A stretch of 64,000 bases of DNA from contig NZ_FOLN01000013.1 in NCBI RefSeq assembly GCF_900112395.1, positions 1 through 64,000 on the forward strand, written 5' to 3'. The notes beneath the pieces were generated by a model. It saw only the letters and a program-made list of their open reading frames with translations. It was not told the DNA's origin and did no database searches. The stretch is from Algibacter lectus (GTDB lineage Bacteria > Bacteroidota > Bacteroidia > Flavobacteriales > Flavobacteriaceae). Every line of letters starts with the position of its first letter. Position 1 is the first letter of the stretch. A program made the translations under genes and the position numbers. Shown one piece after another: positions 1 to 64,000 of the stretch.

Positions 1-1
1 C

Positions 2-3000
2 ACCGTAGAATGTATAGCAGATGCGGTTCAACCAACAGCTCCAACAGTAACTGATGTTTGCGGTAATAACATTGTTCCTGTAATAACAGAAAACACCGAT
101 CCGGTTTGTGAAGGCGATAAAACTTACACCTTCACTTATACCGATTGTGCAAATAATGTGTCAGTTTACACGTATGCATATACGATTGAAACTACGACTT
201 TACCGGTGGTTCCAACGAATGATTCGAGTACAGTTATGGATGTTGCAGATGCTACAGAACCAGCTGCTCCTGTAGTAATCGATGTATGTGGAAATAACAT
301 TATTCCTGTTGTTACAGAAAATGAAGATCCGTTATGTGATGGTGAAAAAATATACACATTTACCTATACAGATTGTGCTGGTAATACTTCGGTTTACACT
401 TATACATATACTATAGATGTAACAGCAACTTTAGAGATTACGGATACCGATGTTACGGTATGTAGTGATGTTTCTATGGATTACGATTTAGCTAATTTAT
501 CATCATTATCAGGAGTTACCTTTACTTGGGAAATTGTTCCAAATACAAACGTTAGTGGTGCTGCAAATGGTAACGGAACAATCATATCAGATGTTATTAC
601 GAATACAAGTGGAGTAATTCAAAATATACTTTATACTATAACACCTTTTAATTCTGATGGGTGCGAAGGGAACACATTCGAGTTGTTAGTGTCTGTTAAT
701 CCAGAACCTTTTGTGTCTGTTTTACCTGTAGATGCAACGTGTAGTAATATTGCTTTAAATCATGATTTAACAACGGATGTTGATTTAAGTGGAACAACAT
801 TTTCATGGGTGGCCGATGAGAACAGTAATGTGAATGGTGAAACAACAACAATTTCAACAGCAAATTCAATTACAGATAATTTAATAAATACTTCAGGAGC
901 TGTTCAAACTATAATTTATACCATAACGCCAACATCAGCAGACGGATGTCTTGGAGATCCGTATCAATATATTGTAACCGTAAGCCCGGAAGCTGAACTT
1001 GTAGTTCGTAAATCGACATTAGCTGCTTCAGATGGAAGTTATAATACGGTTGGAGAGGTTATTCAATATGAAATTATAGTAGAAAATATTAATGAAGTTG
1101 AAGTAAGCAATGTAACACTTTCCGATGTAAATGCCGATTCAGGAAGTATTTCACCTTTAACTTTTAATACAATTCCAGCTTTTGGAACGGTTACTTTTAA
1201 CGCATCGCATACTATTACTCAAGCCGATTTAGATGCAGGCGAAGTTATAAATAGTGCTATAGCATCTGGTTTTGATCCTTGTGGAACTGAGGTTTCAGAT
1301 GTATCTGATGATCCGAGTACAACAGATCCTAATGATGCTACAGTTACAGTGTTAGAACAAACACCATCAATGTCTTTAGAAAAAGTAGTAACCTTTAATG
1401 ATGAAAACGCCGATGGTATTCCTCAAGAAGGAGAAACTTTAACCTATAACTTCACAGTTTCTAATACAGGAAACGTGTCGTTAACTAATATTTCTATTAG
1501 CGATCCATTGATTACTGTCAATGGTGGACCAATAGATTTGGTTCCTACAGGTTCTGACGCTACAACGTTCTTCGGAAATTATACCATTACTCAATCTAAT
1601 ATTGATTCAGGAAGTATTACAAATTCGGCAACCGTATCGGGTAATGATCCTAAAGGAAATCAAGTTCTCGATGTTTCAGATGATCCAAATAATACTACAA
1701 ACACTGATGTTAATGGCGATGGTGAGCCAGATGATGCGACTATATTTAATTTTGATGAAGTCGCGATGTTAGCTGTTTCTAAAACAGGTGTTTTTATTGA
1801 TGCTAATGGAGATGGCGTAGCGCAAGTAGGAGAAACTATAGCTTATACTTTTGATGTGGTTAACATAGGGAATGTAACGCTTTACGGCGTGTCTATTTCA
1901 GATCCTTTAGTAACTGTTTCGGGAGCACCAATTACTTTAGCGCCAACCGAAATAGATAATACTACGTTTACTGCTGTTTACACCTTAACGCAAGATGATA
2001 TAAATTCAGGAGATGTTTCTAACACCGCAACGGTATCTGGAACTTCGCAAAGAGGAACTTTTGTAAGTGCAGTTTCCGATGATCCAACAACATCAGCAAA
2101 TAATGACCCTACGGTTACAACATTGTTACAAGATCCTAAATTATCCTTATTAAAAACGTCTCAGTTTAATGATGAAAATGGAAATGGTTTCCCTGAAGTA
2201 GGTGAAACTGTTAGTTATTCTTTTGATGTTCGAAATACAGGAAATGTTACCATAACAAATATTGTAATAACAGATAATTTGGTTTCAGTAAACGGAGGTC
2301 CTATCGATCTTCTTCCAAACGAAAGAGACGATTCAACATTTACAGCAACCTATACCTTAACATTGGCAGATATTAATTCGGGTAGTGTTAGTAATTCGGC
2401 TTTAGTTTCAGGACAAGATCCAAATGGTAATACTGTGACAGATACATCAGACGATCCAAATAACCCAACAAATAACGATGTGGATAGCGATGGAGATCCT
2501 GATGATGATACGGTAACGCTTTTAGCGGCTAATCCGAAAATGAGTGTGACTAAAACAGGTGTTTTTGTAGATGAAAATAACGATGGTATTTCTCAAGTAG
2601 AAGAAACTATTAGCTACACCTTCAATGTTGTAAATACAGGTAATGTTACTATTAATAGTATTACTATAACAGATGCTTTGGTTACGGTTTCGGGAGGAGC
2701 AATAACCCTAAATCCAACTGAAAATGATAACACTACATTTACAGCTGTATATACCATTACTCAAACGGATATCGACTCAGGAAGCATAAGTAATACGGCT
2801 GTAGTTAATGGTGAAGCGCCAAACGGAAGTGGAGTGACAGATACTTCTGATGATCCAACCAATGCTACAGATTTTGATGCTAACGGAGATGGCGAACCAG
2901 ATGATGCTACCATTACCACGCTACCAGTACAAGGCGGTATTAGTTTAACTAAAGCAACTTTACCAGCAACAGATGGAAGTTATGATACCGTTGGAGAACA

Positions 3001-6000
3001 AATAGTTTACGCATTAATAGTAACCAATACAGGTAATGTAACCTTAACTAATGTTAGTGTAACAGATGCCAATGCCGATAGCGGAAGTATTGTACCTGCA
3101 GTTATTTCAAGTATCGCGCCAGGGACAAGTGTTTCTTTAACGGCAATACATACCATTACTCAAGATGAAATAAATTCAGGATTAGTTACCAATACAGCAT
3201 CGGTTTCTGGTACAGATACATTCGGGAATGTTGTTACAGATGATTCGGATGATCCAAATGATGCAACAGATAATGATACTAATGCAGATGGCGAACCAGA
3301 CGATATAACCAATACAATTATTGCTCAAAACGCATCAATGCAATTAGAAAAACTATCGGTGTTTAATGATGAAAATGGCGATGGTATACCTCAAAAAGAT
3401 GAAACTTTAACATATAATTTTTCAGTAACGAATACAGGTAATGTAACGCTGACTAATATTTTGGTTACAGATCCTTTAGTTACGGTTAATGGCGGACCAA
3501 TAACTTTAATGCCAGCCGAAGTAAATAATGCAACATTCTATGCCGTTTATACTATTACACAAGCCGATATTGATCTTGGTAGTATTACAAATTCTGCAAC
3601 CGTAAATGGTGAAGATACTAATGGTGCAAATGTAATAGATATTTCTGATGACCCGACGAATGCTACCGATTTTGATGCTAATGGAGATGGCGAACCAGAT
3701 GATGCTACTGTTACAACTTTAGCAAGTAATCCGGAATTAAGCGTCGCCAAAACCGGTGTGTTTATCGATGCTAATCAGGATGGCTTAGCTCAGGCAGGAG
3801 AAACCATTCAATATACGTTTGATGTTTCTAACACAGGGAATGTGACTATCTCTGGGATAACTATTACAGATCCTTTAGTTTCAGTTTCAGGTAGCGCTAT
3901 TACTTTAATTCCGGGTGAAACGGATAGTACTACATTTACAGCAATATATGTTTTAAATCAAACCGATGTTAATACAGGTAGTGTTGAAAATATGGCTACG
4001 GTTTCAGGTGCAGATCCATCAGGAAACACAATAACCGATGATTCTGATGATCCAACAACAAGTAATAATAACGATGCAACTGTTACTAGTTTATCAAGAG
4101 ATCCTAAATTATCATTATATAAAATAGGAACATTTAACGATGAAAATGCTGATGGAATTCCACAGACAGGTGAAACAATATCTTATGTTTTTGATATTAG
4201 AAATACAGGAAATGTAACCATCTTCGGAATTACAATTACAGATCCAATTGTAAGTGTTGTGGGTGCTCCAATAGATTTAAATCCTGGGCAAGTTAATAAT
4301 ACTAATTTCTCTGCAGTTTATACTATTCAGCAAAGTGATATCGATTCTGGTAATTTAACAAATACTGCTCTGGCCATAGGGCAAGATATTGATGGAAGTA
4401 CTGTAACCGATGTTAGCGATTTCTCTGATGATCCCGATAACCCAACCAATGTAGATATTAATGGTGATGGAGATCCAGATGATCCAACAGTAACAAGTTT
4501 AACTAGAAACCCAGAATTAACTTTAACTAAAACAGGAACTTTTAATGATGCCAACGGAAACGGTCTTGCCAATGTAGGTGAAACTATTAGTTATGCATTT
4601 GAAGTGATTAACTCAGGAAATGTAACCGTTACCGATATTAGTATTTCAGATCCGTTAGTTGCGGTAAATGGAACTGCTATAGATTTAATTCCTGGTCAAA
4701 TAGATAATGCAACATTTACAGCTGTTTATACTATTACTCAATTTGATATCGATTCGGGCAGTATAACAAATGCCGCAGTGGTTACAGGTGAGGATCCTGA
4801 TGGAAATGATGTTTCAGATAATTCTGATGATCCAAACAACCCAGCCAATGTAGATGATAATAATGATGGAAACCCAGACGATGATACCATTACAAGTTTA
4901 CCAATAGAAGGTAAAATAAGTATTCTTAAAGAAGCCTTAGTGGCTGCCGATGGAAGTTACGATAGTGTTGGAGAGCAAATCGCTTACAATATTACTGTAA
5001 CCAATACAGGTAACATTACATTAACTAATATTTTAATAACAGATGCTAATGCCGATGCTGGTAGTATTTCTCCAGCAAATATTACCTTATTAGTTCCTGG
5101 TGAAAGTGTTTCTGTTACAGCAACACATACATTAACGCAAACAGATTTAGATGCCGGAACGGTTTCAAACTCAGCGAATGTAAATGCAACCGATGCTTTA
5201 GGTAATGCTGTAAGCGATATTTCTGATGATCCAAATAATACTGCAGATGTTGATGCTAATGCCGATGGAGATCCGGATGATGTAACAGTAACGAGTATTA
5301 CTCAATCACCATCAATCTCGCTTACCAAAGCGGCCGATTTAGCGCCAGATGGTTTATGGGATAGCGTAGGAGAGGTTATTACTTATGTTTTAGAAGTTGC
5401 TAATACAGGTAATGTTACTTTAATAGATATTATAATTTCTGATATCAATGCTGATGCAGGAAGTATTTCTCCTGCCATTATCGCAACATTAGCACCAGGA
5501 GAAAGCATGATGCTAGGAGCAAACCATACTATTACACAAAGTGATTTAGATACAGGTTCGGTAACAAATACTGCAGTTGTAAATGCTAAAGATCCTAAAG
5601 GAGTTTTAGTTACAGATGACTCTGATGATCCAAATAATACTACAGATAATGATACCAATGGCGATGGAGAACCAGATGATGCAACAGTAACCGTTACGCC
5701 ACAATTGGCTATTTTAGATGTAACTAAAGCTGTCGATTTTGGTTCGTATACCAATATTGGAGATGTTTTAACGTATAGTATTTCAGTTACCAATGCTGGT
5801 AATGTTACTTTATTAAATATCATTTTATCAGATACTAATGCAACATTTACAAGTGGATCAACTGTGGCCTCTTTAGCGCCAGGAGAAACCTTTACAGCTA
5901 ACGCGGAGCATGCGGTAACGGTTGAAGATATTGATGCAGGTAGCGTAGTTAATACAGCCTTTGTAGATGCAACAATTGTTAATTCAACAACTTCAATCCG

Positions 6001-6739
6001 GGAAGATTCCGATGATCCAGATAATGCAACAAATGCCGATTTAGATAATGATGGTGATCCAGATGATGCAACAGTAAGTGTTTTTGGTGGAGCTTCAGAT
6101 TTAAGCATTGATAAAGTTGTAGATCAGGCAGAACCAGTTGTTAATAACGAAGTTGTTTTTACTATTACTTTAACCAATGAAGGTTCTGTAACGGCAAATA
6201 ATATTGTAGTTGAAGAATTTATTCCTAGTGGATATGAATTTACCTCTTACATAGCTACGGCCGGAACTTATTCTGAGTTGGATGGCGAATGGACGGTGCC
6301 TGTATTAAATGAAGGCGATATACAACTTTTAGAAATTACGGTTGAAGTTTTAGGTACTGGAGATTATTTAAATACAGCGACTATTTTTAGTTTAGATGGT
6401 GGAATGGATATGAATACATCAAACAACACATCTACCGCTTTTGTTACACCGCAATGTTTGGAAGTATATAACGAGTTCTCTCCAAATAGTGATGGCGATA
6501 ACGACTTTTTCTTAATTAGTTGTATTGAAAACTATCCAAATAATAAATTGGAGGTTTATAACCGTTGGGGTAATATTGTTTACCAAGCCAAAGGATATTC
6601 TAATACTTGGGATGGAACTTCTAACGGAAGGGTAACCATAAACGAGGCAAAAGAGCTACCTGTTGGGACGTATTATTATGTTCTAGATTTAGGTAATGGT
6701 TCTAAACCAAAAACAGGTTGGATATATATTAATAGATAG
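2..6739 (+). CDS. giant cell-surface adhesin with tandem DUF7507/DUF11 repeats and CHU_C sorting domain (5' partial)
   Basis: The reading frame is open from base 2, so the gene begins upstream of the window; about 2,245 residues are visible. Order of domains: two copies of a ~55-residue module with the pattern DVCGNNI-PV-TEN-DP and YTFTYTDCA (bases 2-420); two PKD/Ig-like modules ending in YTITP (about 430-990); thirteen DUF7507-type beta-sandwich repeats (about 995-6090), each with a G-ET/GE-I-Y start and a NTGNVT core; one DUF11-like repeat; and a C-terminal gliding-motility-associated domain (NEFSPNSDGDNDFF, LEVYNRWGN, GTYYYVLDL). The last domain is the T9SS type B sorting signal, so the protein should be exported to the cell surface. 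Asp-rich linkers (NGDGEPDD) between repeats look Ca-binding. A likely role is adhesion or a surface stalk (inferred). No PorP/SprF-like partner follows it. Confidence 0.9.
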   Translation, partial: TVECIADAVQPTAPTVTDVCGNNIVPVITENTDPVCEGDKTYTFTYTDCANNVSVYTYAYTIETTTLPVVPTNDSSTVMDVADATEPAAPVVIDVCGNNIIPVVTENEDPLCDGEKIYTFTYTDCAGNTSVYTYTYTIDVTATLEITDTDVTVCSDVSMDYDLANLSSLSGVTFTWEIVPNTNVSGAANGNGTIISDVITNTSGVIQNILYTITPFNSDGCEGNTFELLVSVNPEPFVSVLPVDATCSNIALNHDLTTDVDLSGTTFSWVADENSNVNGETTTISTANSITDNLINTSGAVQTIIYTITPTSADGCLGDPYQYIVTVSPEAELVVRKSTLAASDGSYNTVGEVIQYEIIVENINEVEVSNVTLSDVNADSGSISPLTFNTIPAFGTVTFNASHTITQADLDAGEVINSAIASGFDPCGTEVSDVSDDPSTTDPNDATVTVLEQTPSMSLEKVVTFNDENADGIPQEGETLTYNFTVSNTGNVSLTNISISDPLITVNGGPIDLVPTGSDATTFFGNYTITQSNIDSGSITNSATVSGNDPKGNQVLDVSDDPNNTTNTDVNGDGEPDDATIFNFDEVAMLAVSKTGVFIDANGDGVAQVGETIAYTFDVVNIGNVTLYGVSISDPLVTVSGAPITLAPTEIDNTTFTAVYTLTQDDINSGDVSNTATVSGTSQRGTFVSAVSDDPTTSANNDPTVTTLLQDPKLSLLKTSQFNDENGNGFPEVGETVSYSFDVRNTGNVTITNIVITDNLVSVNGGPIDLLPNERDDSTFTATYTLTLADINSGSVSNSALVSGQDPNGNTVTDTSDDPNNPTNNDVDSDGDPDDDTVTLLAANPKMSVTKTGVFVDENNDGISQVEETISYTFNVVNTGNVTINSITITDALVTVSGGAITLNPTENDNTTFTAVYTITQTDIDSGSISNTAVVNGEAPNGSGVTDTSDDPTNATDFDANGDGEPDDATITTLPVQGGISLTKATLPATDGSYDTVGEQIVYALIVTNTGNVTLTNVSVTDANADSGSIVPAVISSIAPGTSVSLTAIHTITQDEINSGLVTNTASVSGTDTFGNVVTDDSDDPNDATDNDTNADGEPDDITNTIIAQNASMQLEKLSVFNDENGDGIPQKDETLTYNFSVTNTGNVTLTNILVTDPLVTVNGGPITLMPAEVNNATFYAVYTITQADIDLGSITNSATVNGEDTNGANVIDISDDPTNATDFDANGDGEPDDATVTTLASNPELSVAKTGVFIDANQDGLAQAGETIQYTFDVSNTGNVTISGITITDPLVSVSGSAITLIPGETDSTTFTAIYVLNQTDVNTGSVENMATVSGADPSGNTITDDSDDPTTSNNNDATVTSLSRDPKLSLYKIGTFNDENADGIPQTGETISYVFDIRNTGNVTIFGITITDPIVSVVGAPIDLNPGQVNNTNFSAVYTIQQSDIDSGNLTNTALAIGQDIDGSTVTDVSDFSDDPDNPTNVDINGDGDPDDPTVTSLTRNPELTLTKTGTFNDANGNGLANVGETISYAFEVINSGNVTVTDISISDPLVAVNGTAIDLIPGQIDNATFTAVYTITQFDIDSGSITNAAVVTGEDPDGNDVSDNSDDPNNPANVDDNNDGNPDDDTITSLPIEGKISILKEALVAADGSYDSVGEQIAYNITVTNTGNITLTNILITDANADAGSISPANITLLVPGESVSVTATHTLTQTDLDAGTVSNSANVNATDALGNAVSDISDDPNNTADVDANADGDPDDVTVTSITQSPSISLTKAADLAPDGLWDSVGEVITYVLEVANTGNVTLIDIIISDINADAGSISPAIIATLAPGESMMLGANHTITQSDLDTGSVTNTAVVNAKDPKGVLVTDDSDDPNNTTDNDTNGDGEPDDATVTVTPQLAILDVTKAVDFGSYTNIGDVLTYSISVTNAGNVTLLNIILSDTNATFTSGSTVASLAPGETFTANAEHAVTVEDIDAGSVVNTAFVDATIVNSTTSIREDSDDPDNATNADLDNDGDPDDATVSVFGGASDLSIDKVVDQAEPVVNNEVVFTITLTNEGSVTANNIVVEEFIPSGYEFTSYIATAGTYSELDGEWTVPVLNEGDIQLLEITVEVLGTGDYLNTATIFSLDGGMDMNTSNNTSTAFVTPQCLEVYNEFSPNSDGDNDFFLISCIENYPNNKLEVYNRWGNIVYQAKGYSNTWDGTSNGRVTINEAKELPVGTYYYVLDLGNGSKPKTGWIYINR

Positions 6740-7187
6740 AATGAGTTGTTAAGAAAGCAGAATGTTATTACTAGGTTTATGTGATTGAAAGCTCATTTAA
6801 AATGAAGTAATAAAAAATTAATAATTAAGAAAATATAATAGGTTGATGTTGATGGTGCGCCAGAAATATCAGCCTATTGTTTTCTGTTAATATATGCTTC
6901 TACATTTTTTCTGAAGAATAAAAGTGCCTTAGGGTCTTTTAAAAATCTTTTTTTATTAAGAAATGAAATACACTTAAAACATGAAGAATTATTACGTTGT
7001 CATCCCTTTTTTTAATGGTATTAAATATTTAAAATGAATTTTATAACGAGAAGTATTTTGAGTTCTTACAATATAGCCCGTTATGCTTCAGAACTGAATG
7101 AAGTTTGTTGTAAAATGATTAAATATAAAAGCCTCTCATTAAGTCTAAAACTTGATGAGAGGCTTTTATATTTATTATAAGTAAAAA
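6740..7187. other. intergenic region between adhesin and PUL
   Basis: This 448-base AT-rich stretch has no convincing gene. It contains a 19-codon open frame (6981-7037) whose peptide reads MKNYYVVIPFFNGIKYLK, reminiscent of a glycosyltransferase-2 N-terminus, and a 50-codon frame after it; neither is supported as a gene. The right end holds a strong bidirectional terminator. Confidence 0.6.
7121..7173. terminator. bidirectional rho-independent terminator
   Basis: A near-perfect inverted repeat has arms at 7121-7143 and 7151-7173 around a 7-base loop. The GC-rich core is GCCTCTCAT/ATGAGAGGC, flanked by A- and T-rich ends that give a U tract in both directions. It lies 15 bases after the stop of the leftward PUL operon and about 380 bases after the adhesin stop, so it probably serves both. 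Confidence 0.85.
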
Positions 7188-8096
7188 CTAGATACCTATT
7201 TGGTTTACGCCATCTACTACACGGTTTCTGAAATCAAAAACATCTTTAGCAACGTAACTTACGCCATTAAAATCAAAAGAATAATTAAGAATTAGCTCTC
7301 TAGTTTCAGGATTGTATGATGAGCCACCATCATCGGTAATGGCAACACCTCCGCTAGCGGTGTCAATAGTGATTGTATTATCATCTGCAATTATAATATT
7401 CATTTTTTTATCTGCACCTCTTAAGTCTGCAATACCATTGCAAACCAAAGTGTTTGGGGCTACCATTGTTAACTCCAAATCGTCTGTAATACCTCCTGGG
7501 TAAACAACAGTTTCTGTAGTTCCGTTAGTTTTTTCAAATTGACCTGTTTGTATATAATTACCATAAAGTTGATTGATATACGAAAATGAAATTACAGAAG
7601 ATTTTAAATCTTCTAAAATAGAATCTGCTTTTACAACATTCTCCAATCTAAACCCTAATGCATAATTGTTACCTAAAGATACTGGATCTGCAAGAAAGTT
7701 AATAGAATCTGCTTTTACATAAACAAACCCTTGTGTTTTACCTGCTGGAATAATTATTTTATTGTCTGCTGGATTTCCTTCACTATCTACAAGAGAATAA
7801 TAATTTGATGGTAATACGGTATTTCCTGCATCGGTTACAAGTACATCATCTAAAGAAAAGGTTACTTCCACATTTTCTGTATTAGATAAACGCCCGCCTA
7901 AAACAACACCTACACCAATTTGCATGCCTTCACCCATTATAAAGGTACGGTCTATTTCTGCTTTTGGTAAATAAACAGAAGTGAATTCAAATTCGTTTTC
8001 AACAAAATCGTCGTAAGAACATGATGCAGCACCCAATACAATCACTAATAAAAGAGCGAATGATTGAGTAATCGATTTTAATTTATTTTTCTTCAT
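7188..8096 (-). CDS. DUF1735-family PUL surface lipoprotein (putative glycan-binding)
   Basis: This 302-residue protein has an n-region MKKNKLK, a hydrophobic stretch and lipobox GAASCS, so it should be an outer-membrane lipoprotein. The N-terminal half (VYLPKAEIDRTFIMGEG, followed by V-V-FSLDD and PSNYYSL) resembles DUF1735, an Ig-like domain common in lipoproteins next to SusD; the C-terminal half resembles DUF4361. A longer frame starts at a TTG at 8123, but the ATG at 8096 gives a normal signal peptide and is preferred. It follows the SusD stop by 20 bases and ends the leftward operon. By position it is a surface glycan-binding protein candidate; no catalytic motif is visible. Confidence 0.8.
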   Translation of the reverse strand: MKKNKLKSITQSFALLLVIVLGAASCSYDDFVENEFEFTSVYLPKAEIDRTFIMGEGMQIGVGVVLGGRLSNTENVEVTFSLDDVLVTDAGNTVLPSNYYSLVDSEGNPADNKIIIPAGKTQGFVYVKADSINFLADPVSLGNNYALGFRLENVVKADSILEDLKSSVISFSYINQLYGNYIQTGQFEKTNGTTETVVYPGGITDDLELTMVAPNTLVCNGIADLRGADKKMNIIIADDNTITIDTASGGVAITDDGGSSYNPETRELILNYSFDFNGVSYVAKDVFDFRNRVVDGVNQIGI

Positions 8097-8116
8097 AATC
8101 TTTATTTTATTGTTTT

Positions 8117-9850
8117 TTACCAACCTTGGTTTTGTTTCAAATTAGTGTTTATCAACAACTCGCTATATGGCAAAGGTAAATAGTAATTTTTAGCTTCGTA
8201 GTTTCTTCTTTCTACATCTATATTTTGATAAGAAAAAGTGTCGTCTGTATTTTTAGTAATTTTAACACCTTTTACATCTTCAATATTAACGATATTTTTC
8301 CATCTTCTTAAATCATGAAAACGTTCGCCTGTAAAACATAGTTCGATACGTCTTTCATTTTCTAAAAGTGTTTTAAAGTCTGCGCTATTTGCTGAAACTT
8401 CGTCTAGATAAGGGTCGGTGTTAAGTCCTGCACGTTTTCTAACCATAGCTAATGCTTCTTTTGCAGAGAAATTAAATCCTGCTGGAGCTACATCTGGTTG
8501 TCCGTAAGCTTCATTTACAGCTTCTGCATAACTTAAATACATATCTGTAAAGCCTAATTGAACATAAACTTTTTCTAGGGTAGTGGTAGGGTTAAGAGCC
8601 GCTGGATCGAAATCTAAGTTATTCAAAAACTTTTTTAAATAATAACCTGTTCTTGTGCCTTCACTTTTAATGAATCCACCAAAATTATCTTGACCGCCTT
8701 CAAAAGTTTCTAAAGCTGTAAAATCTGTACACGATTCAGAAGTGAAACATTGATCATTATTATAGAAAATAAATTTATAAAATCTATCATCTCTTGAAGT
8801 ATATGGTGTAGAAGCATCATATAAACTTTCTGTCATATCGATTGGATATCCATTTGCAGAAGGAAAAGCATCTACTAAGTTTTGAGAAGGATTTACTTCG
8901 CCTTGCCCGTATAAAGTAGGTGGGTATAAACGGTTTTCTAAAGCATTGTTATTTAATGAAGAACGCATTCTCCATATGTGATCAGGATTATCATCATTAC
9001 TAAAATCAAAAGCGCTAAGTGATTTTAATCCACCGTTTAGTTCAATAACATCATGAAATTTTTCTGCTGCGTCTACCCATTTAGAAATATCGTTAGAAGG
9101 ATTGAATGCAGGACTTGCCGCGAATAATGCTACTTTGGCTTTTAAAGCATAAGCCGCTAAACCGCTCGCTCTACCTATTTCTTCTACACTATAACCTGGA
9201 TTATCGCCTCCTGTGCCTGAGTATGTAAGTGGTAGATTAGCTATAGCAATATCTAAATCTGCATTAATTTGGTTAACACATTCATCATATGTATTTCTGC
9301 TTAATGAAGCATAGTCTTCGTTTTCTAAAATACCATTAACTATAGGGAAACCTAACATTTCTCCATCTGCAGATGGTCCGCCAAATACTTTAAGTAATTC
9401 CCATTCTGCCCAAGCTTTTAAAAAGAAAGCTTCACCATAATATCTAGCTAAAACACGCTCGTTTTCTTCAGCATCACTGGGGTTAAGTAAAAATGGTAAT
9501 CCTGTATCGTGAACAAGTTCTATATATTGATATACTTGTCTAATATTATTGTAAGACTGTTGCCAAACATAATTGTAAGGGTTGCTTGTTGGTCCCCAAT
9601 ATCCGGTAGCTAAATCTGTTTCTTCAGAATTTAAAACACCATTATCAGTAAGGTATTCAACTCCAAAATCTGTGAAATATCTAAATTGATAGTCGGTATA
9701 AATATCGTCTATTAGACCTCTAGAGCGTTGTCTTGATTCTACAACAATTTCTTCTTGTGTGTATTGAATTTCATCTTCTAAAAACTCACTACATCCAGAA
9801 AACCCTAGTGTCAGGATAATAATTGGTAATAATTTATTGATTAATTTCAT
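8117..9850 (-). CDS. SusD/RagB-family glycan-binding lipoprotein (second pair)
   Basis: This 577-residue protein has a signal peptide with lipobox GFSGCS, so it is a surface lipoprotein. It shows SusD hallmarks: early Q-x-x-Y/VWQQSYNNIRQVYQYIE helices, FFLKAWAEWELLKVFGG, the TPR-like EIGRASGLAAYALKAKVALFAASP segment, and a C-terminal MVRKRAGLN...LLENERRIELCFTGERFHDLRRW block ending in YLPLPYSELLINTNLKQNQGW. SusD proteins cap the SusC channel and bind the incoming oligosaccharide. It lies 26 bases downstream of its SusC partner and upstream of the DUF1735 protein, in the leftward PUL operon. Confidence 0.95.
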   Translation of the reverse strand: MKLINKLLPIIILTLGFSGCSEFLEDEIQYTQEEIVVESRQRSRGLIDDIYTDYQFRYFTDFGVEYLTDNGVLNSEETDLATGYWGPTSNPYNYVWQQSYNNIRQVYQYIELVHDTGLPFLLNPSDAEENERVLARYYGEAFFLKAWAEWELLKVFGGPSADGEMLGFPIVNGILENEDYASLSRNTYDECVNQINADLDIAIANLPLTYSGTGGDNPGYSVEEIGRASGLAAYALKAKVALFAASPAFNPSNDISKWVDAAEKFHDVIELNGGLKSLSAFDFSNDDNPDHIWRMRSSLNNNALENRLYPPTLYGQGEVNPSQNLVDAFPSANGYPIDMTESLYDASTPYTSRDDRFYKFIFYNNDQCFTSESCTDFTALETFEGGQDNFGGFIKSEGTRTGYYLKKFLNNLDFDPAALNPTTTLEKVYVQLGFTDMYLSYAEAVNEAYGQPDVAPAGFNFSAKEALAMVRKRAGLNTDPYLDEVSANSADFKTLLENERRIELCFTGERFHDLRRWKNIVNIEDVKGVKITKNTDDTFSYQNIDVERRNYEAKNYYLPLPYSELLINTNLKQNQGW

Positions 9851-9876
9851 TGTTTTATTTTTTTACCATTCATTAA

Positions 9877-12660
9877 TTAAAAATTCAAAGAAGTCCCTAG
9901 AATAAAGGTTCTCATTGAAGGATATTCAAAAAATCCAGCTCTCATATCTTCAGGGTCTAAATCATCTAGTTTACTAAATAAGGCTAAGTTGTTACCTCTT
10001 AAAAATATTTTCACGTTAGTAAACGGTCCCTTTTTTGGTAAAGAATATCCTAACTCTACGTTAGAAATTCTGAAGTAACTTCCGTTAACTAACCAATAGT
10101 CTGAAGTTTTAAAATTGTTTATGCTGCCAATAGTGCTTAATCGTGGGTTTGCATTTCCATTAGGAAGATCACTATTTACACTTCCGTAGTAATTTCTTAA
10201 ACCTCTATGTTGGTAGTATGATGAAGACCCAAGGTTAATATCGTATCCACCAACTCCAGCTCCTACAACATCTAAATTAAAGCCTTTGTATTCTGCTCCA
10301 ATATTAATGCCGTAATTTAATCTAGGTGTTTGGTTACCAATAGCTCTTTGGTCTCTACTATCTATAACATTATCTCCATTTTGGTCTACATATTTAATAT
10401 CACCAACTTGTACATCACCAAATTGAGGTAAGGCGCTACCAATATTTTCTGCGGTAAATAGGCCATCACTTATGTAGCCCATAATGTTATCTTCGGCTTG
10501 GCCTTGTTGCAATCTGTATTGATCAGGATATGGTACTTCAGATATTTTTTCTCCTACAATTTTATTATATCCAGCATTTATACCAGCATAGTATTTAAAA
10601 GAACCTTTGTTTTCACGAAACGTGATGTTAGCATTGAAACCTTTATTTCTTCTATCTGTAAAATTTAATGACGGTAAATAAGCATCTCCACCTAAAGCAT
10701 CTGCATATAGTTCGCTAGCTTTTGTAATTTGATTTTCAATTTGAATATTAAAATAGTTAAAGCTGAAATTGAATTTTTTAAACATGTTTAATTCAAAACC
10801 AGCAAACATTTGGTTGTATACAATCCAATCGACAGCTTCGTTAGCGGTTGTAGATAAAGAGTATCCAAATTTATTTTGAGCAATATTGGCTGTCCCTAAA
10901 AATGTTGTGCCATTATTTCTACCTCCTGCCCAAGTATCTAAATATAAAAATGTACTAGCCGTATATTCTGTACCTATTTGACCAAATGACGTTCTAAATT
11001 TAAGGAAATCAATGCTTTTGTTGTCTTTTAGGAAGTCTTCATTTGATGCTACCCAAGCAAAGCCCATAGTTGGGAAGAAATTGGTTCTATTAGTTCCAAT
11101 AAACTTAGAACTGCTGCTAGAGTTAAGGTTTGCAAAAAGAATGTATTTATTTTGCAAAGCAAACGATCCATTTAAATTGAAAGTTAAATTACGATTATCT
11201 GGTTGCGTGGCTGTTCTATTAGGCGCGTAATATAAAAGATGATTAAGGTTTAAGGTTAAAGTAGACTGAGTCATTTGTTTAATATAACTAATGTTACCAG
11301 CATAGGTAAAGTCTCTTTGGTTATTTTGATTCGTTCTACCTATATCTAAATCTAAAACTTCATTTTTATAGATCTTTAAAGCTAAAGAGTCTTGCCCCGC
11401 AATATCTTGAAGGTTTTCTAAAGTATATAAACCCGGTTGATTGTCTGTTATAAGAGAGTGCGTATTAAACGTTCTCATCATTAAATATGTATCGTACTTT
11501 AAACCTGGTACAATATCTTTAAAATCGAAATCTAAACCGATATCAAAAACCATGTTTGCGGTATAATCAGTTCTTGAACCACCATTTTCTAATTCTGCTA
11601 ATAAATTGGTGTCAAAGTCATTGCTTACAATATATGCAGAATCGCCAACTTTTAAAGGAAAGGCATTGGCAGGTGTTGCAGTAATATTTAAAAACATAGC
11701 ATCAGCACCTATTATTGGTCTATTGTTTTCTCCAAATTTGCCATACACACTAGCATGAGCTCTTAAAGAGTTGTTTATTTTTGCATTAATTTTAGTTCTA
11801 AAACTAAGATTTCTACCGTTTATTTTAGAGCCTACTTTTTCTAAACCTTCCCAGTCAGAATACCCTATAAAAGCACCGTAAGACGCGTTTTCTCCCCCAC
11901 CATAGGTGTTAAGCGATGCGAAATTAGATGATGAAAAATCTTCTAAATACGTGTCTTGATTATTTATGTTCGGAAAATTGATAGGATCAGAACCGTTGTT
12001 ATAAGCCGCAATAGCTTCTGGGCTGTAAACATCACCTAAACCATCGTTATTTGAAACTCTATTAATGACTTCCGCATATTCTGAAGCTGATAGTAATTTA
12101 GGTAGTCTAGATGCTGTGTTTAAGGCTCTTTGGTAATTAACTTCTACCACTGGTTTTTTAGATTTCCCTCCTTTTGTAATCACATAAATAAGTCCGTTAT
12201 CTCCAAAATTACCAAGTGAAGAATTAAAAGTTCCATCATTAAGTACTAGAACTTCTTCTACTTCTCTTAAATCGACTAATAAGCCTCTTGGTTTTCCGTC
12301 TACTAAAACGTAAGGCGTACCTCCGTTTAATACATAGCTATAATCTCCTGTTGTACCAGGTGTATTGGTTTGTCTAATAATTCTTAAACCAGGTACACGC
12401 CCTATTAATGCTTCTGATAAATTATCTCCTCCTGTTTTTCTCAATTGGTCTCCTGAAATTCTAAATACCGCTCCTGTTGTTTGACTTAAATTAAAAACTC
12501 CAAATGGTGTTTTTAATATCTCGTCATCATTTTTTACTTGGAGCGAATCTTGATCTGCTAGACTATTTAAAGGTGTGTTTTGAGCGACACCAACATTTAT
12601 AGCTATAGCATTGAGTAGGAAGAAAATAAAAACATTTAATCTTGTTATGTTTAGTTTCAT
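9877..12660 (-). CDS. SusC-like TonB-dependent transporter, short form (second pair)
   Basis: A 927-residue outer-membrane TonB-dependent transporter. After the signal peptide (ending GVAQ) the protein goes almost directly into a plug domain (FRISGDQLRKTGGDNLSEALIGRVPGLRI, YVLVDGKPRG, FGDNGLIYVITKGG), followed by the beta-barrel and a C-terminal ALFSKLDDLDPEDMR...RTFILGTSLNF. It lacks the ~75-residue carboxypeptidase-regulatory-like domain and the usual EVVVVGYG-type TonB box found in the neighbouring SusC at 14659-17751, and is about 100 residues shorter. Partner SusD follows after 26 bases. It probably imports an oligosaccharide of the same PUL. Confidence 0.92.
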   Translation of the reverse strand: MKLNITRLNVFIFFLLNAIAINVGVAQNTPLNSLADQDSLQVKNDDEILKTPFGVFNLSQTTGAVFRISGDQLRKTGGDNLSEALIGRVPGLRIIRQTNTPGTTGDYSYVLNGGTPYVLVDGKPRGLLVDLREVEEVLVLNDGTFNSSLGNFGDNGLIYVITKGGKSKKPVVEVNYQRALNTASRLPKLLSASEYAEVINRVSNNDGLGDVYSPEAIAAYNNGSDPINFPNINNQDTYLEDFSSSNFASLNTYGGGENASYGAFIGYSDWEGLEKVGSKINGRNLSFRTKINAKINNSLRAHASVYGKFGENNRPIIGADAMFLNITATPANAFPLKVGDSAYIVSNDFDTNLLAELENGGSRTDYTANMVFDIGLDFDFKDIVPGLKYDTYLMMRTFNTHSLITDNQPGLYTLENLQDIAGQDSLALKIYKNEVLDLDIGRTNQNNQRDFTYAGNISYIKQMTQSTLTLNLNHLLYYAPNRTATQPDNRNLTFNLNGSFALQNKYILFANLNSSSSSKFIGTNRTNFFPTMGFAWVASNEDFLKDNKSIDFLKFRTSFGQIGTEYTASTFLYLDTWAGGRNNGTTFLGTANIAQNKFGYSLSTTANEAVDWIVYNQMFAGFELNMFKKFNFSFNYFNIQIENQITKASELYADALGGDAYLPSLNFTDRRNKGFNANITFRENKGSFKYYAGINAGYNKIVGEKISEVPYPDQYRLQQGQAEDNIMGYISDGLFTAENIGSALPQFGDVQVGDIKYVDQNGDNVIDSRDQRAIGNQTPRLNYGINIGAEYKGFNLDVVGAGVGGYDINLGSSSYYQHRGLRNYYGSVNSDLPNGNANPRLSTIGSINNFKTSDYWLVNGSYFRISNVELGYSLPKKGPFTNVKIFLRGNNLALFSKLDDLDPEDMRAGFFEYPSMRTFILGTSLNF

Positions 12661-12720
12661 CTGTTTCTGTTATAAATTAAATTAGTTCTGTTAGTTGTAA
12701 AAGCGTTAAATAATTATTGA

Positions 12721-14646
12721 TTACCAACCTTCTGTTTGTAGAAATGTAGGTACTGCTTCAATTTCTGAATTAGGAATTGGCCACCAATAATGCTTTTCAT
12801 CAAACGTTTTTGTTAATTGACTTTGTTCTACGTTTTCAAAACTAAAACCAGTAGGGTATAGTGAAGATTCACTTCCTTGCCAACGCATTTCTAAAAATTC
12901 AACCTTTTTATTTTCTTCTAGGTGTGCTATTTTCCATCGTCTCATGTCATCATACCTAATACCTTCAAAGCACAACTCAATAGCGCGTTCATTTCTAATA
13001 CGCTCTCTTAAAAGTGCTTTAGAACCTGTGTAAGCCGCATTTACATTTGGCATTCCAACTCTATTTCTAATCATGTTAATAGCTTGTAAAGCAGTTAAGC
13101 TAGATCCTGGTACAGCTCCGTTTGGACCATAGGCCTCATTTGCAGCTTCTGCATAGTTGAGGTATACTTCAGACATTCTGAAAATATTATTATTTACATG
13201 ATGATTTCTACCACCGGCTCCAGACCATCTAGCTCCGTTTGGTAACCATTTTTTAATTCTAAGACCTGTAAGATTTCTAACTCTCCAAAATAAATTTGGA
13301 TTACCTCCCGGATCGTGTAAATTTAATCCCAAGTTTCCTTCTTCATTTACTTGTGCTAAATCAACAACACCTGTTAAATTCCAAGCATTTGGATCTACTA
13401 TTAAATCTGTTACCCCATCAAATAGTATAGCATTATAAAACCTAGGATCTCTATTGATAAAAGGTTCTTGTGGGTTGTAATCAGGATCATCGGCAATGGC
13501 TAAACCATTTTTTGTTTCAAATTTATCTACAAAATTAGCTAGTGCACCGATTGACATAGGGCTTCCATTTCCTCTTAAATGGTCCCATCCAGCCGTTAAT
13601 GTATGTCTAGGAGTAGGACTTACTATCGCTCCAAAAACAAAAAACTTTTGATTTACTTCGGAAAAAATAACTTCTGATGGAATTGTTTTTTGAATACCAG
13701 GACCAATAAAAATACTTCTATATGGTTCTAGTTCTTCTGTTTCCATTAGAAAAAGATCATCACCATTATGGTCTACATCTATAGTGTTTGCTGCACTTGC
13801 ATCAATAAGTGTATATAAACCGTTATCGTTTGCATAATTGATAAGATCCGAAGCGGCTGTTGCTGCATCTATCCATGCTTGTTGATCGTTAGACTCATTT
13901 ACTAATGGACTAGCTGCGAATAATGTAAGTCTAGATTTTAGTGCCATAGCAGCACCTTTTGTTGGGCGTCCAACATCTTCCGATTCCCAAGCTACAGGAA
14001 GAAAGTTAGTTGCTTGGTCTAAATCTTCTAGCATGTCTGCTAGGTTACTTTGGTACGATTCTCTTTCATGATCTAAAGAGCTATCTAACTGTAAGTTTTC
14101 TTTTAAGTAAATAAGTCCACCGTGGCGTTTGGTTAGCAAGTGATAAAAGAAAGCTCTTAAAAAATAAGCTTGTCCAATTAAGCCGTTTATTTCTTCTTCA
14201 GTTCCGTTGTTTATATTATCAACATTTGCAAGAAAAGTATTTATAGCTCTAATGCCTTTCCAAGAATCAAAATACCTGAAAGTAAAGTTTGGTGTTGATC
14301 CTACAGGAGTTCCATTAGCGTTGTAAGGCGGCATGTTTATTAAGCTAACATAGTCTCCTTGCGCATATATAGGGTAGGTTTGTGGGAACGTCTGCCATAA
14401 TCTACCCGGATAACCTTCTCCGGCCATCGTCATGTTTGGTAGCCAATCTCCTCCTTGGCCTGGAGCACTTACATCTGTTATTAAATAACTATAAGCAGCA
14501 TCTAAAGCATTTTTTGCTAAACGAATATCTTCAAAAACATCAGATTCATCTAGGCCTTCAAAATCTTGTTGTTTGTCTAAGTAATCTTCACAACTTGTAA
14601 AAAAAGAAATGCAGATTAAAGCAAATGTATATATTCTTGTTTTCAT
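12721..14646 (-). CDS. SusD/RagB-family glycan-binding lipoprotein (first pair)
   Basis: This 641-residue lipoprotein (lipobox FFTSCE) has SusD-family features: SDVFEDIRLAKNALDAAYSYL near the N-terminus, IGQAYFLRAFFYHLLTKRHGGLIYL, GAAMALKSRLTLFAASPLVN in the TPR-like core, and MIRNRVGMPNVN...RERIRNERAIELCFEGIRYDDMRRWKI at the C-terminus, ending WWPIPNSEIEAVPTFLQTEGW. It is longer than most SusD proteins, with an extended middle section that may form glycan-binding loops. It lies 12 bases downstream of the long SusC and should form a transporter complex with it. Confidence 0.95.
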   Translation of the reverse strand: MKTRIYTFALICISFFTSCEDYLDKQQDFEGLDESDVFEDIRLAKNALDAAYSYLITDVSAPGQGGDWLPNMTMAGEGYPGRLWQTFPQTYPIYAQGDYVSLINMPPYNANGTPVGSTPNFTFRYFDSWKGIRAINTFLANVDNINNGTEEEINGLIGQAYFLRAFFYHLLTKRHGGLIYLKENLQLDSSLDHERESYQSNLADMLEDLDQATNFLPVAWESEDVGRPTKGAAMALKSRLTLFAASPLVNESNDQQAWIDAATAASDLINYANDNGLYTLIDASAANTIDVDHNGDDLFLMETEELEPYRSIFIGPGIQKTIPSEVIFSEVNQKFFVFGAIVSPTPRHTLTAGWDHLRGNGSPMSIGALANFVDKFETKNGLAIADDPDYNPQEPFINRDPRFYNAILFDGVTDLIVDPNAWNLTGVVDLAQVNEEGNLGLNLHDPGGNPNLFWRVRNLTGLRIKKWLPNGARWSGAGGRNHHVNNNIFRMSEVYLNYAEAANEAYGPNGAVPGSSLTALQAINMIRNRVGMPNVNAAYTGSKALLRERIRNERAIELCFEGIRYDDMRRWKIAHLEENKKVEFLEMRWQGSESSLYPTGFSFENVEQSQLTKTFDEKHYWWPIPNSEIEAVPTFLQTEGW

Positions 14647-14658
14647 AATTTTTTTATT

Positions 14659-17600
14659 TTAAAAAGTCATGTTTATACCTAAATTGATTCTTCTAAGTAT
14701 TGGGTAAGACCCAGGATTGTTTGCTTCAGGATCACCGTAATCTAAATCAGAAATTACAAGAAGGTTATTACCATTAAGATAAACTCTTAAATCACTTAAT
14801 GTTTTACTGTTGCTCATATCAAAATTATAACCAAGGTTTACACTTCTTAATTTGATGTAATCTAAATCTACAATTCTAGCTGTAGAATCATTTATTAAGT
14901 TTGGGTTTGTTACAGCATGTAAAGCAGGGTATGCCGCATTTGTATTGGTAGGCGTCCAGTAATCTAAGTGCTCATCTAACCCTGTGGCAAGTCCGTCGGG
15001 AAGTGCAAATGCTAAATCGCTATTTACAAGTCCTCTGTGTCCTTCAACACCGTTAATTAATGCACTAAGTGACCAACCTTTGTAAGAACCGCTTAACTTT
15101 AAGCTATAACTGTTTTTTGGAGCATTTGGTAAATCGAATCTAACTTGATCATCTAGAGCTGTGCCTGTTATGGCGCCATTTGCGTTGTAATCAATGTATC
15201 TATAATCTCCTAAGCCAGGCGTACCACTAACTGTAGGGTAGTTTACAATTTCGTCTATATTTTGAAAATAACCATCTGTTTGTAACAAAGCTGAAGCTCC
15301 TGCAGGTTTTCCTGAAATTGAAGTGTATGGTGTTGTTCCAGGGCCATCTAAAGCACTTTTAAGAATTCGATTTTCATTAAATCCGTAGAAGGCAGTTGCA
15401 GAATACTTAAACCCTCCTGAAGTTTTGTTTTTATAAGTTAAAGATATTTCATAGCCATGACTTTCAGAAGCTCCTAAATTAACAAAAGGTAAATCTGCAG
15501 AGAAACCATAAAAAGCAGGATATATAGCACCAGGAATACTGATTAAATCGGTTCTAGAATCTTTAAAGAAATCAACTTCTCCTGATATTTTATTATCAAA
15601 GAAACCGAATTCAACACCAATGTTTTGTTTTGCTACGGTAGCCCATGTTAGCACAGGATTACCGATTTGAGACTCTGTAACTATTAAAAGTGGATCGTCT
15701 ATATCTATTCCAAAATAATATCTCGAATTTGGTCTTTTCTCAGTGTTAGCAGCACCAGGCTCCCCATAAAAATCGTAGAAGCTTAAGTATTGCCAACGGT
15801 TACTGCCTAGTCCGGCTTTAGATCCAGTTTCACCATAAGAATATCTTATTTTGAAGTTGTTAATTTCAGGAATATTGTCTTTTACAAATTTCTCTTTGGC
15901 TAGATTGATTCCAACGGCATAGGAAGGGAAAAGTTTAAATCTGTAACCTTCTGCAAATGTTTCATCTCCATTATAAGATCCACTTAGTTCAAAGAAGTAA
16001 CGGGAGTCATAATTATAAGTAGCACGACCTACATAATCTTCATTATAAAAAGGGAATGTTGTATTACTCACACGTTTGTTACGACTAGCAAGTGCTAAAC
16101 CGGTTACACTATGCTTACCAAAAGAGCGTTGGTAATTTAATTGTGCACGTTGATAAGAAATTTCTTGACTATCGTTAATTGTTTCACTTCCTAAAATAAA
16201 TTCTAAAGGACGCTCATATTCTACGCCTTCAGCAGAAATCCACGATCCGTCTCGGTCTAAAGTGTAAGTGTCTAATCTAGGATCTAATGTGGCGTCATAA
16301 GCAATTCTACTTCGTGTGGTGTAAGAACTTATGTAATTGTATTTTCCTGTAAATTTTAAGCCTTCAGTAATAAAATCTAAATCTTGTTCCAGTTCTAAAT
16401 CTATAGAAAAAACAGTTTTGTTATCTTGAGAAGTCCCGCTAGCATTGATACCTGTGTAAATATTTCTTCCAGTTCCATATCTAGGTTCTGATAAGCCAGG
16501 GAAAAATGGATCTGGATATTGTTCTAAAACACTTGCAGGATAAACAGGTACTACACCACCTGGTGCTGAGTTGTAAAGTCCTAGGAAGCTAATGTCACTT
16601 CCGTTACCAGGTTGGTTTTTATCTTCTAAACGGCTACTAACACTTGTATTTAAACGCGTAGTTTTAGTTAAGGCGAAGTCTAAATTCCCTCTAAACGTGT
16701 ATCGTTTAAATTTAAATTTAGGATCGTAATTAAAAAGTTTTTCTGTTTTAGTAATATCACCTTCAGTTAAATACCCTGCAGATGCATAGTATTTTACAAA
16801 ATCAGACCCACCTCTAACAGAAATAGTTTGATTTAAACTAGTTGCATAATCATCTCTTATGGCAACATCAAACCAATCTGTATTTGGGTAGATGTATGGT
16901 AAATCACCATCTCTCCAATGTGCTAAATCTACAGCTGACGCATATCCACTAGTATAAGCTTGATCATTTAATATTCCTGTATTAAAAGCACTTTGTGCAG
17001 AAAAAGCATCTAGTACATTATCTGGTTCGTTAAGAACAGATTTTACAGAAAACTCACTGTTGTAACTCACTTTTGGTCTACCAGTTTTTCCTCGTTTTGT
17101 TGTAATAATGATAACACCATTTGCACCTCTAATACCATAAACAGCGGTTGCAGCACCATCTTTTAGTGTACTTATATTTTCTACATCTCTAGGGTTTATG
17201 TTGGCAAATCCACCAACAATTTCTACGCCATCTACTAATATTAGTGGGTTTGCGTTACCTCTAATAAAAATATCGCCGTCATCGGCACCGGGCTGTCCAG
17301 AACCTTGTACAACAACAAGGCCGGGTGAGGCTCCACTTAAAGCATTAGTAACGTTGCTAGAACCTGAATCTAATAGTTCTTCTCCTTTTATCTGGCTTAT
17401 CGAGCCTAATACACTTTCTTTCTTTTGGGCTCCATAGCCAACAACAACAATTTCGGAAAGACTTTGAATGTCTTCCTTCATAGTCACGTTTATAGTTGTT
17501 TTGCCTGTTGTTTTAATTTCTTGAGTTTGAAACCCAATACTAGAAAAAACTAAAACGGCATTTGGGTCTACGGTAATTTTATATCCACCATCAAAATCTG

Positions 17601-17751
17601 TTACAGCTCCGTTTGCTTTTCCTTTTTCGAGAATATTAATACCAGGAATTGGCATTCCAGAATCATCTGCTACTACACCCTGAATTACCTCTTGAGAAAA
17701 AGAACACCATGAGATGGATAGTAATAATATAAATAGTTTTATTTCCTTCAT
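14659..17751 (-). CDS. SusC-like TonB-dependent transporter, full-length (first pair)
   Basis: A 1,030-residue outer-membrane importer. Domains in order: signal peptide (to about residue 19), carboxypeptidase-regulatory-like domain (VIQGVVADDSGMPIPGINI...GGYKITVD, about 22-95), TonB-box-like LSEIVVVGYGAQKKE (about 100-113), plug (NVTNALSGASPGLVVVQG, NPLILVDGVEI, AAVYGIRGANGVIIITTKRGK), and a beta-barrel ending YPILRRINLGINMTF. It is the first gene of the leftward operon and is expected to be driven by the promoter at 17929-17983, leaving an untranslated leader of about 170 bases. Confidence 0.96.
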   Translation of the reverse strand: MKEIKLFILLLSISWCSFSQEVIQGVVADDSGMPIPGINILEKGKANGAVTDFDGGYKITVDPNAVLVFSSIGFQTQEIKTTGKTTINVTMKEDIQSLSEIVVVGYGAQKKESVLGSISQIKGEELLDSGSSNVTNALSGASPGLVVVQGSGQPGADDGDIFIRGNANPLILVDGVEIVGGFANINPRDVENISTLKDGAATAVYGIRGANGVIIITTKRGKTGRPKVSYNSEFSVKSVLNEPDNVLDAFSAQSAFNTGILNDQAYTSGYASAVDLAHWRDGDLPYIYPNTDWFDVAIRDDYATSLNQTISVRGGSDFVKYYASAGYLTEGDITKTEKLFNYDPKFKFKRYTFRGNLDFALTKTTRLNTSVSSRLEDKNQPGNGSDISFLGLYNSAPGGVVPVYPASVLEQYPDPFFPGLSEPRYGTGRNIYTGINASGTSQDNKTVFSIDLELEQDLDFITEGLKFTGKYNYISSYTTRSRIAYDATLDPRLDTYTLDRDGSWISAEGVEYERPLEFILGSETINDSQEISYQRAQLNYQRSFGKHSVTGLALASRNKRVSNTTFPFYNEDYVGRATYNYDSRYFFELSGSYNGDETFAEGYRFKLFPSYAVGINLAKEKFVKDNIPEINNFKIRYSYGETGSKAGLGSNRWQYLSFYDFYGEPGAANTEKRPNSRYYFGIDIDDPLLIVTESQIGNPVLTWATVAKQNIGVEFGFFDNKISGEVDFFKDSRTDLISIPGAIYPAFYGFSADLPFVNLGASESHGYEISLTYKNKTSGGFKYSATAFYGFNENRILKSALDGPGTTPYTSISGKPAGASALLQTDGYFQNIDEIVNYPTVSGTPGLGDYRYIDYNANGAITGTALDDQVRFDLPNAPKNSYSLKLSGSYKGWSLSALINGVEGHRGLVNSDLAFALPDGLATGLDEHLDYWTPTNTNAAYPALHAVTNPNLINDSTARIVDLDYIKLRSVNLGYNFDMSNSKTLSDLRVYLNGNNLLVISDLDYGDPEANNPGSYPILRRINLGINMTF

Positions 17752-17928
17752 AAATTAGAGTTTTCCGGGTTAAGAGAATATAGAAATGTTATACTCATAG
17801 TTTTAATGTTTTAGCTTAGTTAGTTTGATTGTTTTTTTTAGTTCCTTCTTTAGTAAATCATTTGTTTAAATTTAATTCTTGGAAATCTTTAACAAACGCC
17901 TATAACTTTATTTAGGATAATCTACTGT

Positions 17929-17983
17929 CAAAAGTAAAGGGTTTACCTCTTTTTGCTTTCTCAAATTGGGGTTCAAAATGTTG
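17929..17983 (-). promoter_or_regulatory. PUL promoter A: shared 29-bp motif plus -7 box
   Basis: On the minus strand the motif (17983-17955) reads CAACATTTTGAACCCC followed by AATTTGAGAAAGC. Exactly 47 bases after its start is TACTTTTG (17936-17929), an exact match to the Bacteroidota TAnnTTTG -7 element. It lies 204 bases upstream of the first SusC start. Three further sites with the same layout occur in this PUL (18398, 21599 and 28685). Confidence 0.75.
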
Positions 17984-18397
17984 CTTTTAACAAATTTTCT
18001 TAAGATTAAACTTACAAATGGTGTGGTTTTGGGCTTTTTTGCTGCAACATACGTCTCTAATTAGAATATTTTATGTCTAGATTAATTTAAAGTACATACT
18101 GATTAATTTAGCATATAAGTAGCGAAGTGAATACATGGTTTTTAGCAAAAAAAATGACATGGTTTTTTGTTTTTAAAAGTAACAAATTAGATAAAAATTG
18201 AATTAATGGTGTGCTAAAAAAACATATAATACTAAAATTTACAATGCTTTTAAATTGTGTATTTTTTCTTTTTTTGAAGCTTTATTCTGTTGTTTTATTT
18301 TCTAGAATTATAAATAGTAAGGTTTAAACAAGTCGAGGTGTGTTTTGGGTGTTTATAGGTTTTGCTCATTGGTTTTAAGCTTAAAGAGCACCATAAG

Positions 18398-18452
18398 TAA
18401 CATTATTCACCCTTAATTGAGAAATATACCATAGATAAAGTGGTTAAGTTTG
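18398..18452 (+). promoter_or_regulatory. PUL promoter B: shared 29-bp motif plus -7 box
   Basis: The motif at 18398-18426 contains AACAT, CCC and TTAATTGAGAA at the same offsets as the other sites. TAAGTTTG (18445-18452) starts exactly 47 bases after the motif start and matches TAnnTTTG. The predicted transcript starts near 18458, about 54 bases before the first sulfatase. Confidence 0.78.
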
Positions 18453-18465
18453 TTACCAAGTGTTT

Positions 18466-18483
18466 CTTCACTTTAAAGTGAAG
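18466..18483. promoter_or_regulatory. perfect 18-bp palindrome in the sulfatase leader
   Basis: CTTCACTTTAAAGTGAAG is a perfect palindrome followed by TTTTTAT, 28 bases before the sulfatase ATG and just inside the transcript predicted from promoter B. It could be an operator or a leader hairpin. Confidence 0.4.
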
Positions 18484-18511
18484 TTTTTATATAAAAGCTA
18501 AATTAAATAGA

Positions 18512-20044
18512 ATGATAAAAAAGATAATACCCGTTTTAATATTCACCGCTACTTTAATGTTTGCAGTTGTTAGTTGTAAAAGCAATACTCGGAAACCGGT
18601 AGTTAAGAACGATGTTGAAAAGCCGAAACCAAATATTGTTGTTATTTATTTGGATGATTTGGGGTATGGCGATTTAAGTTGTTATGGAGCTACAGAATTG
18701 CAAACACCCAATATAGATGCTTTGGCAGATGGTGGTGTAAAATTTACCAACGGTTACGCTTCGTCGGCCACTTGTACACCAAGTCGTTATGCATTATTAA
18801 CAGGGATGTATCCATGGAAAAATAAGGACGCTAAAATATTACCAGGCGATGCTCCTTTATTAATTAGTACTGCGCAAACTACTTTGCCAAAAACGCTCGC
18901 TAAAGCAGGTTATCAAACCGCCATTATAGGTAAGTGGCACTTAGGTTTAGGTTCTGGAAATGTAGATTGGAATACAACTATTAAACCTAGCCCTAATGAG
19001 GTAGGTTTCGATGAATCGTATATTTTGGCAGCGACTCAAGATCGTGTGCCAACTGTATATATTGAGAATGGGAATGTGGTAAATCTTGATAAAAACGACC
19101 CGATAGAGGTTAATTATAAAAAGAATTTTGAAGGTGAACCTACTGCTAAAACAAATCCGGAACTGACCACCATGAAATGGCATCACGGACATAATAATAG
19201 TATTGTAAACGGGATTCCTAGAATTGGGTATATGAAAGGTGGTGAAGCTGCTAAGTGGAGTGATATTGATATGGCCGATCATTTCTTAGGTAAAGCACAA
19301 GACTATGTAAAAACACATAAGGGGAATCCGTTTTTTCTATACTACGCTATGCAACAACCACATGTGCCTAGAACTCCACATCCACGCTTTGTTGGTAAAT
19401 CGGGCATGGGACCAAGAGGAGATGTTATTCTAGAAGCCGATTGGTGTATTGGTGAATTTATTAAGACTTTAGAAGAAGAAGGCGTTTTAGAAAATACTTT
19501 AATTGTTTTTTCTAGTGATAATGGGCCTGTGTTAAACGATGGGTATTATGATGATGCTGTTGAAAAACTTGGAAATCATGACCCAAAAGGAGGTTTGCGA
19601 GGTGGTAAATACAGTTTGTTTGAAGCGGGTACTCGCGTGCCCTTTATTACGTATTGGAAAAATCATATTAAGCCTAATGTCTCCGATGCTATTGTTTGTC
19701 AAATGGATTTAATGGCTTCTTTAGGAAATCTGGTTGGAGTTGATGAAAACACTACGGATAGCAAAAATTTATTAAGGGCATTATTAGGTGAAGCAGCGCA
19801 GGGACGTGAGCATTTAATTATTGAAGCGAAATCTAATACAGCTTTACGAAGTGGCGATTGGATTTTGATTCCTCCGTACAAAGGTGCTTCAATGAATAAG
19901 AAAGTAGGGACAGAAACAGGTGTGTCTTTAGAGTACAAACTTTTTAATGTTGTGAAAGATAAAGGGCAACAAAATAATTTAGCTGAAGTAAATCCTCAAA
20001 AATTGCAAGAGTTAATTCAGGTTTTTGAACAATTAAAACAATAA
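18512..20044 (+). CDS. S1-family sulfatase (formylglycine-dependent) lipoprotein
   Basis: A 510-residue type I sulfatase. Lipobox VVSCKS near residue 22 predicts a lipoprotein. Metal-binding D48-D49 lie in YLDDLGYGD; C88 in CTPSRYALLTG is the Cys matured to formylglycine; K-H in GKWHLG and DNGP in SSDNGP complete the active site. It hydrolyses sulfate esters; the closest general description is arylsulfatase-like, and I cannot assign the S1 subfamily. It is first in the unit started by promoter B, with a second sulfatase 36 bases downstream. Together they should desulfate oligosaccharides of the PUL substrate in the periplasm or at the membrane. Confidence 0.94.
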   Translation: MIKKIIPVLIFTATLMFAVVSCKSNTRKPVVKNDVEKPKPNIVVIYLDDLGYGDLSCYGATELQTPNIDALADGGVKFTNGYASSATCTPSRYALLTGMYPWKNKDAKILPGDAPLLISTAQTTLPKTLAKAGYQTAIIGKWHLGLGSGNVDWNTTIKPSPNEVGFDESYILAATQDRVPTVYIENGNVVNLDKNDPIEVNYKKNFEGEPTAKTNPELTTMKWHHGHNNSIVNGIPRIGYMKGGEAAKWSDIDMADHFLGKAQDYVKTHKGNPFFLYYAMQQPHVPRTPHPRFVGKSGMGPRGDVILEADWCIGEFIKTLEEEGVLENTLIVFSSDNGPVLNDGYYDDAVEKLGNHDPKGGLRGGKYSLFEAGTRVPFITYWKNHIKPNVSDAIVCQMDLMASLGNLVGVDENTTDSKNLLRALLGEAAQGREHLIIEAKSNTALRSGDWILIPPYKGASMNKKVGTETGVSLEYKLFNVVKDKGQQNNLAEVNPQKLQELIQVFEQLKQ

Positions 20045-20079
20045 CAAGTTTATTTCAGAATAAAGAAATCTAGAATATT

Positions 20080-21510
20080 ATGCTTAATAAAACACATGCC
20101 GTAATTCTTATTCTCAATTTGTTGATTTTCAGTTGTAAAACTTCAGAAACAATAAAATCGGCAGCAAAGCCGAATATTATTTTTATAATGGCCGACGATT
20201 TGGGGTATGGCGACATTGGACCTTATGGGCAAACTAAAATTAAAACACCAAACCTCGATGAGTTAGCAGCTCAAGGTATGGTATTTACTAATCATTACGC
20301 AGGTTCTACAGTTTGCATGCCATCGCGAGCTAGTTTGTTAACGGGTTACGATCAAGGTCATGCTAGTGTTAGAGGAAATCCTGTTTGGACAGAAAGTGGT
20401 ACTCCTGTAAATCTTAAACGTAATGAAATAACAGTTGCTACCGAACTTAAAAAAGCGGGTTATAAAACAGCTGTTATTGGTAAATGGGGACTTTCTGAAG
20501 GTGTAGATAAAGAAAATATGCCATCGGAACATGGTTTTGATTATTTTTTAGGATACAAAGAGCATCGTCATGCGCACCATTATTACTGGGACACTCTGTA
20601 CCGTAATAGTGAAGCTTTTATTTTAAAGGATAATAATTTTGCTCTAAAACAAGGTAAATACACACACGATGTTTTTGTGAATGAGGCTTTAAGTTACGTG
20701 GAAAACGAAAAGGAAAATCCGCTTTTTCTGTATTTAGCTTTAACCATTCCTCATTTAGAATTAACGGTTCCCGAAGAATCTAAGAAACCTTATCAAAATT
20801 TAGGTTGGCCAGAACGTAAAATGAATACAAAAGGGCATTATAAAAATGACAAGGAAGGCAATACAACTTACGCCGGTATGGTATCTCGAATGGATAGAGA
20901 TTTAGGCAAGTTGTTTGATAAATTGAAAGAATTAGGAATAGAAGATAATACCATTATTTTCTTTACAAGTGATAACGGACCTGAATACGAAAAAAAGGAT
21001 CGGTTTTTTAATAGTAACGGCGATTTAAAAGGAGGAAAGCGAGATTTGTATGAAGGCGGTATTCGCATTCCGTTTATAGCTAAATATCCTGGAAAAATAC
21101 CTGCAGGTTCAACAAGTACTCACGTGTCTGCTTTTTGGGATTTCTTACCAACAGTTTGTGAGTTCGTCGGCGTTAGACCAACTAATATAGATATTAACGG
21201 CATCTCTTTTGCGCCTGAATTACTAGGAAATAGCAAAGCACAACAAAAACACGATTATTTGTATTGGGAGTTTAACGAGAAGCAAGGCCCTATTCAAGCT
21301 ATTCGTCAAAACAATTGGAAATTGGTTTGGAAACTTGAAGGTAGTCCTGAGTTGTATAATCTTTCAACAGATATAGGTGAAACGAAAAATCTTGCCTTAG
21401 AAGAAGCGGAGAAATTAAATGAAATGCTTGCGCTTCTAAAAACAGCTAGAACAGAACATGCAGAATTTCCTTTAACAACACGAAAAGTGGCGCTTCAAAA
21501 GAGGAAATAG
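20080..21510 (+). CDS. S1-family sulfatase (formylglycine-dependent) lipoprotein
   Basis: A 476-residue sulfatase with lipobox LIFSCK (Cys about 19). D39-D40 in MADDLGYGD bind the metal, C79 in CMPSRASLLTG is the formylglycine precursor, and ASVRGN, GKWGLS and TSDNGPEY follow as usual. The GKWG in place of GKWH differs from its two neighbours. The C-terminal block (YWEFNEKQGP-QAIRQNNWKLVW, ELYNLSTDIGETKNLA) is typical of S1 enzymes acting on small sulfated saccharides. It lies 36 bases after the preceding sulfatase and is probably cotranscribed with it. The substrate position it desulfates is unknown. Confidence 0.94.
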   Translation: MLNKTHAVILILNLLIFSCKTSETIKSAAKPNIIFIMADDLGYGDIGPYGQTKIKTPNLDELAAQGMVFTNHYAGSTVCMPSRASLLTGYDQGHASVRGNPVWTESGTPVNLKRNEITVATELKKAGYKTAVIGKWGLSEGVDKENMPSEHGFDYFLGYKEHRHAHHYYWDTLYRNSEAFILKDNNFALKQGKYTHDVFVNEALSYVENEKENPLFLYLALTIPHLELTVPEESKKPYQNLGWPERKMNTKGHYKNDKEGNTTYAGMVSRMDRDLGKLFDKLKELGIEDNTIIFFTSDNGPEYEKKDRFFNSNGDLKGGKRDLYEGGIRIPFIAKYPGKIPAGSTSTHVSAFWDFLPTVCEFVGVRPTNIDINGISFAPELLGNSKAQQKHDYLYWEFNEKQGPIQAIRQNNWKLVWKLEGSPELYNLSTDIGETKNLALEEAEKLNEMLALLKTARTEHAEFPLTTRKVALQKRK

Positions 21511-21598
21511 ATAACTTCATTATTTGTTTTTTGAACATGTTTATTTAAACTGTGGGTATTTGAAATAGCCTATTTATCTTCATTCACACTCATATTGC

Positions 21599-21653
21599 AA
21601 CATATTGGTTCCTTAATTGAGAATTTTAAAATGCTAAAAGACCTTAGATTTGG
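21599..21653 (+). promoter_or_regulatory. PUL promoter C: shared 29-bp motif plus -7 box
   Basis: The motif at 21599-21627 has CAACAT, TCC and TTAATTGAGAA at the shared offsets. TAGATTTG (21646-21653) begins 47 bases after the motif start. It lies in the 234-base gap after the second sulfatase, 91 bases before the glycosidase ATG, so a new transcript begins here. Confidence 0.78.
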
Positions 21654-21744
21654 TTTTAGAGGAAAGTGTTTATTTCATTCATATTAATTCTTTTTGAAAT
21701 AGGCCTTTTCATTCAACTAAATAAACCAAACTAAACTTTAAATT

Positions 21745-23352
21745 ATGAGATTAAAAAATTACTCAAAAAACATTAAAACGTTATGCATTGCTTTATTGAT
21801 TTGCTGTTCGAGTTTTACGGTGTTTAGCCAAACTATTTACACCAACGATATGGAGTATGTGTTAGGTGATGTAAAACAAGTTTTTATTACCAATAAGGTT
21901 TTAACAGAAGCACATGCCGATAATTTATTGAAAGCATTTACCGAAATGAAAGTAAACGGAATTCGTATTCCGCTTTTTGGTAGAGATACAAATGGTGTAG
22001 ATCTTAACCCGAATAAACCTATGTTCGATTATTTTTATACACAAGCGTTAGCACAAGGTTTTTTAATTTTTGCAAATCCAGCACAAGGTGGAGGCGGAGC
22101 GCGTGTAGCTAATAATATGCTTAATGGTACTGTGCCATCGGTTAACGGTGTGCAAGCGGCAACCGATGAGTTAATTGCAAGAGTTTTAGAGTTTTCAGCA
22201 GAATATCCTGACTGTACATGGCTAAACCCTTTTAATGAAGATGGACGCGCAACTAGCAGTACTTGGAGCGTAGATCAAATACATGAAATTTATTCAACAC
22301 TTCATAATAATGTAAATGGCGCAGAGCTTATAGGTCCTTGTACTTGGGGGCTTCCTGCAGCTATCGATATGTTTAATAATACCAATATAGAAGATTATAT
22401 TACGGTGGCTGCATCTCATAATTTAGGCTTTAATCATGGGCAATGGTCTACGTTTATCAACTTAGCAAAAGCGAGAAACTTACCAGTTTGGGATTCTGAA
22501 GTAAACCATAATGATGCTAAAGGCACAGGAACGCGTTTGGAGAAGGCCATAGAAAATAAGGTTGATGGTTTAGTTTTATATAATGCTGCCAATGCTGTAA
22601 ACTTAAATAATGGTACTTTAACCAATGCCGTTTATACTTGGATGGATTTGTATTTAAAAGATGAGGCGCAACCTGTTAATATCGCTCCAACAGGTATCGC
22701 TACGCAATCTTCTACCAATCCTTCATTTAATAAAGGACCTGAATTAGCAATAGATGGCGATACCAATGGAAACTTTGGGGGAGGTTCTGTAACCGTTACA
22801 AATGGGGAAGCAAATCCATGGTGGCAAGTCGATTTTGGTTCAGATAAAAGTATCGGAGATATTAAAGTTTTTAATAGAACAGATGGTTGTTGTAAGGCAA
22901 GAATGTCCAATTTTACAGTGTCTGTTATAAACAGTAATAACGAAACGGTGTATAGTAAAACCTATGCCGATTATCCAGACCAATATATTATCGCAGAAAC
23001 AGGAGGCGTTCTAGGTCAAATTGTTCGAATAGATTTAGACAACGGAACCAATGCATTAACATTAGCCGAGGTAGAGGTTTATGCTTCGGAAATTACATTA
23101 TCAACTACAACTATAGATAATGTTGAGGTTAAAATTTATCCAAACCCAGTGTCAGAAAAATTAATGATATCTGCACCTAATACTTCGTTTAAAAACTACA
23201 CATTATATACTGTTAACGGACAGATTGTTTTAACTAACGAAATAAATACTAAAGATGTTGAGGTTAATGTAAGTACCCTTTCTAAAGGTCTATATTTATT
23301 AAAATTAGATGGCCTTAATGGTTCTAAAATGTTAAAAGTGGTTAAGGATTAA
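21745..23352 (+). CDS. clan-A-like glycoside hydrolase with F-type-lectin-like module and T9SS type A signal
   Basis: A 535-residue secreted protein. Signal peptide to about residue 28 (VFSQ). Residues ~30-305 look like a retaining TIM-barrel glycosidase of clan GH-A: NGIRIPLFG, an NPFNEDGR acid/base motif after strand 4 and PVWDSEVNHND as a possible nucleophile strand. I cannot name the GH family. Residues ~310-450 resemble an F5/8-type or F-type lectin (CBM47-like) domain: NIAPTGIATQSST, AIDGDTNGNF, NPWWQVDFG, NRTDGCCKARMSNFTV. The last ~70 residues (VKIYPNPVSEKL ... LLKLDGLNGSKMLKVVKD) are a T9SS type A sorting domain, so the enzyme is extracellular or surface-bound. It is the best candidate here for the enzyme that first attacks the polymer outside the cell. 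Confidence 0.8.
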   Translation: MRLKNYSKNIKTLCIALLICCSSFTVFSQTIYTNDMEYVLGDVKQVFITNKVLTEAHADNLLKAFTEMKVNGIRIPLFGRDTNGVDLNPNKPMFDYFYTQALAQGFLIFANPAQGGGGARVANNMLNGTVPSVNGVQAATDELIARVLEFSAEYPDCTWLNPFNEDGRATSSTWSVDQIHEIYSTLHNNVNGAELIGPCTWGLPAAIDMFNNTNIEDYITVAASHNLGFNHGQWSTFINLAKARNLPVWDSEVNHNDAKGTGTRLEKAIENKVDGLVLYNAANAVNLNNGTLTNAVYTWMDLYLKDEAQPVNIAPTGIATQSSTNPSFNKGPELAIDGDTNGNFGGGSVTVTNGEANPWWQVDFGSDKSIGDIKVFNRTDGCCKARMSNFTVSVINSNNETVYSKTYADYPDQYIIAETGGVLGQIVRIDLDNGTNALTLAEVEVYASEITLSTTTIDNVEVKIYPNPVSEKLMISAPNTSFKNYTLYTVNGQIVLTNEINTKDVEVNVSTLSKGLYLLKLDGLNGSKMLKVVKD

Positions 23353-23444
23353 CTTTCGATACATAATTTTTTACCTTAGCGGGTATATACAGCGTTTTCA
23401 ACTTATTTAATTTAAAAATAGTACGATTAAAAGATTCTAATACA

Positions 23445-25049
23445 ATGATAAAAACGTCAAGCACACTCTTAGTTTTAACCTCTGTTTTATGTCTTGTTTT
23501 TTCAAGTTTTTCAGATGAAACAAAACAGCAGAATAAAATAAGTTCTGATACGGAGTTAATGAAACCTAAAAAGCCGAACATCATCTATATTCTAGCAGAT
23601 GATTTAGGTTATGGAGATTTAGAATGCTTTAATCCTGACGGAAAAATACCAACGCCAAACCTTAATAATATGGCGAACAATGGTGTTATGTTTACAGATG
23701 CACATACGTCATCTGCTGTTTGTACACCAACACGATATGGTATTCTTACGGGACGTTATAATTGGAGGAGTCGTTTAAAAAGTGGTGTGCTTGGTGGGTA
23801 TTCTAAATCGTTGATAAAAGAAGATCGTGTTACTGTAGCAACCATGTTAAAAACACAAGGCTACAGTACGGCTTACATTGGTAAATGGCACATGGGCTGG
23901 GACTGGTCTTTTGTAAATGAAGAAACAGAAGCCACGCTTAGAAAACTACATACTAATCCAAAAGTAGATTTTTCGGTACCCATTAAAAATGGACCGTCAA
24001 CACATGGATTTGATTATTCATTTGGGTTTTGCGGATCTTTAGATATGGCGCCTTATGTATTTGTTGAAAATGATATACCAACTATGGAGCCTACAAAAAC
24101 TACTATTTCGGTAGACGAAAAAGGTGTTTGGAGAAAAGGACCAACGTCCGACGATTTTGTTCACGCTAATATTTTGCAAGATCTAACAGATAGAGCTGTA
24201 AGTTATATTGAAGAAAAATCGACTGAGAAAGATCCGTTTTTCTTATATTTTCCTTTGCCTGCACCGCATACACCTATTTTACCAACTACAGAGTTTTTAG
24301 GAAAAAGTAATACCAATATGTATGGCGATTTTGTAATGCAGGTTGATGATGTGGTTCGCCAAATACGAGAAGCATTAAAAAAGCAAGGCATTTCAGAAAA
24401 TACATTAATTGTATTTACTAGTGATAATGGGTGTTCGCCAAAAGCAGATTTTGAAGAATTGGCAAAAGTAAAACACGACCCCAGTTATGTGTTTAGAGGC
24501 ATGAAAGCCGATATTTACGAAGGCGGACATCATGTGCCACTTATTGTAGAATGGCCAAGCAAAGGTTTAAAAAACTCTAAAACAGATAGAACTATTTCTA
24601 CTGTCGATTTTTTTGCAACTTGTGCCGAGGTTTCTGGCTATAACATTAAAGACACCGAAGCGGAAGATAGCTATAGTATGCTACCTTTAATTGTAGGAGC
24701 TAATCAAGATGATATTAGAGAATATACAGTATATCATTCCATAAACGGGTCGTTTGCTATAAAACAAGGCGATTGGAAGTTGTGTTTAACCAACGGTTCT
24801 GCAGGGTGGAGTTACCCACGACCAAACGAAATAAAAAGTCAGAAATTAGATTTACCCGAGATGCAACTTTTCAATTTAAAAAATGATATTGAAGAAACTA
24901 AAAACTTAATAGCAGAGCACCCGGAAAAAGCTGTCGAGTTAAAAGTTGCGCTTAAAAAAATAATATTAGATGGTAGAAGTACAGCAGGGGAAAAACAGCA
25001 AAACGAAGGCATGGAAGGCTGGAAACAAATTGAAAGTATAATTAATTAA
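23445..25049 (+). CDS. S1-family sulfatase (formylglycine-dependent), secreted
   Basis: A 534-residue sulfatase with an N-terminal signal peptide (LLVLTSVLCLVFSSF). D52-D53 in LADDLGYGD, C93 in CTPTRYGILTGRYNWRSR (formylglycine precursor, CxPTR variant), GKWHMG and TSDNGC make a complete active site. The GRYNWRS extension and Y-FGFCGSLDMAPYVFVEND differ from the two other sulfatases here, suggesting a different sulfate position. It is 93 bases after the glycosidase and 28 before GH97, probably in the same transcript from promoter C. Confidence 0.94.
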   Translation: MIKTSSTLLVLTSVLCLVFSSFSDETKQQNKISSDTELMKPKKPNIIYILADDLGYGDLECFNPDGKIPTPNLNNMANNGVMFTDAHTSSAVCTPTRYGILTGRYNWRSRLKSGVLGGYSKSLIKEDRVTVATMLKTQGYSTAYIGKWHMGWDWSFVNEETEATLRKLHTNPKVDFSVPIKNGPSTHGFDYSFGFCGSLDMAPYVFVENDIPTMEPTKTTISVDEKGVWRKGPTSDDFVHANILQDLTDRAVSYIEEKSTEKDPFFLYFPLPAPHTPILPTTEFLGKSNTNMYGDFVMQVDDVVRQIREALKKQGISENTLIVFTSDNGCSPKADFEELAKVKHDPSYVFRGMKADIYEGGHHVPLIVEWPSKGLKNSKTDRTISTVDFFATCAEVSGYNIKDTEAEDSYSMLPLIVGANQDDIREYTVYHSINGSFAIKQGDWKLCLTNGSAGWSYPRPNEIKSQKLDLPEMQLFNLKNDIEETKNLIAEHPEKAVELKVALKKIILDGRSTAGEKQQNEGMEGWKQIESIIN

Positions 25050-25076
25050 GACGAAAATTAAATTAAAATCTACAAA

Positions 25077-26978
25077 ATGAAACAAGTTTCTCTAACGTTT
25101 TCAATGCTTCTGTTTATTGCGTTTTTCAATGCTTGCAGTGTTAAGCCAAATCTAAATGTAAGCTCTCCCGATAAAAAGGTAGAGTTAACTTTTGAGAATA
25201 ATGAGCAAGGTTTAACATATCAATTAAACCGGAATAACGAGGTCTTGGTAGGTGTGTCTAGTATTTCGATACTGCCTAACATTCCTGTAAAAATATTAAA
25301 TACAGAAATTAACTCAGTCGATACCAAATGGAATCCGGTTTGGGGGCAGTTTAGTGAAATTAGAGATTTTTATAATGAAATTGTAATTTATATTGAAGTC
25401 AATGGGAAAACAGGGAAATTACTCTCTCGTGTTTATAACGACGGTGTTAGTTTTAGATTTGAACTGGATAATGTTACCGCAGAAGATCAATTAGATTTTT
25501 ATGCTGAATATAATTTAGCTAGTAACGATGTGTTTTATTATACAGTCGGAGAACATCCTCCTGTTGGTCCTGTTGCTATAGGTAGTTTATCTGATGAGCA
25601 AGCAAAATCGTCAAAAATGTTGCTTCCTATTGTTGTAGAAAAATCGAATAAAAATCATTTATCTTTTTTAGAATCCGATCTGTATTCATCTAAAGGTTTT
25701 AGCACCATGACGATGAATTTTAATAAAAAATCGGGAACTCTAGTATCTAGTAGTAAACCAAAATATATAAACGAAAAAGTGGTTACGCCATGGAAAGTTA
25801 TTTTGTTTGGAGACTCGGCAGGCGATTTAGTAACCAGTACTGTTACTGTAAATTTGGCGGCACCTTGTGAAATAGAAAACACCGATTGGATTAAGCCTGG
25901 TAAAACCATGTGGGATTGGCGTGTACATGGCTATACGGCGCCCGATGGTTTTGTGTATGGTATTAACACAGAAAGCTACAAACGTTTTATAGATTTTGCA
26001 GATAAAAAAGGGATTGAGTATTTTTTAATTGATGCATCTTGGTATAAACGTGCTACTAAAGGGCATTTTGAGTTAACTCCTGAGTTAGATTTAGAAGCTG
26101 TTATAGCTTACGCTGAAGATAAAGATGTTGAACTTATTTTGTATTACGATCGTAAATTTGGCGAATATGGAGATAAGGAGTTGTTTCCTTATTTTCAATC
26201 TTTAGGTATGCATGGTATTAAATATGGTTTTATGGGGAATAATGTTCAGTTTTCTCGTGATGCTATTAGCCAAAGTGCTGCTAGTGAATTACTAATCGAT
26301 TTCCATGATAGTCCAGTGCCTTTTACGGGTGTTAGGCGTACATTTCCAAACGCTATTACCCGCGAATATTGCCATGCACAGCAAGATTCTCGTAAAGCGT
26401 TTACTCCCGAAACTTTTATTAAAATGGCTTTAGTTAATGCTATACAAGGGCCTTTGGATATGAATAATGGTAATTTTGATATCACCGGAATTAACGCCGG
26501 AAAACGACAAAAAGGCCCAAAGAAATTAAACTCTTATTTATCTACAGTGGTGTCTGAGGTAGCTAGAACTCTAGTTGTTTTTAGTGGTTTAGTTTGTATT
26601 CCCGATGCTCCAGAAGCTTATGAGGCTAAAGCCGATTTATTCGAGTTTATCCAAAAAATGCCTGTTGGTAAATGGGATGAGTCTCGAATTCTGAATTCAA
26701 AAATGGGAGAATATATTACTACAGCACGACGATCTAAAAACGATTGGTTTGTTGGTAGTGTTATGAATCAAAAAGGAGGCGTTTTAGATATTGACTTAAA
26801 CTTTCTTGAAGAAGGAAAAATCTATGAGGTTACCTTTTACGAGGATACACCCGAAACCGATTGTAAAACAAACCCCGAAGCTTACCAAATAAGAAAGGCT
26901 AAAGTGAAAAAAGGAGATGTTATTAAAGCTAATATGGCTCCGGGTGGTGGACATTGTATGTGGATAAAATCAGAATAA
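25077..26978 (+). CDS. GH97-family glycosidase with atypical catalytic positions
   Basis: A 633-residue lipoprotein-like protein (FNACSVK, Cys ~20). N-terminal GH97 domain (NVSSPDKKVELTFENNEQGLTYQL), a TIM barrel (KPGKTMWDWRVHG, EYFLIDASWY, VELILYYDR, GIKYGFMGNN) and a C-terminal beta domain. GH97 enzymes are alpha-glucosidases or alpha-galactosidases. At the position of the retaining nucleophile Asp there is G384 (KYGFMG), as in the inverting subgroup, but the usual HE motif reads HD (D411) and the region expected to hold the acid Glu (RG-x-E) reads HAQQD with Q436. Activity may therefore be altered. It is 28 bases after the third sulfatase and cotranscribed with it. Confidence 0.82.
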   Translation: MKQVSLTFSMLLFIAFFNACSVKPNLNVSSPDKKVELTFENNEQGLTYQLNRNNEVLVGVSSISILPNIPVKILNTEINSVDTKWNPVWGQFSEIRDFYNEIVIYIEVNGKTGKLLSRVYNDGVSFRFELDNVTAEDQLDFYAEYNLASNDVFYYTVGEHPPVGPVAIGSLSDEQAKSSKMLLPIVVEKSNKNHLSFLESDLYSSKGFSTMTMNFNKKSGTLVSSSKPKYINEKVVTPWKVILFGDSAGDLVTSTVTVNLAAPCEIENTDWIKPGKTMWDWRVHGYTAPDGFVYGINTESYKRFIDFADKKGIEYFLIDASWYKRATKGHFELTPELDLEAVIAYAEDKDVELILYYDRKFGEYGDKELFPYFQSLGMHGIKYGFMGNNVQFSRDAISQSAASELLIDFHDSPVPFTGVRRTFPNAITREYCHAQQDSRKAFTPETFIKMALVNAIQGPLDMNNGNFDITGINAGKRQKGPKKLNSYLSTVVSEVARTLVVFSGLVCIPDAPEAYEAKADLFEFIQKMPVGKWDESRILNSKMGEYITTARRSKNDWFVGSVMNQKGGVLDIDLNFLEEGKIYEVTFYEDTPETDCKTNPEAYQIRKAKVKKGDVIKANMAPGGGHCMWIKSE

Positions 26979-27010
26979 AAAAGTATATTTAACGCTGAAA
27001 CCTATTCCAG

Positions 27011-28510
27011 ATGAAAAACCAATCCTCCTATTTATTGCTATGCGCTTTTACATTGTTATCAATGAGTTTATTTGCGCAAAAAATAAGAATTACAGAAGCT
27101 CCCGAAGATTATCAGTTATATGCTCGCGATAGCAGTAATACCGCTGAGGTTTTAATCTCTGGTAATATTAAGGGAACTCCAGATTTTAAAGAGTTTTCAT
27201 TAAAAGTATTTAAAGATAATGTGCTTTATAATACACAAAAGGATAGTTTGGTTGATAAGAAGTTTTCAGTTTCAACTGAAATAAATTCAGGCTTACACGA
27301 GTATCGATTTGAGTTTTATATCAAAAAAAATAATGTCGATAGCCTATACTTTTCTGCCGATCATGTAGTCTGTGGAGATGCTTATATTATAACTGGGCAA
27401 TCTAACTCTCATGCAAGTAGTAGCTTGTCGACTTACAGTAATCCATATTGCAGAAGTTTTGGGGTTAAAACAGGTTACGAAACTTACAACGACGACGATA
27501 GAAAAGTACGTTGGGGTATGGCTACAGGAAATTTAGAAGGTCTTGATGGTGTTGGAGGATGGTTTAAAAAGAACCCATTTGCTGTTGGTGCTTGGGGTAT
27601 GGAATTAATGCGGTTAATTGTCGAAAAACATCAGGTGCCTGTTTGTATTATTAACGGTGGTAGCGGTTCATCTTCAATAGAAAAAAACATGTTATATCCA
27701 GAGCAACCATCTTTAGAAACTAGCTTTGGTCGTTTAGCATATCGTGTCGATCAAGCAGGCTTGAAAGATAAAATTAAAGCCATTTTTTGGCATCAAGGAG
27801 AGTCTAACTCGGTAAGTGTGGAAAGTTATCAAGGATATGCAGCTAATTTTGATGTGCTTTTGAATGATTGGAAACGTGTTTATACAAGTTTAGAAAAAGT
27901 TTATTTATTTCAAATTCATCCAGGTTGTGGTCGTAATCCAGAGAGTTATCTTTCTGAAATGCGTGAAGTTCAAAATAAAATAGATAAAAAGTACGAGATG
28001 GTAAATATTATGTCCACACTAGGTGTTACAGGTCATGATGGTTGTCACTTTTCTTACGATGGTTATTTAGAATTTGCCAAACGTATTTATCCTTTAGTGG
28101 CGCGGGATTATTATAACGAAAAGTTCGATTTCACGATAACACCTCCAAAATTATTAAGTGCGAATTATACAGGTTCTAAAAAGATTATACTAAACTTCGA
28201 TCAGTCTATACTTCTAGAAGAAAAGCGTGAAGTAAATGGCGTGGTTCATTATTTAAAAGATCAGTTTTTTGCTTCGGAAGATTCAAATTTAGAACAAATG
28301 CCTCTTGAAGTTAAAAGAGTGGACGTTAAAGATAATTCACTTATTCTTACATTGAAAAAAGCATCTAATTATAAATTTATAACCTACCTACCAAGTAAGT
28401 TTTACGTAGGCACTCGCGATATTTATAATGGTCCGTGGCTATCTGGAAGAGAAAATAATATTGGTGCTTTAAGTTTTGATAGAAGGCCAATTACTCAACT
28501 TAAAGATTAA
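27011..28510 (+). CDS. SGNH/sialate O-acetylesterase-like carbohydrate esterase
   Basis: A 499-residue secreted protein (signal peptide ending LFAQ). After an Ig-like N-terminal domain (~25-115) comes an SGNH hydrolase core: CGDAYIITGQSNSHA with S131 as nucleophile in the GQSN block, INGGSGSSSIE, WHQGESNSV (the WxQGE signature of the sialate-O-acetylesterase/SASA family) and GHDGCHFSYDGY carrying the D-x-x-H dyad. A beta domain ends the protein. Such esterases remove acetyl groups from polysaccharides or oligosaccharides. It is the last gene of the unit begun at promoter C, 33 bases after GH97, and suggests the substrate carries acetyl esters. Confidence 0.85.
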   Translation: MKNQSSYLLLCAFTLLSMSLFAQKIRITEAPEDYQLYARDSSNTAEVLISGNIKGTPDFKEFSLKVFKDNVLYNTQKDSLVDKKFSVSTEINSGLHEYRFEFYIKKNNVDSLYFSADHVVCGDAYIITGQSNSHASSSLSTYSNPYCRSFGVKTGYETYNDDDRKVRWGMATGNLEGLDGVGGWFKKNPFAVGAWGMELMRLIVEKHQVPVCIINGGSGSSSIEKNMLYPEQPSLETSFGRLAYRVDQAGLKDKIKAIFWHQGESNSVSVESYQGYAANFDVLLNDWKRVYTSLEKVYLFQIHPGCGRNPESYLSEMREVQNKIDKKYEMVNIMSTLGVTGHDGCHFSYDGYLEFAKRIYPLVARDYYNEKFDFTITPPKLLSANYTGSKKIILNFDQSILLEEKREVNGVVHYLKDQFFASEDSNLEQMPLEVKRVDVKDNSLILTLKKASNYKFITYLPSKFYVGTRDIYNGPWLSGRENNIGALSFDRRPITQLKD

Positions 28511-28841
28511 AATCTACTAAAATAATCTTGATTTATAGAGTAATAATTGGTGTCGTTTCTACAGCTTTCATGTTATGGTTAGGTCGTTCCTTATGGAATT
28601 TGGCTTAAATCATGAGGTTTTTTGTATGTTTATGATTATTAGCTTGTTGTGTTTATGTTGGAGTTGTTTTTATGTATTCAAATTCAACATTTATACCCCC
28701 TAATTGATAATTATAAGTTTTTGTTTTATACTAACTTTGGTAATTGCCGAATATACAAACATAACTGAATAGATCTGTGCGTATGTTTTCAAACAAAACA
28801 AACTAAAAGAAAATCCATAACTGTCTTTATAACTTTTACTA
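28511..28841. other. intergenic region with PUL promoter D
   Basis: This 331-base gap has no gene. It follows the esterase stop and contains the fourth copy of the shared promoter architecture at 28685-28739; nothing else clear is visible. Confidence 0.6.
28685..28739 (+). promoter_or_regulatory. PUL promoter D: shared 29-bp motif plus -7 box
   Basis: The motif at 28685-28713 has CAACAT, CCCCC and TAATTGATAA at the shared offsets. TAACTTTG (28732-28739) begins exactly 47 bases after the motif start. The predicted start near 28745 gives a leader of about 97 bases to the GH117 ATG. Confidence 0.78.
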
Positions 28842-29819
28842 ATGAAAAATATTTTTGCAATTATAGTGTTGCTCTTTTTAGGAATGGGTACTGTTTTTTC
28901 TCAATCGAACTTTAAATCGGTAACAGCATCATATTCTCCTATTGAAGCATTAGGTTTTGAAGAGGGCATAAAACGAGGCGACCCAAGTGATGTTATAAAG
29001 GTAGGATCTTTGTATTATGTTTGGTATTGGAAAGTAGGAGATCATGTTAGATGGGCAACATGGTATGCAACCTCACCAGATGGATTTGTTTGGACAGAAA
29101 AAGGAGAAGTTTTACCACCGGGAAAAGATGGTAGTTGGGATGATGAAGGTTGTTTTACACCTGGAATTTTAGTTGCTAACAATAAATATTATCTTTTTTA
29201 TTCGGGAGTTAATAATCCGTATAGAACTAAGGATCTTGAAAAATCGAAAACAAGAATAGGCATAGCTGTTTCCGATTCTCCTGATGGTCCTTGGGTAAAA
29301 CTTCCAACTAATCCAATAATGGTTCCTAGTGATAATGTTACTGAGTTTGATAGTCACAGAATTGACGATGCTAGTATAATTGTTCGTAACGGAAAGTATT
29401 GGTTATACTACAAAGGTCGCCAATGGGGTAAATCGCCACGTGAAACTAAAATGGGTGTTGCTATAGCCGATAATCCTGAAGGACCATATGTGAAATATGA
29501 AAACAACCCTGTTGTAAAAGGCGGTCATGAAGTATTAGTTTGGCCTCTAGGCAAAGGTGTAGCCACACTTATAGGGAAAGAAGGACCTGAGGATGTACGT
29601 AAATCTATTATGTATGCCGAAGATGGATTTAATTTTAAAAAGACACACGATTTTACAAATAAAAATGTACCGCTTGCACCTGGAGCATATCGTCCTGAAG
29701 CGTTTACTGATAATGGTAATGGTAAGTTGATAGAATGGGGCGTGCAGAGAGTTATTAATAAAAAGGGACAGTTTCTGGAAAGATTCGATTTAAAGGAGGT
29801 TCCGGAAAATCCTCAGTAA
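28842..29819 (+). CDS. GH117-family glycosidase (copy 1)
   Basis: A 325-residue secreted five-bladed beta-propeller enzyme; signal peptide ends VFSQ. GH117 features: KRGDPSDVIKVGSLYYVWYW at blade 1, WATWYATSPDGFVWTEKG, CFTPGILVANNKYYLFYSG, DSHRIDDASIIVRNGKYWLYYKGR, and GGHEVLVWP, which carries the conserved His and Glu. Known GH117 enzymes remove 3,6-anhydro-alpha-L-galactose from neoagarooligosaccharides, though other family members have different L-sugar specificities. First gene of the unit begun at promoter D; GH2 follows after 55 bases. A second GH117 lies at 33678-34712. Confidence 0.88.
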   Translation: MKNIFAIIVLLFLGMGTVFSQSNFKSVTASYSPIEALGFEEGIKRGDPSDVIKVGSLYYVWYWKVGDHVRWATWYATSPDGFVWTEKGEVLPPGKDGSWDDEGCFTPGILVANNKYYLFYSGVNNPYRTKDLEKSKTRIGIAVSDSPDGPWVKLPTNPIMVPSDNVTEFDSHRIDDASIIVRNGKYWLYYKGRQWGKSPRETKMGVAIADNPEGPYVKYENNPVVKGGHEVLVWPLGKGVATLIGKEGPEDVRKSIMYAEDGFNFKKTHDFTNKNVPLAPGAYRPEAFTDNGNGKLIEWGVQRVINKKGQFLERFDLKEVPENPQ

Positions 29820-29874
29820 AAAGATAAAGTGTTTTATCAATCGGAGATATAATTTGAATTTTTACGAAGTTAAA

Positions 29875-32433
29875 ATGATAAAAAGTTTAATGGATTTTAA
29901 AGTACCTATTTTAATAGGAATCTTATGTTTTATAGTCACAAGTTTTAGTTATGCCCAAAGCAATGAGAACATATCATTAAACGGTAAATGGTCCTTTAAA
30001 ATAGATCCTTATGGGGAAGGAGAATCTTCTCAATGGTTTGCAAAAGATTTAGATACGGCGTCTTGGGGTACTATGGCTGTTCCTGGTAATTGGGATTTGG
30101 TAAACGAATATTCTGAATATGTTGGAGATGCGTGGTACACTAGAACTTTTACTGTTAAAGAAATACAAAGCACAGAGCAATTACGTTTGGTGTTTCAATC
30201 TGTGTACAACAATTCCAAAGTTTGGGTAAACGGGCATTTAGTTGGAGAACATGATTTTGGCTTCTTACCTTTTCATTTTAATATTTCGGAATATATAAAC
30301 CCTGGAAAAGAAAATAGGTTAACCGTATTGGTTAATAACGTTTTTATAAGCGGTGCTATGTGGAATTGGGGTGGTATCAGAAGGCCAGTTTGGTTAGAGT
30401 TAACATCTAAAACACGTATTGAGTTTCAACATATAGATGCCGTGCCCAACTTAAAAAAAGGAACGGCTCAATTAGATGTGAAAATTGTGAGTAGCAATGC
30501 TAGTAATACGCCTAGAAACGTACTATTTAATATAGACATTAAAAGTAACGGAAAGATTGTAGCTCAAGGTGAGGTGAAAACAATAATTCCTGCCAATACC
30601 AATAAACATGTTGTAAAATGGGCTTATCACTTACCAAAATCTAAAGTGAATTTATGGCATTTTGATTTCCCTAATTTATATGAATCTACGGTTACCTTAT
30701 CCGAAAACAAGGAAATTTTACATACAAATTCGGATAGATTTGGTATTCGAAAACTAGAAATAAATAGTTTAGAATTACTATTAAATGGAGAAAGTATAAG
30801 GCCAGTTGGGTTTAATGTGGTACCAGAAGATCGATTTACAGGCAATACATTACCTCTAGAACGTATTAAAGAAGATGTTGATTTAATGAAAAGTTTGGGA
30901 GCCAATATGGCTAGATTGAGTCATGTAAATTTACCCAAAGAGTACATCGATTATTTGGATGAAAAAGGAATTATGATTTTTGAAGAAGTTGGTCTTTGGG
31001 GAAAAGATGTTTTGGTAGATCCGGAGCATCCAAAACCAAAAGAATGGTTACAGCGAATTATCGAAAATAATTATAATCATCCAGCAGTTATAGGCTGGAG
31101 TGTAGGTAATGAATTGGGTATGGCATCTAAAAACCCAAAAGTAGATGCTTATATAAAGGGTGCTATAGAGATGGCTGAAAAATTAGATCCAAATAGAATA
31201 GCTGTTTCCGTGTCTAATTCGGCTAATAATTCACCTAAAGAAGCAACAATGTACTCCGGTTTAGCAATGCTAAATGGATATCAGAATTGGGGGAAAAAGG
31301 TAGATGGAACCTGGAAAAACCATAAGAAACCAATTTTTATGTCTGAGTTTGGATATGAATTAAATTCTGAAGATCCGAGTTTAGGTGATGTTCCTGCTGA
31401 AAAAATATTGAATCAATTACGAAATAAAGAATATGTTTTGGGTGCTTCCTTATGGACGTTTAATGATTATAGAAGTACATATCATGGTAAAGACGGATGG
31501 AAAACGCCTCCTTCTCAAAACAGAGCTTGGGGAATTGTAACTTCTTTTAGAGACAAGAAAAAAGGCTTTTATAGCGTTCAAAAGGAATTTAGTCCCATAA
31601 AAAACCTGACAGTATCCAATATAAACACCGCAGAAAGACATGCAAAAGTCACTATTCAACCAAGAGAAAAGTTAGATATTCCCGCAAATATATTGAGAGG
31701 TTATAAAGTACAGTACACGCTTTTTGATTCGGATTTTAAACCTGTAGAAACAAAAACAGAAAATATTAAAACTATTTTTCCTGGAGATGATACATTTGAT
31801 GTTTTCCTTGAGTGGAGTGCTAAAGACAACTTAAGCATGATAGAAGTTAGTTTCTTAGATCCGCAAGGTTACAAAGTTCTCACAGATGTTGTTAAGTTTC
31901 AAGTTCCGAAACAGCCTGTTATAACATTTGCAAATACAGCTAACAATGGTATTCGTGTTTTTTTCGAAAAAAGTAAAGATGCCGAGGCGTATTATGTTCG
32001 ATATGAGAAAGACGGTTTGATTTTCAATACTAAGAAAACAACAAATAATTTTATTGATATTGAGGACAAAAAAATAAAGCAAGGTGATGTTTGGCAATAT
32101 CAACTTATTGCTGTCAATAATAAAGGAGAGAGCGTACCTTCAGAAGTAAAAGAACTCATAAAAGATGAAGATGAACTTCCACCAATTGTTTGGAATACAA
32201 AACACACCGAAAATGGCGTTTTTATTGCTTATAGTGTAAACCCTTATGATTATTTATATGAAGTCCTTTATGGTACCAGTCCTAATAAGTATCATCAAAA
32301 ATTAACAACCAAAGTGAAAGGAGTGCTTAACATTCCTAATATTAAAAAAGGAATTCCTATTTATTACAAAATGCGAGTTATCAAACAATGGGGATTTGCT
32401 AGCGAATGGACACAAGAATTAAAGAGTGAATAA
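29875..32433 (+). CDS. GH2-family beta-glycosidase
   Basis: An 852-residue secreted enzyme with the GH2 layout: signal peptide (to SYAQ), sugar-binding jelly-roll domain (LNGKWSFKIDPYGEG, PGNWDLVNEYSEYVGDAWYTRTF, VWVNGHLVGEHDFGFLPF), Ig-like domain, TIM barrel and C-terminal fibronectin-III-like modules. Acid/base E413 in GWSVGNELG and nucleophile E491 in IFMSEFGYE are present. GH2 includes beta-galactosidases, beta-glucuronidases and others; in a GH117 context a beta-galactosidase acting on agar/porphyran oligosaccharides is plausible but unproven. An upstream in-frame ATG at 29854 would add seven residues and spoil the signal peptide, so the ATG at 29875 is preferred. Confidence 0.92.
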   Translation: MIKSLMDFKVPILIGILCFIVTSFSYAQSNENISLNGKWSFKIDPYGEGESSQWFAKDLDTASWGTMAVPGNWDLVNEYSEYVGDAWYTRTFTVKEIQSTEQLRLVFQSVYNNSKVWVNGHLVGEHDFGFLPFHFNISEYINPGKENRLTVLVNNVFISGAMWNWGGIRRPVWLELTSKTRIEFQHIDAVPNLKKGTAQLDVKIVSSNASNTPRNVLFNIDIKSNGKIVAQGEVKTIIPANTNKHVVKWAYHLPKSKVNLWHFDFPNLYESTVTLSENKEILHTNSDRFGIRKLEINSLELLLNGESIRPVGFNVVPEDRFTGNTLPLERIKEDVDLMKSLGANMARLSHVNLPKEYIDYLDEKGIMIFEEVGLWGKDVLVDPEHPKPKEWLQRIIENNYNHPAVIGWSVGNELGMASKNPKVDAYIKGAIEMAEKLDPNRIAVSVSNSANNSPKEATMYSGLAMLNGYQNWGKKVDGTWKNHKKPIFMSEFGYELNSEDPSLGDVPAEKILNQLRNKEYVLGASLWTFNDYRSTYHGKDGWKTPPSQNRAWGIVTSFRDKKKGFYSVQKEFSPIKNLTVSNINTAERHAKVTIQPREKLDIPANILRGYKVQYTLFDSDFKPVETKTENIKTIFPGDDTFDVFLEWSAKDNLSMIEVSFLDPQGYKVLTDVVKFQVPKQPVITFANTANNGIRVFFEKSKDAEAYYVRYEKDGLIFNTKKTTNNFIDIEDKKIKQGDVWQYQLIAVNNKGESVPSEVKELIKDEDELPPIVWNTKHTENGVFIAYSVNPYDYLYEVLYGTSPNKYHQKLTTKVKGVLNIPNIKKGIPIYYKMRVIKQWGFASEWTQELKSE

Positions 32434-32471
32434 AAGCTTTAAGTAAAATGAATTATAATAAAAAAGTAAAA

Positions 32472-33524
32472 ATGAAAACACAACAAATATTATTAACTGC
32501 ATTGCTATTTGTTTTTCTTAGCTGTAACACCCAAGCTCAAAAAATGAAAATAGAGTATGTTGGCAATGCTGCAGCACAAAAAGATATGCATGTTTGGGGA
32601 TCTTCGCCAGTACAAGATAAAAATGGTAAAACACATTTATTTGCTGCGCAATGGTCTACCGCTTCGCAACCCGGAAATTTTAGCGGTTGGTTTAAAGATT
32701 GCGAAATTGGGCATTACGTGGGTGATAGTCCAGAAGGGCCTTTTGAGTATGTAGGTATCGCTGTGCCAGACAAAGATGGTTTGTTTAATTCGCCACACAA
32801 CCCAACGGTTAGTAATATTGATGGGCAATATCAGCTTTGTTTTATTGTTAACGAAAACAACGATTTAAAAACACAACGTATTGTAATGTATGTTGCCGAT
32901 GATTTAAATGATACTTGGCGACCAGCAAAAGGAGCCGAAGCCGACGGTACTATTTTACGCCAAACTAAAAATCCCGAAGTGTGGAATTATACAGCAAGGT
33001 TAGGAGTTTCTAATCCATCATTAATTAAATACAATGGCAAATACTTTTTATATCACAAATCTGTGGTTAGAAAAGAACCTAAGGGCTATGTGTATTCTTA
33101 TGGTGTTGTGGTTGCCGATCATGTTGAAGGTCCATATATACATCAACCAACAAGGGTAACCGAAGAAAAAATGCCTCTTGAAGATGCTTATGCGTTTACA
33201 ATGAAAGATTCTGTATACATGATTAGTCGTGATTTTAGAGCATCTTTAGGAAATAGCGGAGGTGGTTTATTATGGAAGTCGGGCGATGGTTTTTCTTTTC
33301 CTGCTGAAAAAACAGAACGATCTTATGAAGATTTACAACACTATGTAGGAGAAGAATATCTAAAAGATGCTGTGTCATACCGAGGTAAAAAAGACGGTCA
33401 TTTAGAGCGTGCACAAATCCTTTTTATAGACGATAAACCAGCCTATTTATATTTAGCAACAGGAGTTCAGGTAAAGCCAGGTTATGGCAGCAGTTCTCAT
33501 GTTTTTAAAATAAGTTTTGAGTAA
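32472..33524 (+). CDS. five-bladed beta-propeller glycosidase-like lipoprotein (copy 1)
   Basis: A 350-residue protein starting MKTQQILL with lipobox-like VFLSCN; an ATG at 32448 would add eight residues. It has the repeated propeller pattern of the GH43/62/32/68/117/130 superfamily: HVWGSSPVQDKNGKTHLFAAQWS, GHYVGDSPEGPFEYVG, HNPTVSNIDGQYQLCFI, GVSNPSLIKYNGKYFLYHK, YGVVVADHVEGPY and EDAYAFTMKDSVYMI. I cannot place it in a numbered GH family. It is clearly related to the protein at 37132-38253 (shared WGSSP, HLF, NPS and ADH/AEK-EGPY blocks). Cotranscribed with GH2, 38 bases downstream. Confidence 0.72.
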   Translation: MKTQQILLTALLFVFLSCNTQAQKMKIEYVGNAAAQKDMHVWGSSPVQDKNGKTHLFAAQWSTASQPGNFSGWFKDCEIGHYVGDSPEGPFEYVGIAVPDKDGLFNSPHNPTVSNIDGQYQLCFIVNENNDLKTQRIVMYVADDLNDTWRPAKGAEADGTILRQTKNPEVWNYTARLGVSNPSLIKYNGKYFLYHKSVVRKEPKGYVYSYGVVVADHVEGPYIHQPTRVTEEKMPLEDAYAFTMKDSVYMISRDFRASLGNSGGGLLWKSGDGFSFPAEKTERSYEDLQHYVGEEYLKDAVSYRGKKDGHLERAQILFIDDKPAYLYLATGVQVKPGYGSSSHVFKISFE

Positions 33525-33670
33525 AACTAGTACAAAGCAGTAAGCTTAAGTTTACGTGTTTTTTTGATGCGTTTACACGGAAAGGTTTCGGAACTGTTAA
33601 TTTCAAAGTAGAAAAAACATTCAATAAAAACGAACCTGTTATTTTAAAAATTCGTAATAATATCAAATAA
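33521..33670 (+). pseudogene. possible coding remnant between propeller gene and GH117
   Basis: An open stretch without a start codon runs in one frame to a stop at 33668-33670 and reads ... KFTCFFDAFTRKGFGTVNF then KVEKTFNKNEPVILKIRNN. The alternating hydrophobic pattern looks like the last strands of a beta domain. It may be the C-terminal tail of a deleted gene; no homologue is recognised. Confidence 0.3.
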
Positions 33671-33677
33671 TTAATAC

Positions 33678-34712
33678 ATGCGTTATATAAACTTTCAAAA
33701 AGGGCAGTTCAAAATTATTATAGCTATTATAATTACTGTTTTTTCGGTAGGATGTAAATCAAAAACAACAAAGAAAAAGAATGTTGAAGATATTATAACC
33801 GAAACACCTTCAGTTAAATTTACCTATCAAGATATTACCGGTATCGGTAAAAATTCGCTTTATAATAGACGCGATAATAGCGATATTATTAAAGTCGATG
33901 GCACGTATTACGTTTGGTACAGCCGCATGGATAGCCCTATTACATCGGGATATTGGGCTACTATTTGGTATGCAACATCTCAAGACGAAGGCCATACTTG
34001 GGAAGAGCAAGGCATGGCTCTTGGTTTAGGAGCAGAAGGAGCGTTTGATAGCCATTCCGTTTTTACGCCTAATATATTGGTGCGTAATAATAAATACTAC
34101 ATGTATTATACAGGCGTAAAACCAACTCCTGGAAATAAAAATAAGGTGTTCGAAGGCAATTCTACTACCGATATCACGGCAATAGGTTTAGCAGTTTCCG
34201 ATAATCCAAACGGACCATTTAAACGTGTAGAAAATAATCCGGTTTTGGAGATTAGCGATGTCGATTCAGATTTTGATAGCTTTCGTATAGACGATGCGAG
34301 TTTGTTGGTTCGAGATAATAAAGTTTGGTTGTTTTACAAAGGCAGGTCTATTGCCGATGGTAAAGCCGGGCCAAGTAAAACAAAAATGAATGTGGCTTAT
34401 GCAAATCAGCCAGAAGGTCCGTTTAAAAAGCACGATGGCCCATTGTTAGATAAAAGTCACGAGGTGCTTATTTGGGGTAAAGATGGAGGCATAGTGTCGT
34501 TGGCATCAATCAATAAGACTTTAAATATTTCTGCCGATGGTGAGCATTTTTCTGTCTTGCAAGATAGCTTGAAAAACATTCCAAAAGCTCCAGGATTATA
34601 TCGTCCGCATTTAGAAAATGGAAATCCGGAAATTAATGTGCCAGGTTGGGGCATTGCAATGATTCAGAAAAAAGGATGGGCTTATTTAGTGAGATTCGAA
34701 ATGAATAATTAA
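33678..34712 (+). CDS. GH117-family glycosidase lipoprotein (copy 2)
   Basis: A 344-residue propeller enzyme with lipobox SVGCKS (Cys ~26), unlike copy 1 which has a plain signal peptide. Conserved blocks: YNRRDNSDIIKVDGTYYVWYSRM, TIWYATSQDEGHTWEEQG, SVFTPNILVRNNKYYMYYTG, DSFRIDDASLLVRDNKVWLFYKGR, KSHEVLIWGKDGG. The RRD and HEVL-W motifs and spacing fit GH117; the family acts on terminal alpha-L-anhydrogalactose or related residues. Spacing of 153 bases from the preceding gene holds a possible gene remnant. GH95 follows after 72 bases. Confidence 0.87.
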   Translation: MRYINFQKGQFKIIIAIIITVFSVGCKSKTTKKKNVEDIITETPSVKFTYQDITGIGKNSLYNRRDNSDIIKVDGTYYVWYSRMDSPITSGYWATIWYATSQDEGHTWEEQGMALGLGAEGAFDSHSVFTPNILVRNNKYYMYYTGVKPTPGNKNKVFEGNSTTDITAIGLAVSDNPNGPFKRVENNPVLEISDVDSDFDSFRIDDASLLVRDNKVWLFYKGRSIADGKAGPSKTKMNVAYANQPEGPFKKHDGPLLDKSHEVLIWGKDGGIVSLASINKTLNISADGEHFSVLQDSLKNIPKAPGLYRPHLENGNPEINVPGWGIAMIQKKGWAYLVRFEMNN

Positions 34713-34784
34713 GCTTTTTATAGATAAAACTAACCTTTGCTTTACATATTTCTGTTTTGGAGTGTAAAGCCAAATAAAACACAT

Positions 34785-37082
34785 ATGAAATATATAGTCG
34801 CATCCTTTTGTTTTTTGATGCTTTTTAATTGTTCTGAAAAAAAAGAGGAATCACCAAAAACACCTTTGAAAATTTGGTTTAATCAACCTACCGAAAAATG
34901 GAATCAAGGGCTGCCAATAGGTAATGGTAGTTTAGGCGCCATGATTTATGGGAATCCAAAAAATGAAATTATTTGTTTAAATGAAGAAACCATTTGGACA
35001 GGCGGAAAAGACTATAATCGAGATAAAAAAGATGCCGGAAAATATATAGATACCATCCAAAAACTTCTTTTTGATGAGGCGTATATGGATGCAGAAAAAA
35101 TGGTTCAAGATAAAATTCTTAGCGATCGTTTACCATCGGGTGAAAACACGTATCAAATGCTTGCCAATTTATTTATTGAAACTCCGGGTTTAGATTCCAT
35201 ATCCAATTACAAGCGAGAGTTAGATATTAACACATCTTTGGTAACTACATCTTTCAGTAGTAATGGTGTTCATTTTAAACGCAATTACTTTTCTAGTTTT
35301 CCAGACAAGGTGATGGTTTATAAATATACGGCAGATAAAAATGGTGAAATTAATATGTCTGCTTGGGTAAAAAGAAATGCTCAAACTAAAATATCGGTAT
35401 CCGAAAATAAAATTGAATTTTCAGAACATGTTGGTAATGGTCATGGCGTGAATTTTTATGCTACACTACATTTTGAAACGCTCGGTGGTACTTCCGAAGT
35501 TATAGAAGGAAAGTTAGTGATTTCTAATGCCGATGAGGTTCTTGTAAAAGTTATTGCAGCTAGTGATTATCGCGGTTCTAATCCTGAAATAGACTGCGAA
35601 CAAATTTATAGAAACATAGCTTCTTCTTCATATAAAAAACTTTTAAATAGGCATACAGAAGATTATCAATCGTTATTCCATAGACTCGCTTTTAAAATAT
35701 CTGATAATACAGGAGAAGATTTACCAACCGACGAGCGTTTAAAGCAAGTTAAAGCAGGAACAGAAGATAATTACCTTACGCAGTTGCAATATCAGTTTGG
35801 TCGATATTTACTTATTAGTAGCTCACGTCCGGGTACTTTACCAGCCAATTTACAAGGTATTTGGGCAGACGGATTTACACCGCCTTGGAATTCTGATTAT
35901 CATATTAACATCAATGTACAAATGAATTATTGGATGGCCGAAATGACAAACCTTGCCGAATGTCACGAGCCATTTTTAGAATTTATTGGAAACCTAAGGG
36001 AAATGGGGCGTATTACGGCTCAAAAAACATATAACGCTAGAGGTTTTGTGGCGCACCACACAAGTGATGCTTGGCATTCTACAGCAGCTTTCGGTAAAGC
36101 AAGATATGGCATGTGGCCTATGGGTGCCGCTTGGTGTTGCCAACATTTATTTACACATTACGAGTATACTGAGGATAAAGAATATTTAAAAAATCAGGCA
36201 TATCCAATAATGAAAGAAGCCGCTTTGTTTTTTGTCGATTTTATGGTTAAAGATCCAAAAACAGGGCTTTTAGTTACGGGGCCGTCTATTTCACCGGAAA
36301 ATAATTTTTTAACTAAAGAAGGTGAAAAAGCAACCTTGAATATGAGTCCGACGATGGACAGAGAAATAGTGCTCGAACTTTTTTATAACTGTATTGCTTC
36401 CGCAGAAATTTTAAATATTGATAAAGATTTTAGTGATTTGCTTAAAAGTAAAATAGCACAAATGCCACCGCTTAAAATTGGTAAAGATGGTCGCTTGTTA
36501 GAATGGGTTGATGAGGTTGAAGAAGCGATGCCGGGACACCGACATATTTCGCATCTGTATGGTTTGCATCCGTCAAATCAAATTTCGAAAACTAAAACAC
36601 CCGAACTTTTTGAGGCGGCTAAAAAAACCATTGCAGGTCGTTTATCTAAAGGTGGCGGCCATACAGGTTGGAGTCGTGCATGGATTATCAATTTTTATGC
36701 ACGTTTGTTAGAGGGCGATAAAGCTTACGAGAATATTTTGGCATTACAACGAAAATCTACTTTACCGAATTTATTAGATGTGCATCCGCCATTTCAAATT
36801 GATGGAAATTTTGGTGTGGTTTCGGGTATTACAGAAATGTTAATGCAAAGCCAGAATGGTGAAGTGCATATACTGCCAGCTTTACCAAAAGCTTGGTCAT
36901 CGGGAAGTATAAAAGGTCTTGTTGCTAGAAAAGGTTTTGAAATCGACATGACTTGGGAGTTAGGTAAACTGAAAACATTAGTGATAACTTCTAAATTAGG
37001 GAATACTTTAAACTTACGTTATCAAGATGAAGTAAAACAAATTGAGACTAAAAAAGGAGAAGTTTTAGAGTTTAATTATTAA
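34785..37082 (+). CDS. GH95-family alpha-L-fucosidase/alpha-L-galactosidase lipoprotein
   Basis: A 765-residue lipoprotein (MLFNCSEKK). The start at the ATG at 34785 gives a clean signal peptide; an in-frame TTG at 34737 would add 16 residues. GH95 blocks: LKIWFNQPTEKWNQGLPIGNGSLGAMIYG, LNEETIWTGG, the catalytic-barrel SSRPGTLPANLQGIWADGFTPPWNSDYHININVQMNYW (with the N-x-N of the active site), HTSDAWHSTAAFG, GPSISPEN and HRHISHLYGLHPSNQI. GH95 enzymes are inverting exo-enzymes for alpha-1,2-L-fucose or alpha-L-galactose. With GH117 and sulfatases here, L-galactose of a porphyran-like substrate or fucose of a sulfated fucan are both possible. Confidence 0.93.
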   Translation: MKYIVASFCFLMLFNCSEKKEESPKTPLKIWFNQPTEKWNQGLPIGNGSLGAMIYGNPKNEIICLNEETIWTGGKDYNRDKKDAGKYIDTIQKLLFDEAYMDAEKMVQDKILSDRLPSGENTYQMLANLFIETPGLDSISNYKRELDINTSLVTTSFSSNGVHFKRNYFSSFPDKVMVYKYTADKNGEINMSAWVKRNAQTKISVSENKIEFSEHVGNGHGVNFYATLHFETLGGTSEVIEGKLVISNADEVLVKVIAASDYRGSNPEIDCEQIYRNIASSSYKKLLNRHTEDYQSLFHRLAFKISDNTGEDLPTDERLKQVKAGTEDNYLTQLQYQFGRYLLISSSRPGTLPANLQGIWADGFTPPWNSDYHININVQMNYWMAEMTNLAECHEPFLEFIGNLREMGRITAQKTYNARGFVAHHTSDAWHSTAAFGKARYGMWPMGAAWCCQHLFTHYEYTEDKEYLKNQAYPIMKEAALFFVDFMVKDPKTGLLVTGPSISPENNFLTKEGEKATLNMSPTMDREIVLELFYNCIASAEILNIDKDFSDLLKSKIAQMPPLKIGKDGRLLEWVDEVEEAMPGHRHISHLYGLHPSNQISKTKTPELFEAAKKTIAGRLSKGGGHTGWSRAWIINFYARLLEGDKAYENILALQRKSTLPNLLDVHPPFQIDGNFGVVSGITEMLMQSQNGEVHILPALPKAWSSGSIKGLVARKGFEIDMTWELGKLKTLVITSKLGNTLNLRYQDEVKQIETKKGEVLEFNY

Positions 37083-37131
37083 AAGCAGGATGGAAGCAAT
37101 CACCCATTCAAATGCCATAAAAATAGTGTTA

Positions 37132-38253
37132 ATGAAAAGCATAAAAACAATATTTTTAGCCGTTATCACTTTATCTATTTGTTTCTGTTCTTGCAAAGAA
37201 ATTGATAAAAAAAATGAAACGGTTAAAACCGAACGTGTAAACGATAGCGTGCAAGTGCCAACGGCAATGTCCGATCATTGGAAGTTTATCGGAGCATCTA
37301 TAAACGAACCGGGTTACGATGTTTGGGGAAGTTCTCCAATTAGAGACGAAGCTGGAAATGTGCATCTTTTTAGTGCCAGATGGTCTTCTGCTACGCCGTT
37401 TAAAAAGGCGTGGAGGTATAATAGTGAAATTGCTCATTATGTATCTAAAAGTCCTGAAGAACCATTTAAGTTTGTGGAAGTTGTAGCGCAAGGCAAAGGA
37501 GATAACACCTGGAACGCTGCTGGTTTTCATAACCCAAGTATTAAAAAAATTGATAATCAATATGTATTAGTGTTTATAGCTAACGATGGTGATGAAAACC
37601 ATGGTCCGAGCCAAAGAATAGGCATGCTTGTGAGCAATAGTCTTAATGGACCTTGGGTAGAGAAACCAAATAAAGACGAACCTTTGTTGAGTCCGCCTAA
37701 TGATGACTCTATTTGGTGTTTTGATAGTGGTCTTGGTGTAAATAACCCGGGACTTATAAAACACCCAAACGGAAAATATTATCTGTATTTTAAGGCCATG
37801 GCTGGTCCAAAAGGTAAAGGCGGAAAGGTGAGTATGGGACTTGCTATTGCAGAAAAATTAGAAGGCCCGTATGTTATTCAATCCAAACCTATTACAACAA
37901 ACGAGGTTAGAATAGAAGATGGATATGCCTTTATTTGGAAAGATAAAATTTGTTTGTTAACTACAGATAATCACGGCATTTTAGAAAAAGGGGGCGGTTT
38001 ACTTTGGGTGTCCGATGATGGACTTCAATTTAAAGCAGAACCACTTTCTGGGTTTCATAATTTTCAAAGTTTTTATTTAAATGGAAATGTTCCAGAAGGA
38101 GCAAATCCGCGTTATGGAAAGCATGTTAAATTAGAACGTCCACAATTGCTTATGGATGCAAATAATGACCCTGAATATTTGTTCTGTCCAAGCGGTGTTG
38201 CTCTCGATGGTAGTGATGGTACGAATAACTACGTTCTAAAATATCAGAGGTAA
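37132..38253 (+). CDS. five-bladed beta-propeller glycosidase-like lipoprotein (copy 2)
   Basis: A 373-residue lipoprotein (CFCSCKE). The ATG at 37132 is preferred over one at 37090 because it begins the signal peptide. Propeller blocks parallel the gene at 32472: DVWGSSPIRDEAGNVHLFSARWS, AHYVSKSPEEPFKFVE, HNPSIKKIDNQYVLVFI, GVNNPGLIKHPNGKYYLYFK, GLAIAEKLEGPYVIQ, EDGYAFIWKDKICLL. It belongs to the GH43/117-like propeller superfamily; family and substrate are not recognised. Last gene of the promoter-D unit, followed after about 40 bases by a strong terminator. Confidence 0.72.
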   Translation: MKSIKTIFLAVITLSICFCSCKEIDKKNETVKTERVNDSVQVPTAMSDHWKFIGASINEPGYDVWGSSPIRDEAGNVHLFSARWSSATPFKKAWRYNSEIAHYVSKSPEEPFKFVEVVAQGKGDNTWNAAGFHNPSIKKIDNQYVLVFIANDGDENHGPSQRIGMLVSNSLNGPWVEKPNKDEPLLSPPNDDSIWCFDSGLGVNNPGLIKHPNGKYYLYFKAMAGPKGKGGKVSMGLAIAEKLEGPYVIQSKPITTNEVRIEDGYAFIWKDKICLLTTDNHGILEKGGGLLWVSDDGLQFKAEPLSGFHNFQSFYLNGNVPEGANPRYGKHVKLERPQLLMDANNDPEYLFCPSGVALDGSDGTNNYVLKYQR

Positions 38254-38291
38254 AACATAATCAAGAAAGAATAAGTTATATCTAATAAAAA

Positions 38292-38320
38292 AAGTCCGAT
38301 TCACTAGAATCGGACTTTTT
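38292..38320. terminator. bidirectional terminator between PUL and LRR gene
   Basis: AAGTCCGATTC (38292-38302) pairs perfectly with GAATCGGACTT (38307-38317) around a four-base loop, with an A run before and a T run after. It serves the rightward PUL transcript and the leftward LRR gene that converges on it. Confidence 0.92.
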
Positions 38321-38347
38321 TGTGCTTAAATGATTATTAAGGTTTTC

Positions 38348-39586
38348 TTATTGCTTAGCGATACGCTTTACAAATTCGCCTGTATCTGTTTTAACTTGAA
38401 ATAAATAAATGCCGGTGTTTAAGTTCGATATATTAATTTCAGACTGCACATTATTAATCGTTTTATTCAATAATGCTCTTCCGTTTAAATCGAAAACAGT
38501 AATGTCTGCATTTTGCGATTGCGTGTTTTGTATAGTCACTAAATCGTTTGTTGGGTTAGGGTAAAAATCCCATCCTAATGCAGCTTCATGAGTGTTTAGA
38601 TTTAAAACAGGTGCGCCAAAATCTTTCCATACATCTCCTGCAGTATAATCGGTAGCATTAGCAGATGAAGGAATTGTTAAAGTCGCTCCAAATACATCTG
38701 CAAATATTGATGTGTTTACAGAAGCGCCGTCTGGGTTATATCCAAGCGGTATAAATGTGGTGTATTCTACAATTACATTGGCTAAACTTGTACAGCCTTT
38801 AAACATATTATAGTTGTTTTCGGTAAGTGAAGTTAATGTAGCAGGAAAAGTAATAGACTCAAGTGATGAACATGAGTTAAAAGCACCTGTGTTAATCACT
38901 TCAATAACCGGTAAGTCTATAGTTTTAAGATCGCTTGCCTGCCAAAATGCTAATCCCGAAGTAGAATCTGATGCATTACCTACATGAGTTAACGCAGGGA
39001 AACTTAAAGCTACTGCTGCAGTATTTTTAAAAGTTTGAGCTCCAAGAGAAACTAAACTGCTAAAATTTGCATTTGCAAGCGTACCCGTGTTTTCAAAAGC
39101 ATTGTTTCCGGCAATAGTTGCACTACTCACATCTAGAGTTGTTAATGCAGAACAATTTTTAAAGGTGTTGTTACCAAGCGTACCTGTAATACCACTAAGA
39201 TCTGCAGTGGTTAGTGAGGAACAATTTAAAAAGGCACTATTGCCAATAGAAATGGCATTAGGCAGATTTACAGTTTCAAGACCAGAACATGCATTAAAAG
39301 CTTGCAAACCAATAGCGACTGCTGCCATACTTGTTACCGATGTAATGTTTGTATCTGTGTTAAATACACCAGACGGAAGCAATGTTACATTATAGTTATA
39401 TGTTCCGTCGGTAACTGTGGCAGGTATATTTAAATCGGTTACGCTATAACCCGTAACTTTAACCTCGGTAGTCGTTGCTGTTACCTCATAGGTGTAATCG
39501 CCTGCTGTAAATGTTGCACCTTCTGTTTGTGCATTGGTAAACGCTATACTTAATAACGTAATAAATAATAGTAATGTTTTTTTCAT
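38348..39586 (-). CDS. BspA-like leucine-rich-repeat protein with T9SS type A signal
   Basis: A 412-residue secreted protein. Signal peptide to about residue 19 (FTNAQ). Residues ~25-310 form LRR_5/BspA-type repeats, with recurring units such as IGLQAFNACSGLETVNLPNA, IGNSAFLNCSSLTTADLSG and GNNAFENTGTLANANFSS. The last ~75 residues (LGWDFYPNPTNDLVTIQ ... GIYLFQVKTDTGEFVKRIAKQ) are a T9SS type A sorting domain. BspA-like proteins bind proteins or cells; the target is unknown. It converges on the PUL at a shared terminator. An imperfect copy of the PUL motif lies upstream (39689-39661, minus strand) but without an exact -7 box at the 47-base spacing. Confidence 0.88.
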   Translation of the reverse strand: MKKTLLLFITLLSIAFTNAQTEGATFTAGDYTYEVTATTTEVKVTGYSVTDLNIPATVTDGTYNYNVTLLPSGVFNTDTNITSVTSMAAVAIGLQAFNACSGLETVNLPNAISIGNSAFLNCSSLTTADLSGITGTLGNNTFKNCSALTTLDVSSATIAGNNAFENTGTLANANFSSLVSLGAQTFKNTAAVALSFPALTHVGNASDSTSGLAFWQASDLKTIDLPVIEVINTGAFNSCSSLESITFPATLTSLTENNYNMFKGCTSLANVIVEYTTFIPLGYNPDGASVNTSIFADVFGATLTIPSSANATDYTAGDVWKDFGAPVLNLNTHEAALGWDFYPNPTNDLVTIQNTQSQNADITVFDLNGRALLNKTINNVQSEINISNLNTGIYLFQVKTDTGEFVKRIAKQ

Positions 39587-40148
39587 CTTAAAAAGTTTTA
39601 AATGTTTAGTTATTGGATAATAGCTAAGTTATTTAAAGCTTTAGGATTCAAATGGTGTGTTTTGTAGCAAGTAAGTGGCGAAAATGTTGCGATTTATGTG
39701 TAATGTAATATTTTGTTTACTTATTTAGTGTATTGTTCTATTCAGAGAATTAAAATGAAGTTATTTAGTTTTTCAGTAGTATAGCTTTTTTACACCAAAA
39801 TATATCTCAAGTTTTGAAGAAGAACCACAGCTCTAAGCAACCCTAAATATGTTAAAAACAAATTTTAAAGCGCTTTACGTTAACAGGTTTGCAAAATATA
39901 TTTATATTTAGCCTGCAATACACCTTAAGCTAGTGTTTTGCCATTCTTCCCTAAAGAATATACATAGAAAATATAATCACCAAGTTTAGCATATTAGACT
40001 AAACCTTGTTTGCACGTTCCGTTGTTTTAATGTGAATGCGGTGAGCTTTGTTTTGGTGTTTTATGCTGATTTAATGAGACAGTTGGATAGGGGGTATGTT
40101 CTTTGTTTGATTAGAACAAATAATTAAAAACAAGAAAAAAACATTAAA
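39587..40148. other. intergenic region before the nuclease-HerA island
   Basis: These 562 AT-rich bases hold no convincing gene, tRNA or integrase. Seen: a partial PUL-like motif at 39661-39689 (minus strand) and an imperfect inverted repeat around 39981-40008 (AAGTTTAG ... CTAAACCTT). I could not find an exact TAnnTTTG promoter for the downstream operon. Confidence 0.5.
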
Positions 40149-41303
40149 ATGGATGGAGCTTATGTAGCAATAAAAGGTTTTAAATATCAATTTGACCGTT
40201 CTATACTTGAAGTATTTAATAATCCGTCAATAACCGTTCGAATAGAACAGCTTCAAGATTATGAATTTGACAATTACTTTGTTCAAGTTAAATATCATGA
40301 TACAGACTATACAGCTCCTCAGCAGAAGCAAAAAATAAAAAAACCTTTATTACAATTATTAGATCAGCATAAAGCAGACAAGTCCAAGAAGTTTATTCTT
40401 TTTATTTATTTAAAAGGAGTCGCTCAAAATAAAAAAAGGCTTTCCGTTTCGGACTTGGACTCGATTTTAGGTAATAAAAAGGCTAATTATAGTACTTCAG
40501 AAAAAACATCTTTTGTCCAAAATTTCACTCTAATTCATGCACACGATTTTGTTACTCAGTACAATGAGGTAATAGAAAAAATAAGAACACTGTACTCCAA
40601 ATCCATTGAAGAGGCGGAATTATACTATTCTATAATTTCTAGTTATCTACTAGATATTGTGACTAAAAATGAACCTTCAAATAAAAACTTAAGAACTTGT
40701 TCTAAAGAACAATTGGACAAACTCATTTCAGAAGGAAAAAAAATAGTCTTTAAATCTGCCTTTAATGATGTATTAACTGCTGAGAAAAGAGTTAAAACAC
40801 TTCATAACCAATTTTTCAAGAGTCAATTAAATAAAGAGCCAAATGAGAGATTTTTTGTTGTGGAAGTAGATAATCTCACGAACATATCCGTAATAAAGGA
40901 ATTAGTGCTTTCACTTAAAAACAAATGGAGCAAAAACAAAACAAAAACAATTCCTGAATCAGACAGATTTGTACCATATATTTTATTGCATGGAATAGAA
41001 CCTCAAAAACTGATTGAATTAAAGACGGACTTACAAAAAGATGGATATAATATATGTGATGGGTACAATTTTTTTAATGCCCCTTTCAACCTAGAAAGTA
41101 TCAAAGTAAGACCAACTTTTGAAAATAAGCTCTTTTTCAAATTCATTAATGAAGCGTCAGAATTAGACCAAATCATAAATCAACTTGATAAAACTAGTGA
41201 AGTATATCAGTTCTATTTAGAAACACCCTTAAGTATTTCGTTTACTCAGAAACACTTAAAATTTCAAGTCCAAAAAGTAGATGAAATTAAAAACATAATT
41301 TAA
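40149..41303 (+). CDS. DUF4297/Cap4-like nuclease, HerA partner (anti-phage candidate)
   Basis: A 384-residue cytosolic protein without signal peptide. The N-terminus has GFKYQFDRSILEVF, then RIEQLQDYEFDNYFVQVKYHD: the G-x-x-YQ entry, acidic residues and a Q-x-K strand match the restriction-endonuclease-like core of DUF4297/Cap4-type effectors. The remaining ~250 residues are helical/mixed and not recognised; the usual long C-terminal region of DUF4297 proteins is not evident, so this may be a short or divergent variant. Its TAA overlaps the ATG of the HerA gene by one base, indicating translational coupling. DUF4297-HerA pairs are a known anti-phage system type in which the nuclease assembles on a HerA hexamer and degrades DNA. 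Confidence 0.62.
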   Translation: MDGAYVAIKGFKYQFDRSILEVFNNPSITVRIEQLQDYEFDNYFVQVKYHDTDYTAPQQKQKIKKPLLQLLDQHKADKSKKFILFIYLKGVAQNKKRLSVSDLDSILGNKKANYSTSEKTSFVQNFTLIHAHDFVTQYNEVIEKIRTLYSKSIEEAELYYSIISSYLLDIVTKNEPSNKNLRTCSKEQLDKLISEGKKIVFKSAFNDVLTAEKRVKTLHNQFFKSQLNKEPNERFFVVEVDNLTNISVIKELVLSLKNKWSKNKTKTIPESDRFVPYILLHGIEPQKLIELKTDLQKDGYNICDGYNFFNAPFNLESIKVRPTFENKLFFKFINEASELDQIINQLDKTSEVYQFYLETPLSISFTQKHLKFQVQKVDEIKNII

Positions 41304-43075
41304 TGGCAGAACAAAAAGTAAATGGTGAAGTAATAGCAGTTCTTCCCAATAAAGTTAAAATCAAAATAGATGACCTTAACGCCTTTAAAGGCGCTGAGCA
41401 GCTTAAAGTAGGGTCATATATTCAAATAGCAGATAATGATAACTCTGACATTAAGTTAATAGCAATTATTGAGAGTTTTCTCATTGAAGTTACAGAAGGT
41501 GGAGAGAGAAAGTACTTAATTGAAGCCAATCCTTTAGGAACTATTGAAGATGGTGTTTTTAGGCGAGGTGGTGATTCTATCGCTTTACCACCAAAAGAGG
41601 CTACCACAGCTTCTAAAGAAGATATCAAAGCAATTTATTCTAGTGGAAGCAACGAAAGTAATTATGAGAGATTTTGTTTTGCTCAGCTTTCACATTCATC
41701 AAAAGAAAGAATAGATGTACCTGTTAATGGAAATAGGTTTTTTAATAAACACTTTGCAATTGTAGGTTCAACTGGATCAGGTAAATCACATACCACGGCA
41801 AAAGTTTTACAAAATGCTACTCAAGAAAGAAAATCGGATTTTAAAGGATTAAATAATTCTCACATAATAATTTTTGACATCCATTCGGAGTACAATTCTG
41901 CTTTCCCAGAATCAAATAGCATAACTATAAATGACTTAATACTACCCTATTGGTTACTTAACGGAGATGAGTTAGAGGAGCTATTCTTAGAGTCAGGTGA
42001 TAATAATAATTATAATCAATCGTCACTCTTACGGACGCTCATTACAGAGAATAAAATATATAAAAACCCCTCTGAATCAAAAGTTTACTTCGACAGTCCC
42101 CTTAAATTTGATATTGATGAAATATTAAATTGCTTTCAAAATTTAAGAAAAGAAACCAAGCATACTGAAAACGATTTAGATATTCAATTTTCAGACGGTA
42201 ATAAAATATTTAAATCAGACTCAGAAAAATATCAACATTACTTTAAAAAGACTTATGAGTTTGCTTCTCCAAGACGAGCAAGTAAAGACGCTGGTCATGG
42301 AATTTCAAAAGGAGCTTTTAGTGATGGGTCAATAGATAAATTTGTTTCCAGATTAAACACCAAAGTGGATTCTCAGAGATTGAGACAATTTCTATTTGGA
42401 GATAAAAGTAAAAATATAAGTTTTGAAGAAACTTTAAGACAATTCTTAGGCTATGGCTATGATAATGAAAATAGAAAAAATGCTAAGTCAAATGTTATCA
42501 TAGTAGATTTAAGTGGCGTTCCTTTTGAAGTTCTCAGCATTACGGTTTCATTAATATCTCGTTTGTTATTTGATTATTCATACTATTACAAAAAGCAAGT
42601 TGGTGACAATGATATGCCTTTACTCTTAGTATATGAGGAAGCACATAAATATGTGCCTAAAAGTAATTTAGCGCGTTTTAAATCCTCAAGATCTTCAATC
42701 GAACGAATAGCAAAGGAAGGTCGGAAATATGGAATATCTTTAGCTATAATAAGTCAACGACCTTCAGAACTTTCCGAAACCATATTTTCACAATGTAATA
42801 ATTTTATTGCAATGAGGTTAACAAATCCAGATGATCAAAATTATGTAAAGAGACTTTTGCCTGACTCCTTAGGATCGGTAACTGACATTTTACCTTCTTT
42901 ACAATCTGGCGAAGCGCTATTAATAGGTGAAGCAACAGTTATGCCCTCTATAATTCTTGTAGATAGATGTGATAATGAACCATCTTCAAATGATATCCCA
43001 TATTTGGAAAAATGGAAGGAAGAATGGTTTGAAAATGTAGACTTTAAAGGAATAACAAAATCATGGAAAGATTAA
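41303..43075 (+). CDS. HerA-family ATPase/DNA translocase (anti-phage candidate)
   Basis: A 590-residue FtsK/HerA-superfamily motor. The N-terminal ~95 residues form a HAS-barrel-like beta domain (VNGEVIAVLPNKVKIKID). Walker A GSTGSGKSH is at 155-163, Walker B LLLVYEEAHKYV carries E445-E446, and RIAKEGRKYGISLAIISQRPSELSETIFSQCNNFIAMRL contains the sensor and arginine-finger region typical of HerA. These proteins form hexamers that pump DNA; when paired with a nuclease they act in phage defence. Start chosen at the ATG overlapping the nuclease stop. The gene stands outside the sugar-uptake context of its neighbours. Confidence 0.88.
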   Translation: MAEQKVNGEVIAVLPNKVKIKIDDLNAFKGAEQLKVGSYIQIADNDNSDIKLIAIIESFLIEVTEGGERKYLIEANPLGTIEDGVFRRGGDSIALPPKEATTASKEDIKAIYSSGSNESNYERFCFAQLSHSSKERIDVPVNGNRFFNKHFAIVGSTGSGKSHTTAKVLQNATQERKSDFKGLNNSHIIIFDIHSEYNSAFPESNSITINDLILPYWLLNGDELEELFLESGDNNNYNQSSLLRTLITENKIYKNPSESKVYFDSPLKFDIDEILNCFQNLRKETKHTENDLDIQFSDGNKIFKSDSEKYQHYFKKTYEFASPRRASKDAGHGISKGAFSDGSIDKFVSRLNTKVDSQRLRQFLFGDKSKNISFEETLRQFLGYGYDNENRKNAKSNVIIVDLSGVPFEVLSITVSLISRLLFDYSYYYKKQVGDNDMPLLLVYEEAHKYVPKSNLARFKSSRSSIERIAKEGRKYGISLAIISQRPSELSETIFSQCNNFIAMRLTNPDDQNYVKRLLPDSLGSVTDILPSLQSGEALLIGEATVMPSIILVDRCDNEPSSNDIPYLEKWKEEWFENVDFKGITKSWKD

Positions 43076-43375
43076 AATAAATAAAAACGCAGAAATAAAT
43101 TTGATGTTCTATGATGTTTTATATGAAAAACTATCTAAACGTCACCCAAACAAAAATGCACAACCTCAAAACCCCACACAACCTCATAATTCTAGTTGTA
43201 CTTGTTTTCAGCTGCTGTTCTCAACAAAAGCATCCGTTTTCAAAAGAAAACTGTATAGCCAGATTATACAGTGCATAAATATATTCAGTTGTAAAAATAT
43301 TAGTTTTAAGATAAACTAAAGTGAGTGATATTTATTTTTAATAGTTACTTTGGCTTTAAAACAAATGAGAAAGAA
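43076..43375. other. intergenic stretch right of the HerA gene
   Basis: These 300 bases contain the small lipoprotein-like frame (43123-43278) and the start region of the next lipoprotein gene. No terminator with a clear stem and U run was seen directly after the HerA stop. Confidence 0.5.
43123..43278 (+). pseudogene. small lipoprotein-like ORF, possible truncated gene
   Basis: A 51-codon frame encodes MKNYLNVTQTKMHNLKTPHN followed by LIILVVLVFSCCSQQKHPF and stops shortly after. The hydrophobic stretch plus FSC-C lipobox is a convincing lipoprotein signal, but the mature part is only ~20 residues. An internal ATG at 43156 would also serve. It is probably a broken lipoprotein gene or a very small lipoprotein at the right edge of the nuclease-HerA island. 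A 72-codon frame over the same bases lacks any such signal. Confidence 0.4.
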
Positions 43376-43864
43376 ATGAGAAAGTTAATACTGATTGCTA
43401 TATGCGCTGTTTTTGTAACATCTTGCAAAGACGAAGCAAAACAAGATTCTAATATTGAAACCACTCCAATTAAAGGTTTAACACAAGGGCCAATAGTGCA
43501 TAAGGCATTAACCGACGAACAATTGGCAAAAATTAAAGATATACAAGAAACTTTTAATGAGGTTTACCCAGTTTCTCTAGATGAAACAATTACAAATTTT
43601 AAGCGCGACCAAAACCCAGATAACGAAATAAATATTTGGCAGAATATGGCGAGTGCCTACAAACCGTATGCTTTAAACAACGAAGGAGAAGAAAAACTTG
43701 GTGCTAGAAGAGAGGTTTTTAGATTAATTTTAATGCGCTCTATGATGCCTGATAAAGAAGCTATAAGCAGTTCGGAATTAAAAATACTGAGTGAGAGTGA
43801 AGCTCAAGAAATTTTAAAAAATTACACCTTAGAGGCTAAGCCCGTTAAAGTGGAAAAGCGATAA
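43376..43864 (+). CDS. hypothetical lipoprotein
   Basis: A 162-residue protein starting MRKLILIAICAVFVTSCKDE with a clear lipobox (TSCK). The rest is mostly helical, with KALTDEQLAKIKDIQETFNEVYPVSLDETITNF and a second helical part after INIWQNMASAY. No family is recognised. A GTG at 43325 in the same frame would add 17 residues ahead of the signal peptide and is not preferred. It is followed 27 bases later by another lipoprotein, likely an operon of cell-envelope genes of unknown role. Confidence 0.75.
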   Translation: MRKLILIAICAVFVTSCKDEAKQDSNIETTPIKGLTQGPIVHKALTDEQLAKIKDIQETFNEVYPVSLDETITNFKRDQNPDNEINIWQNMASAYKPYALNNEGEEKLGARREVFRLILMRSMMPDKEAISSSELKILSESEAQEILKNYTLEAKPVKVEKR

Positions 43865-43891
43865 GCACTTTAGTTTAGATACCATATTACA

Positions 43892-44491
43892 ATGCAAATA
43901 AAACCAATAACCTTATTAATTTTTAGTGCCTTTGTAGCGCTTTCGTGCAAGGAATACGTGGGTAAAGATGTTACTAATTATCGGTATTTTGATGTCGCGT
44001 TGGCAGATACTATTCCGGATAGTAAACTGAAAGCAGTTACAAACGCGGAACATCTAGAATACGGTGTAAGTGTTGCTTATGTAAACGAAAATAATGATAC
44101 TATAATTCCGTTTGGTAAATACGCATACTACGGCACAGATACTTTAGAGTTTTATGCCAATGTTATGGAGCACCCTAACGATAGTACGTATGGACGCCAA
44201 ATGGCGATAGACAAAAACGAGAATATTCTATTCGATCTTGTGATGTATGATAATGGTTTAGAACCATTTAATGATGGGTTAACGCGAGTAATCCGAAACG
44301 GTAAAATGGGATATGCTAACAAATTCGGACAGGTTGTAATTGCTTGCGAATACGACTATGTAAAATGGTTTGAAAACGGAAAAGCCGAAGTAACTTACAG
44401 CGCTAAAGAATATTTTGATTTAGATGAACACCGTGTTGTGGAAAGTGACAATTGGTTCTCGATTGATAAAAAAGGAAATCGGGTAGACTAA
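43892..44491 (+). CDS. WG-repeat-like lipoprotein
   Basis: A 199-residue lipoprotein (ALSCKEY). The C-terminal half has degenerate WG/KWG-type beta repeats: FNDGLTRVIRNGKMGYANKFGQVVIACEYDYVKWFENGKAEV and WFSIDKKGNRVD. WG-repeat proteins are common in Bacteroidota and mostly uncharacterised. It sits between a hypothetical lipoprotein and a small membrane protein with short spacings (27 and 15 bases), suggesting one transcript. Confidence 0.78.
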   Translation: MQIKPITLLIFSAFVALSCKEYVGKDVTNYRYFDVALADTIPDSKLKAVTNAEHLEYGVSVAYVNENNDTIIPFGKYAYYGTDTLEFYANVMEHPNDSTYGRQMAIDKNENILFDLVMYDNGLEPFNDGLTRVIRNGKMGYANKFGQVVIACEYDYVKWFENGKAEVTYSAKEYFDLDEHRVVESDNWFSIDKKGNRVD

Positions 44492-44506
44492 CCTTAATTA
44501 ATAACT

Positions 44507-44878
44507 ATGACTGATACCACTGTAATTATAGCATTAGTTATTATTTTAATCTGTCATTTAGCAGCGATTTCCATTGGATATAAAACAAAAAAGATCGCAT
44601 TATCTATTGCTTATGTAAATGCGGTTTTTGTAATCGGGATGCTTATCTTTTGGGTTGTTGATACCGTGAATATAAAAACGCATCACTTCGAAACGAGAGA
44701 ATGGTTTGTACTCGGTTTTGAGGTTTGTGTTTTATTATGCGCTATATCTTCTATTACAAAATTCTATAATAAAACTTTTGTAAAAATTCTAAATTATATT
44801 GGGTTTTGGTTGCACGTATTGGCTTTAGTAGGGATGCTCGTTTTTATGTGGTGGTTTAAACTAGAGCGGTTGTATTAA
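44507..44878 (+). CDS. small four-helix membrane protein, unknown function
   Basis: A 123-residue protein with four predicted transmembrane helices at roughly 5-24, 31-52, 67-84 and 95-116, and short charged loops (GYKTKK, KFYNKT). No family or catalytic motif is recognised. It starts 15 bases after the WG-repeat lipoprotein and converges with the ECF sigma gene to its right. Confidence 0.65.
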   Translation: MTDTTVIIALVIILICHLAAISIGYKTKKIALSIAYVNAVFVIGMLIFWVVDTVNIKTHHFETREWFVLGFEVCVLLCAISSITKFYNKTFVKILNYIGFWLHVLALVGMLVFMWWFKLERLY

Positions 44879-44934
44879 GTAGAATATAAGTTTACTGAAG
44901 TTGTACCTAGCTGTGCTTAAAAAAAGCGAGCGGT

Positions 44935-45522
44935 TTACTTTAAGGCGTGTTTACCAAATAGCAAGAATAAAATTCCGCTAGTTTTACTGCCTATATTTTT
45001 TCTAATAATAGAGAAGGCTTTTGTAATTTGAGCTTCTACTGTTTTAATAGATACCTTTTGATATTCTGCAATTTCAACGTTAGTTAAGCCTTCTTGTCTA
45101 CTTAAAATAAAGGTTTGTTTACATTTTGGAGGCAGGTTTTGTATTTCTTGTTTTACTAGGGAAATTAAGTTTTCTATGTTGTTATCCTGATCTTCAACTA
45201 CAGTATCTAAGGCCTCTATATATTTTTTTTCTAAAGCTATAGTTGCTTTTTCTTTTCTGTAAAGGTCAATAAACTGGTTGTATATAGATTTGTATAAATA
45301 ATTTTTCAGGTTAAAATCATCTTTTAATTTCTCTCGCTTTTGCCAAATACTCACAAATACATTTTGTACAATATCTTCTGCTGTACTATGGTCGTGAGTT
45401 AAGCTATAAGCATAAACGCAAAGTTTTTGGTGAAATAGGTCTACCAACTGGGTGTAAGCCGCTGTGCTGCCCTTTTTTAACCCTTTGATTAGTGTTGCGT
45501 TATTTATTGAGAAATCAGTCAT
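44935..45522 (-). CDS. ECF sigma-70 factor (FecI/RpoE-like)
   Basis: A 195-residue sigma factor. Region 2 is seen in YTQLVDLFHQKLCVYAYSLTHDHSTAEDIVQNVFVSIWQKRE, and region 4 in IQNLPPKCKQTFILSRQEGLTNVEIAEYQKVSIKTVEAQITKAF. It ends with a hydrophobic tail (GILFLLFG). In Bacteroidota such factors pair with a FecR anti-sigma and a SusC carrying an STN domain; both are just to the right. Here sigma and FecR are divergent, separated by 94 bases, whereas the common layout is co-directional. Confidence 0.93.
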   Translation of the reverse strand: MTDFSINNATLIKGLKKGSTAAYTQLVDLFHQKLCVYAYSLTHDHSTAEDIVQNVFVSIWQKREKLKDDFNLKNYLYKSIYNQFIDLYRKEKATIALEKKYIEALDTVVEDQDNNIENLISLVKQEIQNLPPKCKQTFILSRQEGLTNVEIAEYQKVSIKTVEAQITKAFSIIRKNIGSKTSGILFLLFGKHALK

Positions 45523-45616
45523 TCAGTGAATTTTCTTCTGCTAATTTAAAAAAATGTTGATAAAAAGTTAGGGTATTGGAAATTTACTTCGTTATAATAT
45601 AAAACAGAAGGGAATA

Positions 45617-46771
45617 ATGGTTTCTAAAGAAATAGAAAATATTATAGTAAAATACTTTACTAATCAGGCATCGTTAAGCGAGTTAGATCAATTAAATCAA
45701 TGGCTTAAAGCACCAGGGCATGGACCGTTGTTTGATAACTACGTAAAAACGAATTACGCTATTAACCATACTATTAAGGAGTACAACGCTATGCAAACAA
45801 AAAAGCATTTGTTGGATATTATTAGTAAAGATAAAAAGGCAGAAAAAATATTTAAAATTAAACGTATCGCTTTTAGGTATGCCGCTGTTTTAATACTGTT
45901 TTTAGGGTTAGGCTATGTGTTGATGCAAGGTTTTTTTAGTACGCCTAAAACCTTAGAGTTAGTAGAAGAGCAAATAGAACTTCTATTAGAGAATGATAAA
46001 GCCGTAGTTGTTATTAATAAAGATGATGTACAAGAAATTATAGGTAGCGATGGTAAGGTGATAGGGACGCAACGAGGAGATAAGCTAGTTTATAATACTG
46101 ACGTAGTAGATGGTAAATTGATATATAATACCTTAAGTGTACCGTATGGAAAACGTTTTGAGCTTAAACTATCCGACGGGACTGTTGTTACTTTAAATGC
46201 CGGCTCGTCATTAAAATATCCTGTTAATTTTATTAGTGGTCAAAACAGGCAAGTGTTTTTAAAAGGGGAAGCTTTTTTTGATGTAACTAAAGATGAAAAT
46301 CATCCTTTTATAGTGAACGCGAATAATATTGATGTTAAGGTGTTGGGTACAAAGTTTAATGTATCATCTTATTCTGAAGATGAAAATATAAGTACTGTTT
46401 TAGTAGAAGGCTCTGTAGATGTGTCTAGAAATGGAACGCAAAACAAAGAGTCTGTTATTCTAAAGCCAGGTTTTAAAGCTGCCTGGAACAAGTATAGCAA
46501 TGCTATTGATGTAGAACAGGTAGATGTGGAACCACATGTGGCTTGGCTCGATGGCCGATTAATTTTACATGAGGTTGCTTTTACCGATATATTAAAAAAA
46601 CTAGAGAGGCAGTATAATGTTAGTTTTATTAATAAAGATAAAAAGTTAGAACAACGTTATTTTACAGCAAAATTTGATACAGAAGATATTTACGAGGTAT
46701 TAGAAAGTTTAAGCACCTCCGGAAATTTTGAATATGAATTTAATAAAGACAACATTATAATTAATCCATAA
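45617..46771 (+). CDS. FecR-family anti-sigma factor
   Basis: A 384-residue inner-membrane protein: cytoplasmic N-terminal sigma-binding part (~1-85), one transmembrane helix (~88-108, AAVLILFLGLGYVLMQGFF), periplasmic FecR domain (YNTLSVPYGKRFELKLSDGTVVTLNAGSSLKYPVNF, GEAFFDVTKDENHPFIVNA, VKVLGTKFNVSSY) and a C-terminal DUF4974-like domain (RLILHEVAFTDILKKLERQYNVSF). It should hold the adjacent ECF sigma inactive until the SusC at 46932 signals substrate through its STN domain. Confidence 0.94.
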   Translation: MVSKEIENIIVKYFTNQASLSELDQLNQWLKAPGHGPLFDNYVKTNYAINHTIKEYNAMQTKKHLLDIISKDKKAEKIFKIKRIAFRYAAVLILFLGLGYVLMQGFFSTPKTLELVEEQIELLLENDKAVVVINKDDVQEIIGSDGKVIGTQRGDKLVYNTDVVDGKLIYNTLSVPYGKRFELKLSDGTVVTLNAGSSLKYPVNFISGQNRQVFLKGEAFFDVTKDENHPFIVNANNIDVKVLGTKFNVSSYSEDENISTVLVEGSVDVSRNGTQNKESVILKPGFKAAWNKYSNAIDVEQVDVEPHVAWLDGRLILHEVAFTDILKKLERQYNVSFINKDKKLEQRYFTAKFDTEDIYEVLESLSTSGNFEYEFNKDNIIINP

Positions 46772-46850
46772 AAACAATAAAATTAATGATTGAAAACTGA
46801 CAAATTAGAACACAATTTCAAAGAAAATTAAAGTTGCTATTTTACAGTTT

Positions 46851-46914
46851 ACTACAACAGCAATTGTAGTATAACATAAAAAAAATCGGAAAATGCAGCA
46901 ACACGTTCCGATTT
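46851..46914. promoter_or_regulatory. two tandem hairpins between FecR and SusC
   Basis: First hairpin: ACTACAA (46851-46857) and TTGTAGT (46864-46870). Second: AAATCGGAA (46883-46891) and TTCCGATTT (46906-46914), 17 bases before the SusC ATG. On the plus strand the second lacks a U tract, while on the minus strand it is followed by a run of T, so it could end antisense transcription or act as a leader structure. Confidence 0.45.
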
Positions 46915-46931
46915 AGTAAAAAGTGATTCCA

Positions 46932-49900
46932 ATGTCTAACACATTAAATCAAACCAAAAGTATGAAAAAATTCATTATTGAGATGGGTGAAGTACTATCT
47001 CTCTCTAAAATTAGTTTAAAAATGAAGCTAACCTCTCTATTGCTCTTTTTTACGTTGTTACAAATTCATGCCAATACGTTTTCTCAAAATGTAAAAATTA
47101 CATTGACATGCGAAAATATGCATGTTGAAGATGTTTTAAGTGAAATTGAAAGAAAAACAGATTTTAAATTTCTCTACGAAAAGAACGTTTTTGTGAAAAG
47201 TAAAATCACAAGTATTACTTCTGATAAAGAAAAACTAGAACATGTTTTAAAAAGACTTTTTAAAAGCTTAAATGTTGATTACAAGGTTGTAAATAAACAA
47301 ATTGTTATAGTAAAAAAAGAAGAAAGTAAACCGCTTATACATACTATAAAAGAAGCGGTAAACAAGTTTGTACAGCAAAATTTACAAGGTAAAGTTACCG
47401 ATGAAAATGGTGCGCCTCTACCAGGAGCTACAATTGTCTATAAGGGGCTTAGAAATGGTACCAGTACAGATTTTGATGGTAATTTTAAATTACCTTACGT
47501 TAAAGGTGCTACAGCAATTGTGGTATCGTACGTGGGGTATGAAACTCAAGAAGTACAAATTAATAATAGAGCCACTATTGATATTAAATTACAAAGTTCT
47601 GTAACAGGTTTAGAAGAAACGGTAATTGTTGCATATGGTAAGGTTAAAAAAGAAGCTTTAACGGGTGCTGTTGGTGTTATCGATGTGTCTGCATTAGCAC
47701 TACAAGGAACCATAATTAATGTTGATCAGGCTTTGCAAGGTCAGGTAGCAGGTGTTCAGGTAAGTAGTCCAAGTGGAAAACCAGGTGCTGCAGCTCGAGT
47801 TCGTATTCGTGGTAGTTCGTCTCTTTTAGGAACCAACCAACCGTTATTTGTTGTAGATGGTATACCTATTACTCCAAATACAGAAACTCCCGGATATGCT
47901 GGTTTTATTGATAGTATTAGTAATAATGAATCTACTACGTTAGAAAATGAAGGTTTTAATAACGATTTAGGTTTTATCGATTTTAATAATATAGAGGCTA
48001 TTACCATTTTAAAAGATGCGACAGCCACTTCAATTTATGGGTCTCGTGCTGCAAATGGTGTTGTTATTATTACTTCAAAAACAGGAAGAGGAGCCAGAAA
48101 ACCGGAGTTTCAACTTTCTATTACACAAAGAGCAAATCTAATTCAAAAAACAGATGTGCTTAATTCGGCTCAGTATCAAACACTTTATTCTGAGGCTATT
48201 AATAATTATGTAAATTCTGGAGGTACTGTACCAACTACAGATTCTTTTGGGCAAGGTATTTTGGCAGGAACAGAAGTTGATTTAACCACTAATACCGATT
48301 GGCAAGATTTATCTGTGAAAACATTTACAAACACCTCCAATTATGCTTTAAGTGTTAGAGGTGGTGGCGATAATGGTTCATACTATTCATCTTTAAGTTT
48401 GCAAAATGATAATGGCGCTATTATTGGTGATAAATTAACGCGGTATGCTTTTGGTTTGTCCTTAAATCAAAAAATAAAAGATAATTTAAAGTTTACTACT
48501 AACATTAGTTTAGGTCGTGTAGAAAGTGATTATGCTTTAAACAGCCTTAACTCAACTTTAGAAGCAGCAACCTATTTACGACCAGATGTGACACCTTATG
48601 ATGAAGATGGAAATCTTGTATCTCGTTTTGGAGATATTTACAACCCGCTAACTTCTAAAGATAGAAGAGTAACTTCAACTAACTTTTCTATGCTTGCTAA
48701 TATGGGAATTGAGTTTGAGCCTATTAAAGATTTGTTTATTAAAACTACAGGAATACTTCAGCAAATAGATTCTGAAAGTTATAGCTTCTACCCAAGCTAC
48801 TCTGTAAGTGGTGCTACTACTAATGGTAAAGGAGCTTTGGTAAATAGAAAAACCATTAACCCTTCTGTAGAAACAACTGCTACTTATGATTTTTCTTTAG
48901 GAAAAAGTGATTTTAATGTTTTAGTTGGTAACACCTTTCAAAATGAAAACACGGAGACTGTCAATTTTTATGGTGAAAACTTCCCGAATGATGATACATT
49001 AACGGGTATTAGTTATGCTGGTGAAAGTCTTTCTGCACAGGAAGCTGTTACAAAAAGTACTTTAGTGTCGTTTTTCTCTCGTTTTATTTATAATTATGAT
49101 AATAAGTACATTTTAAATTTTTCAGGAAGAACAGATGGTTCTTCTAAATTTGGAGCAAATAATAGATGGGCAAGCTTTCCTGCTTTAGGTTTAGGTTGGA
49201 ATATTCATAACGAAAAATTTATGGATAATGCCTATTGGTTAAACTTTTTAAAGATTAGAGGTAGTATTGGGCAATCGGGTAATGTTACCTTCGATCCTAA
49301 CCAATCTTTTAGTTTATACGGTGCTTTAAACGGAACAAATGGAGTGTATAATGGCGATACAGGTGTTGTGCCATTGCGTATTGGTAATCCTGATTTAAAA
49401 TGGGAAATTACAACGCAAAAAGATATTGGTATTGAGTTTGCTGTTTTAAATAATAAAATAAAAGGTGAGTTTGGATACTACCAAAAAGATACAAAAGATG
49501 TATTGTACCAAACGGAATTAGCGTCTTCTAGCGGCCTGTATACTGTAATTTCTAATTTAGGAAATACACAGAATAATGGGATAGAGTTAACCTTAAACTT
49601 TGACCTTATCAATAAAAAAGATTTAAAGTGGAATTTTGGATTTAATGCCGCTACAGCAAACAATAAAATAGTAAAATTAAATAGTAGTTATAAAGATGAG
49701 TATGGTGCTGTTTATTTAAACGGTTTGTATTTTAAAGAAGGTGAGTCGCTTGGTTTAATTAGAGGGCATGTGGCAAACGGACTTTTTGAGTCTCAGGAAC
49801 AAATAGATAATTTAAATGCTGGTGCGCCAAGTGGTTTATATCAGTCATCATTAACAAGTCCTGGAGATGTTTATTATGCCGATTTAGATGGCGATGGCGA

Positions 49901-50468
49901 AGTGAGTTCTTCTGCATCTGGCCCTGATGTTACAAATATTGGTAGCATTGAACCTGATTTTTTTGGAGGTCTTAATACCAATATAAACTATAAAGGTTTG
50001 TCTCTAAATATTTTCGCAAATTATAGTCTTGGTAACGATATTTACTGGAAGGCAGGAGAGAATACTTATAGCTATACGTCACTAAACGACCAAGGGAATA
50101 AGCAATTGATAGCCTTAGATCGTTGGACGCCAGAGAACTTAGATGCTGAATACCCAAGAGCGGTTTACCGAACTAATTTAACAGGTGGGAACCAAAATAG
50201 CAGACAGTCTAGTTTATATGTGCATAAAGGAGATTACTTGCGTATTAAAACAGTAACATTAGGTTATAACTTAGATAGTCAAGCGTTGAAAAATATCAAT
50301 TTTCAGGGGCTTTATTTATACGTAACGGCAACCAACTTGTTTACTATTACCAATTATCCGGGTGCCGATCCTGAGTTTGCAAATATTGCAAGCTTTAGAA
50401 CACCAATAGATAGTAACAAGTACCCTGTATCAAAGCAGCTTATCGCTGGAGTAAGGTTAACCTTTTAA
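46932..50468 (+). CDS. SusC/RagA-family TonB-dependent transducer with STN domain
   Basis: A 1,178-residue outer-membrane receptor. After the signal peptide (MKLTSLLLFFTLLQIHANTFSQ) comes an STN signalling domain (~55-115, VKITLTCENMHVEDVLSEIERKTDFKFLYE), a carboxypeptidase-regulatory-like domain (LQGKVTDENGAPLPGATIVYKG), TonB box LEETVIVAYGKVKKE, plug (VDQALQGQVAGVQVSS, FVVDGIPI, ATSIYGSRAANGVVIITSK) and barrel ending SKQLIAGVRLTF. The STN domain predicts cell-surface signalling to the FecR/sigma pair upstream. The start is uncertain: ATG at 46932, a GTG at 46923 or ATG at 46962 are possible. Its SusD follows after 13 bases. Confidence 0.95.
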   Translation: MSNTLNQTKSMKKFIIEMGEVLSLSKISLKMKLTSLLLFFTLLQIHANTFSQNVKITLTCENMHVEDVLSEIERKTDFKFLYEKNVFVKSKITSITSDKEKLEHVLKRLFKSLNVDYKVVNKQIVIVKKEESKPLIHTIKEAVNKFVQQNLQGKVTDENGAPLPGATIVYKGLRNGTSTDFDGNFKLPYVKGATAIVVSYVGYETQEVQINNRATIDIKLQSSVTGLEETVIVAYGKVKKEALTGAVGVIDVSALALQGTIINVDQALQGQVAGVQVSSPSGKPGAAARVRIRGSSSLLGTNQPLFVVDGIPITPNTETPGYAGFIDSISNNESTTLENEGFNNDLGFIDFNNIEAITILKDATATSIYGSRAANGVVIITSKTGRGARKPEFQLSITQRANLIQKTDVLNSAQYQTLYSEAINNYVNSGGTVPTTDSFGQGILAGTEVDLTTNTDWQDLSVKTFTNTSNYALSVRGGGDNGSYYSSLSLQNDNGAIIGDKLTRYAFGLSLNQKIKDNLKFTTNISLGRVESDYALNSLNSTLEAATYLRPDVTPYDEDGNLVSRFGDIYNPLTSKDRRVTSTNFSMLANMGIEFEPIKDLFIKTTGILQQIDSESYSFYPSYSVSGATTNGKGALVNRKTINPSVETTATYDFSLGKSDFNVLVGNTFQNENTETVNFYGENFPNDDTLTGISYAGESLSAQEAVTKSTLVSFFSRFIYNYDNKYILNFSGRTDGSSKFGANNRWASFPALGLGWNIHNEKFMDNAYWLNFLKIRGSIGQSGNVTFDPNQSFSLYGALNGTNGVYNGDTGVVPLRIGNPDLKWEITTQKDIGIEFAVLNNKIKGEFGYYQKDTKDVLYQTELASSSGLYTVISNLGNTQNNGIELTLNFDLINKKDLKWNFGFNAATANNKIVKLNSSYKDEYGAVYLNGLYFKEGESLGLIRGHVANGLFESQEQIDNLNAGAPSGLYQSSLTSPGDVYYADLDGDGEVSSSASGPDVTNIGSIEPDFFGGLNTNINYKGLSLNIFANYSLGNDIYWKAGENTYSYTSLNDQGNKQLIALDRWTPENLDAEYPRAVYRTNLTGGNQNSRQSSLYVHKGDYLRIKTVTLGYNLDSQALKNINFQGLYLYVTATNLFTITNYPGADPEFANIASFRTPIDSNKYPVSKQLIAGVRLTF

Positions 50469-50481
50469 AAGATTTAAGACA

Positions 50482-51825
50482 ATGAAAAATAACATCATAT
50501 TATTCACAATTTTAACAGGCATCCTTTTTAGTTCTTGCGATGCGGCGTTAGATGTTCAGCCAGAAAATTATTTATTCGAAGATCAATTAGTTACCGATGA
50601 TAAAAGTGCGCAAACCTCGTTAGTAGGGGTTTATACACAGCTAAACTGGACTTACTATCAGTATCTGGAAGTTATGTTGCCTTTAATGGATGGTTCGCTA
50701 ACAACAACAAATTCAACTTGGATTTTTGGCGAAGCTTCAGACAATAGTTTCGATTCTAGCCAAGTTTCTTTAAACACGGTTTACGAGTGGCCGTATTATA
50801 TTACTAACTCTGCCAATGCTACAATTTCGGCAGTAACTGATAATGCATCAGTTTCCGCAGGCGAACATGATAGAATTCTTAGTGAAGCCTATTTTCTAAG
50901 AGCCTTTGGTCACTATGTTGCGCTAAGAAGTTTTGGTCAGTTTTTCGACCTGTCTAGCGACTATGGTATTGTACTTCAAAATACGGTGTCTACTGTTGAA
51001 AATAGTAAAATAGCCAGATCTACAGTACAAGAAAGTTACGATTTTATTTTAGACGATTTAGATAAAAGTATTGAGCTTAATGCGGCTTTTACATACAATT
51101 ATTACGCATCTTCAATAGCCGCGAAGGCTTTTAAAGCAAATGTTCTGCTGTATATGGGTGGTCAGGAAAACTACGAAGCGGCTGTTCTATTAGCCGATGA
51201 GGTTATTAACTCTGGCGATGTAGAATTAGAATCTAATTTTGAAGATGTTTTTGAAAATGGTGTAGCAAATAGCGAAGTGATATTTTCTAGAATAAATGGA
51301 GAAGGGCAAGCTAGTAAGTTATCATACTATTATCAAAGTTTAGTTAAGGTTTCTCCTTGGCTTCAGGACTTTTTAGTAGACGATCCAAGAAAAGAGGCAT
51401 CATACAATACGAGTAATTTGTTCCTTAAAAAAATATACACGAGTGGTGTAAGCGGTGGACCAGCAAATTATATGCGTTTGGCCGAAGTTTATTTAATAAA
51501 AGCAGAATGTCAGGCACGTTTAAATTTACTCGCTCAAGCGGAAGAAACTCTTAATGCTGTGCGTAATAGAGCGTATGGCGGTGCTGCTCCAGATTTAGAG
51601 TATACCTCTCAAGAAGAATTACTTGATATCATTTTCGACGAGTATGTAAAAGAACTTTGTTTTGAAACTGGGGCCGTTTGGTTTGCTGCCATTCGCCATG
51701 GTAAAATTGAAGAAATTAAAACAAATGTAACCAGCTCCAATCAGTATATTTTTCCAATTCCTATTAGCGAATTAGAAAATAATACACTCTTCGGGCCACA
51801 AAATCCAGGGTATCTGGGTATTTAA
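50482..51825 (+). CDS. SusD/RagB-family lipoprotein
   Basis: A 447-residue surface lipoprotein (LFSSCDAALDVQPENYLFED). It has EAYFLRAFGHYVALRSFGQFF, the helical AAKAFKANVLLYMGG segment, MRLAEVYLIKAECQARLNLLAQAEETLNAVRNRA and YVKELCFETGAVWFAAIRHGKI, ending IPISELENNTLFGPQNPGYLGI, all typical of short SusD proteins. It pairs with the STN-SusC upstream. With the M16 peptidase following, peptides rather than glycans are the likely ligand. Confidence 0.93.
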   Translation: MKNNIILFTILTGILFSSCDAALDVQPENYLFEDQLVTDDKSAQTSLVGVYTQLNWTYYQYLEVMLPLMDGSLTTTNSTWIFGEASDNSFDSSQVSLNTVYEWPYYITNSANATISAVTDNASVSAGEHDRILSEAYFLRAFGHYVALRSFGQFFDLSSDYGIVLQNTVSTVENSKIARSTVQESYDFILDDLDKSIELNAAFTYNYYASSIAAKAFKANVLLYMGGQENYEAAVLLADEVINSGDVELESNFEDVFENGVANSEVIFSRINGEGQASKLSYYYQSLVKVSPWLQDFLVDDPRKEASYNTSNLFLKKIYTSGVSGGPANYMRLAEVYLIKAECQARLNLLAQAEETLNAVRNRAYGGAAPDLEYTSQEELLDIIFDEYVKELCFETGAVWFAAIRHGKIEEIKTNVTSSNQYIFPIPISELENNTLFGPQNPGYLGI

Positions 51826-51859
51826 AAATTAATTTTTTCAATTATTTAGTCAGTATAGT

Positions 51860-51886
51860 GCTTCAGGCTATATAACAGTCTGAAGC
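51860..51886 (+). terminator. hairpin between SusD and M16 peptidase
   Basis: GCTTCAGGCT (51860-51869) pairs with AGTCTGAAGC (51877-51886) with one G-U pair; the following sequence is T-rich but lacks a clean U run. It may be a weak terminator or a processing site that lowers expression of the peptidase. Confidence 0.4.
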
Positions 51887-51916
51887 TCTATTTCACTATT
51901 TTTTATTTCCTAAAAC

Positions 51917-54736
51917 ATGAACATTAAAAACATAGTTTTTGCAAATATCTTGTGCCTATATAGCATATGCGGTATTTCGCAAAACATTAATTTAAATAAT
52001 AAAATACCGGCCGATGCTACCGTTAAAATGGGTACACTAAGCAACGGACTAAAATATTATATCAAACATAATGCAAAACCTCAAAATAAGGCTGAGTTTA
52101 GATTGGTTATTAAAGCCGGATCTATTTTAGAAGACGATGATCAACAGGGTTTAGCTCACTTTGTAGAACATATGGCTTTTAACGGAACCGAAAGCTTTGA
52201 GAAAAACAAACTTATAGATTACTTACAAGGTTTAGGTGTGGAGTTTGGAGCAGATTTAAACGCACATACTAGTTTTGATGAAACCGTTTATAAATTATCT
52301 GTACCAACCGATACCGAAACATTTAATACCAGTTTGCAAGTTTTAAAAGATTGGGCAAATGGTATCACGTTTGAAAATGACGAAATCGATAAAGAACGTG
52401 GTATTGTTGCCGAAGAACTTAGAGCAAGAGGAGGCGCAGGTATGCGAATGTATTACAAGTCTATAGGTGAGTTAACCAATAATTCGCGCTATGCTGAGCG
52501 CGCTCCAGCAGGGAAATTAGATGTTATTTTAAATTCGGATTATGATGCCATGAAACGGTTTTATAGAGATTGGTATCGTCCAGATTTAATGGCCTTAGTT
52601 TTGGTTGGAGATTTTGATGTGCTAGAAGCCGAAAAAAAGGTGAAATCCCTTTTTAGTAGTATTGAAGGTCCCGAAAACCCTAAGGAAAGAATCTATTATA
52701 AAATTCCAGAAAACAGTTCTCCTGTAGTATCTGTAATTACAGATGAAGAAACACAAGGCGCTAGTGTTTCTGTTTATGTTAAAAAAGAAGAGACGCCAGT
52801 AACAACCTTACAAGACTATAAAATAGAATTATTAAAAAGCTTTTATTCTGGTATGCTACGCCAAAGATTATCCGATGTAGTGCTAGAAGCAAATTCTCCT
52901 TTCTTATCTACAAATGCGGGTATTGGAAACTTTTTAAGCAATATGGATAGCTATTATTTAAATGCTAAACTAAAGGAGGATAAAATTAATGAAGGCATAA
53001 CGCGCTTGTTGATAGAAAGCTCGAGGGCTAAGCAATTTGGTTTTACAGAAACAGAACTGGAACGTTATAAAAAACTTTTATTGAATAATGCTGATTTACG
53101 TCAAAAAGAGACAGGTAAAATTTCTACAAAATATTATGTAGAGCAATACATTGATAACTTTACAGATGCTAAACCTATACCTAGTGATGCATTTGTATAT
53201 CAGTTTTATACAGAGGTTTTTCCTTCTATTACAGTACAAGATGTTAATAACATAGCTACAGAATGGGTAAGAGATGATAATATGACTGTATTGTTAAAAG
53301 CTGTAGAGAAAAGTGATTTGAAATTGCCAACAGAGCGTGAGATAGAAAGCATATTAACACAGGTAAAAACTAAGTCTATAGAACCTTATAAAGATAAATT
53401 AGGTGATATTCAATTAATGCCGGAAAAACCAAAGCCAGGTAAGGTTTTAAAAGAAACGTATAATAAAAAGATTAATACAACAACTTGGGAGTTATCCAAC
53501 GGTATTACAGTGGTTGTAAAACCAACCGAGTTCCAAAATGATTTAATATCACTTAACGGGTTTAGACCAGGAGGAAGTTCTGTGGCTCCAGATTCACTTT
53601 ATGTTTCGGCTAGAAATGCTAGTAGTATTATTGGCGCTAGTGGTGTTAATGGTATATCAGATGCTGATTTGAAAAAGCTCAACATGGGGAAAACCCTAAA
53701 GCTTAAAACCTATATTAATTATTATAACGAATTGGTATCTGGTAATAGCTCGTCTGGAGATTTGGAAAGTATGTTGCAAATGGTAAACCTATATTTTACT
53801 AAGCCAAACAAAGATGCTGCTGTATTTAATACAAAAAAAGAAAGTTTAAAGTCGTTGTATAAAGATTCGGATAATAATCCTGGCGGTTTTTTTGAAAAGC
53901 GTATAACCGAAGTTATGTCTCAAAATCATTTAAGAGCTATACCAGAAACTGTAGAGCAAATAGAGAGAGAATTAGATTTAGACGAGGTTTACAGTTTTTA
54001 TAAAGAGCGATTTTCATCAGCAAATGGCTTTTTGTTTGTTGTTGTTGGTAATGTTGATTTAGAGGTGCTTAAACCACTTGTAAATCAATATTTAGGAAGT
54101 TTGCCATCTAATTTAAATGAAAAAAGTACTTGGAAAGATACTGGGCTGCGCTATGCAAAAGGCGGTATTAAAGAAACCGTAATAAAAGGCTTAGATAATA
54201 AAAGCCAAGTTGATATGCGTTTTACAGGTACATTTAATTTTTCGTTAGAAGAAAAAGAGAAAATTAGCTTGTTAGCAAAAGTGCTTAAAATAAAATTAAC
54301 GGAAGAGTTAAGAGAAAAAATGGCAGGTGTTTATGGTGTTAAAGTTTCTGGGTTTGCCTCAGATATTCCATACCAGTGGTTTAGACTTAATATAAGGTTT
54401 TCTTGCGATCCTGAAAATATCGAAAAATTAAAGGCTAAAGTTTTTGAAGAAATAGAAAAAATTAAAAAACATGGTCCGTCTCAAGAAGATGTTAATAAAA
54501 TTAAGGAAGCTGAATTAGCAAATGCTAAGGAGTTTTTAGAAGTAAACTCGTTTTGGCTTTATAAACTTAAAACTGCTTATGAATACGATTTAAACCCAGA
54601 GTCTATTTTAGATTTTGAAAGTAAAATTAATAAGTTGAACTCTAAAATGTTTAAAGATGCGGCCAATAACTATTTTGATATGAAAGATTATGCCGAGTTT
54701 ATTTTATTGCCAGAAGAACCTTCTAAAAAAGAGTAA
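51917..54736 (+). CDS. M16-family zinc metallopeptidase (insulinase/pitrilysin type)
   Basis: A 939-residue secreted peptidase with signal peptide (ending GISQ). The inverted zinc motif H81-F-V-E84-H85 (HFVEHMAFNG) and downstream ligand in RGIVAEELRA (Glu ~166) are intact; this active half is followed by an M16_C domain (FYRDWYRPDLMALVLVGDFD) and a second, non-catalytic M16 pair (ITVVVKPTEFQNDLISLNGF, FYKERFSSANGFLFVVVGNVD). These periplasmic enzymes cut peptides up to small proteins in a closed chamber. Linked to the sigma/FecR/STN-SusC/SusD set upstream, it probably digests imported peptides or proteins. A strong terminator follows. Confidence 0.95.
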   Translation: MNIKNIVFANILCLYSICGISQNINLNNKIPADATVKMGTLSNGLKYYIKHNAKPQNKAEFRLVIKAGSILEDDDQQGLAHFVEHMAFNGTESFEKNKLIDYLQGLGVEFGADLNAHTSFDETVYKLSVPTDTETFNTSLQVLKDWANGITFENDEIDKERGIVAEELRARGGAGMRMYYKSIGELTNNSRYAERAPAGKLDVILNSDYDAMKRFYRDWYRPDLMALVLVGDFDVLEAEKKVKSLFSSIEGPENPKERIYYKIPENSSPVVSVITDEETQGASVSVYVKKEETPVTTLQDYKIELLKSFYSGMLRQRLSDVVLEANSPFLSTNAGIGNFLSNMDSYYLNAKLKEDKINEGITRLLIESSRAKQFGFTETELERYKKLLLNNADLRQKETGKISTKYYVEQYIDNFTDAKPIPSDAFVYQFYTEVFPSITVQDVNNIATEWVRDDNMTVLLKAVEKSDLKLPTEREIESILTQVKTKSIEPYKDKLGDIQLMPEKPKPGKVLKETYNKKINTTTWELSNGITVVVKPTEFQNDLISLNGFRPGGSSVAPDSLYVSARNASSIIGASGVNGISDADLKKLNMGKTLKLKTYINYYNELVSGNSSSGDLESMLQMVNLYFTKPNKDAAVFNTKKESLKSLYKDSDNNPGGFFEKRITEVMSQNHLRAIPETVEQIERELDLDEVYSFYKERFSSANGFLFVVVGNVDLEVLKPLVNQYLGSLPSNLNEKSTWKDTGLRYAKGGIKETVIKGLDNKSQVDMRFTGTFNFSLEEKEKISLLAKVLKIKLTEELREKMAGVYGVKVSGFASDIPYQWFRLNIRFSCDPENIEKLKAKVFEEIEKIKKHGPSQEDVNKIKEAELANAKEFLEVNSFWLYKLKTAYEYDLNPESILDFESKINKLNSKMFKDAANNYFDMKDYAEFILLPEEPSKKE

Positions 54737-54776
54737 AGATAAATACCCTAACCCTAATTAATAGTTACTTGAAAAG

Positions 54777-54810
54777 CTTCCTTTATAATTTTAAAGGAAG
54801 TCTTTTTTTT
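54777..54810 (+). terminator. rho-independent terminator after the M16 gene
   Basis: CTTCCTTTA (54777-54785) and TAAAGGAAG (54792-54800) form a perfect 9-bp stem with a 6-base loop, followed by TCTTTTTTTT. It ends the sigma/FecR-linked uptake unit. Confidence 0.92.
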
Positions 54811-54836
54811 GTTAAACCCTTGGCGTATTTTCGAAA

Positions 54837-54850
54837 TGAAATATATTTCA
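54837..54850. promoter_or_regulatory. 14-bp palindrome upstream of the methyltransferase
   Basis: TGAAATATATTTCA is a perfect palindrome 59 bases before the methyltransferase start and directly after the M16 terminator. It may be an operator; in AT-rich DNA chance is a real alternative. Confidence 0.3.
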
Positions 54851-54908
54851 TAAATTAGTTACATAAACTACAGCGTTCATTTTTTAGAGTACAAATAAAG
54901 AGTACAGC

Positions 54909-55532
54909 ATGAGCATAGAGCAAGCCTATAATATTTGGGCCAATCAATACGATACCAACGAAAACCGCACGCGAGATTTAGATAAAAAGTGCACCATTGA
55001 AACCTTAAGTAAATATAAGTTTAGCAATGTGCTAGAGTTGGGTTGTGGCACAGGTAAAAATACCGAATGGTTATTGGCTCATGCGCAACAGATTATAGGT
55101 TTAGATTTTTCAGAAGAAATGCTGAACAAAGCAAAAGAGAAAATAGTAGACAGCAAGGTTACTTTTAAAAAAGCAAACTTAACCCAAAATTGGGGCGTCG
55201 ATAATAATTTTGTCGACCTTATCACTTGTAGTTTAACGCTAGAACATATAGAGAACTTAGATTATATTTTCAATCAAGCATATTTAAAATTAAAAAAGGA
55301 GGGGCTCTTTTTTATAAGTGAATTACATCCTTTTAAACAATACTCGGGTAGTAAAGCTAGATACGAAACCGAGGCAGGCACTAAGGAACTAGAAGTTTAT
55401 ATTCATCATGTTTCAGAATATATCGATGAAGCCAAAAAAAATGGATTACAATTATTAGAGTTAAAAGAATGGTTTGATGTTGGTGCGGAACACGGATTAC
55501 CTAGATTAATTTCTTTTGTCTTTAAAAAATAA
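54909..55532 (+). CDS. class I SAM-dependent methyltransferase
   Basis: A 207-residue cytosolic protein. Motif I VLELGCGTGKNTEWL (~38-52) binds S-adenosylmethionine, LDFSEEMLNKAKEK is motif II, DLITCSLTLEHIENLDYIFNQAYLKLKKEGLFFISELHPF carries motifs IV-VI. It resembles Methyltransf_11/UbiE-like small-molecule methyltransferases; the substrate is unknown. It stands alone between two terminator-separated modules, so there is no operon clue to its role. Confidence 0.88.
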   Translation: MSIEQAYNIWANQYDTNENRTRDLDKKCTIETLSKYKFSNVLELGCGTGKNTEWLLAHAQQIIGLDFSEEMLNKAKEKIVDSKVTFKKANLTQNWGVDNNFVDLITCSLTLEHIENLDYIFNQAYLKLKKEGLFFISELHPFKQYSGSKARYETEAGTKELEVYIHHVSEYIDEAKKNGLQLLELKEWFDVGAEHGLPRLISFVFKK

Positions 55533-55791
55533 CATGTGCTCAGTTTCTGGTAAAAAGCTAAAAGTCGAGTTTGTAAGTCGCTAAAAACAAAAAGGTTTTT
55601 GTATTGTTAGTTTAAAATAAGATTAGACTTATCTTTGCATCTTTAAATTAGTATCTATAAAGGGCGGAGCACCTTCTGCCATGTATTTAATTTTTTTTAT
55701 ACCCAAAAAAACGTGTTGATAGCTGTTTATAACATTATCGTGTAGCACGTGTTTTTTGTGTTTTAAAAATGATAGAATAAAACCAATTATA
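55533..55791. other. control region upstream of the two-component operon
   Basis: Contains a weak AAAAAC/GTTTTT hairpin just after the methyltransferase stop, the predicted promoter (55604-55637) and a long leader. No gene is seen here. Confidence 0.5.
55604..55637 (+). promoter_or_regulatory. predicted promoter of the LytTR two-component operon
   Basis: TTG at 55604-55606 and TATCTTTG at 55630-55637 (exact TAnnTTTG) are separated by 23 bases. The leader of about 150 bases before the ATG contains a small GC-rich hairpin (GGCGGAG 55663-55669 with TTCTGCC 55674-55680). Confidence 0.6.
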
Positions 55792-56562
55792 ATGGAGGTT
55801 GTTATTATTGAAGATGAAGATTTAGCAGCAGAATCTTTAGAGAAGTTGTTGTTAAAAAGTGAACATAAGCTTACTATTAAAAAACGCTTAGAAAGTGTAG
55901 CGCAATCTATAGAGTGGTTTAAGAGTAATAGTTGCGATTTAATTTTAAGTGATATTCATTTAGGTGATGGTGAAAGTTTTGAGATTTTCGAAACCTTAAA
56001 AATTACGACTCCTATTATTTTTACAACAGCATTTGATAAGTATGCTATACAGTCTTTTCAGTTTTTTGCCATAGATTATTTATTAAAGCCTTACGACAAA
56101 CATAAACTGGATAAGGCGCTTGGAAAGTATGTAGATTATACAGCAACACCAACTGCAGATTATGGCCAAATAGAACATTTATTGGCGCATTTAAAAGGGG
56201 CAACAGATAGTAAAACCGAGCAGGAACGCTTTTTAGTTTATAGAGGCGACAAGTTGTTATCTATTACTCATAAAGAGATTGCTTATTTTATGGCCGAAAA
56301 TAAATCACTTTTTTTATATACAACTACAGGCGAAAGTTATTTGTATGATGATACCATATTGAATCTAGAATTAAAATTATCGAAAAAAGATTTTTTTAAA
56401 ATAAACAGAAAATTTATAGTTAGGCATAATGCCATAAAAACGATTGTAAAATACAGTCAGAATAGATTAAAAATAGAACTAGAGCCCTCTCCAAATATTA
56501 AAGATTTTATTTTTATTAGTTCTAAAAATGTTAATGCTTTTAAAGCGTGGTTAAATAAATAA
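55792..56562 (+). CDS. LytTR-family response regulator
   Basis: A 256-residue regulator. The receiver domain (1-~115) has acidic pocket E7-D8-E9, phospho-acceptor D54 in LILSDIHLGDGE, T in TTAF and K in LLKPYDK. The LytTR DNA-binding domain occupies ~155-250 (RFLVYRGDKLLSITHKEIAYFMAENKSLFLYTTTGESYLY, FFKINRKFIVRHNAI). The start at the ATG at 55792 gives the canonical MEVVIIEDED; upstream in-frame codons are not needed. The histidine kinase begins one base after its stop. Confidence 0.95.
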   Translation: MEVVIIEDEDLAAESLEKLLLKSEHKLTIKKRLESVAQSIEWFKSNSCDLILSDIHLGDGESFEIFETLKITTPIIFTTAFDKYAIQSFQFFAIDYLLKPYDKHKLDKALGKYVDYTATPTADYGQIEHLLAHLKGATDSKTEQERFLVYRGDKLLSITHKEIAYFMAENKSLFLYTTTGESYLYDDTILNLELKLSKKDFFKINRKFIVRHNAIKTIVKYSQNRLKIELEPSPNIKDFIFISSKNVNAFKAWLNK

Positions 56563-56563
56563 T

Positions 56564-58207
56564 ATGCAGTCATCCAAATTCTGGACACGCTTAAAAAAAC
56601 ATCAACAGTACCTCTATATAAGTATTTTACTTATTGCTGTTTTTTTTATAGGCAGTTCGTTAATAACTCCAAAAATAACCTCGGTTACCGAAGATTTAAT
56701 TCAAGATATTATTCAGGGTAATTTAAAATCAAAAGAAAATATTGTTGCCTTCGAATTTAATCAGTTAAATGGCGGATTAAAAAAGTCGCAAAAAATTATT
56801 CAAAATTCAGAAAATAATACTTTTGAATTTCTGAGAGAGAAGTTGCTTTTTACGGCAGATTTGGTAATAGAGCACCATAGCATACATAACAGTTTTGTCT
56901 CTTTAACTCTAGAAAACAGTGTGGATGAAACATATTTTTCTAATAAAAAGGATGCTGGGTATGCTGAAGAGATACAAGCTGTTTTAAAAGATATTCGGTT
57001 TGTAAATCGGGATGTTTTAATAGATACTATTATCTCTAAAAATGAAAAGGTAATAAACCGAAAAATTTATGCCAAAAAGTTGCCAGATGATGCGGTAATC
57101 TATTTTGGTTACGATGTGGATTTAATTGCGTTTTGGACATATTTCTCTGAAACCTATAAAGGTGATGGTGGTTACACAGTAGTGACCAATAAAGATGGTG
57201 TTTGTGTTTTGCACCCCGATACAAAATATATTGGCAAAAAAATAGATATGTATTTCGATACTATTTCTATTGAAACCATTTTAAAAAGTTCTCTAAAAAT
57301 TAACGGTTATTATGTGCCAGAAAATGTAAACTCGCTAAAAGATAAAGCAACTTCTGAGTTTTTGGGCTTAGAGGTATTACGTTATTACGATACCATAAAA
57401 ACGGGCGATACACCTTTAATTGTTATTGTGAGTTTTCCGATAGATATTCACTTAAAAGAAACTACAAAAAATATACAACGGTATTTTTCATGGATTAGTT
57501 TTTTGGCATTTTCTACCTTTATGTTGCTTTTGTTGGCTTCTAGGTTGCAAATGAAAAAGGAGTATGTAGAAAATTTAAAAGTTTTAGAAGAGAAAGAGCA
57601 TCTAATAAACGTTAACGAAAAGTATCAAAAAGAAAATGCGGTGCTGCAATTAAATCAATTAAAGAAAAAGATAAATCCACATTTTTTATTCAACAGTTTA
57701 AATTCTTTACATGTTTTAATAGATTTAAATCCCGAGCTCTCTCAGCAATTTGTTTTAAAACTTGCCGATGTGTATAGGTATCTTTTAGATGAAAGGGATG
57801 GGAATTTAATTTCATTAAAAAACGAACTGACATTTTTAGAGCAATATGTGTTTTTACAAGAAATTAGATTTAATAAAAGTTTAAAAGTATCTATTATAAA
57901 TAATTGTGATGATAAAGTTTTACTTCGGAAAATTCCATTTTTATCTTTAGAAACCTTGGTGGAAAACGCGATAAAGCATAACGAAATAACGAAACAAAAG
58001 CCCTTAATCATAGATGTTATTATTAATAGCGATTTTATTACCGTTAAAAATAACTTTACACCAAGAAAGCATAAAGCTAAAGATAGCCACCACATTGGGC
58101 TCAATTATTTAGGAAACACGTATCAATATTATCAAATTTCTACCTTTAAAACTGAGGTTATTAATGGCGAATTTGTGTGTGTATTACCGTATATCAGTTC
58201 AAAATAG
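56564..58207 (+). CDS. LytS-like sensor histidine kinase
   Basis: A 547-residue membrane kinase. Two transmembrane helices (about 15-35 and 308-328) flank a ~270-residue extracytoplasmic sensor with a Cache-like pattern (YKGDGGYTVVTNKDGVCVLHPDTKYIGKK). The cytosolic part has the His_kinase motif NPHFLFNSLNSLHVL with H373 and an ATPase domain with the N-box ETLVENAIKH. It signals to the LytTR regulator encoded just before it. Downstream lie a metalloprotease and a SusC, which are plausible targets. The Cache-like sensor may detect a small extracellular ligand. Confidence 0.93.
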   Translation: MQSSKFWTRLKKHQQYLYISILLIAVFFIGSSLITPKITSVTEDLIQDIIQGNLKSKENIVAFEFNQLNGGLKKSQKIIQNSENNTFEFLREKLLFTADLVIEHHSIHNSFVSLTLENSVDETYFSNKKDAGYAEEIQAVLKDIRFVNRDVLIDTIISKNEKVINRKIYAKKLPDDAVIYFGYDVDLIAFWTYFSETYKGDGGYTVVTNKDGVCVLHPDTKYIGKKIDMYFDTISIETILKSSLKINGYYVPENVNSLKDKATSEFLGLEVLRYYDTIKTGDTPLIVIVSFPIDIHLKETTKNIQRYFSWISFLAFSTFMLLLLASRLQMKKEYVENLKVLEEKEHLINVNEKYQKENAVLQLNQLKKKINPHFLFNSLNSLHVLIDLNPELSQQFVLKLADVYRYLLDERDGNLISLKNELTFLEQYVFLQEIRFNKSLKVSIINNCDDKVLLRKIPFLSLETLVENAIKHNEITKQKPLIIDVIINSDFITVKNNFTPRKHKAKDSHHIGLNYLGNTYQYYQISTFKTEVINGEFVCVLPYISSK

Positions 58208-58297
58208 TATTTCACTCCCTTGTTTAATGAGTTCACTCTATTCTGTTTTGTTAACCTGTTAATTTCGTGCAAATTTGGTTTCTTAATAAAATCAATT

Positions 58298-60853
58298 ATG
58301 AGGTTCTCTTCTTTTAAAGGTGAGTTATTGGGTAAAGTTTTAATGCTTTTTGTTTTGTTAGTTACCAGTTTTTCTGGCTATGCTCAAGACAAAAAAGAAA
58401 AAAACGACAAAGAAAACCAAGTAGAAAGCGATTCTATAGATTCTACGGATGATAAAAAACTAACCTATAAGAAGTTTTTAAAAGACGGCCATGTTAAAAA
58501 AGGTCTATTCAATGTATATTCTATTAAAGAAGATTATTATTTTGAAGTACCAGACTCGTTGCTTTCCAGAGATTTATTAATTGTAAATAAAGTGTCTAGC
58601 GTGCCTTATGCTTTAAATGGCCATGGCTTAAATAAAGGTATGACTTTTGAAACCAAGTTGGTTCGTTTTTATAGAGATACCGTGCTTAATAAGGTTTGGG
58701 TTAAAACTGTAAACCCAAGAGTGCAATCTCCAAAAAACGATGCTATTACCTTATCTGTGAAAGATAATTTTGGAGAATCTATTATAGAAGAATTTAAAAT
58801 TGAAACAAAAAATACTGACTCTACTTCTGTATTTATTAAAGTAAATAAAATATTTAACGGTAAAGAAAAGAGCTTTAGTGATTTGCTTACTAATATTGGT
58901 TTAGGAGGAAGTGTAAAGGCAAATTTATCTATTTTAGAATCTATTAAATCTTTCCCAGAAAACGTTGTTGTAAAATCGCTATTAACAACTTCGGTTAGTG
59001 AAGGCGGAAGTCCAGCTTTACCTTTAACCATTGGTGTAACCACAAATATTGTTTTATTACCAACAGATGTAATGAAACCTCGTTTTTCAGACAAACGTAT
59101 CGGATATTTTACAAAACCGATGGATTATTTTTCTGATGAGCAGCAAGAAGTGGAAACTAGAGGTATGATTACGAGATGGCGATTAGAACCTAAAGAAGAA
59201 GATATAGAAAAATATAAGCAAGGCGAATTGGTGCAACCCAAAAAACAAATTGTTTATTATTTAGATCCTGCAACTCCAAAACAATGGAGACCGTATATAG
59301 AACAAGGGGTTTACGATTGGAATGTTGCTTTTGAAGCCGCTGGTTTTAAAAATGTAATAAAAGTGAAGTTTCCTTCGGAAGCAGATAAAAATTTTGATGC
59401 CGATGATGTGAGATATTCGGTAATTACATACGCTGCCTCCGAGAAGCAAAACGCTATGGGGCCTTCTGTAGTCGATCCACGAAGTGGTGAGATATTAGAG
59501 TCTGATATTATTTGGTGGCATAATCTAATGAAAGGTTTGCATTCCTGGATTCGTGTACAAACAGGGCCAATAGATCCTAAAGCAAGAGCGAATACATTTT
59601 CTAATGAGCATATGGGCGAGGCTATTCGTTTTGTGTCTTCGCATGAGGTTGGTCATACATTTGGTTTAAAGCATAATATGGGAGCATCTTTTAGCTACCC
59701 TGTAGATTCGTTACGTTCTAAAACGTTTACCTCTAAAATGGGAGGTACAGCACCTTCAATTATGGATTATGCGCGTTTTAATTATGTAGCGCAACCAGAA
59801 GATAACGTTACTGATATTACACCTAAAATTGGGGTATATGATAAATATGCTATCGATTGGGGATATAGATGGATTGAGAACACAACGGCACATCAAGAAA
59901 TACCCTTATTAAATCAATGGATTCGTAAACATGAAAACGATCCGTTATATTTTTATGGCGCACAACAAGCTGAGGTGGTAGATCCACGATCGCAAAGTGA
60001 AGATTTGGGAGATAATGCCGTTAAAGCTAGTGAGTACGGACTTAAAAACTTAAAGAGAATACTGCCTAATATTTTAGATTGGACGGAAGAAGAAGGTAAA
60101 GATTATTATAAAGCATCAAAACTGTACAAAGCAGTTATAGATCAATGGGGCACCTATAATGGTCATGTTATGGCAAATATTGGTGGCGTTTATGTTAATA
60201 ATACCGTTTATGGCGATGGCAAAAACACCTTTGAGCCCGTACCTGCAAAAATACAAAAGGAAGCTTTAAAATATATTATTGATAATGCCGTTTTACCCCA
60301 GAAATGGTTGTTTATGCCAGAGATTATTAATAAAGTCTTTGCCGTTAGAGATGCTCCAGATGGTGAACGCTATTATTCGCCGGTATCTATGTTGCGTATT
60401 CACCAAACCAATGCCATTTATGCTTTAATAAAAACGGATAGGTTAATGCGTATTACCGAAAATGAAGTATTAGCCGATAGGGATAGTGAGCCTTTTACGG
60501 AACAGTATGTTTTCGATAGGTTGTTCGATGCCATTTTTGCAAATACACAAAAGGGTAAATCTTTAGATATGTTTGATCGTATTACTCAAAAAAACTACAT
60601 CGATGTTTTAACGGTAGATCGAAATAAATTATTAGAAAAAACGAAAGAAAAAACAATTTCCGAAGAAGATAATAATTTTAAGAATATACATTTTTCATAT
60701 TTGCCAAGAGTTGCAGATATAGGCACTAGTAAAAGAGCTGCGCTAGAAAAAGTGTTGAAGCTTTTAAAGAAAAAAGAAAATAAAGGAGACCGAGCTACCA
60801 AGGCACATTATAGAGACTTAATAGCAAGGATTGAATATAATTTGAAAAACTAA
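58298..60853 (+). CDS. zinc metalloprotease, metzincin type (DUF5117/DUF5118/DUF4953-like)
   Basis: An 851-residue secreted protease. The ATG at 58298 gives a normal signal peptide (FVLLVTSFSGYAQ); a TTG at 58220 is rejected. The N-terminal part (KKLTYKKFLKDGHVKKGLFNVYSIKEDYYFEVPDSLL) fits DUF5118, the middle (RVQSPKNDA..., FTKPMDYF) DUF5117, and the catalytic region has HEVGHTFGLKH (H449, E450, H453, H459), the HEXXHxxGxxH metzincin motif, with Met-turn SIMDYARFNY. These proteins are frequent beside SusC genes. It precedes a SusC by three bases between its stop and the ATG, so they are cotranscribed; substrate probably protein or peptide. Confidence 0.93.
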   Translation: MRFSSFKGELLGKVLMLFVLLVTSFSGYAQDKKEKNDKENQVESDSIDSTDDKKLTYKKFLKDGHVKKGLFNVYSIKEDYYFEVPDSLLSRDLLIVNKVSSVPYALNGHGLNKGMTFETKLVRFYRDTVLNKVWVKTVNPRVQSPKNDAITLSVKDNFGESIIEEFKIETKNTDSTSVFIKVNKIFNGKEKSFSDLLTNIGLGGSVKANLSILESIKSFPENVVVKSLLTTSVSEGGSPALPLTIGVTTNIVLLPTDVMKPRFSDKRIGYFTKPMDYFSDEQQEVETRGMITRWRLEPKEEDIEKYKQGELVQPKKQIVYYLDPATPKQWRPYIEQGVYDWNVAFEAAGFKNVIKVKFPSEADKNFDADDVRYSVITYAASEKQNAMGPSVVDPRSGEILESDIIWWHNLMKGLHSWIRVQTGPIDPKARANTFSNEHMGEAIRFVSSHEVGHTFGLKHNMGASFSYPVDSLRSKTFTSKMGGTAPSIMDYARFNYVAQPEDNVTDITPKIGVYDKYAIDWGYRWIENTTAHQEIPLLNQWIRKHENDPLYFYGAQQAEVVDPRSQSEDLGDNAVKASEYGLKNLKRILPNILDWTEEEGKDYYKASKLYKAVIDQWGTYNGHVMANIGGVYVNNTVYGDGKNTFEPVPAKIQKEALKYIIDNAVLPQKWLFMPEIINKVFAVRDAPDGERYYSPVSMLRIHQTNAIYALIKTDRLMRITENEVLADRDSEPFTEQYVFDRLFDAIFANTQKGKSLDMFDRITQKNYIDVLTVDRNKLLEKTKEKTISEEDNNFKNIHFSYLPRVADIGTSKRAALEKVLKLLKKKENKGDRATKAHYRDLIARIEYNLKN

Positions 60854-60856
60854 ATC

Positions 60857-63800
60857 ATGAAAAAATTAATATACCTATTAATTTTTATTCCAAGTTTACT
60901 AATTGCTCAGCAAGGTAAAGTAATCGAAGGAACGGTAATAGATGCTGCGTTGCAAATGCCAATAGTTGGAGCATCTGTTTATGTGTCTTCGGCAATTATT
61001 GGTAACGAAACAAATACAGAGGGCGTTATTCAAGGTTCTATGTTAGGGACTACTACCGATTTTGATGGGGCGTTTTCTCTAAGAGTGGGTGCAGATGCTA
61101 AATTTATTTTAGTGTCTTACATGGGGTATGAAACGGAAAAAATAGATATCTCGGCTGTAACTAAAAAGTTGTCTGTAGTTTTAAAAGAAAGTCCAGAGAA
61201 TCTACAAGAAATAGTACTTACGGGCTACCAAAAAATTGAAAAACGAAAAATGACTTCTGCTTATGCTAAAGTAGAAATGACGGATATTAACCAAGCAGGA
61301 GTTTCTAGTGTAGATCAAATGTTGGTTGGTCAACTTTCTGGTGTGGTAGTGCAGCCTACTAGTGGGGCACCTGGTGCGCCTTCAAAAATTTCTATTCGAG
61401 GAACAGCAACTTTAAATGGATCTTCAGATCCGTTATGGGTGTTAGATGGTATTCCTTTGGAAGGGAATGATATTCCTCAAGATTTTAGAGATAAGGATAA
61501 TATAGATAATTTACAGTCCTACCCAATTGCAGGTTTAAACCCTGAAGATATTGAAAGTATAACGGTTTTAAAAGATGCTTCTGCAACGTCAATTTACGGG
61601 GCTAGAGCAGCAAATGGTGTTATTGTAATTACCAGTAAAAATGGTAAAAAAGGAGCTATGCGTATTAATGTTAATGCGAATGTGTTTGTAACGCAAAAGC
61701 CAGATTTTAGTAAGTTGAATTTAATGAATTCTTCTGAAAAAGTAGACTTCGAATTACTTTTGGCGAGTCGATCCGATTTAAAGTATCAACAAGATAGAGG
61801 AGGAGTTGCTCGAATTTTAAATAACTATGGTGAGTATAATAATTTTAGAGATAATGGTTTTACAAGTATTTCTTTAGATGCTCAAAACGAGATTAACAAT
61901 CTAAAAAACATTAATACCAACTGGGGAGACGAGCTTTATCAAATGGCTATAAACCAGCAGTATGGTGTAAGTATCTCTGGAGGGAATGAAAATAATAACT
62001 ATTATTTTTCAACAGGTATATTTGATGAAAAAGGAGCTACAAAAGGAACAGGGCAAAAGCGTTACAATATTACTTTAAAAGATAATTTTAATGTCAATGA
62101 TAAGCTAAAAGTAGGTGTTGCTTTATTTGGAAGTCAGAACACAACATCGTCTTATATTACAGGTGCTGATGCTTATACAAATCCTTCGTTTTATTCAAGA
62201 AATGCTAATCCGTATTTGTCATTAAAAGATGCCGATGGCAATTATGTTTACGATCCCGATTTGGTAGAGCGATCTGATTTAAATCTAGATTATAATGTTT
62301 TAGAAGAGCGAGAAAATACCAATTACGAGTTAGTTGCAAGTTCTTTAAAAGCCATTTTTGACGTTGGGTATAAATTGAATAAGGAGATTCATTTTAACAC
62401 ACAACTAGGCTTACAATTAGATTTCGATAAAACCGAGAAATATAGTGATGAAGAAAGTTACTATACACGTAAGTATGAGCAAAGGTCTCAATATACATCT
62501 TCTGGAGAAACACTATACTACATGCCTAAAGGCGGTATTATTCAAAACTGGAATGCAGATGGATTTCAGTATAACTGGAAAACTACAGCCAATTACAATA
62601 CATCATTTAATACTATTCACGAACTGGATGTGATGTTAGGAACAGAATTTCGTAGAAATAAAAGAACCGAAATTCACACCAAAGGATTTGGTTTTAATTC
62701 TAATACATTAACCACCACAGCTATTACAAATGAACTCGCTTTAACGAACTCTTTGTTCGATGCTTACGGTAAAACGTATAACGAAAATGCATATGCTTCA
62801 TTTTTTGGAACAGCGTCTTATACCTATGATAAAAAATATACCGTTTTTGGAAGTTTAAGGTATGATGGGTCTAACCTATTTGGAGTAAATCCTAAGTATA
62901 GATATCTTCCTATTTGGTCTTTTGCGGGATCTTGGAATGTTTATAAAGAAGATTTTATGTATGATGTTGATGCTATAAGCGATTTAAAAATAAGAGCATC
63001 ATACGGTGTACAAGGAAATATTGATAAATCGACTTCACCTTTTGTTATTGGTGAGTATTATACAACATCGGTGTTACCTGGAGTAAGCGAAGAAATTATT
63101 AGAGCATTAAGTGCACCTAATGGTAATTTAAGATGGGAGAAAACGGTATCGTCTAATATTGGTTTGGATTTAGGATTGTTAAATAATAAAATTTACATCT
63201 CTGGAGATTATTATGCTAGAAAAAGTACAGACTTAATAGGGTTAAGGTCTGTGCCTTTAGAAAGTGGCTATAATTTTATTAATACCAATTGGGCAACAGT
63301 TAGCAATAAAGGATTCGAATTGTCGATAAGTACCACTAATATTGATACACCTCATTTTAAATGGACAAGTGGATTCAATATTTCGCATAATAAAAGTATA
63401 GTAGATGCAATCGAGAATAGAGAAGAAGATTTTAAACCATCTTTAAAAGGCTATAGTGTAAACGCCATTTTTGCTATTAAAACCGCAGGATTGGATAGTA
63501 ATGGTTTGCCTTTGTTTTGGAAAGATGGTGTAAAAGTTTCAGCAGTAGATTTTTATAATTTGGAAGAAGGCACAGACGGTAGTCAATTAACAAGAGAAGA
63601 ACATCGAGATTTATACACTTATGTAGGTGATGGTACTCCTAAGTTTAGTGGCGGGTTTAGAAATAGTTTTAAATATAAACAGTTTGATTTAAGGGTTTTA
63701 ACCAATTTTAATATCAAACAAACGGTTAAAACCACACCTAGCTATAACCCCGCTTTGGCACAACCCGGAAATAGTTATAACACAGATATTTTAAAAGCGG

Positions 63801-64000
63801 GTACAGGCAGTTATCCTGCATTAATTGGGCTTACTTCACCTGGTTTTGATACCGATTTGGTTTATACTTGGTTTAATTCTTCCGATGACGGAAAAACGTA
63901 TAACGATTTGGATATTTGGGTAAAAGATATCTCTTATATCCGTGTGAGTAGCATTAAGTTGAGTTATGCTATCCCAAAAAGTAAACTAGAAAAATTTAGC
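60857..64000 (+). CDS. SusC/RagA-family TonB-dependent transporter (3' partial)
   Basis: 1,048 codons are visible and the frame is open to the window end. Signal peptide MKKLIYLLIFIPSLLIAQ, carboxypeptidase-regulatory-like domain with an unusual internal insertion (GNETNTEGVIQGSMLGTTTD, about 40-60), TonB-box-like LQEIVLTGYQKIEKRK, plug (VDQMLVGQLSGVVVQPTSG, PLWVLDGIPLEG, ATSIYGARAANGVIVITSKNG) and a beta-barrel. No STN domain, so no sigma/FecR signalling is expected; regulation may instead be by the LytTR system upstream. A SusD should follow outside the window. Confidence 0.95.
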   Translation, partial: MKKLIYLLIFIPSLLIAQQGKVIEGTVIDAALQMPIVGASVYVSSAIIGNETNTEGVIQGSMLGTTTDFDGAFSLRVGADAKFILVSYMGYETEKIDISAVTKKLSVVLKESPENLQEIVLTGYQKIEKRKMTSAYAKVEMTDINQAGVSSVDQMLVGQLSGVVVQPTSGAPGAPSKISIRGTATLNGSSDPLWVLDGIPLEGNDIPQDFRDKDNIDNLQSYPIAGLNPEDIESITVLKDASATSIYGARAANGVIVITSKNGKKGAMRINVNANVFVTQKPDFSKLNLMNSSEKVDFELLLASRSDLKYQQDRGGVARILNNYGEYNNFRDNGFTSISLDAQNEINNLKNINTNWGDELYQMAINQQYGVSISGGNENNNYYFSTGIFDEKGATKGTGQKRYNITLKDNFNVNDKLKVGVALFGSQNTTSSYITGADAYTNPSFYSRNANPYLSLKDADGNYVYDPDLVERSDLNLDYNVLEERENTNYELVASSLKAIFDVGYKLNKEIHFNTQLGLQLDFDKTEKYSDEESYYTRKYEQRSQYTSSGETLYYMPKGGIIQNWNADGFQYNWKTTANYNTSFNTIHELDVMLGTEFRRNKRTEIHTKGFGFNSNTLTTTAITNELALTNSLFDAYGKTYNENAYASFFGTASYTYDKKYTVFGSLRYDGSNLFGVNPKYRYLPIWSFAGSWNVYKEDFMYDVDAISDLKIRASYGVQGNIDKSTSPFVIGEYYTTSVLPGVSEEIIRALSAPNGNLRWEKTVSSNIGLDLGLLNNKIYISGDYYARKSTDLIGLRSVPLESGYNFINTNWATVSNKGFELSISTTNIDTPHFKWTSGFNISHNKSIVDAIENREEDFKPSLKGYSVNAIFAIKTAGLDSNGLPLFWKDGVKVSAVDFYNLEEGTDGSQLTREEHRDLYTYVGDGTPKFSGGFRNSFKYKQFDLRVLTNFNIKQTVKTTPSYNPALAQPGNSYNTDILKAGTGSYPALIGLTSPGFDTDLVYTWFNSSDDGKTYNDLDIWVKDISYIRVSSIKLSYAIPKSKLEKFS

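Follow-up and report, generated by a model that had tools for sequence, protein, structure and literature searches.

The four intergenic sites that precede the SusCD arm and the three enzyme units of a PUL in the window, by which we mean the whole analysed stretch of 64,000 nucleotides, are in all likelihood operators of one hybrid two-component system (HTCS) that is encoded outside the window, at C25:109343-113449 of the same genome, and judging from sequence comparisons we name this protein with good confidence as the regulator of all four promoters. The regulon would be a new one under a regulator of a known class, characterized by a new operator, by a constant spacing between operator and -7 box and by a regulator gene placed in another locus. 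A predicted operator, a promoter geometry and a putative regulator are thereby assigned to one PUL, and since the sensor is encoded elsewhere, the regulon is not readable from the PUL gene cluster alone.

Results and Discussion

Four promoters with one motif at one distance from the -7 box

Direct reading of the window places the first A of AACAT at 17982 (minus), 18399 (plus), 21599 (plus) and 28686 (plus), and at all four sites a TAnnTTTG box starts 46 bases past this A, at 17936 (minus), 18445, 21645 and 28732 (Table 1). The pattern AACATN7CCN2ANTTGANAA is matched exactly by each of them, and the 14 shared positions reported in the initial annotation are indeed present at 4/4 sites. Its constant spacing between motif and box likewise stands, the value of 47 given there being a count from one base upstream of the first A, while its start of the third site at 21599 was off by one and should be 21598 in its own register. 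Searches of solved structures find relatives of the PUL enzymes, including sulfatases named S1_15 and S1_16, an alpha-galactosidase GH97 and GH95. These relatives hint that the substrate may be a sulfated galactose-containing polysaccharide, and the cognate polysaccharide is probably a sulfated algal one.

Table 1. Predicted operators, -7 boxes and gene units of the PUL, in window positions.
Feature	Positions	Strand	Remarks
Operator site 1	17958..17984	-	GCAACAT...TTGAGAA; SusCD arm
Operator site 2	18397..18423	+	GTAACAT...TTGAGAA; enzyme unit 1
Operator site 3	21597..21623	+	GCAACAT...TTGAGAA; enzyme unit 2
Operator site 4	28684..28710	+	TCAACAT...TTGATAA; enzyme unit 3
-7 box of site 1, TACTTTTG	17929..17936	-	offset 46 from AACAT
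-7 box of site 2, TAAGTTTG	18445..18452	+	offset 46 from AACAT
-7 box of site 3, TAGATTTG	21645..21652	+	offset 46 from AACAT
-7 box of site 4, TAACTTTG	28732..28739	+	offset 46 from AACAT
SusCD arm	7188..17751	-	SusC1, SusD1, SusC2-like, SusD2, BT_3987-N-like protein
Enzyme unit 1	18512..21510	+	two sulfatases
Enzyme unit 2	21745..28510	+	F5/F8-domain T9SS protein, sulfatase, GH97, SASA esterase
Enzyme unit 3	28842..38253	+	four GH43-like (one below Pfam cut-off), GH2, GH95

In the 4.81-Mb window genome (G000) all 14 positions are matched exactly at four places, which are these four promoters. Six one-mismatch matches lie elsewhere in the genome, and the reversed pattern, run as a control, gave one match at up to one mismatch. 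With up to three mismatches allowed the window holds 15 matches vs a mean of 16.5 in shuffles, i.e. no excess, and such loose matches therefore carry no meaning; the 11 non-exact ones among them all have three mismatches. In a gapless alignment anchored on the box, all six pairs that can be formed from the four promoters scored above the 99.9th percentile of 667 between-locus pairs, one of which, at 26.8, scored higher than five of the six. Although the motif was defined by a post hoc alignment, it predicts the spacing that is found in other genomes. The initial annotation had proposed a scan of the genome and its relatives, and had named equally frequent motif and box pairs ahead of unrelated genes as an outcome at odds with a single regulon; the exact matches in the window genome are confined to the four PUL promoters, and the same spacing is found in related PULs.

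The spacing is conserved among relatives

Sites inside open reading frames of at least 100 aa were dropped before counting, and in 20 fetched regions the remaining 521 intergenic AACAT are followed by TAnnTTTG at offset 46 in 25 cases, the four window sites included, whereas no other offset in a range of about 100 bases has more than three cases. G002, which is near-identical to the window genome, and G004 were left out of this count as well as of the 38-site consensus and the pairing of box and GA[GT]A given below. A scan of public genomes with alignment of the HTCS sensor parts gave 70 loci, of which 44 at 36-63% identity were treated as orthologues and 26 at 21-32% as non-orthologues. Thirteen of the 44 had already been seen, and in the 31 fresh loci the strict rule (offset 46, TAnnTTTG) yields 13 sites in 11 loci, compared to at most two sites at any other offset; all 13 have GC before AACAT, although GC was no search criterion. 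The 26 non-orthologue loci, a weak control with many members from other phyla, have no site at 45 or 46. Under a rule widened to the 45 class and to a TAnnTTTA box, which was admitted after seeing one Arenibacter/Zobellia-type clade, CAACAT stands 45 or 46 bases before an intergenic box in 39 of the 44 orthologue loci (27 of the 31 fresh ones), in 0-2 at each of ten control offset pairs and in none of the 26 non-orthologues; the orthologue loci are related and these counts are not independent, and five of the 44 have no site even with the widened rule.

The TTGA half-site and the box shift together. Among 47 pairs of box and GA[GT]A, 39 are 26 apart, including eight sites in which AACAT is one base nearer, and the 17 sites of the 45 class, from the Arenibacter/Zobellia-type clade, comprise eight that keep GA[GT]A, shifted together with the box, and nine without it. 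The notion that motif and -7 box are read jointly fits these data, the distance to the box being fixed across many loci.

Architecture of the predicted operator

The refined operator reads tGCAACATTT-N11-TTGA[G/T]AA, followed by 21 bases and TAnnTTTG. In the consensus of 38 sites, where AACAT and the box were required and those columns are invariant by construction, tGCAACATTT is followed by a short G+C block (CC or GG), TTGA[G/T]AA, a stretch of 21 bases with weak conservation and the box. The motif core of the initial annotation is corrected to tGCAACAT plus TTGA[G/T]AA, its CC being GG in many relatives; the GC before AACAT is missing in two of the four window sites. The two conserved half-sites, GCAACAT and TTGA[G/T]AA, are separated by about 20 bp from centre to centre. 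HTCS operators would be expected to contain a direct repeat, but a repeat is not clear among the 38 sites, the column correlation being 0.16, 0.13 and 0.31 at lags 20, 21 and 22, and 0.30, 0.29 and 0.47 at lags 9, 13 and 29. The information content has a local peak of 2.29 at a period of 10.5 bp and a larger value of 2.93 at 20 bp, the required columns feeding both, and this would fit HTH units located on one face of the helix. If the box is taken as -12 to -5, following PMC9723704, the operator spans approximately -60 to -34 and therefore abuts the -33 region. The initial annotation had likened the motif to the site of an activator overlapping that region; the motif borders on it and is not the -33 element itself.

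The candidate regulator

The candidate is a 1368-aa protein comprising in one chain a propeller, Y_Y_Y, HisKA, HATPase, a receiver and an AraC HTH, and the same composition is found in the 1391-aa HTCS that adjoins the same PUL in Algibacter miyuki (G003). Orthologues of the latter occur in the window genome (C25:109355-113443, 71%), G002 (71%) and G006 (59%), and among the matches listed in G001, G004 and G005 identity to it is at most 38%. The regulator gene is near the PUL in G003 and beside sulfatase and GH2 genes in the window genome, and in the relatives that were mapped the HTCS gene lies beside SusC- or sulfatase-like genes. A structure search furthermore finds solved structures for relatives of parts of the HTCS. 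Of five HTCS segments compared in 17 orthologues the HTH is the most conserved, with 52% invariant columns vs 11% in the propeller, a pattern that would be expected if the operator stays fixed while the sensor changes. A scan of 34 window proteins revealed no HTCS, and the 30 Reg_prop matches in the genome are all outside the window's contig. The suggestion that a single regulator with its gene outside the window serves the SusCD arm as well as the three enzyme units fits these findings and has gained a candidate, found elsewhere in the genome.

It could be argued that the motif is read by some other regulator, either a paralogous HTCS or a one-component protein travelling with the PUL, and that the HTCS orthologue is a mere neighbour, given that the window genome encodes many Reg_prop/HTH proteins and that another HTCS PUL in it has a GCAACA-like half-site. 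This is improbable in view of the facts that 33 of the 44 orthologue loci have a site no more than about 500 bases upstream of the point where the HTCS match begins, even where the rest of the PUL differs, and that the C-terminal 125 residues of the orthologues are 62-98% identical to those of the candidate, as opposed to 22-37% for five other proteins, one of which is not of the AraC type.

Two regulatory pairs in the window itself, an ECF sigma/FecR pair (44935-46771) and a LytTR response regulator together with its histidine kinase (55756-58207), are both no more than about 20 kb from the PUL end and might be thought to exert control instead. PUL promoters controlled by ECF sigma factors would be expected to be without a housekeeping -7 box, but TAnnTTTG is kept at all four promoters; moreover the sigma/FecR genes adjoin a SusC/SusD pair of their own, and neither regulatory pair matched any open reading frame in the stretches of the PUL covered in G003 and G006, both of which have the motif. 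Control by either pair is very improbable on these grounds and was rejected in favour of the HTCS. The stretch 44935-51825 holds the ECF sigma factor, FecR, a SusC that has a FecR_C/STN domain, and SusD, next to a gene for an M16 peptidase, and is probably a separate uptake locus under its own sigma factor. The LytTR response regulator and histidine kinase are followed by a Met-zincin-like protein.

Co-occurrence of motif and HTCS

Motif and box at the same spacing, with up to one mismatch, were found in five of 60 genomes (G000, G002, G003, G006 and G031) and the reversed control in one (G030), and the sites occur among the same PUL genes in G002 (four), G003 (three, one of them on another contig) and G006 (three). 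In a family draw of 397 genomes the motif was likewise found in five, namely G000, G006, G349 (three sites), G408 (one site) and G031, and the reversed control in G030. While G349 carries PUL genes with the motif, the SusC genes near the G408 site are only 30-32% identical, and the match in G031, which is at an AcrB-type efflux locus of a genome outside those with an HTCS orthologue, was rejected as chance. At a cut-off of E <=1e-175 an HTCS orthologue is present in 16 of the 397 genomes, including four of the five motif genomes (hypergeometric 8.7e-6, uncorrected for relatedness).

A relaxed motif-plus-box pattern has 28 exact matches in nine of 18 HTCS-positive genomes, the other nine having none, and it has no exact match in 18 HTCS-negative genomes; minus the six genomes that had revealed the motif, the comparison is 3/12 vs 0/18 (Fisher p = 0.054). 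One-mismatch matches number 47 in HTCS-positive vs 51 in HTCS-negative genomes, and therefore only exact matches discriminate. A version of the pattern lengthened by one N, which serves as a shifted control, gave two one-mismatch matches, neither of them in the regulon. Two of the 28 look unrelated (G006 C76 and G407 C22), and two more sit away from an HTCS (G148 2358080 and G408 757428). That the motif should be a general extended promoter of the lineage rather than a regulator site is suggested by the box, which is the housekeeping -7 element, but it is scarcely conceivable and was rejected, since there are just four exact matches in 4.81 Mb, and the 18 HTCS-negative genomes have no exact match.

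The congener G004 has SusC/D relatives at 66-70% identity together with a different HTCS (27%), and in the 55 kb read from it no position reaches a score of 11 with the site matrix, compared to 26-52 for the 38 training sites, the matrix having been trained on the very sites it scored. Near this other HTCS, boxes at 206234 and 218606 of C2 (L077 and L079), belonging to sulfatase and SusC promoters, are accompanied by a different box-locked sequence in which TTGA seems by eye to be repeated 21 bp apart; the two promoters are all there is to compare, and one has a TAnnTTTA box. Regulator and operator may thus have been exchanged together in G004.

Proposed mechanism

The mechanism that we propose starts from what the sequence analysis shows, namely the motif, its spacing, the restriction of exact matches to the regulon, the co-occurrence and linkage with the HTCS and the domain content of the protein. 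The periplasmic propeller would sense a breakdown product, the presumed ligand, of the cognate polysaccharide, upon which the AraC-type DNA-binding domains, presumably as a dimer and under the influence of phosphorylation, would bind tGCAACATTT-N11-TTGA[G/T]AA. The HTCS would then occupy a single face of the helix immediately ahead of the -33 region and at a fixed distance from TAnnTTTG, from where it would recruit or position the housekeeping RNA polymerase. The SusCD arm and all three enzyme units would in this way be turned on jointly with the sulfatase/GH2 block that neighbours the HTCS gene.

We infer activation rather than repression, as the site lies upstream of the -7 box, not across it, and at a fixed distance, which would be the usual place of an activator. 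It is nonetheless worth considering that the same HTCS acts as a repressor or dual regulator, the unphosphorylated protein keeping the promoters shut, because the [SCA]HIP residues, which the excerpted text of PMC11253607 connects with an inhibited DNA binding in Bacteroides, are absent from 17 of the 18 orthologues (e.g. L084); the His is also absent in 16, and one of the 17 keeps HIP. According to the same excerpt, HTCS deviants from [SCA]HIP may bind without phosphorylation and one of them, BT2391, represses. Given the position of the site we regard repression as unlikely and retain the HTCS as a putative activator, but it may be one that binds without phosphorylation, because nearly all orthologues are without the S/CHIP inhibitory residues.

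Comparison with known systems

In the excerpted text of Ravcheev et al. 2013 (PMC3878776), operators are predicted for 16 HTCSs of Bacteroides thetaiotaomicron as direct repeats with a mean distance of 21 bp, and some of the regulons reach distant genes. The present regulon, as far as that excerpt goes, resembles these in having an HTCS with an AraC-type HTH at PUL promoters, half-sites about two helical turns apart and distant operons as possible members. It differs in genus, motif and PUL, in that the operators there are direct repeats whereas the test for a repeat was weak here, and in the fixed distance to the -7 box, which is absent from the discussion in the part of that paper at hand. 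The BT4124/BT4663 study (PMC11253607, likewise in excerpt) describes binding of the receiver-HTH part of an HTCS to SusCD promoters, as is predicted here; the missing [SCA]HIP at the inhibitory interface of 17/18 orthologues sets the present family apart. The carrageenan regulon of Zobellia galactanivorans is, in the excerpt of PMC5698469, a comparable marine flavobacterial sulfated-galactan regulon extending over distant loci, but its regulator CgrA is a one-component AraC-family protein and no operator motif is described in that excerpt. SusR-like regulators also control sus-type genes via two conserved half-sites, but these are 67 or 77 bp apart in the excerpted PMC3878776 vs approximately 20 bp here, and a SusR-like operator was rejected for this reason. 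Among the titles and abstract beginnings of the open-licence papers that came up in our searches we found no report of an HTCS operator in marine Flavobacteriaceae and no paper joining HTCS, TAnnTTTG and Bacteroides, and the excerpts of PMC12125979 and PMC6874557 hold nothing on this operator.

A second HTCS PUL of the window genome (C25, L234-L235) has boxes at 820284, 809379 and 828415 (minus) with GCA[A/T]CA...TCAT locked at approximately -57 from the box, which is possibly a second HTCS operator. A search for box-locked motifs near other HTCS-type genes gave a shared motif in this one of nine regions (seven from G000 and two from G005) and in none of the other eight, there being few boxes per region and in one region a single box. 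It is a tentative generalization, which we hold to be somewhat doubtful, that HTCS operators of Flavobacteriaceae are as a rule locked to the -7 box, at distances that differ by about one helical turn, and that PULs swap the HTCS gene and its operators jointly; counted from the start of the box, the first half-site may under such a rule be at about -48 or about -57.

A predicted regulon split over several loci

A single run of genes in G003 comprises the HTCS, a sulfatase-like gene, a gene for an 897-aa protein, two GH2-like genes and the SusCD genes, and the HTCS block of G000 and G002 is located apart from the PUL. Beside the HTCS on C25 of the window genome there are two sites that are weaker but also have their box at 46. 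One, at 98530 (minus), has TTCAT in place of AACAT and precedes a gene for a 536-aa sulfatase; the other, at 109178 (minus), has a degenerate TTGA half and precedes a 493-aa sulfatase gene divergent from the HTCS, and the regulon therefore covers two loci in this genome. The motif can hence be used to locate co-regulated loci, such as this second locus in G000 and a third contig in G003.

In G003, relatives of enzyme unit 3 are found together with an operator at C15:24239-35149 (L065 and L066), on a contig separate from the SusCD arm, which represents a further division of the regulon. Inverted ATGTTGC copies face the HTCS gene, e.g. at C1:757491 (minus) of G003, in that case without a box at 46, and autoregulation or looping is possible for such copies upstream of HTCS genes. 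An operator-like site at C1:3743842 of G148 (L128) has its box at 56, i.e. one helical turn beyond the usual distance.
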